From the NCBI GenBank assembly GCA_903813345.2, contig CAIIXF020000001.1, forward strand, positions 15,457,915 to 15,521,914: a stretch of DNA of 64,000 bases. The letters run 5' to 3'. Of this stretch, positions 1 to 64,000 are shown piece by piece; the stretch's first letter is position 1, and every line of letters begins with the position of its first letter. Both the position numbers and the translations under genes were made by a program. The DNA comes from Owenia fusiformis. Taxonomy: Eukaryota > Annelida > Polychaeta > Sabellida > Oweniidae. The notes beneath the pieces were generated by a model that was not told the origin of the DNA, ran no database searches, and was given only the letters and a program-made list of their open reading frames with translations.

Positions 1-571
1 GATAATTCTCCCAAGTTGTAATCGTACAGGCAAATGTATGGGCTCCGTACAGGACTATAGTCCGGGAACAGGATAACCTGAGACTAACATAAATGGGATT
101 GGAAGCCTTCCATTGACCATGTATTAAATTTTCAAAATCCCCACGCCAAACGAGATTTCTCGAGATTTGGATTCTAGACGATCACCATTGGCGAATTCTT
201 TTCGCCGGAGCTGTGCTTTTCTACAATTATGTAATTATACTCACTGTGTGGTATGTATTTAATCTATTAAATGGTATTATTGGGTGCATAATTATTGGAA
301 AATAGTAGAATCTGCATCAGAAACGTCCTTACAATACCATAATAGGCGATTGAAAAATTGAGAAAAAATTTCACAAGGAAGACTGTCGAAGAATCCGTGG
401 ATTTTTGACGATTTATGTTAAAAATGACATAATTTATGTGTTTATAAAGTTATATATAGGTTATACATCAACAAGTAGGGCTTTCATTCTCACTTTTTCT
501 CACATTTTTGCAAAACATTTTCGTCCATTTTTCAGTCAAAAAAGATTTTTCTCAAAAGTTTTTTCTTGCAG

Positions 572-1885
572 ATAAATTATCCAGAAAAGCCACTGATATG
601 GTCCATATATCATTGGAAAGACCAAACTTAGTAGGTCACCTCAGACTTTTCATTTGGATTATAGATTGGTTCTTTTAATTGACATAGCTGATTGAAATCA
701 TTGTATTGGCAAAACTTCCCCTAACTCCTTGATTGCCTTGTGACTGATTATTTTTCAAAAGGTTCATTATCCAAATATCCTTCAGATATGGTTAATACGT
801 CACTGGAAAGAGCAGAATTAGTAGAATTCCAAAGATTATTCATTTAACTGATAGGTTTTCCTCTTTTAATTGTCAAAGTCAACCAATCATGGTATTCAGG
901 TTTTGGACTTACTTTACCCTCTTTTCACGATAAATCGCCTATGATTTTTCAAAAGTTTACTTTTCGAAATAAATTCACCCAGACTTCTCCCATATATGGT
1001 TCATATATCACTGGAAAGAGCAGAATTAATAGAATTCCAAAGATTATTCACTGAAATGATAGCTTTCCTTTTTTTATTGTCATAGTCCACTGAAATCATG
1101 ATATTGGCCTAACTTTCCCCTCCTTTCGCGATAAATTGCCTATGATTTTTCAAAAGTTTACTTTTCCAAAATATTGATCCAGACATCCCCCATACAGTAT
1201 ATGGTTCATATATCACTGGAAAGAGCAGAATTAGTAGAATTCCAAAAATTATTCACTGAAATGATAGCTTTCCTTTTTTAATATCCCAGATGCGAGTAGA
1301 AATAATCTTGATTAACGTCATTAATAATTCATTAGGAAATGTGGTTTTGAAAAGAGTTTATCAACTTTGAAAATTTAATTTTCTTTGAAAATGTGACTTC
1401 TAGGTCGGGGAGATTCCCCATAGAGCCCATGTTGTAAAACCACACAAAGTGAAATATCTTTTCTTGTGTTGGGCAGATAATATTTTCTTTTACTGGACAT
1501 ATTTTAATTTGTGACTATCAGATACATAAAGGTAATATGAAAAGTGAACCATTAAAACTGATGCATATTCAAGTAAGGAAATTTTGTAATACCCTGCCAT
1601 GTTAATTCCCCCGAATCAGCCACCTGGTGGCGAAACTGGTAACTGCCAACTCGCATCTGAGTAATTGTCATAGTCCACTAAAATCATGGTATTGGCCTTA
1701 TTTTCCCCTCGTTTCGCGATAAATCACCTATGATTTTTCAAAAGTTTACTTTTCCAATGAAATTCACCCGTACATCTACAAAATATGGTTCATATATCAC
1801 TGGAAAGAGCAGAATTAGTAGAATTCCAAAAATTATTCATTGAACTGATAGCTTTCCTTTTTTAATTGTCATAATTGTTATGAAG
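572..1885. repeat. ~200-bp tandem repeat array, about five units
   Basis: Each unit contains the string CACTGGAAAGAGCAGAATTA or a near variant; the string begins near 611, 801, 1009, 1214 and 1793. Other landmarks recur in order: a CGATAAAT box, a run like TTTTTCAAAAGTTTACTTTT and an ATTGTCATAG box. Spacing is 190-208 bp, except where an insertion at 1283-1663 widens one unit. The same array occurs in intron 10 of gene C (about 45300-46720) and is absent from gene B, whose intron 10 is only about 120 bp. Confidence 0.8.
1283..1663. mobile_element. Small insertion with 11-bp inverted ends inside the tandem array
   Basis: The segment interrupts one array unit between TTTTTTAAT and TAATTGTCATAG. 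Its ends carry CAGATGCGAGT and ACTCGCATCTG, an 11-bp inverted repeat. The same insert is in the same unit in gene C (46083-46505), where it is slightly longer. No coding capacity is visible. It looks like a non-autonomous DNA element, but the duplicated target is not clean enough to name a superfamily. Confidence 0.55.
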
Positions 1886-2099
1886 GTCTCAGGTAATACA
1901 GAATAAGATGAGTCATCCAAAATAAGCTGAGTCAACCAGAATATAGACATTTAGACAATTCTTAGGTAGGGTTTCTTCCACCCTTACTTCAGAAGTCACA
2001 CATTAAATTTGGAGAACATTTTGTTTTTATCCACTTTCCGGACACAATATCTCAAAAATGGGCCAAAATACTTTGGAACGGCAAAATCCTAAGTCTAAT

Positions 2100-2275
2100 C
2101 CTAAGTCTCGGTTTGGAGAACAGTCCCCTGGGCTAATACTTTTTAATGAAAAATATAGAAATATCAACAGATCAACCAAATTAGATTATGAATATTCAAA
2201 AGAGGACATGTAAATTTACAAGATGTAAAAATATCAAAGTCCGAAGCAGGGGTTTCGCTCAATTAGACCGATCCA
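2100..2275. repeat. Dispersed ~175-bp repeat beside exon 10 of gene A
   Basis: The segment starting near CTCGGTTTGGAGAACAGT and ending near the AATTAGACCGAT string is found again in gene C at 47040-47212 in the same position. It occurs twice more, in inverted orientation and in tandem, at 57535-57872 inside an unrelated insertion. The two kinds of location show that it is an interspersed repeat and not part of the gene. Confidence 0.65.
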
Positions 2276-2892
2276 ATAAAATACAAGTGGAGTAGTGACA
2301 GAATTATAAATCGGGATTAATGTACCTTAACTGTGGGTCTACGACTGAGTTTTTATCAGTAGCTGGTCCCATTCTGCATGTTGATGATGGATGGAATGTA
2401 GTCCACATGTTTGCTCTTATGAAACAATCCCAGTAAGCATCGGTGCCAAATCGGTGAGCTTTACATAAAGGGTGGTGATTTCTTTTCAGTTCAAATCCTC
2501 CCCTTTTGAATACATTTGTTTTTGCAAGTTTTTCTGTCCACACCTTTATCCCTATATATGAAACATGATTTCAGAAATATAGCAATGATTATTTATTTAG
2601 TTAGGTTTCAAATCAGCTAGGCTCACTACATATTGTATGAAAATGTGTTGACCTATTTTTAATTTTTTAGATTAATAATATGATGATGAACATGTATTAA
2701 TTATTAACCTGCCGTCAAATGTTTCACATCAACTGAATTTTTGAGGTAGTTTGGCTCAATCAATGGATGATCAAATGGATCCGTGCTCTGAAGTCTAATT
2801 GTACCATTGGTAGCTGGATGGAGCAATGTGACAAGGACACTGATTCCAGTTTTTCCGTCCAGTTCCTCATCTGGGTATATTGTATTCCACAC

Positions 2893-4567
2893 CTGAAATT
2901 GTATTGGAACAGTTCATTCCATAACTGAAGATGCATTGACATATACCATTATACAACTGAAAGTACATTGAAATAGACCATTGTATAACTGAATGTGCAT
3001 TGAAGTAGACTATTGCATAACTGAAAGCGGACTAAAATAGTCCATTACATAACTTGAAAGTGCATTGAAATAGACCATTGCATAACTGAAAGTGCATTGA
3101 AGTAGACCATTGCATAACTGAAAGTACACTTAAATAGTCCATTGCATATCTGAAAGATCATTGAAATAGGCCATTGCATAACTGAAAGTGCATTGAAGTA
3201 GACTATTGCATAACTAAAAGTACACTAAAATAGTCCATTACATAACTGAAGGTGCATTTGAATAGACCATTGCATAACTGAAAGTGCATTAAAGTAGACT
3301 ATTGCATAACTGAAAGTATACTAAAATAGTCCATTACATAACTTGAAAGTGCTTTGAAATAGACCATTGCATAACTGAAAGTGCAGTGAAGTAGACCATT
3401 GCATAACTGAAAGTATACTAAAATAGTCCATTACATAACTGAATGTGCATTGAAATAGGCCATTTTATAACTGAAAGTGCATTGAAATAGACCATTGCAT
3501 AGCTTAAAGTGCATTGAAGTAGAATATTGCATAACTTAAAGTACACTAAAATAGCCCATTACATAACTGAATGTGCATTGAAATAGACCATGCATAACTG
3601 AAAGTGAATTGAAGTAAACTATTGCATAACTGAAAGCGCACTAAAATAGTTCATTACATAACTGAAAGTGCATTGAAATAGATCATTGCATAACTGAAAG
3701 TGCATTGAAGTAGACAATTACATGACCTACCGTACACTAATCTGGAAGTGCACTGAAATAGGCCATTGCATAACTGAAAGTGCATTGAAGTAGACCATTG
3801 CATAACTGAAGTATACCATTGCATAACTGAAAGTTATAGACCATTGCATGACTGAAACTAGAATAGTCCATTACATAACTGAAAGTGCATTGGAAAAGAC
3901 CATTGTATAACTGAGGGTGCATTGAAGTAGACCATTGCATCACTGAAGGTACAGTAAAATAGTCCATTACATAACTGAAAGTGCTTTAAAATAGACCATT
4001 ACATAACTAAAGTACATTGAAGTAGACTATTGCATAACTGAAAGTACAATAAAAGTGCATTAAAATAGACCATACATAACTTGAAAGTGTGAAAGTGCAC
4101 TGAAATAGACCATTGCATAACTGAAAGTGCCTTGCCGTAGACTATTCCATAACTGAAAGCGCACTAAAAGTCCATTACATAACTGAAAGTGCATTGAAAT
4201 AGACCATTGCATAACTGAAAGTGCATTGAAGTAGACCATTGCATAACTGAAAGTACACTAAAATAGTCCATTACATATCTAAAAGTGCATCAGAATAAAC
4301 CATTACATAACTTAAAATGTATTAAAGTAGAAGATTGCATAATTGAAAGCGCACTAAAAGAGTCCATTCCATAACTGAGAGTGCATTAAGACAAACCATT
4401 ACATAACTGGAAGCCCCTTGATATACTACATTACATAGTTGAAAGTGCATTGAAACCATTTATAATATAACGAAATGTGCATTGAAATATTGCATTCCAT
4501 GACTGAAAGTGCTTTTGAACATTGCATTTCATAGCTGGTATTAATATTGCACTGAAATAGTGGACTA
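2893..4567. repeat. 32-bp minisatellite in intron 8 of gene A
   Basis: About fifty copies of a unit built around CATAACTGAAAGTGCATTGA followed by AGTAGACCATTG. The unit is 32 bp, and variants (GTGCATTGAA, GTACACTAAA) tend to follow one another in threes, giving a ~96-bp higher-order period. Because 96 is divisible by 3, long spurious open frames appear in the array; I do not call them genes. The array continues at 6819-6960 beyond a mariner-like insertion. Genes B and C carry the same array in the same intron. Confidence 0.92.
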
Positions 4568-4759
4568 TACAGGGTGACCAAAAAAATGCAACCCTCCATT
4601 TCTTCAATATTTTTCTTGGAGGTTAATTGGAGGTTAAATGGAGATTAATTGCTCTGAAATTTGGCACACACGGACTTCATTCAATGTGGGATCCTCTGGC
4701 AAAGTTATAATAATCATAGTCTTATATTGATAGAGTTATGGTCGTTCCAAAATATGCTC

Positions 4760-6556
4760 CAAATGTCGTCCATTTCCAACGTAAGGTTTTCGGATGAATC
4801 ACATTCCCTTCTTTCTGAACATGTAAACTCAGGAAATAATGTGTTCTGGGATGACAAATTCCAGATGAAGTGCTTCAAAGGCCCCTTCATTCTGTTAAAT
4901 GCACAGCTTGGGCTGCCAATTTCCAAACATGAAATCATCAGCCACTTTTGGTTTGAGGTTGATAATGGCAACACTGTTACTGTTAACACACAGCGCAACA
5001 TTGACGTTCCCAGGAAGTTCTAGGCAGTTCTAGAGTGACATAGAGGCTTCAATAGACAAGAACAGTGGTTATTGAAGGATGGAGCTACTCCTCACACTTC
5101 TAATGATAGCATAGCCTGTCTCACTAGTCATTTCTATGAGAAGATTATCTCCACCGTGCCCATGTCAAGCTGCGCGCCTAAGTAGGCGCGCAGTTTGTTT
5201 CGATCACAAACTGCGTGCCTAACAACATTGCATCATTTAAGTTGGAGTCTGTATTTTGAAACGTAATTTAAGGAAATTTATCCTGCATTGTTTTCTTGTT
5301 CAATGCGTTCATGCTGTGGCGAAAATACAAATCTTGCAAATACTAGCAAAAACTATGTGCAAATGAATCTAAGTTTTAAAACATAAGCAGATTAATGGCA
5401 TTTTCGTCACTGATTTAACGGGAATTTATGCGTAATTCGATCTAGCACGTTAAACATAAATGACAAATACTTTAGACTCGTTTTATATTTAATTCCTTAC
5501 GCATTTATCATGTATAATTCAAAATATTTCGAGATAAAATAGATAATCAGGAGATTAAAAAGAAGTAAACCACAAACTGCGCGCCTATTTTAGCCAGAAA
5601 TTATAAACTGTGCGCATACACTATTAAAACTACATATTATCATTGACATTTTTACAGAGGCACGTAAAGGTGTTTTTCATATAGCTTTGGAAATTTTGCT
5701 TTATTGCAGATTTTATGAGATTTTCATATTGAAAGTCAAAATGTATAATAGAAGTGACAATTAAGTTGGGAACGAAAGAAAGTATTTTATTTTTAGATCA
5801 CCATTTGGTGGATGGACTCTCATAGTGTTTCAATTATAGGGTTCTACTATTAGACACATATGTGCCTTACATAATGGCGCTTACGTTTTCTAATAATACA
5901 AAACAAGCTTGGATAGGCAAGTTTGGAAATATTAGGCACGCAGTTTGGGAAATACATGTGAATATAGGCGCGCAGTTTGACAAGAAAAATGTTTAAATCA
6001 CGTTTATGGCGTATTATCGTTTTGAACACAAACTATGCTGCTTTAATCAGATGGAGTGATCCTATATATTCGAGCATACACAGACACAATGGCTGAATAA
6101 ACGGCATATGACGATAAAAATACAAAGATATAACTTTACACTGAAAATTTTGAGCACAGAAGTTACTTAAGACCCTTATATTGAGATAACCAGGTTAACA
6201 TCGGGGAAAACATTGAGTACTAAGAGTAAATTAAGTTCATCTTCACAGAATGGTACTACTTATAGAACGAGACTAACCTTGTATTTTTCGTATTTTGGCT
6301 CTTTTTGGGAGTCGTGTCCTCCCCGTCTTCATTTTGAAATATGCGCGCAGTTTGTCAGAGTTTCAAACTGCGTGCTTAGTAGGCACGCTGCTTGACATGG
6401 GCATCGTGATCTCTCCTAGGACGGATAACCCATGGTCATCCCACAGTCTTGATCTCAAAGCCCCTGACTTCTATAAATGGGGTTATGTAAAGGATAATGT
6501 GTATGAAAATAACCGCAATTGTAGAACTTCTACAAGCAATGGCTGCAAAATTTGAG
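4760..6556 (+). pseudogene. Decayed mariner-type transposase, split by a nested element
   Basis: Plus-strand reading gives three landmarks of the IS630/Tc1/mariner DDE/D transposase in order. These are FSDES near 4785 (first acidic block), KDGATPHTS near 5080 (second block), and, past the nested element, SHSLDLKAPDFYKWGYVKD near 6440-6500 (third block). In the family the last is usually written SPDLTPCDFFLWGYLKD. Frames shift between the pieces and stops occur, so no intact enzyme can be made. The N-terminal DNA-binding half is not recognisable. Confidence 0.8.
5158..6402. mobile_element. Nested TIR element with GCGCGCAGTTTG subterminal repeats
   Basis: The ends are GCCCATGTCAAGC and its exact complement. 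The element interrupts the transposase just before its third catalytic block. Next to it are near-duplicates ACCGT and ATCGT, a probable short target duplication. Inside, copies of AGGCGCGCAGTTTG or close variants, in both orientations, cluster near 5175-5215, 5570-5625, 5930-5975 and 6340-6385. Clustered subterminal copies of one motif are the usual transposase-binding layout of hAT-, CACTA- and Mutator-type elements. I see no transposase, so it is non-autonomous. Only gene A has it. Confidence 0.75.
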
Positions 6557-7576
6557 CCATACCCATGGGGAAGAATGCACCCGTGTTATGAACAGTTTTC
6601 CTTGAACATTGCAAGTTTGTTTTCAGCGAAATTGACGACATCTGGAGCATATTTTGAAACAACTATAGCTCTATCAATATAAAACTATGATTATTAAAAC
6701 TCTGCCAGAGGATCCCACATTGAATGAAGTCCCTGTGTGCCAAATCTTAGAGCAATTTACCTCCATTTAAGAAAAATATAGAAGAAATGGAGGGTTGCAC
6801 TTTTTGGGTCACCCTGTACATAACTGAAAGTGCATTGAAACAGTCTGTTACATAAATGTAACCTCAAAACCATGGAAATATTGCAATCCATACCTGAAAG
6901 TACATTGACATATTGCATTTCATACTCGACATTTCATTGAAACAATTCATTCCATAACTGAAAATACATCCATATTATATTTGAAGGCACCTTGAAATAT
7001 ATTTGAAGGCACCTTGAAATTTAAATTGATACAAAAGCTCCGTCGACTACTAGGCCTATATAAGGCGTACGATATTCTGCAAGCTATGTTTCAACAGTAC
7101 CTCGTCAGTATATCCCATATTGCCTTTTATATAATCTGTTCCTTTATCACTTCCCCATATTACTGATAATACATGAAACTGGATGTATGGGAATTTGTGA
7201 TCATCTGGCTGGTAAGGAGATCTCATGAAGTACATCATATTTGGCAGTGGATTCTTCCATACACCTGTGAACGACAGATATAAAATGGTCCACTCTTTAT
7301 TTGTAGTTCCACATAAAATGCCTAAGAACAAGATCGTTTTTTCAAAAACCATGTCCATTAAGAACTGGTTAATACACATGGTTATTATTTGAGACACCAA
7401 CCTGTTCCAAAGAGGTTATACTTCAAGGTCTCAAGTAAAGATAACGCTCGGTTTTCTGTTATGGCATCAACTTTGGTAAAAAATGTCAGCATGTCTGATG
7501 TAGGATGTTCCTCCATATTTTCCCCAACTGGTAGGTCTGCCACTACTGGTATCTAAGAAAGGGATGAATTGTTTCA

Positions 7577-7823
7577 TTTCCCATTGGTTTACATTAGGGA
7601 ATGATGATTTTCAAAAATTCATCATATTTATCATCAATTTTCGACCTACTTTAATTGAGGAAATTGGAAATTGGGAGGCATTGGAAATGAAGTCAAGTTA
7701 CATTTTCATCAATATCATAAGTATTTTCCTCGCAGGTCATGTAAATCTAAATCCAAACATAAAGAGGATTTAATACGTAGTTCAATGAGGGAGTTAAGGT
7801 TGCCAAACTTTTTGAGGGAAGTG
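7577..7823. mobile_element. Transposon end making up most of intron 6 of gene A
   Basis: Intron 6 is 7553-7876. Its segment ending AGGGAAGTG just before TA aligns with one half of the long-TIR element at 39376-40391 of gene B: the same CCCATTGGTTTACATTAGG-like start, the same AATTTTCGAC block and the same TACGTAGTTCAATG block. The terminus matches that element's CACTCCCCTCC end in complement and, like it, abuts TA. Only one half is present. Confidence 0.75.
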
Positions 7824-8761
7824 TACACGAAAGAGCTCTGGATGAGTTTGTACGTATATGATTCTACAAAACTCACTCCTATCTCTTTAAGGTGTTTCTT
7901 AGGTCCTATTCCAGACAGTAGGAGAATGTGAGCTGATCCAACAGCACCTCCTGATATTATAACTTCCTTTCTTGCTTTCACATTTTTCTTGACCAATCCT
8001 CTTACATAAGCTACACCAACTGCTTTCTTGCCTTCCAGGAGGACCTGTTTCAAATACAGTTGCAATAGAAAAACAATGTCGATTTGATTAAACATTTAAC
8101 ACGTCTAACTATCGACAACGTACAGTGACAAAATATACTGGTGTACATGTTAGTTGTTTATAGCAAAAATTGTGATGTTGATGTAAAAAAATGTATCTAT
8201 GGAATATGATGAAGTATCTCATGTTAAATTTTATGTTCATGCTCTTGGCAAGACTTTTAACTTTCAGAGTACGATTTTTTCTAGGTCATTCCCCCCATGT
8301 ACATGTGAATGTAACCAACATTTTCCATCCATTATGTGGTTGGGATACCTAGAAAAAATTCGAGCACTGCTCGAAAATCAATTAACGTAATATACGCTTC
8401 GAATAATATTATTCGAAAATTTTAGGCCGCCATTTTTGTTTGTCGATTTTGACCAATTAGAGACGTATGTCTCAATATAGGTCTACATTATAAGCGTAGG
8501 TCATATTTGAACTCTAGAGTAATACCCCTGAACGCGAACCTTTAATTTTATTTCAACTAGCTCAAATATGACTTTTGTGACGTGAGCTTGTGTTGCTACG
8601 TGTAGATTTTTTCTGTCCATATTTGGCTCTAAGAAGGCAGTTGCAGTACTAGACCTCTCTCCATTGGCATCTACAGTTACCTGGGCTGCGTTCCAGCCTA
8701 GGGAAGATACAAAATAACACCGAGTTGATATACAGCATTCCATAATACATAGTACGATGTA

Positions 8762-9750
8762 CAGGGCGTATCAAAAAAACGCAACAAGTAGTTATCTTGT
8801 AAAATTCCAAAACTAGTGATGACTACATGAATTTCATTTGATGTACCATAAAGCCACGTCTCTCCTCTTTGCAATGATATGTCGTTCATTCACATGTGGT
8901 AATGTTTGGGTGAGAAATCCTTCCATTTGCACAGTGGATCAAAATCAACTCTGGGCCAAGTTTTAGATATTGCAAAAATCAGTGCAAGGGCTAAGTGCCA
9001 ATGGAAGTTCCCTTGACTTGAATTGTTGTGACTTTTTCTTTTGGAGCTATCTCGGGAGCATTTGTGCTCACAATTCCTCCACCAGATATTGCAAAACCTC
9101 AAGAAAGAATTGCCCATGGGCTGCTTTTCTCTGCTTTAACCCACAGATGACTCAGAACCATGCATGACGTGGACAGATGAGCGCATCTTTATATGCAAGG
9201 AAGTGGTGGCAATTTGGAGGGGTATAGGATGTATTCTTGCAAGAGTATGAGTATGAACACTTTACTGTCTATCCCACACCTGTCACAGCTTCTTCCAATA
9301 GCCCCTATGCCCCTTGTACTGACTTTCGCAATGTTTAAAACTTGGGTCCGAGCTGAATTTTGCCCCACTTTGCAAAATTAATGATTATTCGGCCAGAGAT
9401 GACTCTCTGTGAATGAATGATATTCTATTGAAAAGAAGAGTAATTTGGCTTTTTGGTACATTGAATGAAAAGGATGCAGTCAGCATTGGTTTTATGTTTT
9501 CTTCCAATTTTGCATCGGGCTCCATACACTGAGTTTTGCGAAGTTTATAACTTGGTCAAAAGCTAATTTTGGCCGACTTGTCAAATGGAATGATTATTCG
9601 CCGAACCATGACCAAATATCAATGAATGATATATCATTGTAAAGAGGAGACACATGGCTTTATGGTGCATTGAATGAAATCAATGCTGTTATCACTGGTT
9701 TTGTGCTTTTCCGAGATAAAAATCTGTTGCGTTTTTTTTGATACGCACTG
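8762..9750. mobile_element. Second mariner-like element, intron 4 of gene A
   Basis: The left end CAGGGCGTATCAAAAAAACG and the right end, complementary to it, are flanked by TA. Gene B keeps the empty site at 31062-31063. Near 9000-9080 a plus-strand relic reads SLDLNCCDFFFWSYLGS, the degraded third catalytic block of a mariner-type transposase. The rest is non-coding and contains a partly duplicated ~200-bp segment (compare 9390-9480 with 9590-9680). It is not autonomous. Confidence 0.85.
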
Positions 9751-9752
9751 TA

Positions 9753-11033
9753 TATGCCGCCAACGATTTAACGTTTTAATGGTTGTAAATGCAATTGTAT
9801 TTGGAATGGTGCACAACTGTTTAACTATAAATGGTCAACAATTAAGAAGATGTTTGTTCTACAAAAAAAGTATATTTGATGACCTGATGGTCATATAAAC
9901 CTTGTAAATTCTATCAAATATTGAAAAATTTCCATGTGAAGCCTTCATAACAAAAATCCCCGTTAAAATCAATTGGGCATTTTTTATCTATGAGAGTATG
10001 AGTATTTTTATATTTTGAGTTCTAAAAAATATTTTTCTCAGATGCGCATCAGGTAATTATAATGTATTAAAAAGTAGAGACACTATTTTAGTTTTTCACC
10101 TTTTAAAATGAATAATACCGGAGTCTGAACTAAATGTGCCGTTTTGACTTTATTCTACACTCAAAATGGGGACTTTGTGTCCCGTTTCATCGAAATTAGA
10201 GAGGACAGATTTTATTAAAATAATTGGAAAGCTTTTTTACTTGTCTGCGCATGTTCCATACTTTACTGTATTGGTACCAAATGATAGGGTAAACCATACT
10301 TCTTCAGGTTATAATTCGCAAGAAAACGTAATAAGCGATTGACGAGTCCCGCATTAAAAGTTATCAGAACACATTCTCTACAAATTATAACTTTCAATCA
10401 TGATGAATTGTCATTTCGGAAATGAAGATGCACATGTCATTTTGATGTAATGTTTATCTATTGATATTAATAATGATTATATCCTGTAGGATTTGCATAT
10501 AAATCCATCAAGAAAAGGGACATTAGTACAAAGCTTTCAATTTCAAAGTTTAGAATTTTTCTTGGTTTCCATGTTTATTCAATTTTAAATCGATGTTTTG
10601 ATTGAAATTGCTTGGTTTGTTTCGAAATACGTTTTCATCGATACATTTCTTAGATTGAATGTAGGTAATAAAAATGTAATGTCATTTTCATAATTTTATG
10701 TACATGCTTCAATGAATTTCGAAAGAATGACGACGAATGTTCGTCAAATTGCGAGAATATTCTTCATAACGTCACATTTCATTGTTTCCTGTGAAACAGG
10801 AGTGTGCACCATTAGCGTACTTATAGTAATTATCAGTTAACTTATTTTTGAAGCCCATATTGTAATTTAGCCCACCCTGTGAATATTACTATGAACAAGT
10901 AAGTCAAGTGGTATATCTGATCCCCAATATTGCTCGGTGATAGTGTAGATATGCAAATTGCAATAGTATCCCCAAAGGCTTTTCACTTTCAGGACTACTT
11001 TTCATGTATCTTAAAGTTAAAACTGAAAAATAC
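9753..11033. other. Remainder of intron 4 of gene A, no gene seen
   Basis: AT-rich intron sequence that aligns closely with gene B at 31064-31781 and 37175-37765. Gene C has lost about 1 kb of it. The second LINE of gene B entered at the position equivalent to about 10457 here. I see no exon, RNA gene or repeat of its own in this stretch. Confidence 0.7.
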
Positions 11034-11052
11034 CCATTTGATCTTTGCCATT

Positions 11053-13948
11053 TAGTCTGGCAGAAATATAGGGTATTTTGACATTCAATCGTTTTCTTCG
11101 GATTACAATGTTTTTTTAACTTATCAACATGAATATAGGATTGGGACCTCAAAACCACCAGATGCCGGTGCGGCACCCTTGGGCAACTCTCTACAGAGCA
11201 TTTCTTATACCCCCCTGATAAAATATACAGGGGGTACTATAAGACACCCTCATATCTCAGATACTGATAAATATATTAACTTGAGATTTTCAGGAATTAG
11301 TTTTAGTATGATGCTTGACATGTATGACAAAAATCAAGAAAAAATCTTAATCCGTTGCTATAGCAACAGTAACAGAACACTATTTGTTACCGTAGAGATG
11401 CATCATTTTGCTGATTTTCAACATTTCTTCAAATAGTTGATTCTTAAACTAGTATATAGTATTACACTAGTATATAGGACACTGCATATTTTATATTTAG
11501 TATATACATGTATATCAAATGAAATCTAATGCATTCATACAGTAGTGAGGTTGGCATATAGTCGGTCTAGACGGCTTTGGCATTTAGAACATGCATCATA
11601 ATAAAATCTATTGAATTATACAATAGAGAGGTTGGCATAGTCTAGATTTTGGCATAATGTCTAAATTTTATAAGCATTGGCTTTCCTCATCTGAGCAATC
11701 AGACTACTGGGGGCCCTGTATAGCTTCTGGGGGCCACTGGGGACCATCGTATAGCTTTCAAAGGCACTGTAAATATTTGATTTAACATTGAATTCAATTG
11801 GATATTTCTTTAACAGTGAAATTTAATGGCCATGAAACATTTCAGATTGACAACATCGTGAATTTTTTGTCAGTGAAAATTTGGGCTTACTTCTGGGGGC
11901 TACTAAGGGCCCTCGTATGGCTTCTGGGGGCCACTAGGGGCGCCTGTATAGCTTCTGGGGGCTCCAGTTTAGCTTCTTGGGGACACTAGGGGGCCACCAT
12001 ATAGTTTTTGGGAGCCACCATATGGCTTCTGGGGGCCCCTGTATAGTTTCTTGGGGCCATTAGGGGCCACCGTACAGCTTCTGGGGGCTACCATATAGTT
12101 TCTGGGGGCCACTGGATGCCATCCTATAGCTTCTGGTGGCTCCTGGGGGCCACCGTATAGCTTCTGGGTGCCATCATATAGCTTCTGGGGCCTACCATAT
12201 AGCTTCTTGGGGCCACTAGGGGCCCCTATATAGCTTTTGGGGGCCACTTTAAAGCTTCTTGGAGCCACTGGGAGCCACCGTATAGCTTCTGGGTGCCATC
12301 ATATAGCTTCTGGGGCCTACCATATAGCTTTTTGGGGCCACTAGGGGCCCCTATATAGCTTTTGGGGGCCACTTTAAAGCTTCTTGGAGCCACTGGGGAC
12401 CACCACATAGCTTCTGGGGGCTACTAGGGGCCTCTGGATATGCTTCTTGGGGCCACCATATAGCTTTCCGGGGCCACCATATAGCTTTAAGGGGGCACTA
12501 GGGGCCACTGTATAGATTCTGGGGGCTACTGGGGGCCCCTGTATAGCTTCTGGAAGTCACCATATAGCTTCTAGGGGCCATTTGGAGCACCTGTATAGCT
12601 TCCCGGGGCTACCATATAGCTTCTGGGGGCTACTAGGGGTCCCTGTATAGCTTCTGGGGGCTCCTGTTTAGCTTCTTGGGGACACTGGGGGGCCACCATA
12701 TAGTTTTGGGGAACCACCGTATAGCTTCTGGGGGCCCCTGTATAGTTTCTTGAGGCCATTGGGGGCCACCGTACAGCTTCTGAGGCTACCATATAGCTTC
12801 TGGGGGCCACTGGATGCCATCCTATAGCTTCTGGCGGCTACTTGGGGCCACCGTATAGCTTCTGGGTGCCATCATATAGTTTCTGGGGCCTACCATATAG
12901 CTTCTCGGGGCTACTAGGGGCCCCTGTATAGCTTTTGGGGGCCACTGTGAGGCTTCTTGGAGCCACTGGGGACCACCATATAGCTTCTGAGGGCTACTAG
13001 GGGCCGCTGGACATGCTTCTGGGGCCCACCATATAGCTTTCCGGGGCCTCCGTATAGCTTTAAGGGGGCACTAAGGGCCACTGTATAGATTCTGGGGGCC
13101 CCTGTATAGCTTCTGGAAGTCACCATATAGCTTCTAGGGGCCATTTGTAGCCCCTGTATAGCTTCTGGAGGCTACTAATGGTCCCTGTATAGCTTCTTGG
13201 GGCCATCTTATAGCATCTTGGGGCCACTAGGGGCCCCTGTATAGCTTCTGGGGCCACTGGGGTCCATGGTATAGCTCCTTGGGGCCACTGGGGGCATTTT
13301 TTATTTAAACCTTGAAATTTTTTTTCAAATTCATGTGACTATTTATCTCTTAAGCAGCACTTTTTTACCTAGGGAGCATAACCTTTTCAAGAAGTGTTAT
13401 TTTGGACCACCTTTTTAAAGAAAGTGAAATGTAAAAACCTGATTATTAAGTGATGTTACCATAGCAACTGAAATGTTAGATATATTACATAAACCATATG
13501 ATGAATTATTTCATCTTTACTTCTAATCATGTATATAACAGATACATATATACTTCAGATGCTTTAAGAATCAAGAATATGAAGAAAATTATGAAAATCA
13601 GCAGAATAATGCATTTCTACGGTAACAAATATTGTCTATTTCTGTTGCTATAGCAACGGATTAAGATTTTTTCTTGATTTTTGTCACATGTGTCAAGCAT
13701 CATACTAAAACCAATTCCTGAAAATTTCAAGTTAATATATTTATTAGTGTCTGAGATATGAGGGTGTCTTATAGTACCCCCTGTATATTTTATCAGGGGG
13801 GTATAAGAAATGCTCTGTAGAGAGTTGCCCAAGGGTGCCGCTCCGGCATCTAATGGTTTTGAGGTCCCAACCCTATATTGATGCTGATAAGTTAAAAAAA
13901 CATTGTAATCCGAAGAAAACAATTAGCTTTGAAGTTTCTGCCAGACTA
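11053..13948. mobile_element. Long-TIR element inserted into exon 4 of gene A, with minisatellite core
   Basis: The ends are TAGTCTGGCAGAAA and its complement, with an ATT target duplication at 11050-11052 and 13949-13951. The uninterrupted exon in B and C supplies the pre-insertion sequence, so the borders are exact. The inverted repeats are about 385 bp each (11053-11440 and 13560-13948). Each arm contains a short open frame of about 80-100 codons that is similar between the arms; I cannot match it to a known protein. Between the arms lies a GC-rich minisatellite. No transposase is visible. The superfamily is uncertain; a 3-bp duplication fits CACTA or PIF/Harbinger-like elements among others. 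Confidence 0.9.
11695..13290. repeat. GC-rich minisatellite with higher-order structure
   Basis: The basic motif is TATAGCTTCTGGGGGCCAC with variants, repeating about every 20-33 bp. A block of about 123 bp is duplicated in tandem (12160 and 12283). A larger block of about 575 bp is also repeated, so that 11950-12130 reappears at 12650-12830 and 12395-12620 reappears at about 12970-13150. The composition is strikingly GC-rich against AT-rich surroundings. Long open frames rich in Gly, Pro, Lys and Tyr are by-products of the repeat. Confidence 0.9.
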
Positions 13949-15469
13949 ATTGTAATCCTCTGTAGTCTTGAATCCTGCTTCAACCGCTGCATCATAAACA
14001 TACTTTATACATTCAACTTCATCCACAGTTGATACTTGTAGAGGCCCTGAGGTACCATGGTATTCTATAAATCATAGACACATATTTGATATTTATAAAA
14101 AGCCAATACTTGCAGAGCTGTATCCAACTCTAACTTCTATCTGGGTCATATAATTGATATAATCACATTTTGTTAATAGAGGCTAGGACTTGAGTGAACG
14201 CTTCTTTCGAAATTTACTTCCATAAGTCATACCAGAATAAGAAACAGGAAAATGTGGTAGGCATTGCGACAATGCTCGTTTACATTTTTAGATACGTTTC
14301 ACTTACTTGATTTGCTTAATTTTGGATCAAGCTGTGCTTCAGATTTCTTGAAATATGGAAGTACATCTTTGTAGCTCCACCCTGTGTTCCCAAGCTCTGC
14401 CCACATGTCATAGTCATATTTACTACCACGCGTGTATTGCATGTAGTTATGTGCACTGCAACCTCCAAGTAATTTGCCAGTTGCCCAACTTCTTTGCTTC
14501 AAAACAAGTAAAATGTGTATTTTTCATTAGTAAAAGAAAGCAATTATTATAAAATTATGGTGATAATTTGAGATTTTAGCTACCTGTGCAAGATCACCCA
14601 CATTTATTGCTTTACTAGAAGAGTATGTATGCCAAAGAGTAATTGGACTTTTGATTATAGTTAATTTTTCTTAATTAATTTTGTCTTCAGCTCAAGTTTT
14701 GCACAAGTACACGTTGAACCCTCCCGGGGAATATGGCAATCGCAATGTGGTCAATTTTGGATATAACTACTGGTCACTCAAGAAAATTGCGAACATAGCA
14801 TATAAAATGACTCCATGTTAATTTTCAAATGTTGTGAATTCTTACTGAAATCTAAATAACTTACCTAGATACCAGTGGGTAATCAGTTTCACCACCAAGT
14901 GGCTTACACTCAGGTAAGATAACATAAGAGGCATCAAGAACTTTGCCCAAAACTAATCAATAGACTTTAAAGATAATTTATCTAACGTTTTTGAGTAAAA
15001 TGGGATTTGGAATAGGAAATCACCTTCTCTAAATTTTGAATGGTTTAATGAAATTATTTCAAGTCTATTTAAATCACAAAGAATTTATTATAACCGGAAT
15101 TTTCAAAAATATGAATTTTATAATATTTACCGAGTTTTTCAAGCCTTTGCAACAATGTTTCTGAGGAACTGTTTTGTACTCCCAGTCCATGCTTGTCCGT
15201 TGAGCAAACTTGGTCCCCATTGGCGGTTTTGTGAGAGGGTTTGATGCTTCTCCAGCTTCTAGGAGCAAAACTTTGGTGTTTGGGTCTTCTGAGAGTCTAC
15301 TTGCTACAACAGCACCTGCTGATCCTGCTCCAACTGTAACCATACAGGGATTCATTTTCTATAAGACTAAAGGGCTATAAGACATTGTGAGGGCCTTCCT
15401 ATGTACCATATTTGAAGGCCCATACTTTTTTCTCTGAGGCTATTTGATGGACCAATTTTATGCTAAACC

Positions 15470-15620
15470 CAAGCTTAGAGACCTAGAACAACCTAAGACC
15501 AGCATCCGAATAGAAATCAAAACATTCCACCAGAAATATCAAATGTGATGAACAATGTAGTAGTAAGGATGCAGACTGTCATCGAAATATGAGGTTAAAT
15601 TGAAAATGTGGTGTATTAAA
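15470..15620 (+). pseudogene. Scrap of mariner-type transposase C-terminus in intron 1 of gene A
   Basis: Plus-strand translation gives a DLEQ-like start, then [18 protein letters not shown]. This matches the C-terminal IPPEMLQNVMNN pattern of IS630/Tc1/mariner transposases. Frames are broken and nothing upstream of the C-terminus is kept. The same scrap sits in intron 1 of gene B (about 40517-40650) and gene C (61670-62250), so it predates the gene duplications. Confidence 0.6.
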
Positions 15621-17052
15621 AGGTAACGGGTTAAAGTATCAAAAAGGCAAAACTGAATTAAAAACTGTGTATAGGGGAAAAAACTTTTATCTACAAGACC
15701 ATGCAAAAATTGTCTGAGAATATTGATTGGTTTGTCTATTCTGTTGATATACTTTTTGGTACATTTTTGAGACACCCTTATATAGTCACATACCGGCTGG
15801 TACTGTATATGACTTTGATATTGTAATTGTGACTTCGGACTTTTGTATTCCATACATGATAAAGTGTATTATACACTAACCTTTAGCGTTCTATGATAAC
15901 CCAAGGGCAATTTATTCAATGTTGTCTCGTTGAGACTGACAAACGCTACCATTTCAACACTGGTTGGGATCGAAAGATTTGTCCGTTTACTACATGAAAT
16001 GGGTACAGTAAATCATTTACACCTTCAGACCTTTCACCGTTATTGAAAATCCATAAACGCTGGGGGTAAAAGCGATTGAAAACGGCGCCAGAGTATTTAT
16101 CATACTCTAAAGCGTACCTTTTTAATGATATCTAGATGTATTTGGTCTTTTGAATTTTTATAAAAAATCATTTTTGAATTTTTTCTTACCTCTACTATAG
16201 AGGAGTAGTTTCAAATGTGAAATACATTAAGAAAGACATTAAGGAATTATCATTGAAAATTTGTTGAAAATAAGCAGAAAATTAATTCCAAAGCGCAGAA
16301 TTAAATGGTTTGAAATTTTGGATTTCATTGAATCATAGTACATAGGCCCAAAATATTTGAAATATTATAAGAACTTGTTTTCAACCTAGATAGGCCAACA
16401 ATTAGTTTATTTTGAAGGTTTAGCATATTTGGAAAATATTTGTGCCGGAAAAAATGACAATTTCTGATGAATATCTTTTGCCTGATCTATTCTGTTCTAT
16501 GGAGTCAAGAAATGATGTGTTTTACAGTGCTAAGTGTTGTATTTGACCTAGGTCAGCAGCTGAGCACATTTTAGAAAATAAAGTCCAGTTTCACACTGGA
16601 TTTAAGGTCTTGGGCTTATTTTGAGCTTGGGTTCTCTGACCTAGCCCCTGTATCACCCCCTGCAATTTACCCCCAAATTTAAAACTAATTGTTTCTAAAA
16701 TGGCGGGAAATTCAGATCTTTAAGAATTGTAAAATGAATAATTTTTTCAAAATCCTATTTTTCAAAATATGTCAAGTCAAGTCATGAAAAGAAATATTTG
16801 AATGGTTAACTATATTATCAATTTTAACACGGATGTTTTAAACATCACACCCTGATCAAAACCTGATCACATCACAATCATTTATACTGATTCTCCATTA
16901 TTGCATACTTTATATTTTTCCTTACCTACAATATAATCATATTCGTCATCTAGTACATCTCGTATTTTTGAATTAATGTCTACAGCCTTTTCCTTTGTAA
17001 AATAGAGATAAACTGCGACAAGAACTATGATATATGACAAACTCTGGAACAT

Positions 17053-17230
17053 TGTAAAGCTGTGCAGTGTCTACTGTCTAGGTCGTTGGCCTCTCACAAT
17101 GACCCACAGATACTTATACTCGACATGTATTTTTAATAATTGTCACGGTAGATCTCTATATACCCAATGTAAGGTCGGCCAATAGCTACGTGTTGGGTTG
17201 TTGGCCCCATTTCCGTTTATAGGACACTGG
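17053..17230 (-). promoter_or_regulatory. Promoter region of gene A
   Basis: On the minus strand, GGGTATATAGAG with TATATA at 17157-17162 lies about 105 bp before the ATG (17052). An ATTGG (inverted CCAAT) box lies about 20-30 bp further upstream. Gene B has TATATATA at 42328-42335 and gene C has TTATAA in 63781-63789, each about 107 bp before its ATG. The shared spacing supports a conserved core promoter. The transcription start is not known. Confidence 0.55.
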
Positions 17231-17980
17231 TGGGTAAATCAATAACTTTTTAAATGACTGGCTCTAAATATGGTTTGAAGCTAGAACATTATTCCTTTTC
17301 TCAGTTTTTATATTTCACTTGATTAATATGCAATATTTTCTGTTAAATTGTGTAAGAAAGTAAACATAGACCCATTAATGATTCGGTAAAACAGCTATGA
17401 CACCACAGTAGCATGGTAGAACTGTCGCTGTGCGCGTTCTTCAAAACTATGGGCGCCGGAACAGAAACAGAACGTAGCTGCAACTTTCTACGGTATATTT
17501 ATGAACTTCATGGGTGCATTGGGACGGGAAGGTGATTGACTGAGGCCCAGGGACTGAGGACTTATTTAAAGAGTGTTTATGAACGAAGTAGCTAATTATT
17601 TTAGGCCTATAGCTTTTTCTCGACCACAGCCAGATTTAACCCATTTTACGTCTTTTCTTTAGATCTGGAAAGAATGGTTGAAAACTAGCCTAGTTTGGTG
17701 CAATAGGGGTTTTACATTAATTTTACGGCAAAGAGAAACGGTAGAAAAATGTCTGCGGCGGCTGCAGATTGGATAGTTTTGTATTTTCAAGAATACTTTA
17801 AAGTATGTTAAAGTTACCTCTTACCCATATTTTACCTGTTCATTATAATTCAAGATTCAAATGTATGAATAGTGTAGATATACTGAGTGAAAATTTCAGC
17901 CAGATTGACTGAGAAACAAAAAATAGAGTACTTTTGCAAGAACTTTATGAACGCCATGTATGTATATGATTTGTCAAATA
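17231..17980. other. Upstream spacer of gene A, no gene seen
   Basis: Non-coding spacer, nearly the same as 42390-43150 upstream of gene B; its beginning matches 63830-64000 upstream of gene C. Conservation between copies is explained by recent duplication and is not evidence of function. I see no open frame, RNA gene or repeat in it. Confidence 0.6.
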
Positions 17981-17982
17981 TT

Positions 17983-18327
17983 TGTATCCTCCAACACATC
18001 GTTCATGTTAATATACACTATTGATGCATTATTTTGGTGAAAGCTATGCCTTAAGGTACATTTTGATGACATGTCTTCCATTGCAGACAATGGAGATATA
18101 TGATTGAGTGTAGTTTCTGTCGTGAAGTCAAGTTGTCTAGATGAGGCTGTCCAATATTTTGTATCCTCCAAACATTAAAATATCATCTTTGGGAAAAAAT
18201 ATTTTTAGATTATTATTTCGAGAAATGAAAGTACTTTAATAAAAGTGTTTAGATCATTATTATTTAATTTTTGAATTATTTGAATTGTTTTAGTAAGACT
18301 TTATTAAGCATATGTTGGAGGATACAA
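17983..18327. mobile_element. Small palindromic-end MITE in the A-B spacer
   Basis: The left end reads TTGTATCCTCCAACA and the right end its complement; a third partial copy of the motif lies inside near 18155. The element is about 345 bp and non-coding. The equivalent in the B-C spacer (43155-43365) lacks about 130 bp of the interior. Confidence 0.55.
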
Positions 18328-18534
18328 AATGACTTTAAGATTATGTGGAATATAAACGTACAATCAAAAGTTAGTTGCATAATCATGTTATAACTTTGTT
18401 GGAATAGCGATGCATGTAACATTTACATTTCTATTCCACATGGTATGCTTCCTTTTTGTTTCCATGACCGACACATAACCATAAAAATTTGAATGATGTT
18501 TCTCATTCCCTCATTGCCCACGCTGCGTGTTTTT

Positions 18535-18823
18535 TCATGATATTATATTTTGAATGCCGTTTGTTGTTCCCTGATACTTATACCGGTCCACAACAGTAAT
18601 CTGGTGGGCCATATACAGAAAAACGGTATTAGTTCTTGGAATACCCCTCGGTCGATAGTGCACAATGTTCGTTTTCTTAATATTTACGGAAAGACGCCAT
18701 TTGCTGCACCAAATGTTTAGTTCATCAAGCATACGTTGAATTCCATCTTCTGTGCTAGATATTAACGCAACGTCGTCGGCATATAGAAGTATTGATATTT
18801 CCTCGCCGTTAACATTAACATTT
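18535..18823 (-). pseudogene. Non-LTR reverse transcriptase fragment
   Basis: Minus-strand translation contains LLYADDVALISSTEDG, the catalytic motif C of non-LTR reverse transcriptases. It is followed by a KWRLSVNIKKTNIV-like motif D and a KYQG block that is KYLG in the family. Only this part of the polymerase remains. A nearly identical copy lies at 43569-43855 in the next spacer, so it was duplicated with the genes and is not an independent insertion. Confidence 0.85.
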
Positions 18824-19317
18824 TGTTATGCATTTTAAATGAACCGTTTTACTCGTACATCTCAAAAACCAATACGATGATATTCATTCTATCGGATAAG
18901 TTCGAAAACAATTATGTGTCCATATTAGTAAATGATGTGATGTTTGTATGTATATTCATTTATTTCTGTCTCACACGTAAAGTACATCCAGTCGTTGCCG
19001 ACTTACGAGAGACTCATCAATCAATTTTTAAAGCTAAAGCCGTGTCATTCATTTCATTGCATCGTTATCAATTTTAGTCATACTACTGTACTTAAGCTTT
19101 AAAATGGGTTCTTAAATGTTCATTCATATAATACCAATAAAATGATTCATAAAATACTCACTTTAACTCATTTTTCAACTTACATGAATGTACACTAGTG
19201 TGATCCACAAGGGACACTTTTGGTCTATTAATTACATCATACAATAAATTCAGATATATCTGAGTTGTAAATACTTTTAAAAATGAATGAAAAATAAGTC
19301 TAAAGTTACGATTGTTG
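18824..19317. other. Spacer between RT fragment and ghost exons, no gene seen
   Basis: AT-rich spacer conserved with 43856-44373. A plus-strand open frame of 84 codons is present and has a counterpart in the other spacer, but its protein shows no recognisable domain, and the two copies differ by an in-frame deletion. I leave it uncalled. Confidence 0.5.
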
Positions 19318-19378
19318 AATCAAATCTGCAGCCTTAATCCTATAAAAAATATCTAGTGCATTGATTTTTGCTGGAAGC
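19318..19378 (-). pseudogene. Ghost of GMC exon 11 (first relic)
   Basis: The string AATCAAATCTGCAGCCTT is shared with the real exon 11 of gene B at 19619-19636, and the following bases align with many differences and gaps. The frame is destroyed. It lies immediately 3' of gene B. A similar relic is at 44374-44437 beside gene C. Confidence 0.6.
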
Positions 19379-19454
19379 ATGGTGCTTGGAGTTAATTATG
19401 CGTCCATGTATATGGATTATGTGAAAGCTTTCAAAAATTTTAATAATGTAGGGT

Positions 19455-19530
19455 CTGATCAACTCAGTAGCCTAATATCTCCTGTCATAAATGATGGTGC
19501 ATTTCTGCTCGAAGGCACCAGAGTTTGCAG
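19455..19530 (-). pseudogene. Ghost of GMC exon 11 (second relic)
   Basis: The segment around TCCTGTCATAAATGATGGTG aligns with TCCTATCATAATAGATGGCG of the true exon 11. It is preceded by a diverged CAGCCTT equivalent and followed by a diverged end of the exon. No splice-competent reading is left. In the C spacer the corresponding bases are deleted. Confidence 0.55.
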
Positions 19531-19606
19531 TCAAATATGCTTCGATGTTTGTCGCTCATATATTAAATTTGTAAACGCTTTCATGTTATGAATAGGAAAA
19601 GGAATC

Positions 19607-19733
19607 TTAAGATTGTATAATCAAATCTGCAGCCTTCTCTCCTATCATAATAGATGGCGCATTGGTGTTGCCTGATACGACATGAGGCATAATGGATGCA
19701 TCTGCCACTCTCAGATTCTCAATCCCTTTAACT
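19607..19733 (-). CDS. Gene B exon 11: catalytic asparagine and stop
   Basis: Acceptor TTGCAG; residues 557-598, [17 protein letters not shown], then [18 protein letters not shown], ending IIQS and TAA. Asn579 aligns with the second catalytic residue of the family. Confidence 0.93.
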
Positions 19734-22700
19734 CTGCAAAACAGGCATTACTCGTATAACTAGACATGTAAAAATTGATATATCTGCCTAAATATCTGTT
19801 TGATATATCTCTGTATTGGAGTAGGGACAGAATTATAAATCAGGATTAATGTACCTTAACTGTGGGTCTACGACTGAGTTCTTATCAGTTGCTGGTCCCA
19901 TTCTGCATGTTGATGATGGATGGAATGTAGTCCACAAGTTTGCTCTTATGAAACAATCCCAGTAAGCATCGGTGCCGAATCGGTGAGCTTTACATAAAGG
20001 GTGGTGATTTCTTTTCAGTTCAAATCCTCCCCTTTTGAATACATTTGTTTTTGCAAGTTTTTCTGTCCACACCTTTATTCCTATATATTAAACATGATAT
20101 AATTTCAGAAGTATAGCAATGATTATCTATTTAGCTAGGTTTCAATTCAGCTAGGCTAGCTACATATTGTATGAAAATGTGTTAACCTATTTTTAATTTT
20201 TTAGATTAATAATATGATGATTGAACATGTATTTATTATTAACCTGCCGTCAAATGTTTCACATCAACTGAATTTTTGAGGTAGTTTGGCTCAATCAATG
20301 GATGATCAAATGGGTCCATGCTCTGAAGTCTAACTGTACCATTGGTAGCTGGATGAAGCAATGTGACAAGGACACTGATTCCAGTTTTTCCGTCCAGTTC
20401 CTCATCTGGGTATATTGTATTCCACACCTGAAATTGTATTGGAACAGTTCATTCCATAACTGAAGGTGCATTGAAATATACCATTATACAACTGAAAGTA
20501 CATTGAAATAGACCATTGTATAACTGAATGTACATTGAAGTAGACTATTGCATAACTGAAAGCGACTAAAATAGTCCATTACATAACTTGAAAGTGCATT
20601 GAAATAGGCCATTTCATAACTGAAATTGCATTGAAATAGACCATTGCATAACTGAAAGTGCATTGAAGTAGACCATTGCATAACTGAAAATACACTTAAA
20701 TAGTCCATTACATAACTGAATGTGCATTGAAATAGTCCATTGCATAACTGAAAGTGCTTTGAAATAGACCATTGCATAACTGAAAGTGCATTAAAGTAGA
20801 GTATTGCATAACTGAAAGTATACTAAAATAGTCCATCACATAACTGAAAGTGCATTTAAATAGTCCATTACATAACTGTAAGTGCATTTAAATAGTCCAT
20901 TGCATAACTGAAAGTGCTTTGAAATAGACCATTGCATAACTGAAAGTGCATTAAAGTAGAGTATTGCATAACTGAAAGTATACTAAAATAGTCCATCACA
21001 TAACTGAAAGTGCATTTAAATAGTCCATTGCATAACTGAAGGTGCATTTAAATAGACCATTGCATAACTGAAAGTGCATTAAAGTAGACTATTGCATAAC
21101 TGAAAGTATGCTAAAATAGTCCATTACATAACTTGAAAGTGCTTTGAAATAGACCATTGCATAACTGAAAGTGCATTGAAGTAGAGTATTGCATAACTGA
21201 AAGTACACTAAAATAGTCCATTACATAACTGAATGTGCATTGAAATAGGCCATTTTATAACTGAAAGGGCATTGAAGTAGACCATTACATAACTGAAAGT
21301 ATACTAAAATAGTCCGTTACATAACTGAATGTGCATTGAAATAGGCCATTTTATAACTGAAAGTGCATTGAAATAGACCATTGCATAGCTTAAAGTGCAT
21401 TGAAGTAGAATATTGCATAACTTAAAGTACACTAAAATAGTCCATTACATAACTGAATGTGCATTGAAAAAGACCATGCATAACTGAAAGTGAATTGAAG
21501 TAAACTATTGCATAACTGAAAGCGCACTAAAATAGTTCATTACATAACTGAAAGTGCATTGAAATAGATCATTGCATAACTGAAAGTGCATTGAAGTAGA
21601 CAATTACATAACTGACCGTACACTAATCTGGAAGTGCACTGAAATAAGCCATTGCATAACTGAAAGTGCATTGAAGTAGACCATTACATAACTGAAGTAG
21701 ACCATTGTATAACTGAAAGTTATAGACCATTGCATGACTGAAACTAGAATAGTCCATTACATAACTGAGGGTGCATTGAAGTAGACCATTGCATCACTGA
21801 AGGTACAGTAAAATAGCCCATTACATAACTGAAAGTGCTTTAAAATAGACCATTACATAACTAAAGTACATTGAAGTAGACTATTGTATAACTGAAAGTA
21901 CAAAAAAGTGCATTAAAATAGACCATGCATAACTTGAAAGTGTGAAAGTGCACTGAAATAGACTAGTCTTGACGTAGACTATTGCATAACTGAATGCGCA
22001 CTAAAAGTCCATTACATAACTTGAAAGTGCATTGAAATAGACCATTGCATAACTGAAAGTGCATTGAAGTAGACCATTGCATAACTGAAAGTACACTTAA
22101 ATAGTCCATTGCATATCTAAAAGTGCATTAGAATAGACCATTACATAACTTAAAATGTATTAAAGTAGAAGATTGCATAATTGAAAGCGCACTAAAAGAA
22201 TCCATTCCATAACTGAGAGTGCATTAAGATAACCCATTACATAACTGAAAGCCCTTGATATACTCCATTACATAACTGAAGGTACATTCTATAAATGTGG
22301 TTATTTAAAGGATAATGTGTATGAAAATAACCGTACCGCAATTGCAGAACTTCTACAAGCAATGGCTGCAAAATTTCAGCGAAATTGACGACATCTGGAG
22401 CATATTTTGAAACAACCATAGCTCTATCAATATAAAACTATGATTATTAAAACTCTGCCAGAGGATCCCACATTGAATGAAATCCTTGTGTGCCAAATCT
22501 TAGAGCAATTTACCTCCATTTAAGAAAAATATAGAAGAAATGGAGGGTCGCATTTTTTGTGTCACCCTGTACATAACTGAAAGTGCATTGAAACAGTCTG
22601 TTACATACATGTAACCTCAAAACCATGGAAATAATGCAATCCATACCTGAAAGTACATTGACATATTGCATTTCATACCCGACATTTCATTGAAACAATT

Positions 22701-25700
22701 CATTCCATAAAGGTACGTTCACACCAACGGCGCTTTGATGGCGCTTTAAAGCGGCTTGTAAAGCGGCACCAAAGCGTAACAAAGTTTGATTAAAGCGTCG
22801 GGGTCGTAATAGGTAGTAGAAAAGCTCGGAGTTAAGCGGGATATTCGGCAAGAGCACTAAAGATTTAAACTGTTCAAGCTACGTTCGCACCAACGGCGCT
22901 TTGATGGCGCTTTAAAGCGGCTTGTAAAGCGGCACCTAAGCGTAACAAAGCTTGATTAAAGCGTCGGGGTCGTAATAGGTCGTGGAAAAGCTCGGAGTAA
23001 AGCGGGATAATAGGCAAGAGCGCCAAAAAATGTTAAACTGTTTAAAAATTTTGGGCGCTCTGTTACGAATTGATTAAAGCGCCGAGAGCGTATCAAAGCT
23101 TAACAAACAGTAATAAAGCTCAACAAAGCTTGACCCAAAGCGTAGGAAAGCTTAACAGAGCTTGGTTCAAAGCGGGGACCCTAGTATCTTCACGGTCTGT
23201 TACCACTTGACACGCTTTGTTAAGATGTCTCAAGATTTGCTACGATCTGACGATGAAGATCTGACACGAGGTCAGACGCTTTCATCAATATCTGACAATC
23301 TTTGTTACACTTTCATGAAGGACTCTCAAGCTTTCCAACGTATTGAGACGCTTTAATGAAGGATTGAAACGTTTGGCTAGGCTTTGTTACGCTTGACAAG
23401 TTTTCACACGCTATATCACGCCGTGCGACAAACATCATGCCTTCTTCAGATAGGTCATGCTCTGGTCCATCTGGAATTTCTGGATCTTGTTGTTCTGCCA
23501 TCGTGTTCTCGAGTCAAAGATGCAATGGTTTTATGGATCTACTGCATCTTTATTTTTTTATTTTTTTTTTATTTTTTTTCAAGTAATAATTTAATACAAT
23601 TCAAGTACAAGCTTCATTAAATACAAGTAGTTCTTTCATATAGATATATGTACTATGTATATAAATCATTTTTAAATATAGTAATAATAACAAAAAATTA
23701 TTACATGATCTTACTGACTCCATTCACACCCATTCATTACATTCGTGCATGCATTCATTCACCCACTATTCATACATTGACTATGACACAAATTTGTAAA
23801 ATAAGAATTTATTTGTGTATTCATAAAAGTCTATATAAAGCATGTATGTCTACACCCTTTTGATCAAGCAGCTTAACGCTGTTCAAATATATTCTCAGAT
23901 AATTGGTAAATTTGAAAAAGTAAGGTAATTCATTTTCTAAAAAAGATTTGTATATGACATATTTCATAATTAATATGCACAGATTTAGTTCTGCACCTTT
24001 TCTCTATTCCCGATAATACCTAATGAAATATCATTTTCAGTTAGATTTAATTCTTTATTTAGTTTTAGTTTCCACCATTCAATAAATTGCTTCCATATAT
24101 CTTTTGTTATTCTACACTTCACCAGCATGTGCTCCGTGGTATGAGTATCATCACACCATGGACATTTGTCTGTCTGTGAAATGTTCATCATTTTTAATTT
24201 ACGGTTGCACACTAGTGTATTCGTAAGTATTTTGTACTGAAAGCTCCATATTTTAGTTTCATATGTAACCTTTTTGCAAGTGTATAATAGTATTTCATGT
24301 CATTTTCATTAACATTGTTATTTTGTATCCACTTTGTTAGTGATGTGGGTTTCTCGATTTCTTTTTCAAGGATTTTGTTGTAAATAGCTTTACACGACAA
24401 TTGACTAGGGTTAGGAACATTTTTCTTTGAAGGATTGTTTTTCAATATGCAATTTTTAAGAGTTTTCCATTTTTTGGGAATAGCACTGAGTATGCTGGCA
24501 TACTTTAAAAAGTCTATAGGAATGTTGAATTTTCGTTCAAGTTCTGTCAGGGATAAATAGTTATTATCTCTAGTGTCTAGGATGTCATAAATTGTTGCAA
24601 TACCTGCTTGATGCCATGTTTTATAGTACCATTTTATTATTGACTAAAATGTTTTTATTATTCCATATAACTTCATCTTTAACATCATTCCAATTATTGA
24701 CATCATGATGGGTTACTTCAGCCCATGTTCTAAGCATTGCTAAGTAAAATTTGGGAATTGCTTTATAGTTTTCAAAATACTTTATGTCATAATTACACTG
24801 AGAGAGAAGACCAATTCCACCATGTGGTTCAATGAATAAACTTGGAATTTCTTTCCATGCTGACTGCCCTTTCTCTAACAATCGTTTTATCCATGTGCAT
24901 TTTAGTGATTGATCCATAATATCATAATCTTTCATTTTTAACCCCCCTTGTTCAATTTCAGCAATAAGTGATTTTCTTTTTACTTTTGGTGGTTTCTTTT
25001 TCCACACAAATTCGAAAATAATTTTGTTTATTTCTTGTAAAATTTGGGGTGGTATATGCATAACTGAACTAACATATGTTAGCTGGGAAATACCTAAAGA
25101 TTTAATAATTTGAATTCTACCTATTAGTGTTAAGTTTCTCATATTCCATAATTTTATTTTATTTTTCATTTCATCAATTTTCTTTTCAATATTCAGTTTT
25201 GTTCTATCATCTATATCATAAGTAAATGTTATTCCCAAAGCTTTTACACTGGTTTTTGATTTAATTCCATTTATGTCTTGTTTGTTTCCTTTATCTCTTC
25301 CGATCCACATTATTTCAGTTTTGTCTTTGTTAATTTCTAAGCCAGAGCATCTACCAAACTTTTCCACTAATTCTAAGGCATTATTTGCAGACTCTTGATC
25401 GTTTAAAAATATAGTAGTGTCATCAGCATACTGACAAAGCTTGACTTCATATTTATCCTTAATAGGAATTCCTTTTACGTTTCGATCAGATCTAATTGCA
25501 ATACTTAATAATTCGGCAACAAGTATAAAAATTACCCCAGAGAGTGGGTCACCTTGGCGAACTCCCCTTTCTAATTGGAACCATTCAGATGTGTATCCAT
25601 TATTTATGACACAACTCTGTGGTTTTGCATATATCGCATTAACATAATTTATAAGTGTTTCCCCAAAATTGAATTTTTCTAGTGTTTTTATCATAAACTT

Positions 25701-28700
25701 CCAGTCAATGCTATCAAATGCTTTCTTATAATCAATTAAAAGAAGAAGACCTTTAATGCTGTTTGTCTTTGTGTAATCCAGCATATCATAAATTAGTCTT
25801 ATACTTTGTCCTATATATCTGTTTTTAACATACCCAACTTGGTCACTGTGTATCAGTTTTGGTAAAATATCTCTGAAACGTTCACTAATAGTTTTTGTAC
25901 ATATTTTATAATCCACGTTTAAAAGAGTTAATGGTCGCCAATTTGTGAGCTGTTGCCTATTTTTCCCCTTTTTGGAATAAGAGAAATAATTCCTCTATTT
26001 TGCGAAATTGAGAGTTCTCCTTTTATAAGTGAATAGTTAAAGCTATCTGTCATTTCTAGTTTAATCTCATCCCAAAAGATACAATAAAATTCAGCTGTAA
26101 GACCATCTGTCCCTGGCGTTTTATTCTTTTTAAAAGTTTTTAATGATTTATAGCATTCTTCACATGTAATTCTCTTGTCGCAATTTTCTTTATCAATATT
26201 ATCAATTGTTGGAATTTCATTTTTAAAAAATATGTTTGAATATTTACCATCCGGGTCATTATTCTTTTTACTATATAAATCTTTGTAAAATGATTCTTCT
26301 GTTTGTAATACTTGTTTGGGGTCATTAACTAAAACATCTCTTTTATCATAAATAGAATTTATCACTTTATTGGAGTAATTATGCTTTTCTAAATTTAGAA
26401 AGTATTTGCTTGATCGTTCACCATACTCACACCACCGTGCTTTGGATCTCATTATACTACTTTGTGTTTTTCTATCCTGTATTAATTCTACTTTAAGTTT
26501 GCATGTATTATATTTGTTAACAGTTTCAATATTATTATTTCGGTCAAGTGCTACCTGAGCTTCATTTAGGTCTTTCAGTGCTGTTTCCTCTTCCAGTTTA
26601 TGTTCCTTTGCCTTTGTCTTACAATATCTCTTACAGACTGATCTGATATCCATTTTAATAAGATCCCATTTTAACCCCACATCTTGAGTATGTTTGTGTT
26701 TTTCCTTAGAATTTTTAATCTCCTCTCGTATTAACTTTTTATATTCCACATCATTATCCCACAATGAATTATATTTCCAGAACCCAGGTCCCCGTTTTTT
26801 AAAATTTTTCGTTTGAAATGTTATAAATGCCGCATTATGATCAGGAGACGGACCAAATCCTATTTCAGAGCTAACCTGTTGATTTAAATCTGTTGATATT
26901 AACCAATAATCCAGCCTGCATTGTATTTTACAATTGTTATTTTGCCAGGTATATCTATGTTCTAGAGGGTGCTGATAGCGCCATATATCTTGTAAATTAT
27001 TAGTAGTTTTTAAGGTTAAAATCTCATTGATTACTTTGCTTTTGTCTTGTATTGATTTTCCTCCATTTTTGTCCTTTTCTGTAAGTGCACAATTAAAATC
27101 TCCAGCGCAAAAACAATAATTTGTATCAACTGAATTTACCAATAACTGGTTCAATGTTTGAAAAAAGGTTATCTGTTGGTTTTTATCATTAGGCGCCTAT
27201 ATATTAACAAAACAATATGTATCGCCATCTATTGCATCTTTATATAGTCATTGGATCAAAAGCGGCATGAAACCGTCGATCTCGACATTTTCCAATGCTT
27301 GACATAGCTTAACAGAGCGTAACAATGCAACAGAGCTTGGCAATCGTATCAGAGCCTGATTTAAAGCGTCATAATCGCCTCAAAGCGCAATAATCATTAT
27401 CAAAGCTTATCAAAGCGTGATTTCAAGCGTAACAAAGCCTGGTCAAAGCGGGATCAAAGCGTGAGGAACCTATCAGAGCTTTGTTAAGCTTTCCTACGCT
27501 TTCTGAGCTTTGTTACTTATTGTTAAGCTTTGATACGCTCTCGGCGCTTTAATCAATTCGTAACAGAGCGCCCAAAATTTTTAAACAGTTTAAAATGTTT
27601 TGGCGCTCTTGCCGAATATCCCGCTTTACTCCGAGCTTTTCTACGACCTATTACGACCCCGACGCTTTAATCAAGCTTTGTTACGCTTTGGTGCCGCTTT
27701 ACAAGCCGCTTTAAAGCGCCATCAAAGCGCCGTTGGTATGAACAAAAATGACAAAAATGACGGCGCTTTGCTCGCCGATTTAAAGCGTGACATTCGCCGT
27801 TGATGTGAACGTAGCTTAAAGGTACGTTCACACCAACGGCGAATGCCACGCTTTAAATCGGCGAGCAAAGCGCCGTCATTTTTGACATTTTTCTTCATAC
27901 CAACGGCGCTTTGATGGCGCTTTAAAGCGGCTTGTAAAGCGGCACCAAAGCGTAACAAAGCTTGATAAAAGCGTCGGGGTCGTAATAGGTCGTAGAAAAG
28001 CTCAGAGTAAAGCGGGATATTCGGCAAGAGCGCCAAAATTTTTTTAACTTTTTAAAAATTTTGGGCGCTTTGTTACGAATCGATTAAGCGCCGAGAGCGT
28101 ATCAAAGCTTAACAAACCGTAACAAAGCTCAGAAAAGCTTGATCCAAAGCGTAGGAAAGCTTAACATAACTCTAAAAGGTTCCTGACGCTTTGATCCCGC
28201 TTTGATCAGGCTTTGTTACGCTTGAAATCACGCTTTGATAAGCATTTTTACGCTTTGATGCGATCATGACGCTTTAAATCAGGCTCTGATACGATTGCAA
28301 AACTCTGTTGTGCATTGTTACGCTCTGTTAAGCTCTGTCACGCATTGGAAAATGTCGAGATCGCCGATTCCATGCCGCTTTTGATCCAATGACTATATAA
28401 AGATGCAGTAGATCCATAAAACCATTGCATCTTTGACTCGAGAACACGATGGCAGAACAACGAGATCCAGAAATTCCAGATGGACCAGAGCATGACCTAT
28501 CTGAAGAAGACATGACGTTTGTCGCACGGCGTGATATAGCGTGTGGAAACTTGTCAAGCGTACAGCAAAGCGTTTCAATCCTTGATTAAAGCGTCTCAAT
28601 TCTTTGGAAAGCTTGAGAGTCCCTCATGAAAGTGTAACAAAGAGTGTCAGATATTGATGAAAGCGTCTGACCTCGTGTCAGATCTTCATGCCAGATCGTA

Positions 28701-31700
28701 GCAAATCTTGAGACATCTTAACGAAGCGTGTCAAGTGGTAACAGACCGTGAATAGACTGGGGTCCCCGCTTTGAACCAAGCTCTGTAAAGCTTTCCTACG
28801 CTTTGAGTCAAGCTTTGTTGAGCTTTGTTACGGTTTGTTAAGCTTTTATACGCTCTCGGCGCTTCAATCAATTCGTAACAGAGCGCCCAAAATGTTTAAA
28901 CAGTTTTACATTTTTTGGCGCTCTTGCCGATTATCCCGCTTTACTCCGAGCTTTTCTACGACCTATTACGACCCCGACGCTTTAATCAAGCTTTATTACG
29001 CTTTGGTGCCGCTTTACAAGCCGCTTTAAAGCGCCACCAAAGCGCCGTTGGTGCGAACGTAGCTTGAAAAGTTTACATTTTTAGTGCTCTTGCCGAATAT
29101 CCCGCTTAACTCCGAGCTGTTCTACTACCTTTTACGACCCCGACGCTTTAATCAAATTTTGTTACGCTTTGGTGCCGCTTTACAAGCCGCTTTGAAGCGC
29201 CATCAAAGCGCCATTGGTGTGAACGTAGCTTTACTGAAAAGACTTAAGACATCCATATTATATTTGAAGGCACCTTGAAATTTAAATTGATACAAAAGCT
29301 CCGTCGACTACTAGACCTATATAAGGCGTACGATATTCTGCAAGCTATATTTTAACAGTACCTCATCAGTATATCCCATATTGCCTTTTATATAATCTGT
29401 TCCTTTATCACTTCCCCATATTGCTGATAATACATGAAACTGGATGTATGGGAATTTGTGATCATCTGGCTGGTAAGGAGATCTCATGAAGTACATCATA
29501 TTTGGCAGTGGATTCTTCCATACACCTGTGACAAACATAAAATGGTTCACTCTTTATTTGTAGTTCCACATAAAATGCCTAAGAAAAAGATCGTTTTTTC
29601 AAAAACCATGTCCATTAAGAACTGGTTAATACACATGGTTATTATTTGAGACACCAACCTGTTCCAAAGAGGTTATACTTCAAGGTCTCAAGTAAAGATA
29701 ACGCTCGGTTTTCTGTTATGGCATCAACTTTGGTAAAAAATGTCAGCATGTCTGATGTAGGATGTTCCTCCATATTTTCCCCAACTGGTAGGTCTGCCAC
29801 TACTGGTATCTAGGAAAGGGATGAATTGTTTCATTTCCCATTAGTTTACATTAGGGAATTATGATTTTCAAAAATTCATCATATTTATCATCAATTTTCG
29901 ACCTACTTTAATTGAGGAAATTGGAAATTGGGAGGCATTGGAAATGAAGTCAAGTTACATTTTCATCAATATCATAAGTATTTTCTTCGCAGGTCATGTA
30001 AATCTAAATCCAAACACAAAGAGGATTTAATCCGTAGTTCAATGAGGGAGTTAAGGTTGCCAAACTTTTTGAGGGAAGTGTACACGAAGGAGCTCTGGAT
30101 GAGTTTGTACGTATATGATTCTGCAAAACTCACTCCTATCTTTTCAAGGTGTTTCTTAGGTCCTATTCCAGACAGTAGGAGAATGTGAGCTGATCCAACA
30201 GCACCTCCTGATATTATAACTTCCTTTCTTGCGTTCACACTTTTCTTGACCAATCCCCTTATATAAGCTACACCAACTGCTTTCTTGCCTTCTAGGAGGA
30301 CCTGTTTCCAATACAGTTGCAATACAAAAACAATGTCGATTTGATTAAACATTTAACACGTCTAACTATCGACAACGTACAGTGACAAAATATACGGGTG
30401 TACATGTTAGTTGTTTCAAGCAAAAATTGTGATGTTGATTTTAAAAAATGTATCTATGGAATATGATGAAGTATCTCATGTTAAATTTTATGGGCATGCT
30501 CTTGGCAAGACTTTTAACTTTTAGAGTACGATTTTTTCTAGGTAATTCTCCCAATGTACATGTGAATGTAACCAACATTTTCCATCCATTATGTGGTTGG
30601 GATACCTAGAAAAAATTCGAGCACTGCTCGAAAATCAATTAACGTAATATACGCTTCGAATAATATTTTTCGAAGCGTATATTACGTTATTAATCGTATT
30701 AATCGTATTTCGAAAATTTTAGGCCGCCATTTTTGTTTGTCGATTTTGACCAATCAGAGACGTATGTCTCAATACAGGTCTACATTATAAGCGTAGGTCA
30801 TCTTTGAACTCTGGAGTAATACCCCTGAACGCGAACCTTTAATTTTATTTCAACTAGCTCAAATATAAACTGACTTTTGTGACGTGAGCTTGTGTTGCTA
30901 CGTGTAGATTTTTTCTGTCCATATTTGGCTCTAAGAAGGCGGCTGCAGTACTAGACCTCTCTCCATTGGCATCTACAGTTACCTGGGCTGCGTTCCAGCC
31001 TAGGGAAGAGACAAAATAACACCAACTTGATATACAGCATTCCATAATACATAGTACAATGTATATGCCGCCAACGGTTTAACTTTTTAATGGTTGTAAA
31101 TGCAATTGTATTTGGAATGGTGCACAACTGTATAACTATAAATGGTCAACAATTAAGAAGATGTTTGTTCTACAAAAAAGTATATTTGATGACCTGATGG
31201 TCATATAAACCTTGTAAATTCTATCAAATATTGAAAAATGTCCATGTAAAGCCTTCGTAATAAAAAACCCCGTTAAAATCAATTTGGCATTTTTTATCTA
31301 TGAGAGTATGAGTATTTTAATATTTTGAGTCCTAAAAAATATTTTTCTCAGATGCGCATCGGGTAATTATAATGTATTAAAAAATAGAGACTCTATTTTA
31401 GTTTTTCACCTTTTAAAATGAATAATACCGGAGTCTGAACTAAATGTGCCTTGGCAGTTTTGACTTTATTCTACACTCAAAATGGGGACTTTGTGTCCCG
31501 TTTCATCGAAATTAGAGAGGACAGATTTTATTAAAATAATTGGAAAGCTTTTTTACTTGTCTGCGCATGTTCCATACTTTACTGTATTGGTATCAAATGA
31601 TATGGTAAACCATACTTCTTCAGGTTATTATTCGCAAGAAAACGTAATAAGCGATTGACGAGTCCAGCATTAAAAGTTATCAGAACACATTCTCTACAAA

Positions 31701-34700
31701 TTATAACTTTCAATCATGATAAAGTGTCATTTCAGAAATGAAGATGCACATGTCATTTTGATGTAATGTTTATCTATTGATTTATTTTATTTATTTACAC
31801 TCTTAAAAATTATTACTTGGATTTCCTTATATTGAGAAATTGTACTACTCATTTTAAGTCAAGAATTACTTAAATAATCTTGAACTACTGAATAATTTTT
31901 AAGTAATTTTTAAGTAATTCATTTATGGTGAATTTACTAATGCAAGGAGAGAAATTGAAATACTTACTGTAGTAATTGTAATACTCATTTACATAATTAA
32001 GCAATTGAAAAACTCAAAATGACAATATATGTTAAACCTAAGTAAAATGAAGTAAAACTAAGTATTTAACTTGAAGTAATTTTTATACTTGGGAAATACT
32101 CAAGTAATTCATTTTTAAGAGTGTAGTATTTAAGTCAGTGGCTCGGTCAACTTGACATTATGAGCCATTTTTACAGAAATATAGGAGTTGACGTACATCG
32201 GTGTTACATAGTTGAAGGTACTGTATACAGCCAAGTGAGGCTCGCATGACTAGTAGCATGTTGGTGCCGGTGGTGCTCTAAAGAATGACTCAGCGGTTAG
32301 AAAATGCTATGTCTAGATATTCAGCAAATGATTTGATGATACATGAATTTTCATTTTTATTACAGAGATGATGACCAAATAGTAAAGTGTTAGCCTTATT
32401 GGCTCGAGATAGAGAGTTAAACTTTATCATTGGATTTTCACGTGTTATTTTATCGTTAAGCAACTTGAAATCATCTACATGGAGGGGGCATCTGAAAAGA
32501 AAATGGATTAGTGTTTTTGATTCTAGTTCGCAAGCGCACATTGGGGAATCAACATTGTTAAAATTATGTGAGTGTAGTTGCGCTTTGAGGACTAGGTCGC
32601 ATCGGAGTTGGTTCAAGAGTTTTTCCCGATGTCTGGTAAGATTTAATGGAAAACTTGCTATTATAGGAGTTGGTAGTGATTTGGAGGCCATTTTACGTTT
32701 AAATGTATCACACTGGGGGGTATCGTGATGCAACAACACCGTGTTGTTGCATCAAGATGGCCATACTTCCGGTGATAGATTTTCGTACGATGTTTTGTTT
32801 TCCCAATTCATTACACCCATTTCTAGGACGAGTTGCTCAATAATCATACACATGCAGTTAGCGCATGATCTATATTTTAAAAAACTGTCATTGGTATACA
32901 TGTAGCATCATCAAGAAGCGATAAAAACTATTGATGCAACAACACCACTCTGTTTCTTATCGATGATGCAACAACACCAATGTGCTGATGCAAAAACGCC
33001 AATATAATGTATCATTGAACAACAAGAGAAACTGTTTTATGTTCTGTTTACAGGTGTAGGTCGGGACATGAATAAAACGCGTGAGTCAGTGGTCCATGAA
33101 CGAAACGTATTTTGTTTGGTTTCTTTGTCTATATTAAAGTTAAAAGGATATACAATTGCAAGGCAAACTAAATAAAGTACTGAATCCCCGGGAGGCAATC
33201 TCATTGATATTGTATCTGAAAAATAAAGATTATACATTTTCTAAATTAAATGCCCTTGATTTACCGCCTGTGGAAATTGTTTACAAATAACTAAATAATT
33301 TTGGAAAGACAACAGATATCAGTTAGTTTGTGTTGTTAGTACCTCAATTGAAATACTCAATTCTGATTGGTTGATGAGCGGTCAACAAAATGTATTGTTA
33401 GTGCCTCAACTGAAATACTCGATTCTGATTGGTTGATTAGCGGTCAAAATTATGTACTGTTGACCGCTACTAGGTACTGTTGACCGCTACTTCTGAAAAA
33501 AAGTTTCATGACGTCACAAAAAAAACATGGAAGACGGACATTTTGTAAACGTTGATGAAAATGACTTTACTAGGCGACAAGTACAGCAAAAATACAAATA
33601 GAAATTAACATTAATTCACTAACGAGTACGCCGTGATGTGCCAAATACAGAGTTAAGCTACTTGCACTGTCTCCAGATTTTCTAAAAAAATATTGCTAAC
33701 GTGGTTCGAAGAAAAGGTTGTGAAATGAAGCCATGCCGATTGATGATTGTAGTCTTTATGTGTATTATTAGTTTATTCGGACTAACAAAACAAATGTAGA
33801 CCTCTCCATTAGATCAACCGTCAAAATCATATACCTCGACTGTAAAGGTCGGTCTCTGTCAACAGTACTTTTTCGGTTTACAGCCTCGGTAAACAATTTT
33901 GCCGGTTGACCTCTGGGGAGGTCAACAATTGTAAACTGTTGACCACTACTAGGTACTGTTGACCGCTATTTTTGAAAAATTATTTTTTTAATGTTGAAAT
34001 CTTTTTAATTTTTAAAAAATAAGTTGTGTAAAAAATTACAAGTATTTGACGGTTTGGGGATTTTTTGCTAAAAAATAATACCTTTACTTATCAAATATGT
34101 GATACGTGATATTCGATTATCTATTCGTCCAATTATTATATTATTTGGACTAACAGAACAATTGTTAACCTCTCTTTTCGGTCAACTGGCAAAAGTGTCC
34201 TCGACCTCTGGTCTTGATCAACAGTACTTTCAAGGTTTACAGTATCGGTATACAATTTTGCCAGTTGACCTTAAGAGAGGTCTAATTTGGTATATTATAT
34301 CCTTCAAATTATTATATTCTTCGGACTAACAAACAATTGTTAACCTATCTATTCGGTCAACTGACCAAAGTGTATACCTCAACAGTAAACCCTGAGAGTA
34401 CTGTTGACCTCGACCTTCGAACTTTCAAGGATTACAGTATCGGTATACAATTTTGCCAGTTGACCTCAAGAGAGGTCTACAATTGTATATTGTATATCCT
34501 TTGTTATCCCACTCAAAGTATGATGTCATATATCAAGTTGAAGAGTTGTATACGCTGCTCAGGAGTTTACGCTATCCAGGAGTTGTACATCGTTCTCAAG
34601 AGATGTATAGGATGAGTGTTGGTTTAATGATATTGCAGTTATACAATGCTATTATATAAAGGTTATTTACTGAGAGGGATTCAATATTGGTTTTATTCCG

Positions 34701-37700
34701 AGAGACAATACCTTTTTACTCAGTCAGAGAGAAGGAATCCAAAGAGAGCAATAATTCTACATGTGCGTCGTGCAAGATTTCCATTAAACGTGTAACTAAA
34801 CGGCCTCTCTAATAAAGTCAATTAGACGTTTTTACACGTTGGCTCTCCAAATTGGAGGAAATAAAGAATCATATTATATTACAGTGTATCATAGATGAAG
34901 CAATCATCCCATCATCAACATTAGCTCACGAATGTCACAGTTAAACTGTTTTAGTTATAATTTGATAAACAGTGGTAACGTACATCTACTAGTTTATCAC
35001 TGTTCCACAGATGGATGACAGATAATTTCCAATAGCTCGTCATGTTTACAGAGAACGAAAGATGTTTGTCCACCATTTTGAATGATACTAACTGGAGTCA
35101 GGGTCATCAAGCTATGGAACAGTGGTTTATGAAAATAGATTGTGTTACTATAAGCTTACCATGTTAAAGGCGATTGAACTATGTTCTAGAACAACGTCCA
35201 GTACATTATATAATATTTAAAAGTATAAATTTTTGAAAATACATATAAAGGATCTTCGCCCGCAGGACGTGTATTTTGAATGCCTTGAGAAGAACGCAAA
35301 TATGGGTAATGGGTAACGGTGTTGCAATAGTAGCATTTAAAAATCTGTTCCTCTCGAGATTTATGGTCTTCTGAAATTATCTATTAATTGGTGTTGCTGC
35401 ATCATTGCTCAAATCTAGAGGAGTGTTGTTGCATCTTCGGTTTGGTGTTGTTGCATCAATAGTGAAGAACTAAAAAAATGAACTTATTGCTTCTTGGTGA
35501 TGGTACGTGTAAACTAATGACAGTTTCTTTAAATATAGATCGTGAGCTAACTGCACGTGTATGGTTATTGAGCAACTCGTCCTAGAAATGGATTTAAATT
35601 GGGGAAACTAAATATCGTACGAAAATCTATCACCGGAAGCCTGGCCATCGTGATGCAACAACACGGTGTTGTTGCATCACGATACTCCCCAGTGGTATCA
35701 AGTGTGTTTGATTGTTTGATTTTCAGGGGTAGATCATTCCATTCTTTTATACTTCTGTAAACACATGATTTTGATTTAATAATAGCACGGTTTGCGGGGA
35801 GGATATATGATGGTTTGTTGCGAAGAACGCGTCTATTGTCAGGACGTTGGAACTTTCTGAAGATGTCAAGTATATAATTTGGACTATTTCCATTTGTGAC
35901 ACTGTACATCATGTTCATGCGGCGGTGGAATCTTCTAGTTTCGAGCGGTAACCAGTTTAGGCACATGAGGACTTTGACTGAGCTAGATCCTGAAATGGTA
36001 CCGGATATAATAATACCAGCTTTGTACATTAGTGAGTCAAGGGATTTTAATTTGTTTATATTTGCGCAGCCATAGATTATATCACAAAAGTGTGGCCTTA
36101 TGTATGTATTGTAGATGTTTAATAGGTGGATACCATTAAGTTTTGATTTTAAGACTTTCAGGGGATTGATTAATTTGTCAATGCGCTTCGAGATTTCAGT
36201 AATGTGATGGTTGAATTTTAGATTTCCGTCCAATATAAGTCCAAGGTGCTTATGGTGATCATACTTAGGTACGCGTATTTCCCAAATGAAGAGGATAAAT
36301 GTTTTCAATTGTTTTTCTTCCATGAAATATCAGATGGGCACTCTTAGTTGCATTGAAATTGAGATGCCATAGGTTTGACCAGTCATTAATAACATCCATG
36401 TCTTCTTGAAGAGTTGTCATTTTATCAATTAGATTATCTTTATTATATGGACAATAGATGGACGTGTCGTCGGCGTAAAGAAAGGATGTATTTGTTAACT
36501 TGTCTGGCATATCATTGATGTACAGTAGAAACATAAGGGGACCTAATATCGACCCTTGTGGCACTCCTGCATTTATATAAGAATCAGCTGAGTAGTTAGA
36601 TTCGTGACCGTCGACCAATACGCGAACTTTCCTATTTGACAAATAAGATGATAAAAGATCAATTGTATTGGAGCCAAAACCATAGCTTTTCAATTTTGTA
36701 ATAATATATTTATGAGGCATTGTATCGAATGCCGCAGAAATATCTAAGAACACACCAGATACTTCATCACCATTGTCTATACAGGAAGTTATGTAATCAA
36801 TTATAGAAATTAACTGGCGTTCACAGCTATGCCGTGGTAGAAACCCACTTTGAAGGCTATATAGGGTATGATTTTCTATACAGTGTTGAAAGAGCCGGTT
36901 GAAGATAACGCGTTCGAACACTTTTGACATTGAACTTAAGAGCGTGATAGGTCGGTAATTAGCAGCATCAGATTTTGATTTTTTCTTGTGGACTGGTATT
37001 ATATTGCCAAGTTTCCAAGATAGAGGAAAAGTTTTACACAAAAATATTTTATTAAAAAACTGATATAAGATTATTGATAGTTCAGGCGCAGCTATTTTCA
37101 TCATATTATTATTTATCACATCAGGCCCCGGTGCTTTTGATACATTTAATCCCGTTAGAATCTTATCTATTGATATTAATAATGATTATATCTTGTAGGA
37201 TTTGCATATAAATCCATCAAGAAAAGGAACATTAGTACAAAGCTTTCAATTTCAAAGTTTAGAATTTGTCTTGGTTTCCATGTTTATTCAATTTTAAATC
37301 GATGTTTTGATTGAAATTGCTTGGTTTGTTTCGAAATACATTTTCATCGATACATTCCTTAGATTGAATGTAGTTAATAAAAATGTAATGTCATTTTCAT
37401 AATTTTATGTACATGCTTCAATGAATTTCGGAAGAATGACGTCGAATGTTCCTCAAATTGCGAGAATATTCTTCATAACGTTACATTTCATTGTTTCCTG
37501 TGAAACAGGAGTGTGCACCAATAGCGTACTTATAGTAATTATCAGTTAACCTATTTTTGAAGCCCATATTTTAATTTAGCCCACCCTGTGAATATTACTA
37601 TGAACAAGTAAGTCAAGTGGTATATCTGATCCCCAATATTGCTCGGTGATAGTGTAGATATGCAAATACTAAAAACTGCAATAGTATCCACAAAGGCTTT

Positions 37701-40017
37701 TCACTTTCAGGACTTCTTTTCATGTATCTTAAAGTTAAGACTGAATGAAACTGAAAATGGTTTACCCATTTGATCTTCGCCATTGTAATCCTCTGTAGTC
37801 TTGAACCCTGCTTCAACCGCTGCATCATAAACATACTTTATACATTCAACTTCATCCACAGTTGATACTTGTAGAGGCCCTGAGGTACCATGGTATTCTA
37901 TAAATCATAGACACATATTTGATATTTGTAAAAAGCCAATACTTGCAGAGCTGTATCCAACTCTAACTTCTATCTGGGTCATTGATATAATCACATTTTG
38001 TTATTAGAGGCTAGGACTTGAGTGAACGCTTCTTTCGCAATTTACTTCCATAAGTCATACCAGAATAAGAAACAGGAAAATGTGGTAGGCATTGCAACAA
38101 TGCTCGTTTACATTTTTAGATACGTTTCACTTACTTGATTTGCTTAATTTTGGATCAAGTTGTGTTTCAGATTTCTTGAAATATGGAAGTACATCTTTGT
38201 AGCTCCACCCTGTGTTTCCCAGTTCTGCCCACATGTCATAGTCATATTTACTACCACGCGTGTATTGCATGTAGTTATGTGCACTGCAACCTCCAAGTAA
38301 TTTGCCAGTTGCCCATTTACTTCGCTTCAATAGTATGTAAAATGTGTATTTTCACAGTAAAAGAAAGCAATTATTATAAAATTATGGCGATAATTTGAGA
38401 TTTTAGCTACCTGTGCAAGATCATCCACATTTATAAAGCTTTACTAGAAGAGTATGTATGCCAAAGAGTAATTTAACTTTTGGATTCTCTTTAGTTAATT
38501 TTTTAATTAATTTTGTCTTCAGCTCAATAAAAAAGAAACATGCAAATTAAAAAGAAGAGATCGTTTTGCACAAGTACACGTTGAACCCTCCCGGGGAATC
38601 TGGCAATCGCAATGTGGTCAGTTTTGGATATAACTACTGGTCACTCAAGAAAATTGCAAAAAAACATATAAAATGACTCCATGATAATTTTCAAATGTTG
38701 TGAATTCTCACTGAAATCTAGGTAAATTACCTAGATACGACCAGTGGGTAATCGGTTTCACCACCAAGTGGCTTACACTCGGGAAAGATAACATAAGAGG
38801 CATCCAGAACTTTGCCCAAAACTAATCAATAGACTTTTAAAGATCATTTATCTAACGTTTATGAGTAAAGTGGGATTTTGAATAGGATATCACTTTCTCT
38901 AAATTTTGAATAATTTAATGAAATTATTTCAAGTCTATTTAAATCACAAAGAATTTATTATAACCGGAATTTTCAAAAATATGAATTTTATAATATTTAC
39001 CGAGTTTTCCAAGCCTTTGCAACAGTGTTTCTGAGGAACTGTTTTGTACTCCCAGTCCATGCTTGTCCGTTGAGCAAACTGGGCCCCTAATGGCGGTTTT
39101 GTGAGAGGGTTTGATGCTTCTCCAGCTTCTAGGAGCAAAACTTTGGTGTTTGGGTCTTCTGAGAGTCTACTTGCTACAACAGCACCTGCTGATCCTGCTC
39201 CAACTGTAACCATACATGGATTCATTTTCTTTCTGCACGAGGTGCTTCGGATTGAGCAAATCCTCAAAATGGATTTCAACTAATTATTAATTAATCGGTT
39301 TATTGGTCTCTGGAACTCATTTAAGGTAAATCGAGATGAAAGTCCGACAAAGCAAATAAAACATTTATGTATATACACTCCCCTCCATAAGTTTGGCAAC
39401 CTTAGCTCCCCCGTTGAACTACGTGTTAAAGCCTGAGTTTTTATTTACTCAACCGGTGATGAAATAACTATTACTATTGATGGAAACGTAACTTGCTTTA
39501 TTTCCAATACCTCCAAATTTTCTCAATTTTTCCTCAATTACAATAGGTCGCATATTAATGATAAAGATGATTTTTTGAAAATCGTCATTCCCATGTAATC
39601 CAATTGGAAATGGAGGGTTCGAGGCAAATCAGAAACCGGGATATCTTTTCAGTAAAAGATTCAGCAAAAAAATATTTTTATAAAGAAAATTGAATTGTCT
39701 AACTTTTTATACACTAAGTGTTTAGTTTATTTGATGAATACTAAAGTTACAGCGCTTAATCTAAGTCATATTTAAAAATAATTTTTCGCCTCTTGTGTTA
39801 TTTCAATGGGAGAAGTTTTTTGAAAAACAATTTTGATTTTAAACCCCGATAACTTTGTTGAATCTGAACAAACATATCAAGTTTTTGTTAAATTATATTA
39901 TTTGGAAATCCTCTGTACATGGAGATGAGCTGTTCAAAATAGTATCTATTGTAAAAATGTTAAATAATTATATGAACATGTATGTATATTATGTATGATG
40001 TATGTGTAAGATCCAAT

Positions 40018-40048
<31 letters not shown>

Positions 40049-42221
40049 TTGTTAAATAAAGTTAGCAAATTCAATTGCCTGCCTAACTCGTATTTTTGCA
40101 AGGATTCGGAGTGATGGATATTCTATCATATGACTTGCGGCAAACCTACCATTTCCCATTGGTTAACATAGGAATGTCGATTTTCAAAATTCATCAAATT
40201 TATTATCAATTTTCGACTAATTGTAATTGAGGAAAAAAATGAGAAATTTTGGAGGTATTGGACATAAAGTCAAATTACGTTTCCATCAATAGTAAGTATT
40301 TTCATCGTAGGTTAAGTAAATAAAAAAATTCAAAGGTAAAGCGGCTTTAACACGTAGTTCAATGCGGGAGCTAAGGTTGGCAAACTTATGGCCCTGATTT
40401 AACATCAATTTAATAACTAGTAATATTATGAGCTCTGTGACCTTGCATTAAGCTTAAGTTTAATGTCATGGAATTATATGAACTACTGTGTTTTGATTGG
40501 TTGGAATTAGGCACACAGACTGTCATCGAAATATGAGGTTACATTGAATATGCATCGTCGGTTCCCACGCTCAATCACTACGATAGGATAGGTCCGAAGC
40601 TTGATGAAGCAAGATGTTGAATATGTGGTGTAAAAGGAAACGGGTTAAAGTATCAAAAAGGCAAAACTGAATTAAAAACTATGTATAGGGGAAAAACTTG
40701 CATCTTGTATCTACAAGACCATGCAAAAAATGTCTGAAAATATTGATTGGTTTGTCTATGCTGTTGATATGCTTTTTGGTACATTTTTGAGACACCCTTG
40801 GCCTACTAGTATATAGTCACATACCGGCCGGTATGACTTTGATATTGCAATTGTGACTTCGGACTTTTGTATTCCATATATGATAAAGTGTATTATACAC
40901 TCACCTTTAGCGTTTTATGATAACCCAAGGGCAATTTATTCAATGTTGTCTCATTGAGACTGACAAACGCTATCACTTCAACACTGGTTGGGATCGAAAG
41001 ATTTGTCCGCTTACTCCATGAAATGGGTACAGTATATCATTTACACCTTCAGACCTTTCACCGCTATTGAAAATCCATAAACGCTGGGGGTAAAAGCGAT
41101 TGAAAACGGCGCCAGAGTATTTATCATACTCTAAAGCGTACCTTTTTAATGATATTTAGATGCATTTGGTTTTTTGAACTTTTATAGAAAATAGTTTTTG
41201 AATTTTTTGACCGCTACTATGGAAGAGCAGTATCAAATGTGAAATACATTAAGAAAAGACGTAATACATTAAGGAATTATTATTGAAAATTTGTTGAAAA
41301 TAAGCAAAAAATTAACTCCAAAGCGCAAATATTTGAAACATTATAAGAACTTGTTTTCAACCTAGATAGGCCAACAATATTAGTTTATTTTGAAGGTTTA
41401 GCATATTTCGAAAATTTTTGTGCCGGAAAAAATGACAATTTCTGATGAATATCTTTTGCCTGATCTATTCTGTTCAATGGAGTAAAGAAATGATGTGTTT
41501 TACAGTGCTAAGTGTTGTATTTGACCTAGGTCAACAGCCTGAGCACATTTTAAAAAATAAAGTCCCCTAAGTTTCACACTGGATTTATATTGAGCAAGGT
41601 CTTGGGCTTATTTTGAACTTGGGCTCTCTGTCCTAGCCCCGGTGTGAAAGAAATGATGGTCCCCCAGGGATTATGGTCCCCTTTCTTAATGGCCCTGATT
41701 ACGTGTAAGATAATGAGGGAAAGACTTGTATTTAGGTCACCATATAAATCAATGGAGAGTGGGACCATTATTTGATAGGACCTCCTACCCTTTTACACCG
41801 GCAACGATCGAAAAATAGGTGCTAAAGGTGGCACCCCTTGCAAGTTAACCCCAAATTTAAAACTAATTGTTTCTAAAATGGCGGGAAATTCAGATATTTA
41901 AGAATTATGAAATGAAAGATTTTTTCAAAAGTCCCTATTTTTCAAAATATGTCAAGTCAAGTCATGAAAAGTAATATTTGAATGGTTAACTATATTTTCA
42001 ATTTTAACACGGATGTTTTGAAAATCATACCCTGAATACACCACAATCATTTATACTGATTCTTCATTATTGAATACTTTGTATTTTTTCTTACCTACAA
42101 TATAATCATATTCGTCATCTAGTACATCCCGTATTTTTGAATTAATGTCTACAGCCTTTTCCTTTGTAAAATAGAGATAAAGTGCGGCAAGAACTATGAT
42201 ATATGACAAACTCTGGAACAT
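19607..42221 (-). CDS. Membrane-anchored GMC oxidoreductase, choline dehydrogenase-like (gene B, complete)
   Basis: The eleven exons join to 598 codons plus TAA, the usual length for the family: 42095-42221, 39001-39203, 38135-38324, 37766-37897, 30875-30999, 30134-30301, 29659-29809, 29362-29525, 20244-20427, 19855-20080, 19607-19733. Residues 1-18 are a hydrophobic segment with no basic mitochondrial presequence, so a signal anchor is likely. GAGSAG (44-49) is the FAD Rossmann loop and VLLLEAG its acidic ribose-binding end. GKLLGGCS follows, then [16 protein letters not shown], a slightly atypical second GMC signature. [10 protein letters not shown] carries His535, and SGNTNAP carries Asn579, matching the His-Asn pair of choline dehydrogenase and choline oxidase. 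The expected reaction is FAD-linked oxidation of an alcohol; the substrate is unknown. Introns 4 and 8 are hugely expanded by transposons but all splice sites are intact. The ATG at 42221 is the only start before the Rossmann fold. Confidence 0.92.
19855..20080 (-). CDS. Gene B exon 10: catalytic histidine
   Basis: Acceptor ATATAG; about residues 482-556, from [11 protein letters not shown] to VVDPQL. It contains [10 protein letters not shown] with catalytic His535. Donor GTACAT, phase 2. Confidence 0.93.
20244..20427 (-). CDS. Gene B exon 9: start of GMC C-terminal domain
   Basis: Residues 421-481, including [19 protein letters not shown] and [10 protein letters not shown], the standard GMC C-terminal pattern of a substrate-domain strand followed by the DP-I-PNYL block. 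Donor GTTAAT, phase 1. Confidence 0.93.
20428..22295. repeat. 32-bp minisatellite in intron 8 of gene B
   Basis: Same unit and ~96-bp higher-order rhythm as in gene A, with more units and locally duplicated blocks (for example 20740-20860 resembles 20900-21030). It resumes for a few units at 22565-22708 after a truncated mariner-like remnant. Confidence 0.92.
22296..22570 (+). mobile_element. Truncated copy of the gene A mariner-like element
   Basis: Only the right ~275 bp remain: the GGTTATTTAAAGGATAATGTG coding end ([11 protein letters not shown]-like), then the TIR ending CACCCTGTA. The left end, the nested element and adjoining minisatellite units are deleted. The right border equals that of gene A, so this is the same insertion event, later truncated. 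Confidence 0.8.
23313..23501 (-). CDS. Small open frame in left foldback arm, unknown
   Basis: 62 codons starting [20 protein letters not shown]. The first ~40 residues are shared with the frame in the right arm (28449-28589); after that the frames part. The acidic start has no recognised domain. A TATA-like box and CCAAT originally preceded it but are now separated from it by the LINE (they lie at 27238-27254). It may be the first exon of a lost transposase or of a captured host gene. Expression is doubtful. Confidence 0.35.
   Translation of the reverse strand: MAEQQDPEIPDGPEHDLSEEGMMFVARRDIACENLSSVTKPSQTFQSFIKASQYVGKLESPS
23554..27232 (-). mobile_element. 5'-truncated L1/Tx1-like LINE
   Basis: Flanked by an exact 11-bp duplication TGCATCTTTAT (23543-23553 and 27233-27243) with a T-rich, meaning A-tail, end on the left, so it lies on the minus strand. 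Content from 5' to 3' is the second half of an APE-type endonuclease, a reverse transcriptase and a C-terminal CxxC...H...C zinc knuckle. It is truncated inside the endonuclease. It carries a stop where NIYAPN is expected, plus frameshifts near 25975, 24635 and 24240, so it is dead. Confidence 0.93.
23985..27180 (-). pseudogene. LINE endonuclease/reverse transcriptase, frameshifted
   Basis: Segment 25928-27154 encodes [15 protein letters not shown] and SPDHNAAF, the second half of the EEP endonuclease, then the linker to [10 protein letters not shown], the RT entry. One A is missing from an A-run near 25975. Segment 24621-25916 continues with [13 protein letters not shown] (motif A, about residues 61-72), [10 protein letters not shown] (motif B, 117-126) and YADD (163-166). 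Further frameshifts separate the C-terminal parts at 24212-24620 and 23985-24212; the last contains [17 protein letters not shown]. Motif style is that of the L1/Tx1 group. Confidence 0.92.
28391..28448 (+). promoter_or_regulatory. CCAAT plus TATA-like promoter inside the foldback arm
   Basis: CCAAT at 28386-28390 is followed directly by GACTATATAAAG (TATATAA at 28394-28400) and, about 50 bp on, by an ATG at 28449. The other arm has the same arrangement in complement. Layout and spacing look like a compact RNA polymerase II promoter; function is inferred. Confidence 0.45.
28449..28589 (+). CDS. Small open frame in right foldback arm, unknown
   Basis: 46 codons, [16 protein letters not shown] onward, preceded by a TATA-like box. 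It is the counterpart of the frame in the left arm; the N-terminal ~40 residues are kept with few changes, after which a stop comes sooner. I do not recognise the protein. Confidence 0.35.
   Translation: MAEQRDPEIPDGPEHDLSEEDMTFVARRDIACGNLSSVQQSVSILD
29362..29525 (-). CDS. Gene B exon 8: substrate-domain segment
   Basis: About residues 366-420, [16 protein letters not shown] to NMGYTDE, in the substrate-binding domain. Acceptor CACAG or CCTGTG-side AG; donor GTACTG, phase 0. The following intron 8 is about 9 kb. Confidence 0.88.
29659..29809 (-). CDS. Gene B exon 7
   Basis: Residues 316-365, starting [16 protein letters not shown], which is the family's PVGxNxxDH block with Glu in place of Asp. 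Ends LFGTG, phase 1, donor GTTGGT. Confidence 0.92.
29835..30080. mobile_element. Transposon end inside intron 6 of gene B
   Basis: Equivalent of 7577-7823 in gene A. It ends in GGGAAGTG against TA and makes up about three quarters of the 324-bp intron. Confidence 0.7.
30134..30301 (-). CDS. Gene B exon 6: GMC signature 2
   Basis: 56 codons, residues 260-315, from [16 protein letters not shown] through [12 protein letters not shown] to [14 protein letters not shown]. Acceptor AAACAG and donor GTGAGT. Confidence 0.93.
30643..30686. repeat. Perfect 18-bp-arm palindrome in intron 5 of gene B
   Basis: CGTAATATACGCTTCGAA at 30643-30660 and its exact complement at 30669-30686 enclose an 8-base loop. 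Gene A keeps only the left arm and gene C a diverged right part. It could form a hairpin or be the relic of a small palindromic element. Confidence 0.7.
30875..30999 (-). CDS. Gene B exon 5
   Basis: Acceptor CCCTAG; about residues 218-259, reading [19 protein letters not shown] to [10 protein letters not shown]. Donor GTCAGT, phase 0, a weaker donor than the others. Confidence 0.9.
31798..32123. mobile_element. 326-bp TA-flanked MITE in the LINE tail
   Basis: The ends CACTCTTAAAAATTATTACT and their complement are flanked by TA. The interior is AT-rich, with repeated AAGTAATT strings, and non-coding. TA target and simple ends suggest a Tc1/mariner-type non-autonomous element. Confidence 0.8.
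32290..32704 (-). pseudogene. C-terminal part of the second LINE protein
   Basis: Minus-strand reading from [14 protein letters not shown] to the [18 protein letters not shown] zinc-binding-like tail and on to a stop at 32290. It continues the reverse-transcriptase polypeptide of 35701-37150; the two are separated by the TIR element. The join lies in the W-N-DLP...TFKR region usual near the end of such proteins. Confidence 0.85.
32711..35694. mobile_element. 3-kb TIR element (CACTGGGG ends) nested in the LINE
   Basis: Ends CACTGGGGGGTATCGTGATG and a near complement; inverted repeats are about 185 bp. The repeated flank is GTATCA (32705-32710 and 35695-35700), and the LINE reading frame is restored when element and one copy are removed. 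GATGCAACAACACC recurs in both orientations near both ends (about 32728, 32935, 32963, 35390, 35420, 35445, 35650). The interior has TGTTGACC-rich palindromic repeats (33775-34500). No transposase is seen. CACTG ends with subterminal repeats suggest a CACTA-like element, but a 6-bp duplication is unusual for that group. Confidence 0.85.
33775..34500. repeat. Three related palindromic units rich in TGTTGACC or GGTCAAC
   Basis: Units at about 33775-33935, 34145-34305 and 34318-34500 each begin with TTCGGACTAACA or similar, run through GGTCAACTGGC and CAACAGTACTTT, and end with TTTTGCCAGTTGACC and AGAGAGGTCT. Within a unit, the first and last thirds are complementary, so each could fold into a hairpin. 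Further single TGTTGACCGCTACT motifs lie at 33410-33500 and 33925-33975. Confidence 0.7.
35701..37150 (-). pseudogene. Reverse transcriptase of the second LINE
   Basis: The frame 36265-37119 starts within the RT entry. It contains [10 protein letters not shown] and NYRPI, then FLDISAAFD (motif A, about residues 124-132), [10 protein letters not shown] (motif B) and FLYADDTS (motif C). A frameshift near 36290 leads into the thumb region, which ends at [13 protein letters not shown]. Motif B style [21 protein letters not shown]-like is that of the CR1/Jockey groups. The polypeptide is interrupted at 35700 by the TIR element. Confidence 0.9.
37766..37897 (-). CDS. Gene B exon 4
   Basis: Acceptor TTATAG; about residues 174-217, reading [11 protein letters not shown] to [11 protein letters not shown]. 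Donor GTAAAC, phase 1. This is the exon that is split by an insertion in gene A. Confidence 0.92.
38135..38324 (-). CDS. Gene B exon 3: GMC signature 1 region
   Basis: Acceptor TTGAAG; encodes about residues 111-173 with [18 protein letters not shown], the FAD-covering loop. The Cys in GGCS replaces the usual Gly, Ser or Thr of the signature. Donor GTAAGT, phase 1. Confidence 0.92.
39001..39203 (-). CDS. Gene B exon 2: FAD Rossmann fold
   Basis: Acceptor TTACAG; encodes residues 43-110 including [23 protein letters not shown] and the YKTVPQK motif typical of invertebrate GMC enzymes. Ends phase 0 after LENS with donor GTAAAT. Confidence 0.93.
39376..40391. mobile_element. Long-TIR Tc1/mariner-like MITE in intron 1 of gene B
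   Basis: Starts CACTCCCCTCCATAAGTTTG after TA; the right end is the complement, truncated at GGCAAACTTATGG. Inverted arms are about 270 bp. The middle holds a separate poly(A) insertion. Genes A and C lack it here, but half of the same family forms intron 6 in all three genes. Confidence 0.75.
39894..40042 (+). mobile_element. Short poly(A) retroposon inside the MITE
   Basis: About 150 bp ending in AATAAA and a run of about 26 A, flanked by an exact 15-bp duplication AAGTTTTTGTTAAAT (39879-39893 and 40043-40057). Target duplication and tail are signs of LINE-driven retroposition. It is too short to say whether it is a LINE 3' end or a SINE. Confidence 0.8.
40517..40650 (+). pseudogene. Transposase scrap in intron 1 of gene B
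   Basis: Same C-terminal scrap as in gene A at 15470-15620, with a further internal insertion. It keeps CAGACTGTCATCGAAATATG and the following GGTAACGGGTTAAAG-like string. Confidence 0.5.
41639..41801. mobile_element. ~163-bp MITE in intron 1 of gene B
   Basis: CCGGTGTGAAAG at the left and CTTTTACACCGG at the right form inverted ends, with GGTCCC and GGGACC continuing inward. Genes A and C lack it at this place. It is non-coding. Confidence 0.65.
42095..42221 (-). CDS. Gene B exon 1: start codon, membrane anchor
   Basis: Encodes residues 1-42 and ends phase 1 with donor GTAAG. It begins [18 protein letters not shown], a hydrophobic segment followed by KEK, and ends with DYIV, the first strand of the FAD domain. 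Confidence 0.9.
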
Positions 42222-42400
42222 TGTAAAGCTGCGCAGTGTCTTCTGTCTAGGTTAACCTTGGTCTCTCACACTGACCCACAGATACTTATACTCGAAATGT
42301 ATTTTTGATAATGTGTCACGGCAGATCTATATATACCCAATGTAAGGTCAGCCAATAGCTACGTGTTGGGTTGTTGGCCCCATTTCCGTTTATAGGACAC
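42222..42400 (-). promoter_or_regulatory. Promoter region of gene B
   Basis: TATATATA at 42328-42335 on the minus strand lies about 107 bp before the ATG at 42221, in the same context as in gene A (ATTGGGTATATA, then an inverted CCAAT further up). Core promoter function is inferred from this conserved position. Confidence 0.55.
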
Positions 42401-43568
42401 TGGTGGGTAAATCAATAACTTTTTAAATGACTGGCTCTAAATATGGTTTGAAGCTAGAACATTATTCCTTTTCTCAGTTTTTATATTTCACTTGATTAAT
42501 ATGCAATATTTTCTGTTAAATTGTGTAAGAAAGTAAACATAGACCCATTAATGGTTCGGTAAAATAGCTATGACACCACAGTAGCATGGTAGAACTGTCG
42601 CTGTGCGCGTTCTTCAAAACTATGGGCGCCGGAACAGAAACAGAACGTAGCTGCAACTTTCTACGGTATATTTATGAACTTCATGGGCGCATTGGGACGG
42701 GAAGGTGATTGACTGAGGCCCAGGGACTGAGGACTTATTTAAAGAGTGTTTATGAACGAAGTAGCTAATTATTTTAGGCCTATAGCTATTTCTCGACCAC
42801 AGCCAGATTTAACCCATTTTACGTCTTTTCTTTAGATCTGGAAAGAATGGTTGAAAACTAGCCTAGTTTGGTGCAATAGAGGTTTTACACTAATTTTACG
42901 GCAAAGAGAAACGGTAGAAAAATGTCTGCGGCGGCTGCAGATTGGATGGTTTTGTATTTTCAAGAATACTTTAAAGTATGTTAAAGTTACCTCTTACCCA
43001 TATTTTACCTGTTCATTATAATTCAAGATTCAAATGTATGAATAGTGTAGATATACTGAGTGAAAATTTCAGCCAGATTGACTGAGAAACAAAAAATAGA
43101 GTACTTTTGCAAGAACTTTATGAACGCCATGTATGTATATGATTTGTCAAATATTTGTATCCTCCAACACATCGTTCATGTTAATTCATGTTTTGTATCC
43201 TCCAAACATTAAAATATCATCTTTGGGAAAAAATATTTTTAGATTATTATTTCGAGAAATGAAAGTACTTTAATAAAAGTGTTTATATCATTATTATTTA
43301 ATTTTTGAATTATTTGAATTGTCTTAGTAAGACTTTATTAAGCATATGTTGGAGGATACAAAATGACTTTAAGATTATGTGGAATATAAACGTACAATCA
43401 AAAGTTAGTTGCATAATCATGTTATAACTTTGTTGGAATAGCGATGCATGTAACCTTTACATTTCTATTCCACATTGTATGCTTCCTTTTTATTTCCATG
43501 ACCGACACATAACCATAAAAATTTGAATGATGTTTCTCATTCCCTCATTGCCCACGCTGCGTGTTTTT
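42401..43568. other. B-C spacer, upstream part; MITE remnant, no gene seen
   Basis: Homologous to 17231-18534. The palindromic-end MITE is present at 43155-43365 with its middle deleted. I see no host gene here. Confidence 0.6.
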
Positions 43569-43855
43569 TCATGATATTATATTTTGAATGCCGTTTGTTG
43601 TTCCCTGATACTTATACCGGTCCACAACAGTAATCTGGTGGGCCATATACCGAAAAACGGTATTAGTTCTTGGAATACCCCTCGGTCGATAGTGCACAAT
43701 GTTCGTTTTCTTAATATTTACGGAAAGACGCCATTTGCTGCACCAAATGGTTAGTTCATCAAGCATACGTTGAATTCCATCTTCTGTGCTAGATATTAAC
43801 GCAACGTCGTCGGCATATAGAAGTATTGATATTTCCTCGCCGTTAACATTAACAT
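43569..43855 (-). pseudogene. Non-LTR reverse transcriptase fragment, second copy
   Basis: Same YADD-containing fragment as at 18535-18823, with very few differences and in the same relative position. It was copied along with the gene unit. Confidence 0.85.
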
Positions 43856-44373
43856 TTTGTTATGTATTTTAAATGAACCGTTTTACTCGTACATCTCAAA
43901 AACCAATACGATGATATTCATTCTATCGGATAAGTTCGAAAACAATTATGTGTCCATATTAGTAAATGATGTGATGTTTGTATGTATATTCATTTATTTC
44001 TGTCTCTCACGTAAAGTACATCCAGCCGTTGCCGAGACTCATCAATCAATTTTTAAAGCTAAAGCCGTGTCATTCATTTCATTGCATCGTTATCAATTTT
44101 AGTCATACTACTGTACTTTAGCTTTAAAATGGGTTCTTAATGATTATTCATATAATACCAATAACATGATTCATAAAATGATTCATAAAAGACTCACTTT
44201 AACTCATTTTTCAACTTACATGAATGTACACTAGTGTGATACACAAGGGGCCCTTTTGGTCTATTAATTACATCATACAATAAATTCAGATATATCTGAA
44301 TTGTAAAAGATATATCTGAATTGAAAATACTTTTAAAAATGAATGAAAAATAAGTCTAAAGTTACGATTGTTA

Positions 44374-44437
44374 AATCAAATCTGCAGCCTTGATCGTATA
44401 AAAAATATCTAGTGCATTGATTTTTGCTGGAAGCATG
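44374..44437 (-). pseudogene. Ghost of GMC exon 11 beside gene C
   Basis: AATCAAATCTGCAGCCTT is shared with the true exon 11 and followed by diverged sequence. It is orthologous to the relic at 19318-19378. The second relic of the B side is deleted here. Confidence 0.55.
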
Positions 44438-44534
44438 GTGTTTAAAGTTAATTATGCGTCCATATATATGGATCATGTGAAAGCTTTCAAAAATTTTAAT
44501 AATGTAGGGTCTGATCAATAAGAAAAGGGAATCT

Positions 44535-47500
44535 TTAAGATTGTCTAATCAAATCTGCAGCCTTCTCTCCTATCATAATAGATGGCGCATTGGTGTTGCC
44601 TGATACGACATGAGGCATAATCGATGCATCTGCCACTCTCAGATTCTCAATCCCTTTCACTCTGCAAAACATGACAATACTTTGAAAGATCTCGGGCAAA
44701 GGCATTACTCGTTTAACTAGACATGTAAAAATTGAACAAGTTCAATTTAAGACTCCTAAGATTTCAGACTTTTTTAAGCTGGGTAATGCCTGAGACTAAC
44801 ATAAATGGGATTGGAAGCCTTCCATTGACCATGTATTAAATTTTCAAAATCCCCACGCCACACGAGATTTCTCAAGATTTGGATTCTAGACGATCACCAT
44901 TGGCGAATTCTTTTCGCCGGAGCTGTGCTTTTCTACAATTATGTAATTATACTCACTGTCTGGTATGTATTTAATCTATTAAATGGTATTATTGGGTGCA
45001 TACATTAATTATTGGAAAATAGTAGAATCTGCATCAGAAACGTCCTTACAATACCATAATAGGCGATTGAAAAATTGAGAAAAAATTTCACAAGGAAGAC
45101 TGTCGAAGAATCCGTGGATTTTTGACGATTTATGTTAAAAATGACATAATTTATGTGTTTATAAAGTTATATATAGGTTATACATCAACAAGTAGGGCTT
45201 TCCTTCTCACTTTTTCTCACATTTTTGCAAAAATCTTTCGTCCATTTTTCAGTCAAAAAAGAATTTTCTCAAAAGTTTTCTCTTGCAGATAAATTATCCA
45301 GAAAAGCCACTGATATGGTCCATATATCATTGGAAAGAGCAAACTTAGTAGGTCATCTCAGACTTTTCATTTGGATTATAGATTGGTTCTTTTAATTGAC
45401 ATAGCTGATTGAAATCATTGTATTGGCAAAACTTCCCCTAACTCCTTGATTGCCTTGTGACTGATTATTTTTCAAAATTTTCATTATCCAAATATCCTTC
45501 AGATATGGTTAATACGTCACTCTTTTCACGATAAATCGCCCACGATTTTTCAAAAGTTTACTTTTCGAAATAAATTCACCCAGACTTCTCCCATATATGG
45601 TTCATATATCACTGGAAAGAGCAGAATTAGTAGAATTCCAAAGATTTTTCACTGAAATGATGACAGCTTTGCTTTTTTAATTGTCATAGTCCCCTGAAAT
45701 CATGGTATTGGCCAAGCTTTCCCCTAGCTTCGCGATAAATTACCTATGATTTTTCAAAAATTTACTTTTCACATGAAATTCACCCAGACATCTACCATAA
45801 TATATCGTTCATATATCACTGGAAAGAGCAGAATTATTAGAATTCCCAAAATTATTCACTGAAATGATAGCTTTCCTTTTTTATTGTCATAGTCCACTGA
45901 AATCATGATATTGGCCTAACTTTCCCCTCCTTTCGCGATAAATTGCCTATGATTTTTCAAAAGTTTACTTTTCCAAAATATTGATCCAGACATCCCCCAT
46001 ATATGGTTCATATATCACTGGAAAGAGCAGAATTGGTAGAATTCCAAAAATTATTCACTGAAATGATAGCTTTCCTTTTTTAATATGCGAGTAGAAATAA
46101 TCTTGATTTACGTCATTAATAATTCAAAATTCGGTCAAACTGATGTCATATTTGGAATCTACATGTAAAATTACATTAGGAAATGTGGTTTTGAAAAGAG
46201 TTTATCAACTTTGAAAATTTAATTTTCTTTGAAAATGTGACTTCTAGGTCGGGGAGATTCCCCATAGAGCCCATGTTGTAAAATCACACAAAGTGAAATA
46301 TCTTTTTTTGTGTTGGGCAGATAATATTTCTTTTACTAGACATATTTTAATTTGTATAACTATCAGATACATAAAGGTAATATGAAAAGTGAACCATTAA
46401 AACTGATGCATATTCGAGTTTAAGGAAATTTTGTAATACCCTGCCATGTTAATTCCCCCGAATCAGCCACCTGGTGGCGAAACTGGTAACTGCCAACTCG
46501 CATCTGAGTAATTGTCATAGTCCACTAAAATCATGGTATTGGCCTTATTTTCCCCTCGTTTCGCGATAAATCACCTATGATTTTTCAAAAGTTTACTTTT
46601 CCAATGAAATTCACCCGTACATCTACCATATATGGTTCATATATCACTGGAAAGAGCAGAATTAGTAGAATTCCAAAAATTATTCATTGAACTGATAGCT
46701 TTCCTTTTTTTAATTGTCATAATTGTTATGATGGTCTCAGGTAATACAGAATAAGATGAGTCATCCAAAATAAGCTGAGTCAACCAGAATATAGACATTT
46801 AGACAATCCTTAGGTAGGGTTTCTTCCACCCTTACTTCAGAAGTCACACATTAAATTTGGAGAACTTTTTGTTTTGACCCACTTTCCGGACACCATATCT
46901 CAAAAATGGGCCAAAATACTTTGGAACGGCAAAATCCTAACGCTGTTAGCGTACTCTTTGTTATCTATATACCAAGTTTCATAGAACATTATTAAAGTGT
47001 AGAATCAGAATCGTAAAAATAAGGAAAAATTATGTAAAGGACAAGTCTCGGTTTGGAGAACAGTCCCCTGGGCTAATACTTTTTTATGAAAAATATAGAA
47101 ATATCAACAGATCAACCAAATTAGATTATGAATATTCAAAAGAGGACATGTAAATTTACAAGATGTAAAAATATCAAAGTCCGAAGCAGGGGTAACACTC
47201 AATTAGACCGATCCAATAAAATACAAGTGGAGTAGTGACAGAATTATAAATCGGGATTAATGTACCTTAACTGTGGGTCTACGACTGAGTTCTTATCAGT
47301 AGCTGGTCCCATTCTGCATGTTGATGATGGATGGAATGTAGTCCACATGTTTGCTCTTATGAAACAATCCCAGTAAGCATCGGTGCCAAATCGGTGAGCT
47401 TTACATAAAGGGTGGTGATTTCTTTTCAGTTCAAATCCTCCCCTTTTGAATACATTTGTTTTTGCAAGTTTTTCTGTCCACACCCTTATCCCTATATATG

Positions 47501-50500
47501 AAACATGATTTCAGAAATATAGCAATGATTATTTATTTAGTTAGGTTTCAATTCAGCTAGGCTAACTACATATTGTATGAAAATGTGTTGACCTATTTTT
47601 AATTTTTTAGATTAATTATATGATGATTGAACATGTATTAATTATTAACCTGCCGTCAAATGTTTCACATCAACTGAATTTTTGAGGTAGTTTGGCTCAA
47701 TCAATGGATGATCAAATGGATCCGTGCTCTGAAGTCTAATTGTACCATTGGTAGCTTGATGGAGCAATGTGACAAGGACACTGATTCCAGTTTTTCCGTT
47801 CAGTTCCTCATCTGGGTATATTGTATTCCACACCTGAAATTGTATTGGAACAGTTCATTCCATAACTGAAGGTGCATTAAAATAGACCATTATACAACTG
47901 AAAGTACATTGAAATAGACCATTGTATAACTGAAAATGCATTGAAGTAGACTATTGCAAAACTGAAAGCGCACTAAAATAGTCCATTACATAACTTGAAA
48001 GTGCATTGAAGTAGACTATTGCATACTCGTAACTGAAAGTACACTAAACTAGTCCAATGCATAACTGAAAGTGCATTGAAGTAGACCATTGCATACTCGT
48101 AACGGAAAGTACACTAAAATAGTCCATTGCATATCTGAAAGCATTGAAATAGGCAATTGCATAACTGAAAGTGCATTGAAGTAGACTATTGCATAACTAA
48201 AAGTACACTAAAATAGTCCATTACAAAACTGAAAGTGCATTGAAATAGACCATTGCATAACTGAAAGTGCATTGCAGTAGACTATTGCATAACTGGAAGT
48301 ACACTAAAATAGACCATTGCATAACTGAAAGTGCATTGAAGTAGAGTATTGCAAAACTGAAAGTACACTAAAATAGTCCATTACATAACTTGAAAGTGCA
48401 TTGAAATAGACCATTGCATAGCTGAAAGTGCATTGAGGTAGACTATCGCATAACTTAGAGTACACTAAAATAGTCCATTACATAACTGAATGTGCATTTA
48501 AGTAGACTATTGCACAACTGAAAGCGAACTAAAATAGTCCATTACATTACTTGAAAGTGCATTGAAATAGGCCATTGCATAACTGATATGGCATTGAAGT
48601 AGAGCATTGCATAACTGAAAGTATACTAAAATAGTCCATTAAATAACTGAATAAAGGACCCACGGTCCTGCGCTCACACAGTTTGGAACCTTCAGAGGAA
48701 TGTATATCCTGACTTTCAAACAAAAATATTGATTTGGATTTGTAGTCTCGAACTTTGAGAAACTTAGATAGCACAGTTGTGTGACCTAGTTTGATGACCT
48801 TTGACCTTGAAAATTTTACTTATTCAGAGCTCAGTAAGGTCTTTTGTGATTAAGCTGACCAAAATTTATATCCAAAAATCAATTGCAAAAATCAACTTTT
48901 TTTACCTTTCGAAGGTCACTGAAGGTCAAGTGAAGGTCAAATCCTAAAACTAATGTCAAATGGCAACTTGTAGATGATTTTCAAAAAAAATGGTCAAATT
49001 GAAGCAAGTTGAAAAATAACTTATTTTTACTGTTTTTTTACGTCAAATATCTCAAAAACGGTAAAAATTTGATGCTGACATATATTGAGCAATATGTAAG
49101 GAATGCTTAAATCTAGTAATGATGTAATTCATTGCAAGAAATGATCAAGTAAAAGGCAAACTTTGAGAAACTTGTCAATCACAAAACCTGCCATTGACTT
49201 TATACATGAGAAAGTTTCCTGAAAATGATGTAGTCCTACTTTTTGTCAAACACCAAAAACTGTAATTCCAAGAGCTTTGAAATCTTCAAAGGACATAACT
49301 TGCATATACAGCAATTAGTACAAGTTATTTGAAAGTTCTATACTTCAACAAAGTGTCTAGTATTTACAGAAAATTTGACTTTTTGACGTCAAAATCAGCA
49401 ATTTCTCGGAAACCGGGCGAACTTGGGAAATGGTGATGATAGGTCAAATAGGCATTATGGATATGCATAAAATGATATGATTCAATCCGAATAGCAGTTT
49501 TAATTTGTGCGGCCAATGTTGACGGACGGACGGACGCCTGGTCGATCCAATAGGCTCACTGTGTGAGCCAAAAAGCATTGAAATAGACCATTGCATAAAT
49601 GGAAGTGAATTGAAGTAAACTATTGCATAACTGAAAGCGCACTAAAATAGTTCATTACATAACTGAAAGTGCATTGAAATAGATCATTGCATAACTGAAA
49701 GTGCATTGAAGTAGACCATTGCATAACTAAAGTACATTGAAGTAGACTATTGCATAACTGAAAGTACAATAAAAAAAGTCCATTACATAACTAAAAGTGC
49801 ATAAAAATAGACCATGCATTACTGAAAGTGCATTGACGCAGACTATTGCATAACTGGAAGTGCACTAAAAGTCCATTACATAACTGAAAGTACACTTAAA
49901 TAGTCCATTACATATCTAAAAGTGCATTGGAATAGACCATTACATAACTAAAGTGTATTAAAGTAGACGATTGCATAATTGAAAGCGCACTAAAAGAGTC
50001 CATTACATAACTGAGAGTGCATTAAGATAAACCATAACATAACTGAAAGCCCCTTGATATACTCCATTACATAATTGAAAGTGCTTTTGAACATTGCATT
50101 TCATTCATAGCTGGTATTAATTTTGCACTGAAATAGCGGATTATACATAACTGAAAGTGCAATGAAACAGTCTGTTACATAACCTCAAAACCATGGAAAT
50201 ATTGCAATTCCATACCTGAAAGTACATTGACATATTGCATTTCATAGCCGACATTTCATTGAAACAGTTCATTCCATAACTGACTTCCATATTATATTTG
50301 AAGGCACCTTGAAATATATTTGAAGGCACCTTGAAATTTAAATTGATACAAAAGCTCCGTCGACGACTAGACCTATATGAGGCGTACGATATTTTGCAAG
50401 CTATATTTTAGCAGTACCTCATCAGTATATCCCATATTGCCTTTTATATAATCCGTTCCTTTATCACTTCCCCATATTACTGATAATACATGAAACTGGA

Positions 50501-53500
50501 TGTATGGGAATTTGTGATCATCTGGCTGGTAAGGAGATCTCATGAAGTACATCATGTCTGCCATTGGATTCTTCCATACACCTGTGAAAGACAAACATAA
50601 AATGGTTCACTCTTTATTTGTAGGTCCACATAAAATGCCTAAGAACAAGATTGTATTTTTCAAAAACCATGACCATTAAGAACTGGTTAATTCACATGGT
50701 TATTATTTGAGACACCAACCTGTTCCAAAGAGTTTATACTTCAAGGTCTCAAGTAAAGATAACGCTTGGTTTTCTGTTATGGCATCAACTTTGGTAAAAA
50801 ATGTCAGCATGTCTGATGAAGAATGTTCCTCCATATTTTCCCCAACTGGTAGGTCTGCCACTACTGGTATCTAAGAAAGGGATGAATTGTTCCATTTCCC
50901 ATTGGTTTACATTAGGAAATGATGATTTTCAAAAATTCATCAAAATCATCAATTTTCGACCTACTTTAATTGAGGAAAAAATTGGGGGAGGCATTGGAAA
51001 TGAAGTCAAGTTACATTTTCATCAATATCCTAAGTATTTTCCTCGCAGGACATGTAAATCTAAATTCAAACATAAAGAGGCTTTAATACGTAGTTCAATG
51101 AGGGAGTTAAGGTTGCCAAACCTTTGGAGGGGAGTGTACACGAAGGAGCTCTGGATGAGTTTGTACGTATATATGATTCTACAAAACTCACTCCTATCTC
51201 TTCAAGGTGTTTCTTAGGTCCTATTCCAGACAGTAGGAGAATGTGAGCTGATCCAACAGCACCTCCTGATATTATAACTTCCTTTCTTGCTTTCACATTT
51301 TTCTTGACCAATCCCCTTATATAAGCTACACCAACTGCTTTCTTGCCTTCTAGGAGGACCTGTTTCCAATACAGTTACAATACAAAAACAATGTCGATTT
51401 CATTAAAAAATTAACACGCCTAACCATCGACAACGTACAGTGACAAAATATACGGGTGTACACGTTAGTTGTTTCAAGCAAAAATTGTGATGTTGATTTT
51501 AAAAGAAGTTTCTATGGAATATGATGAAGTATCTCATGTTAAATTTTATGTGCATGCTCTTGGCAAGACTTTTAACTTTCAGAGTACGATTTTTTTCTAG
51601 GTAATTCCACCCACGTAAATGTGAATGTAACCAACATTTCCCAACCCATCCATCTTGTGGTTGGGATACCTAGAAAAAAAATATGATTCGAAGCGTAAAT
51701 TACGTTTATTAATCGTATCTCGAAAATTTTGAGGCCGCTATTTTTGTTTGTCGATTTTGACCAATTAGAGACGTATGTCTCAATACAGGTCTAAATTATA
51801 AACGTAGGTCATCTTTGAACTCTGCAGTAATCCCCCTGAACGCGTACCTCAATTTAATTTCAACTAAGATTTTCGCCAGCTAAAATGTCACTCGACTTTT
51901 TTGCAAAAAAACTTCCAAAAAGTAACAGTCGCATTAATTCACATTGTCGTACTTACAAAATGATCCACCGCCTAACTTATGCACCATCGAACTCGGTAAT
52001 ATTGTACACGTAACTATTAATTACCGTATATTCCCATATAAAACTGGGCTTGCTTTTCAACATTTCAAGCGAAAATTCTCTACGGAGCTTTTGTTTTTCT
52101 GACGTAATTTCTTCTAAGAAATCGGTGACGTGATAGGTTCAGTTCATCTTATTTCGAAAGGGTTGTCATCTATTTAGAATATTTATTTTCATTTTGTCCA
52201 GTCCTATATACAACCTGCCCTTATCCTTTTCGCTTGTAAAACCGCGTAGTAATGTTGAAATTATGGAATAGATTCTCTGATTTGGCGACATGTCTGCATC
52301 TCTACCATTTTGCGTTTGACACCCCTCGTTTTGGGCGAGTCCAAGTAAACCGCACATCCGGGTGATTAGAAAATAGACATTTTTCAAGAAAATTCGAGCG
52401 GTGAGACAGATTACCCTGGTCAAACTGAGTTTTTGACGAAACGTATGAAAGAATCAATATTTGTGATATACATTAAGCGCCAATTTGAAACTTCAGAATG
52501 CCTTCTGTGATTATCACAAAAAAAGTCGAGTGACATTTTAGCTGGCGAAAATCTTAGCTCAAATATAAACTGACTTTTGTGACGTGAGCTTGTGTTGCTA
52601 CGTGTAGATTTTTTCTGTCCATATATGGCTCTAAGAAGGCAGTTGCAGTGCTAGACCTCTCTCCATTGGCATCTATAGTTACCTGGGCTGCGTTCCAGCC
52701 TAGGGAAGAGACAAAATAACACCGACTTGATGTACAACACAACGTTCCATACAATACATAGTACAGGGTGGTCAAAAAAATGGAAACCCTGCATTTTCCT
52801 TATATCTTTTTCACTTTAAGGAATTACTCCCTGATATTTCATACATTTGTACATCATTCAATTTCCTACCACCCTACCACATGTCATGACCATCAGACTG
52901 ATAGTCACAATTTTACAGCACTTTGAATAACATGCTTCAGATTTGGCCATTATCGCGCTGTAGGCAAAACAGCACAGTTGTCAATGACCCGAATGCATTC
53001 CTCAGCAGGTATGGCCTAAATGACACAAATGATCTCACTTTTGAGGTTTGCAATTGTCCTGAGGTCATTCTCATATACTCTATCTTTGCCATATCCCCAC
53101 AGGTAGGGACATTTTAGACGATGAGTACAGGTTTCCCCACAACGCAATAGTGGCCACTGGGCATGTTCTTTAAAGTACTGTAACATTGTGACTGTCAATC
53201 TGATGGTCATGAAATAAAGTAGGCTGGTAGCAAATTGAATGATGTACACAGGTGTAAAATAATAGGGAGTTATTTCATAAAACGACAAAGATATGAGGAA
53301 AATGGTATTAGGGTTTCCATTTTTTTGACCACCCTGTACGATGTATATGCCGCCGAGAACGATTGAACTTTTTAATGGTTGTAAATGCAATTGTATTTTC
53401 AATGGTGAACAATTGTATAACTATATTATCAGTTAACCTATAATCCCATGGTTTAATTTAGCCCACCCTGTGAATATTACTATGAACAAGTAAGTCAAGT

Positions 53501-56500
53501 GATATATCTGATCCACAAAGTATCCACAAATGCTTTTCACTTTCAGGACTACTTTTCATATCTTAAGTTAAGAGCTGAATGAAACTGAAAATGGTTTACC
53601 CATTTGATCTTCGCCATTGTAATCCTCTGTAGTTTTGAATCCTGCTTCAACCGCTGCATCATAAACATACTTTATACATTCAACTTCATCCACAACTGAT
53701 ACTTGTAGAGGCCCTGAGGTGCCATGGTATTCTATAAATTATAGACACATATATGATATCTATTAAAAGCCAATACTGTATTCTAACTTCTATCTGGATC
53801 ATATAATTGATATAATCACATTTTGTTATTAGAGGCTAGGACTTGAGCGAACACTTCTTTTAGTAATTTACTTCCATAAAATCATACCAGGATTGGAAAC
53901 AGGAATTCAAAAAATATAAAAATCCAGATTCCCGCCTCAAGTAGCTCATCTTGGTGACTTGAACTTGCACAGCTGTATTAACAATAATCCAATCACTCGA
54001 AATTTTAAGTGTATCTATTAGCCACATTTGACTGTTTCTTGTCAACTGGTAAATGCAGTCAGAGTTTTGGCAATGGATGACGTGATCAGAAGTGCACCAC
54101 GGGTGTTCGATAGCAGTAAACCATGATGTCTTTCAATAGAATTACGTTAGTGTAAATGGGCCTGGATGAGCTTTTTGTTTAAAACACGTGATCATGTAAT
54201 GAGCACTGCAGGACTTATTGTTCTTTTTAGACCTCTAAAACTCATTAAAATATTACGCAATTCACCAGCACCGCGGGATTACAAAAAGACAGCCTTAGTG
54301 TGTTCCAGTGATTTAAGTATAACGCGGTATCCCCGCCAGAACCGCGCGAACGATCGCGCGACCATTTTATTAGTCGCGCGACAATTTTACAGTTCCGCGA
54401 TCATAATCAACCAATAGAAAGTGATGGTTTATTCGCGCGAAAACATGAACTATTCGCGCGACCATTCGCGCGGTTCTGGCGGCGATACCGCGTCATATTT
54501 AGGCCTATGCACACTGGTCAAGTGAGTCCCCAACCTAGTTATAAAGACGTTTGGATGAACTTTCGTCGGAGGAAATATTTATTTTCGTCATTTTCATCAA
54601 GAAAGAGGTCGATTTGTATCCAAATATTTTACTGAAAATCTATGCTGTCACGAGCAAATATATCCACTCGTTTCAAAAATCGAGTGGAATTCCTCACTTC
54701 AGCAAACAGGACGTAATCTGGTGAATTTCATAACGTCTGGCTATTATTACCACCTTGCCGGTCCTATTCTAGGGGTATTAGTGCTAGTTTAGAAGAATTT
54801 TATTTTACTATATTGACCTGAGCAATATGTAACGTCATTATGGCGGGCCACAGTGGCGGGCCAATATTGGATTAATTAACAGCCCGTCAATGTTCCCCGG
54901 GAAATTAGATATCGTTAAGTGCGTATAATTTTGTTCAGTGGCAGTCCGTTCTTGCTATTTCAGCCCTGGGCATAAACGATGGTAATAATACTAATAACCT
55001 CATTATTGCGGGCAAAATAATGAACTATTAAACCTTGGGCCTTCGGGCCTTGGTCCAATATAAAGCCGTTATTCACCAGGAGGGATTTGATATGGGGAAT
55101 ATCTCAAGGATCTATTGAAAGCCCATGATATCACCCGATGGATATTCCTCATATCACAGTGGCGTAGGAACAATGTACGCCAAAACGCCAGTGCGTAGTG
55201 TTGAAAAGTGAGAATAAAAAGGCTTATTAATTTTCCTATGTTCTTTATTCATATTTTATCATTGTATTGTGCAAAAGTAATCTCGAGCACACTAGCCTAA
55301 AGAAATGTTTTGTGGATACCATATGATATGCTCGATTTTTTCAATAGTTCTCTTTTGCATGGTTTTTGTGCCTCTGTTATTTTTCTAACCTGGGCCACAG
55401 ATAAATGACACTTTTTGAAAAATAAAATAATGAAAGTTACCTTGTTTCTACAGTTCTAATACTGTAGAAAATGCAAAGTAATCGTTATTGCTCTGTTTGG
55501 CAAATAAGCATTTAACAGTGGATTGAATTACATTACCAACATGCTTTATTTCATGAAAATCGAGCCACTATTGACTATCTTATGGATTTTAAAACTAAAA
55601 TACCATTTCGCAAAATTTTCGTGATTCGCGTTCTCATCACGAATTAGAGAAAAACAGTTTTTTTCAAAAACTACTTGATGAATACCTTTGCAATTTTTGT
55701 GCATGTTCCGTAATGCTTATGCAAACTGTGGTATCATTTAATTATAATGATGATGAACCTCTTTAAATTAAATGTATATTTTTCTATTCTCCCCTACCCC
55801 CAATTTTTCAATTTCACTATATCGATTTATATTCCGTTGCGAGGCAAAATCATACACAGAAATTATAGTTAAAGGGACAAAGTGCGTAAATGAAGTCTCT
55901 CTTTTGATCTTCATAGTATTTCCAATGAATTAATAAGTACCTGATCTTTCATTTGACACCAAAAACAGCTCAAACAGACCACATCAGAGTTGACACTAGA
56001 TCATGAAAACATATTTTTGATCTATCAATTTATATGTGTCAATTTCTAAGCAGTGTCATAGAAAGATGGCATTGTTGTTTGCATTGATTATCCATTCATT
56101 TTTGATAGGATTTTCAAGCATACGCCATCTTTTAATCCAAGAGTTATTTGGAACATACACTTTCTGAAAAGTGGTAATTCACTTTTTTCAATCTCTGAAC
56201 TTCAAATTCCGTTTTCTGTGCGAGTAATTTTTTTTCACTGCAGTATTATCCCAAATTAAAGTTTTTATCATATTTGATTGACTGTGTGAGTGACATGTCT
56301 CAAATAATTTTTTGTTCCTTTTCTTTCAATAATAGGCGCATTGCCTGTTTAAGTCAGCAATTATCTGTTTTCTTACTAAATCACCAATTGTTATTGTTAG
56401 TACTACTAAAAATATGAATGTTAAAGACAAAAACAACTTGAAAATGTTGTGATTCTTCAATTACGCGTTCCATTGATCTCAGTTCTATAAAAGCTATTAC

Positions 56501-59500
56501 CTAGATTTTTTATTTCATTTGAAAGATAATAGATTATTGTTTTAGGAAATGTAACATTTTGGCACCCCCTTAGTCACGTTGACCTCGATTTGACCTTTGT
56601 AGTGGGAGGTTTATTTGGTCTTGCGAATTAGTGTTATAAAAGACTTGCAGACATTAGGGTTAATTGTATCATTGATCACGAATGTGTTTCTTTAAATCAA
56701 TTGATCAAACTAGATTCTTTAATCTGTACGTTTTGTCGTATTGCACGGTACACGATGGAATCAGACAATAGTATATATCTCCATTTAATTATTCGAAATG
56801 ATTAAAAATCTCTCATTGTTATTTGGAAATTGGTCGTCTATATCGTTCGAGACATAAGAAAAGTGAGAATGATTTGTGTCGAGATTTAAAAGATCGGCTT
56901 TCCATGGTGATTTTAAATGATGAAAATCATCCGAACATTTTAATCACATTAAAAAGGAATCGGGGATTTTAAGCTTACATATAAAATCGAAACGCCAACC
57001 TAAACATACGACCCATCGCCCATACAAATGCATTGCTTAAATATTTCCGTTCACATTTAGGTTGTGAAAACATTGCAAGCTTAAAATCTCTAATGCCATA
57101 AAATGACGTTTTACGAGCATAAAATAGGCATTTTGATATACAAGATGATTTGACACAACAATTGTTTAATATTTTTGGCGGGATTTTTTGGCGTAGTGTT
57201 GAATTTACACCTTCCTACGCCCCTGTATCATCCCGACAGGTGCATAACGATCTTATACCATGGTTAAGAGCAATATAATCTAAAGTCATCTGTTGAATGA
57301 GAGAAAAAAATGTCCGACTCTTACTCTTAGGAATATTTAAGTTTCATATAGTATACCGTCATATCCTTTGATAATTTAAAGAAAAGGAAAAAGAATTCTT
57401 CAAAATTTGAAAAATTAAAATTATTTTTAAACCCGAAAAATTAAAATTGTTGAAAAAATAAAGTTTTTGAAAAAATGAAAACTATTTGAAAAAGTGAATT
57501 TCCTTTGAAAAAATGTTAAAGGACATTATCCCTGCTTCGGACAAATTTGATTTTTTTACATAATATAGATTTGAATGTCTTTTGAATAGTCATAATTTAA
57601 TTTAGGTAATATTTCTAGATTTTTCTCAAAAAAATATTAGCGCAGTACACTGATGAACTTCTTTCCCTAAATAGAGACTTGTATTTTATTAAAATCGGTC
57701 TAATTGAGCGTTATCCCTGCTCCAGACCAATTTGATATTTTTACATCTTGTAGATTTAAATGTCCTCTTTTGAATATTCATAGTTTAATTTGGGTAATAT
57801 TTCTATATTTTCATGAAAAAATATTACCCCAGGAGACTGTTCTCCAAACCGAGAATCATCCTTTTTGAATTTACCCGGGATGATATCATCCCTGATAGCA
57901 TTCCCCTAATCCTGATAACATACCTGTCCCAAATATGTGATTTATCACTTGCTATTATATACCTGATATTGCTATAACCATGGTATTATTCACTATATTG
58001 CCCCTTGAAATGACGTTACTACTAACGTAAGTTATTAACGTCCTGGTTGCTGAAGTGAGGAATTCTCACTCGATGATTAGAGACTTTGGATGTACATTAT
58101 ACTCGTGACTGATGCGCAATTCAGTAACCGGATGCTCCTATTAACATAAGGGTTAAAAATTTGGATACAAATCGACCTTATTCTTGGTGAAAATGACGAA
58201 ATTAAAATATTCCTCCGACGTAAGTAACATTGGCATCAGTGACGTATTGAAAATATTTTTTCTTAAAAATAGATTTATGATGATTTTGTAGCATAAAAAT
58301 CTAAGTTTGCTAATATAGACTCGGACTATCTTCTTATTTCAACATTCGTTTTCGTTAGGTAATGATTTCCCATGGGATAAAAGGACAATCTTTTGTTGGT
58401 TTTTCAACAATATCAATTATATCCACTCATAGATATAATTATCCTCACTCATTCGCTGCGCTCACTCGTTTTTATGGATTTACGTAAATTATATCTTTTT
58501 TTTTAAAAACAGCGGATATTCCTATAATATCCATAACGATATATTGAAATAGATATGCGTCGATCCCATTTACATTGACATTTTCTCAACTTCAAATGAT
58601 AAATTTTGGACTGACTTATATCAATAGCAGCCATATCGAGAGTAATGGATTATAGGATTATGGTATGATGGCTAAAAAAGGTTTAATAACCTTTTACAAA
58701 TAACTGTTAAAAAAGAAAAGAAAATACCGATAAAATGTGGAAGGCATTGCGACAATGTTCGTTTAAATTTTTTAGATACGCGCGATTCACTTACTTGATT
58801 TGCTTAATTTTGGATCAAGTTGTGTTTCAGATTTCTTGAAATATGGAAGTACATCTTTGTAGCTCCACCCTGTGTTCCCAAGCTCTGCCCACATGTCATA
58901 GTCATATTTACTACCACGCGTGTATTGCATGTAGTTATGTGCACTGCAACCTCCAAGTAATTTGCCAGTTGCCCATCTACTTTGCTTCAAAACAAGTAAA
59001 ATGTGTATTTTTCATTAGTAAAAGAAAGCAATTATTATAAAATTATGGTGATAATTTGAGATTTTAGCTACCTGTGCAAGATCATCCACATTTATATAGC
59101 TTTACTAGAAGAGTATGTATGCCAAAGAGTAATTGGACTTTTTGATTTACAGGGTGGTCAAAAAACGGCAACCCTAGTTTTTCCTAATATTTTTGTCATT
59201 CTAAGTAATAACTCCCTGATATTTTAGACATTTGTACAGCATTCAATTTCCTACCAACCTACCATATTTCATGACCATCGGACTGATAGTCACAATATTA
59301 CTGCATTTTAAGCAACATGCCCCAGATGGCCACTTTCGGGCTGTCTGAGCTGGTCTGTTATTCAAATGAACTCCATTTCCTACTTGATGCACTGGCAATC
59401 ATGTATTCTTTGGGGAGCCAAGCACTTGATGAAGTAGTGGAGAGGCACCTTCACACAGACAGATGCACAGTTTAGTGTGTTCTCAGAAGATAGGGTCCTT

Positions 59501-62500
59501 TACATTTGATGATATCAACGGATATGCAATAACTGTCAACACCAAACTCTATTTTGTGATTCCCATGGAGTTCTTTGGGACTTTGGTTGAACCCAGGGGG
59601 GTTGATAGGCAGCAACAGTGGTTCCAACAAGATAGAACCATACCCCATACACCCAATGATGCACCCCATAGCCCAGATATGGCCCCATTTAATCTTTACC
59701 AGTGGGGATACCCCAAAGATAAAGTGTAGGGTAATAACACCAGAAAGACATCTGACCTCAAAATAAAGATCACATGTGTCGTTCAGGCCATACTTGCTGA
59801 GGAATGCAGTAATGTCATTGACAGGTTTTAAAAAATGTGTGCAGGTTTGCCTACAGCACGATATTGGAAAACTGGGGCACCTTGTTTAAGGTGCTGTAAC
59901 ATTGCGACTATCAGTCCAATGTTCATGAAATAACAGAGTCTAGTATGAAATTGGATGATGTACATGTGTGCCAAATATCAGGGCAAAATCTCTAAAAATA
60001 ACAAAGATATGAGGAAAAATTAGGGTTGCCGTTTTTTCACAACCCTGTACTTTAGTTAATTTTCCTTAATTAATTTTGTCTTCAGCTCAAGCAAAATCAT
60101 AGATCTAGAAGTAAAAAAGAAAAAATGGTTTTGCACAGGTACACAAGGAACCCCCCCCCCCCCCCCCCCGGGGAATATGACAATCGCAATGTGGTCAATT
60201 TTGGATATACTAGTCACTCAAGAAAATTGCAAAAATAACATATAAAATGACTCCATGTTAATTTTCAAATGTTGTGAATTCTCACTGAAATCTAGGTAAA
60301 TTACCTAAATACCAGTGGGTAATCGGTTTCACCACCAAGTGGCTTACACTCGGGTAAGATAACATAGGAGGCATCCAGAACTTTGCCCAAAACTAATCAA
60401 TAGACTTTAAAGATTATTTATCTAACGTTTTTGAGTAAAATGGGATTTTGAATAGGATATCACTTTCTCGAAATTTTGAATAGTTTAACGAAGTCTATTT
60501 AAATCACAAAGAATTAATTATAACCGGAATTTTCAAAAATATGAATTTTATAATATTTACCGAGTTTTCCAAGCCTTTGCAACAGTGTTTCTGAGGAACT
60601 GTTTTGTACTCCCAGTCCATGCTTGTCCGTTGAGTAAACTTGGTCCCCAATGGCGGTTTTGTGAGAGGGTTTGATGCTTCTCCAGCTTCAAGGAGCAACA
60701 CTTTGGTGTTTGGGTCTTCTGAGAGTCTACTTGCTACAACAGCACCTGCTGATCCTGCTCCAACTGTAACCATACATGGATTCAATTTCTTTCTGCATGA
60801 GGTGCTTTGGATTGAGCAAACCCTCAAATGGATTTCAATCAATTATTTATTAATTGGTTTATTGGTTTCTTGAACTCATTTAGCTACATCGAGATGAAAG
60901 TTCGACAAAGCAAATGACAAATAAAACATGCATGGCAAAACATGATAAGCAAATAAAATGATTTAACATCAATTTAACAACTCTTTGGTAATATTGTGAA
61001 CTCTTGTAAAATGATCACCAATTGTTTCATTAATTGCATCATCGTGCGCTAACAAAGAGAATAAAAATAAACTACTTGTATTGAAATAAAAAAAAAACTA
61101 TACTAGTATTGTTTATACCTCATTTGGTCTATTGATGTCAACACTCTCCCTTTAAATCTAATATCTATTATTAACTTTCGTTTCCTCATGTTTTATATGT
61201 CTCTGATTTGAGCAAGTTAATTCTTAAACAGAACTAATTTCGATACATATACCTTCTTTGAATATTGCGACTTTTCCATTTTGATATGTATCCAGTCTAC
61301 CTTTTGTTTGAATGTACCTAAGGTACAGAACAGCCAACTTGAAATTGTGGAATTGGTGTGACCTTACATTAAGCTAGTATAATGGCATGCAATTGTGTTC
61401 TGATTGGTTGGAATTACATATTGCTTGCCAATATGCGAATTCCGTTCCGACTGTAATTTAAGATTTTTGAAATGTGAATGATATGTATATGTGACAAGGT
61501 GCACTTAAAGTCAGTGGGGTGTTTAGTTTCCCAATCAGTATGCTCGGGTCATGTGACTGTGTCTGTGACCTAAGGAAAAAGCGTTATTTACACGGTACCC
61601 AAAAGTATATCAAGACCACATATAAACCAATCAATACTTTTTGCATGGCCCAATACACCATTTTTATTTCAGTCTTGTCTTTTTGATGCTTTAACCCTTT
61701 ACCTTTTATACCACATATTCAATGTAACCTCATATTTCGATGACAGCCTATATATCCTTACTGCTACATTGTTCATCACATTTGATAATACTTCCGGTGG
61801 AATATTTTGGATCTCTCTTTTGATCTTGCCTTTAAGTTGTTCTAGGTCTTTTTGCTTGGAATGATCATTAATACACTCCTTCAAAATAGCCACAGAGAAA
61901 GATGTTTGAGGATGACGATGGCAGAACAAACACAGATGATCAGGTCAATTATCGGCAAATGTTTCAGGAGTTACCTTCCAGAGTTAGGCAGGCTAGCCTA
62001 GCCTGGAGACCAAATGATATCCAAATGAAAACACAGTGGTCTCAAATTGAAACACACAACAAAGACTACATTAGAATCCCAACCAATGCAGTTTCTTGAA
62101 CCTCTGACCTGAACATTCCACCAGAAATATCAAATGTGATGAACAATGTAGTCGTAAGGATGCAGACTGTTATCGAAATATGAGGTTACATTGAAAATGT
62201 GGTGTAAAACAGGTAACGGGTTAAAGTATCAAAAAGGCAAAACTGAATTAAAAACTGTGTATCGGGGAAAAAACTTTCATCTTTTATCTACAAGACCATG
62301 CAAAATATGTCTGAAAATATTAATTGGTTTGTCTATGCTGTTGATATACTTTTTGGTACATTTTTTGAGACACCCTTAGGCCTATATAGTCACATACCGG
62401 CTGGTACTGTATATGACTTTGATATTGTAATTGTGACTTCGGACTTTTGTATTCCATACATGATAAAGTGTATTATACACTTACCTTTAGCGTTCTATGA

Positions 62501-63674
62501 TAACCCAAGGGCAATTTATTCAATGTTGTCTCGTTGAGACTGACAAACGCTACCACTTCAACACTGGTTTGGATCGAAAGATTTGTCCGCTTACTCCATG
62601 AAATGGGTACAGTATATCATTTGCACCTTCAGACCTTTCACCGCTATTGAAAATCCATAAACGCTGGGGGTAAAAGCGATTGAAAACGGCGCCAGAGTAT
62701 TTATCATACTCTAAAACGTATCTTTTTAATGATATCTAGATGTATTCGGTCTTTTGAATTTTTATAAAAAATAATTTTTGAATTTTTTGACCGCTACTAT
62801 GGAGGAGGAGTTTCAAATGTGAAATACATTAAGAAAGACGTCAGACATTAAGGAATTATCATTGAAAATTTATTGAAAATAAGCAAAAAATTACCTCCAA
62901 CAGTAGCGCACAAAATGGTTTGAAATTTTAGTTTTCATTGAATCATAGTATTTGAAACATTATAAGAACTTGTTTTCAACCTAGATAGGCCAACAATACT
63001 AGTTTATTTTGAAGGTTTAGCGTATTTGGAAAATAATTGTGCCGGAAAAATGACAATTTCTGATGAATATCTTTTGCCTGATCTATTCTGTTCAATGGAG
63101 TAAAGAAATGATGTGTTTTACAGTGCTAAGTGTTGTATTTGACCTAGGTCAGCAGCTGAGCACATTTCACACTGGTCATATAGAGCAAGGTCTTGGGCTT
63201 ATTTTGAGCTTGGGTTCTCTGCCCTAGCCCCTGCAACGAATGTTAAAATTGGTCCTAAAGGTGGCGCCCCTGCAATTTACCCCAAATTTAAAACCAATTG
63301 TTTCTAAAAATGGCGGGAAATTCAGATATTTAAGAATTAAAAAATGAATGATTTTTTCAAAAGTCCTGTTTTTCAAAATACGAGTCGTATGTCAAGTCAA
63401 GTCATGAAAAGTAATATTTGAATGGTTAACTATATTTTCAATTTTAACACGGATGTTTTAAACATCACACCCTGATCAAAACCTGATCACACCACAGTCA
63501 TTTATACTGATTCTCCATTATTGCATATAATTTATATTTTTCCTTACCTACAATATAATCATATTCGTCATCTAGAACATCTCGTATTTTTGAATTAATG
63601 TCTACAGCCTTTTCCTTTGTAAAATAGAGATAAACTGCGGCAAGAACTATGATATATGACAAACTCTGGAACAT
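44535..63674 (-). CDS. Membrane-anchored GMC oxidoreductase, choline dehydrogenase-like (gene C, complete)
   Basis: Exons: 63548-63674, 60561-60763, 58795-58984, 53600-53731, 52575-52699, 51192-51359, 50720-50870, 50418-50581, 47650-47833, 47266-47491, 44535-44661. They join to 598 codons plus TAA with the same phases as gene B. The anchor, [28 protein letters not shown] and SGNTNAP motifs are all present, so the His-Asn catalytic pair is kept. Differences from gene B include LHQATNG for LHPATNG in exon 9, MEEHSSSD for MEEHPTSD in exon 7, KNPMADMMY for KNPLPNMMY in exon 8 and LIRQS at the C-terminus. All splice sites are GT/AG. Exons 1-6 resemble gene B more, exons 9-10 gene A more. An active paralogue is likely, with the substrate unknown. 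Confidence 0.92.
44662..47265. repeat. Intron 10 of gene C with ~200-bp tandem array
   Basis: Carries the array seen in gene A. CACTGGAAAGAGCAG strings recur near 45610, 45818, 46015 and 46644, with an earlier diverged unit near 45330. One unit is shortened at about 45515 and another is interrupted by the TIR insert 46083-46505. The dispersed ~175-bp repeat lies at 47040-47212. No gene of its own. Confidence 0.8.
47834..48653. repeat. 32-bp minisatellite in intron 8 of gene C, first part
   Basis: Same unit as in genes A and B. The array is split by an unrelated element (48654-49573) and continues at 49574-50280. Confidence 0.92.
48654..49573. mobile_element. Insertion with GCTCACACAGT ends splitting the minisatellite
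   Basis: The left end contains GCGCTCACACAGTTTGG and the right end GGCTCACTGTGTGAGCC, giving inverted GCTCACACAGT ends; the right end is itself a hairpin. GGACGGACGGACGCC lies just inside the right end. The interior is non-coding and carries several AGGTCA/TGACCT half-sites. Absent from genes A and B. Superfamily not recognised. Confidence 0.65.
48782..48939. promoter_or_regulatory. Cluster of nuclear-receptor-like half-sites
   Basis: TGACCT at 48795-48800 and 48802-48807 are direct repeats with 1-bp spacing (DR1). AGGTCA at 48913-48918, 48923-48928 and 48934-48939 are direct repeats with 4- and 5-bp spacing (DR4, DR5). A further half-site lies at 48782-48787. Such spacings are those bound by RXR-type heterodimers. 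Whether any is used is unknown. Confidence 0.35.
49574..50280. repeat. 32-bp minisatellite in intron 8 of gene C, second part
   Basis: Continuation of the array, with increasingly diverged units toward exon 8. The uninterrupted TA at 50144-50145 is the empty target of the mariner-like element of genes A and B. Confidence 0.88.
50894..51136. mobile_element. Transposon end inside intron 6 of gene C
   Basis: Best preserved of the three: it ends TTTGGAGGGGAGTG against TA, an almost exact complement of the CACTCCCCTCC terminus seen at 39376. It occupies about three quarters of the 321-bp intron. Confidence 0.75.
51867..52554. mobile_element. TA-flanked TIR element in intron 5 of gene C
   Basis: The ends AGATTTTCGCCAGCTAAAAT and the exact complement continue for about 37 bp. 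TA flanks both sides, and genes A and B show the empty site within CAACTAGCTC. A minus-strand open frame of 85 codons lies inside (52166-52423); I do not recognise it. Probably a non-autonomous Tc1/mariner-type element. Confidence 0.85.
52764..53336 (-). mobile_element. Mariner-like element in intron 4 of gene C
   Basis: Ends CAGGGTGGTCAAAAAAATGG and their complement, flanked by TA. A minus-strand relic reads [19 protein letters not shown], the last catalytic block of a mariner-type transposase. It shares its end sequences and internal strings with the element at 59160-60047. Genes A and B are empty at this exact TA. Confidence 0.85.
54320..54495. mobile_element. GC-rich MITE with CGCGCGA clusters
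   Basis: The inverted ends read ACGCGGTATCCCCGCCAGAA and, on the right, its near complement. The interior holds several TCGCGCGA or CGCGCGAC strings in both orientations. CpG density is far above the surroundings. It is about 175 bp and non-coding. Confidence 0.75.
55157..57225. mobile_element. 2-kb nested element with CAGTGGCGTAGGAA ends
   Basis: Starts CAGTGGCGTAGGAA and ends TTCCTACGCCCCTG. The flank TATCA is duplicated (55152-55156 and 57226-57230). The CAG[TG]G start is usual for hAT elements, whose target duplications are 8 bp or, in one subgroup, 5 bp. No transposase reading is visible. Confidence 0.8.
57535..57872. repeat. Two tandem inverted copies of the dispersed repeat
   Basis: Both units run from ATCCCTGCTTCGGAC or ATCCCTGCTCCAGAC through a TTGAATATTCATAG-like block to an AATATTA block; the second ends CTGTTCTCCAAACCGAG. 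They are the complement of 2100-2275 and 47040-47212. Confidence 0.7.
59160..60047 (+). mobile_element. Mariner-like element in intron 2 of gene C
   Basis: Ends CAGGGTGGTCAAAAAACGGC and complement, flanked by TA; genes A and B keep the empty site. Plus-strand relics read [29 protein letters not shown] (second catalytic block) and [19 protein letters not shown] (third block). Frames are broken. Confidence 0.88.
60151..60169. repeat. Poly(C) run in intron 2 of gene C
   Basis: Nineteen consecutive C followed by GGGG, where genes A and B have CCCTCCCGGGG. A simple slippage expansion, or an assembly uncertainty. Confidence 0.8.
61670..62250. repeat. Inverted pair of transposase 3' ends in intron 1 of gene C
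   Basis: 61670-61830 and 62105-62250 are inverted copies. The minus strand of the left arm encodes [20 protein letters not shown] and [11 protein letters not shown]; the plus strand of the right arm encodes the same block more decayed. This is the C-terminus of an IS630/Tc1/mariner transposase. Genes A and B retain only the right arm. Confidence 0.7.
62251..63547. other. Rest of intron 1 of gene C, no gene seen
   Basis: Aligns closely with intron 1 of gene A (15621-16925) and gene B (40651-42094). Open frames of 60-80 codons occur here in some copies but not others and show no domain. Nothing else is recognised. Confidence 0.6.
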
Positions 63675-63860
63675 TGTAAAGCTGTGCAGTGTCTACTGTC
63701 TAGGTTAACGTTGGCCTCTCACCCTGACCCATCGATACTTATATACTCGACATGTATCTTTGATAATGAGTGTAGATCTACTTATAACCAATGTTATGTC
63801 GGCCAATGGCTAGTGTTTGGTTGTTGGCCCCATTTCCGTTTATAGGACACTGGTGGGTAA
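63675..63860 (-). promoter_or_regulatory. Promoter region of gene C
   Basis: GGTTATAAG on the minus strand (63781-63789) lies about 107 bp before the ATG at 63674, where genes A and B have TATATA. An inverted CCAAT follows upstream. The box differs from the others, which could alter strength. Confidence 0.5.
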
Positions 63861-64000
63861 ATCAATAACTTTTTAAATGACTGGCTTTTAATATGGTTTG
63901 AAGCTAGAACATTATTCCTTTTCTCAGTTTTTATATTTCACTTGATTAATATGCAATATTTACTGTTCAATTTTGTAAGAAAGTAAACATAGACCCATTA

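What the first reader, a model, noticed from the sequence alone, without database searches (positions are those of the whole stretch)
11034..14064. Exon 4 of gene A is split by a 2.9-kb transposon
The exon sequence ends at GATTACAAT and resumes with GGCAAAGATCAAATGG, exactly as needed to rebuild the exon of B and C, with ATT duplicated. The first codon after the break is TAG, and joining the best internal splice-like sites also gives a stop. The other exons are still open, so this is a very recent inactivation or a segregating null allele.
Basis: seen in the sequence. Interest (0 to 1): 0.72.

Follow-up and report, generated by a model that had tools for sequence, protein, structure and literature searches.

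The report
Foldback transposon splitting a gene exon
One of three neighbouring copies of an oxidase-type gene in a eukaryote is interrupted in its fourth exon by a 2.9-kb mobile element that seems to encode no protein of its own; it probably disables that copy, which is an ordinary kind of event, but the RNA outcome is less clear-cut than first thought.

Summary
Confirmed. Gene A is one of three tandem GMC oxidoreductase genes on the minus strand. Its exon 4 (14064-11034) is split by a 2,896-bp element (11053-13948) flanked by a 3-bp duplication (ATT, plus strand). Copies B and C carry the uninterrupted exon. The element has 14-bp exact ends, inverted repeats of ~390 bp (91.9% identical), a 1.6-kb G-rich tandem-repeat core and no frame over 126 residues: a non-autonomous, foldback-type DNA transposon of undetermined superfamily.

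The gene-strand reading hits TAG at the junction, so retention truncates the protein after residue 212. (1) In my scan the best-scoring internal splice pair is in frame and open, not stopped: a cryptic exon 4 donor plus an acceptor in the element's end, costing a net 16 residues. (2) Exon 4 is 132 nt, phase 1-1, so skipping it keeps the frame. (3) Gene A also has two private deletions that weaken the exon 4 and exon 5 donors, so the transposon may not be the only lesion. "Very recent" is compatible with the codon data but not shown; "segregating" is untestable here. Gene A is probably disabled. Ordinary, apart from a testable splice prediction.

The parts
11053..13948 (.). Whole inserted element, 2,896 bp; no transposase found
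   Evidence: Empty site in B and C; exact inverted 14-mer ends; length; no Pfam hit for 12 of the 19 frames of 50 aa or more that one search lists wholly inside it (2, 10; the other 7 not scanned)
11050..11052 (+). Target-site duplication ATT, gene-downstream side
   Evidence: AAT present once in B and C, twice in A
13949..13951 (+). Target-site duplication ATT, gene-upstream side
11053..11448 (+). Terminal inverted repeat, left arm, 396 bp
13563..13948 (-). Terminal inverted repeat, right arm, 386 bp; 91.9% identical to the left arm over 385 ungapped columns
11700..13293 (+). G-rich core array of 21- and 31-base units and their sums (52, 73, 125), GC 0.538 against 0.28-0.43 in the 1-kb stretches of the window outside the element
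11034..14064 (-). Exon 4 of gene A, split by the element (116 host nt upstream of it, 19 nt after it, counting both copies of the duplication)
14307..14496 (-). Exon 3 of gene A (open, ends in phase 1)
8573..8697 (-). Exon 5 of gene A (open; its donor is weakened by an A-only 5-bp deletion just downstream)
11015..11033 (-). Start of intron 4 of A: donor GTATTT in place of GTAAAC after an A-only 14-bp deletion
2326..17052 (-). Gene A, GMC oxidoreductase, exons 1 to 10; last exon off the left edge of the window
   Evidence: family by its close paralog B and by exon 3 itself
19607..42221 (-). Gene B, open 598-aa GMC oxidoreductase model, uninterrupted exon 4 at 37766-37897
44535..63674 (-). Gene C, open 598-aa GMC oxidoreductase model, uninterrupted exon 4 at 53600-53731

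Best explanation
A non-autonomous, foldback-type DNA transposon, moved by a transposase encoded elsewhere, inserted into exon 4 of one of three tandem GMC oxidoreductase genes and duplicated 3 bp of target (shown: structure, duplication and empty sites; inferred: the trans-acting transposase). Reading into the element on the gene strand meets TAG at once, so any transcript that keeps the 5' junction ends after residue 212 of about 598 and lacks the GMC_oxred_C domain (shown from sequence). The likely RNA outcomes are a truncated message, in-frame skipping of exon 4, or in-frame removal of most of the element by a cryptic exon 4 donor and an acceptor inside the element's end; the last two remove 44 or a net 16 residues from the GMC_oxred_N domain, so a working enzyme is unlikely (inferred). 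Two private donor-site deletions in A point the same way. B and C have open models.
For: Uninterrupted exon in B and C and the duplicated ATT; 14-bp exact and ~390-bp inverted ends; TAG at the junction (residue 212); no Pfam hit for 12 of 19 frames in the element; full-length B matches GMC_oxred_N (38-332) and GMC_oxred_C (446-588) and a solved GMC enzyme over residues 37-597; B and C open throughout, A open in the nine other exons in the window; A-only deletions lower the exon 4 donor score from -0.1 to -2.6 and the exon 5 donor from 0.2 to -5.7 on a crude recalled consensus matrix.
Against: No transcripts were available. The best-scoring internal splice pair is in frame and open, and exon 4 is skippable in frame, so a shortened protein could be made. 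No second copy of the element was found, so its ends rest on one insertion plus two uninterrupted paralogs. The host is unidentified. Codon changes private to A (9 nonsynonymous, 6 synonymous) are like those of B and C (Fisher p = 1.0), so they neither show nor exclude loss of function.
Confidence: 0.82

Rival explanations
1. The element behaves as an intron in the RNA: splicing from the cryptic donor AAA|GTATGT in exon 4 to the acceptor TTTCTGCCAG|ACTA four bases inside the element's end yields a shortened, in-frame message and perhaps some enzyme.
For: It is the highest-scoring pair among upstream donors (up to 30 nt into the element) and acceptors in the last 300 nt; donor score 0.7 and acceptor score 4.2 lie within the range of the genes' own sites; the join is frame-keeping and stop-free. 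Both inverted repeats end in TTTCTGCCAGACTA, so the acceptor is offered in either orientation. Transposons that carry a 3' splice site are described for introners (PMC9860276, passages).
Against: The matrix is a crude recalled consensus; about one pair in three keeps the frame anyway; the donor also stands in the exon 4 of B and C, where the gene models do not use it; the join deletes a net 16 residues that align with solved GMC enzymes just before their NG..Q.G stretch; the exon 4 and exon 5 donors of A are weakened.
Confidence: 0.12
2. The spliceosome skips the over-long exon 4 and joins exon 3 to exon 5 in frame, giving a protein 44 residues shorter, probably misfolded. (This is one outcome within the main explanation, not exclusive of it.)
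For: Exon 4 is 132 nt in B and both borders are phase 1; a 3,370-bp transposon insertion in an exon of another animal gene caused skipping of that exon (PMC6522560, passages); the exon 4 donor of A is weakened.
Against: No RNA data; the exon 5 donor of A is also weakened, so longer skips are possible.
Confidence: 0.4
3. Gene A was already failing before the transposon arrived, through its donor-site deletions, and the insertion was tolerated because of that.
For: Two private deletions change two of the donors, where about 0.21 hits are expected among 10 donors, P(two or more) about 0.02 (a post hoc test).
Against: Non-consensus donors can still work; no excess of amino-acid changes in A; the order of events cannot be read from one sequence.
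Confidence: 0.25
4. Assembly artefact or allele mis-placement.
For: One sequence only; no reads available.
Against: Clean target duplication, exact inverted ends and exact reading-frame continuity with B and C.
Confidence: 0.03

Closest known systems
Foldback (FB) elements, for example Tetris of Drosophila virilis (PMC4079207)
   Same: Long inverted repeats, tandem repeats inside the element, no coding capacity found, transposase presumably supplied elsewhere
   Different: Tetris copies have 8-10 bp target duplications and their tandem repeats lie within the inverted repeats (passages); here the duplication is 3 bp and the tandem repeats form the core between the arms
Introners (PMC9860276)
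   Same: Non-autonomous elements, some with inverted ends, that may bring a 3' splice site near their end
   Different: Introner families number 5 to more than 2,000 copies with median lengths of 30-654 nt (passages); this is one 2.9-kb insertion, and joining the GT and AG nearest its two ends would leave TAA
Transposon insertion in exon 28 of the pink bollworm cadherin gene (PMC6522560)
   Same: About 3-kb transposon insertion in a coding exon
   Different: That insertion holds remnants of three nested transposons and its transcripts were seen to skip the exon (passages); here there is a single element and no RNA
CACTA (En/Spm) and PIF/Harbinger superfamilies
   Same: 3-bp target duplications (recalled)
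   Different: Ends here are TAGTCTGG, not CACTA/G; the duplication AAT/ATT is not TWA (superfamily features recalled, not tested against a library)

Membership tests
Class II (TIR) DNA transposon | Terminal inverted repeats flanked by a target-site duplication, with an empty site in relatives | tested here: met
Class II (TIR) DNA transposon | DDE transposase, in this copy or an autonomous partner | tested here: inconclusive
   This copy: no Pfam hit for 12 of 19 frames, none longer than 126 aa. Autonomous partner: host genome not held
Foldback elements | Long inverted repeats able to fold back | tested here: met
   396- and 386-bp arms, 91.9% identical over 385 columns; folding itself was not computed
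Foldback elements of the Tetris kind | Tandem repeats inside the inverted repeats and 8-10 bp target duplication | tested here: not met
   Tandem array lies between the arms; duplication is 3 bp; Tetris features from PMC4079207 passages
CACTA (En/Spm) | Ends CACTA/CACTG (recalled) | tested here: not met
   Ends are TAGTCTGG
PIF/Harbinger | 3-bp TWA target duplication (recalled) | tested here: not met
   Duplication is AAT/ATT
Introner | Spliced out to leave an open reading frame; many copies at intron positions | not testable with these tools
   No RNA and no host genome; a cryptic exon donor with the element's acceptor leaves an open frame
GMC oxidoreductase (genes A, B, C) | GMC_oxred_N and GMC_oxred_C domains | tested here: met
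   B: E 1.9e-46 and 5e-38, full-length match to a solved GMC enzyme; A: of two frames scanned, that of exon 3 matches GMC_oxred_N (4.2e-12) and that of exon 2 has only a weak Rossmann match; C not scanned itself, but its translation lines up with B

The most novel reading that the evidence does not exclude
The element belongs to a family whose inverted ends carry a usable 3' splice site in both orientations (TTTCTGCCAG|ACTA), so that insertions in exons can be removed from RNA like introns; gene A would then still give a shortened in-frame message.
Probability: 0.1. Interest if true: 0.5.

Novelty: new member of a known kind. Interest (0 to 1): 0.22.

Why it matters
It is a clean example of a non-autonomous transposon breaking one member of a young tandem gene family while two open copies remain, so the order of lesions and the fate of the transcript can be tested. 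Mechanistically the only point beyond routine is the prediction that the element's end supplies a splice acceptor in either orientation.

Tried and rejected
Copies of the element elsewhere: a 32-base stretch of the inverted repeat in viral contigs (0 exact hits) and genome contigs (0 exact hits), and a 30-base core unit in viral contigs (0 exact hits). These collections hold viral or prokaryotic DNA, so this says little about the host. The host genome is not held. The phage, plasmid, E. coli and metagenome collections were not searched.

Homology-guided target choice: the exon has GGATTACAATG at the target and the inverted repeat has the same 11-mer. 90 of 4,000 random 40-mers of the window outside the element, and 60 of 2,063 (overlapping) exon 40-mers, match the repeat by 11 or more bases, so about 2-3% by chance; not pursued.

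Dating by divergence of the two inverted repeats: K2P 0.086 exceeds the synonymous distances between the paralogs, 0.040-0.057, although B and C are empty; the arms most likely differed before insertion, so they do not date it.

G-quadruplex core: 0 motifs of the G3 N1-7 type on either strand of the array. RNA families at gathering score and tRNAs (bacterial settings): none in the window. An early guess of a coding exon at about 14.9 kb was dropped; exon 2 joins exon 3 directly. Superfamily features for 3-bp duplications are recalled. Paper searches for a described match: (listings; of these only PMC4079207 was opened, passages). The end sequence TAGTCTGGCAG is in 12 papers, of which the 10 listed have titles unrelated to transposons (listing only; 2 not seen). 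Of only the introner paper, and only the bollworm paper, was opened; one search was seen as a listing. The paper of Rushforth and Anderson on Tc1 splicing is recalled and was not read.

Full report
What is there. The window holds three tandem copies of one gene on the minus strand. Joining exons by homology gives open 598-residue proteins for B and C and an equivalent for A up to exon 10; exon 11 of A would lie beyond the left edge. Exon borders are inferred from frame, GT-AG and alignment with GMC enzymes, not from RNA. The protein of B has GMC_oxred_N and GMC_oxred_C domains and aligns over residues 37-597 with a solved GMC enzyme. The host is a eukaryote by its spliced genes and a reverse-transcriptase frame; its genome is not held and I did not identify it.

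The insertion. Exon 4 of A is 14064-11034. Between ...GATTACAAT (ending at 13949) and AATGGCAAAGATCAAATGG (11052-11034) sit 2,896 bp that B and C lack. The sequence AAT (ATT on the plus strand) is present once in B and C and twice in A. The ends are an exact inverted 14-mer (alone weak, 7 of 100 shuffles gave two or more matches at up to 2 mismatches). The inverted arms are 396 and 386 bp, 91.9% identical over 385 ungapped columns, with a poorly alignable stretch of about 25 bases just inside the ends. Between them lie two AT-rich stretches and a 1,594-bp array, GC 0.538, of 21- and 31-base units and combinations of them, including higher-order copies 91% and 89% identical. One search lists 19 frames of 50 residues or more wholly inside the element, none over 126 residues; the 12 that I scanned have no Pfam match (2, 10). 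This is a non-autonomous, foldback-type DNA transposon; its 3-bp duplication and TAGTCTGG ends did not place it in a superfamily.

Effect on the message. The first codon after AAT is TAG, in frame, after residue 212. I enumerated GT-AG pairs inside split exon 4 that keep the frame to exon 5 and have no stop: there are 4. The best of these, AAA|GTATGT in the upstream exon part with TTTCTGCCAG|ACTA at the element's far end, is also the best-scoring of all joins between a donor no further than 30 nt into the element and an acceptor in the last 300 nt. Deeper donors were not ranked, since they keep the TAG. Its scores (0.7 and 4.2) fall within the range of the genes' own sites, on a crude recalled consensus. 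The product would lose a net 16 residues (28 in place of 44). Of the next nine joins in that ranking, 7 shift the frame and 2 keep it but hold a stop, so only the best pair of those ten is open and in frame. Exon 4 is 132 nt with phase 1 at both ends, so skipping it also keeps the frame. In an insect cadherin gene a 3.4-kb transposon insertion in an exon led to exon skipping (PMC6522560, passages). Without RNA I cannot rank truncation, skipping and internal splicing firmly; I think skipping or truncation the most likely and a working enzyme unlikely.

Other lesions in A. Against B and C, A lacks 14 bp starting three bases into intron 4 (donor GTATTT for GTAAAC) and 5 bp at the exon 5 donor (GTCATA for GTCAGT). 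Scores fall from -0.1 to -2.6 and from 0.2 to -5.7. In ten aligned blocks I counted 13, 16 and 27 private indels for A, B and C over 3,657 non-coding columns of A; so A has the fewest, not the most. At that rate 0.21 A hits are expected in ten donor windows and P is about 0.02 for two or more. The test was thought of after seeing the deletions, and the exon 5 deletion lies at the edge of its block and is not among the 13.

Age. Private codon changes over 556 codons: A 9 nonsynonymous and 6 synonymous, B 13 and 12, C 15 and 8; A does not differ from B plus C (Fisher p = 1.0). For A alone neutrality is not rejected (P = 0.09), nor is it for C (0.11), while it is for B (0.0035). Pairwise dN/dS is 0.35-0.47. 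So recent loss is compatible but not shown. Which copy A resembles most changes by block: nearer B in 6 of 10 (one by only 0.003), nearer C in 3 of 10 (2290-2960, 14249-14656, 15600-16301), level in 1. This suggests exchange between copies, not tested formally, and weakens any dating. The two arms of the element differ more (K2P 0.086) than the paralogs do at synonymous sites (0.040-0.057), so the arms most likely differed already at insertion.

Novel reading. Because both arms end in TTTCTGCCAGACTA, each insertion would offer an acceptor four bases from its end in either orientation. Introners that carry their own 3' splice site are described (PMC9860276, passages). Here the GT two bases inside the near end with this AG would leave TAA (read from the sequence), so the cryptic exon donor is needed for an open frame. 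I put 0.1 on a family-wide, used acceptor.

Verdict. The finding is an ordinary transposon insertion in one copy of a young tandem family, with a testable splicing outcome.

Noticed in passing
8762-9750 and 52764-53336: Two different mariner-type insertions (989 and 573 bp; ends CAGGGCGTATC/CAGTGCGTATC in A, CAGGGTGGTCAAA in C; each flanked by TA) sit at TA sites 7 bp apart, about 65 bp upstream of the exon 5 acceptor, in A and in C; B is empty at both. The mariner label is by the TA duplication and by eye.
   Followed up: partly
59148-60050: A further insert in C only, in intron 2, related to the 52764 element (83.5% over about 200 bases); its frame at 59433-59726 looks mariner-transposase-like by eye (recalled) but had no Pfam hit.
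   Followed up: partly
31784-37163: Gene B carries an insertion of about 5.4 kb in intron 4, relative to A, with a reverse transcriptase frame (RVT_1, E 1.2e-32).
   Followed up: partly
23988-27196: Long overlapping minus-strand frames of 104 to 457 residues that look like a non-LTR retrotransposon; the first has only a sub-threshold Exo_endo_phos match (E 0.0015, 18.8 bits against a cut-off of 24.5).
   Followed up: partly
11354-11367 and 13644-13657: Each inverted arm holds the perfect palindrome GTTGCTATAGCAAC, which resembles an RFX X-box (recalled); it occurs only at these two places in the window.
   Followed up: no
about 2880-4540, 20430-22288, 47825-48651 and 49570-50283: Long tandem arrays, units of about 32 bases by the spacing of self-matches, lie in the intron between exons 8 and 9 of all three copies; matches between them are roughly 72-90% alike in the part of the list shown.
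   Followed up: no
11053-11090 and 13912-13948: Just inside the exact 14-mer ends the two arms are almost unalignable for about 25 bases, although the rest is 92% alike, as if the arms had different origins.
   Followed up: no
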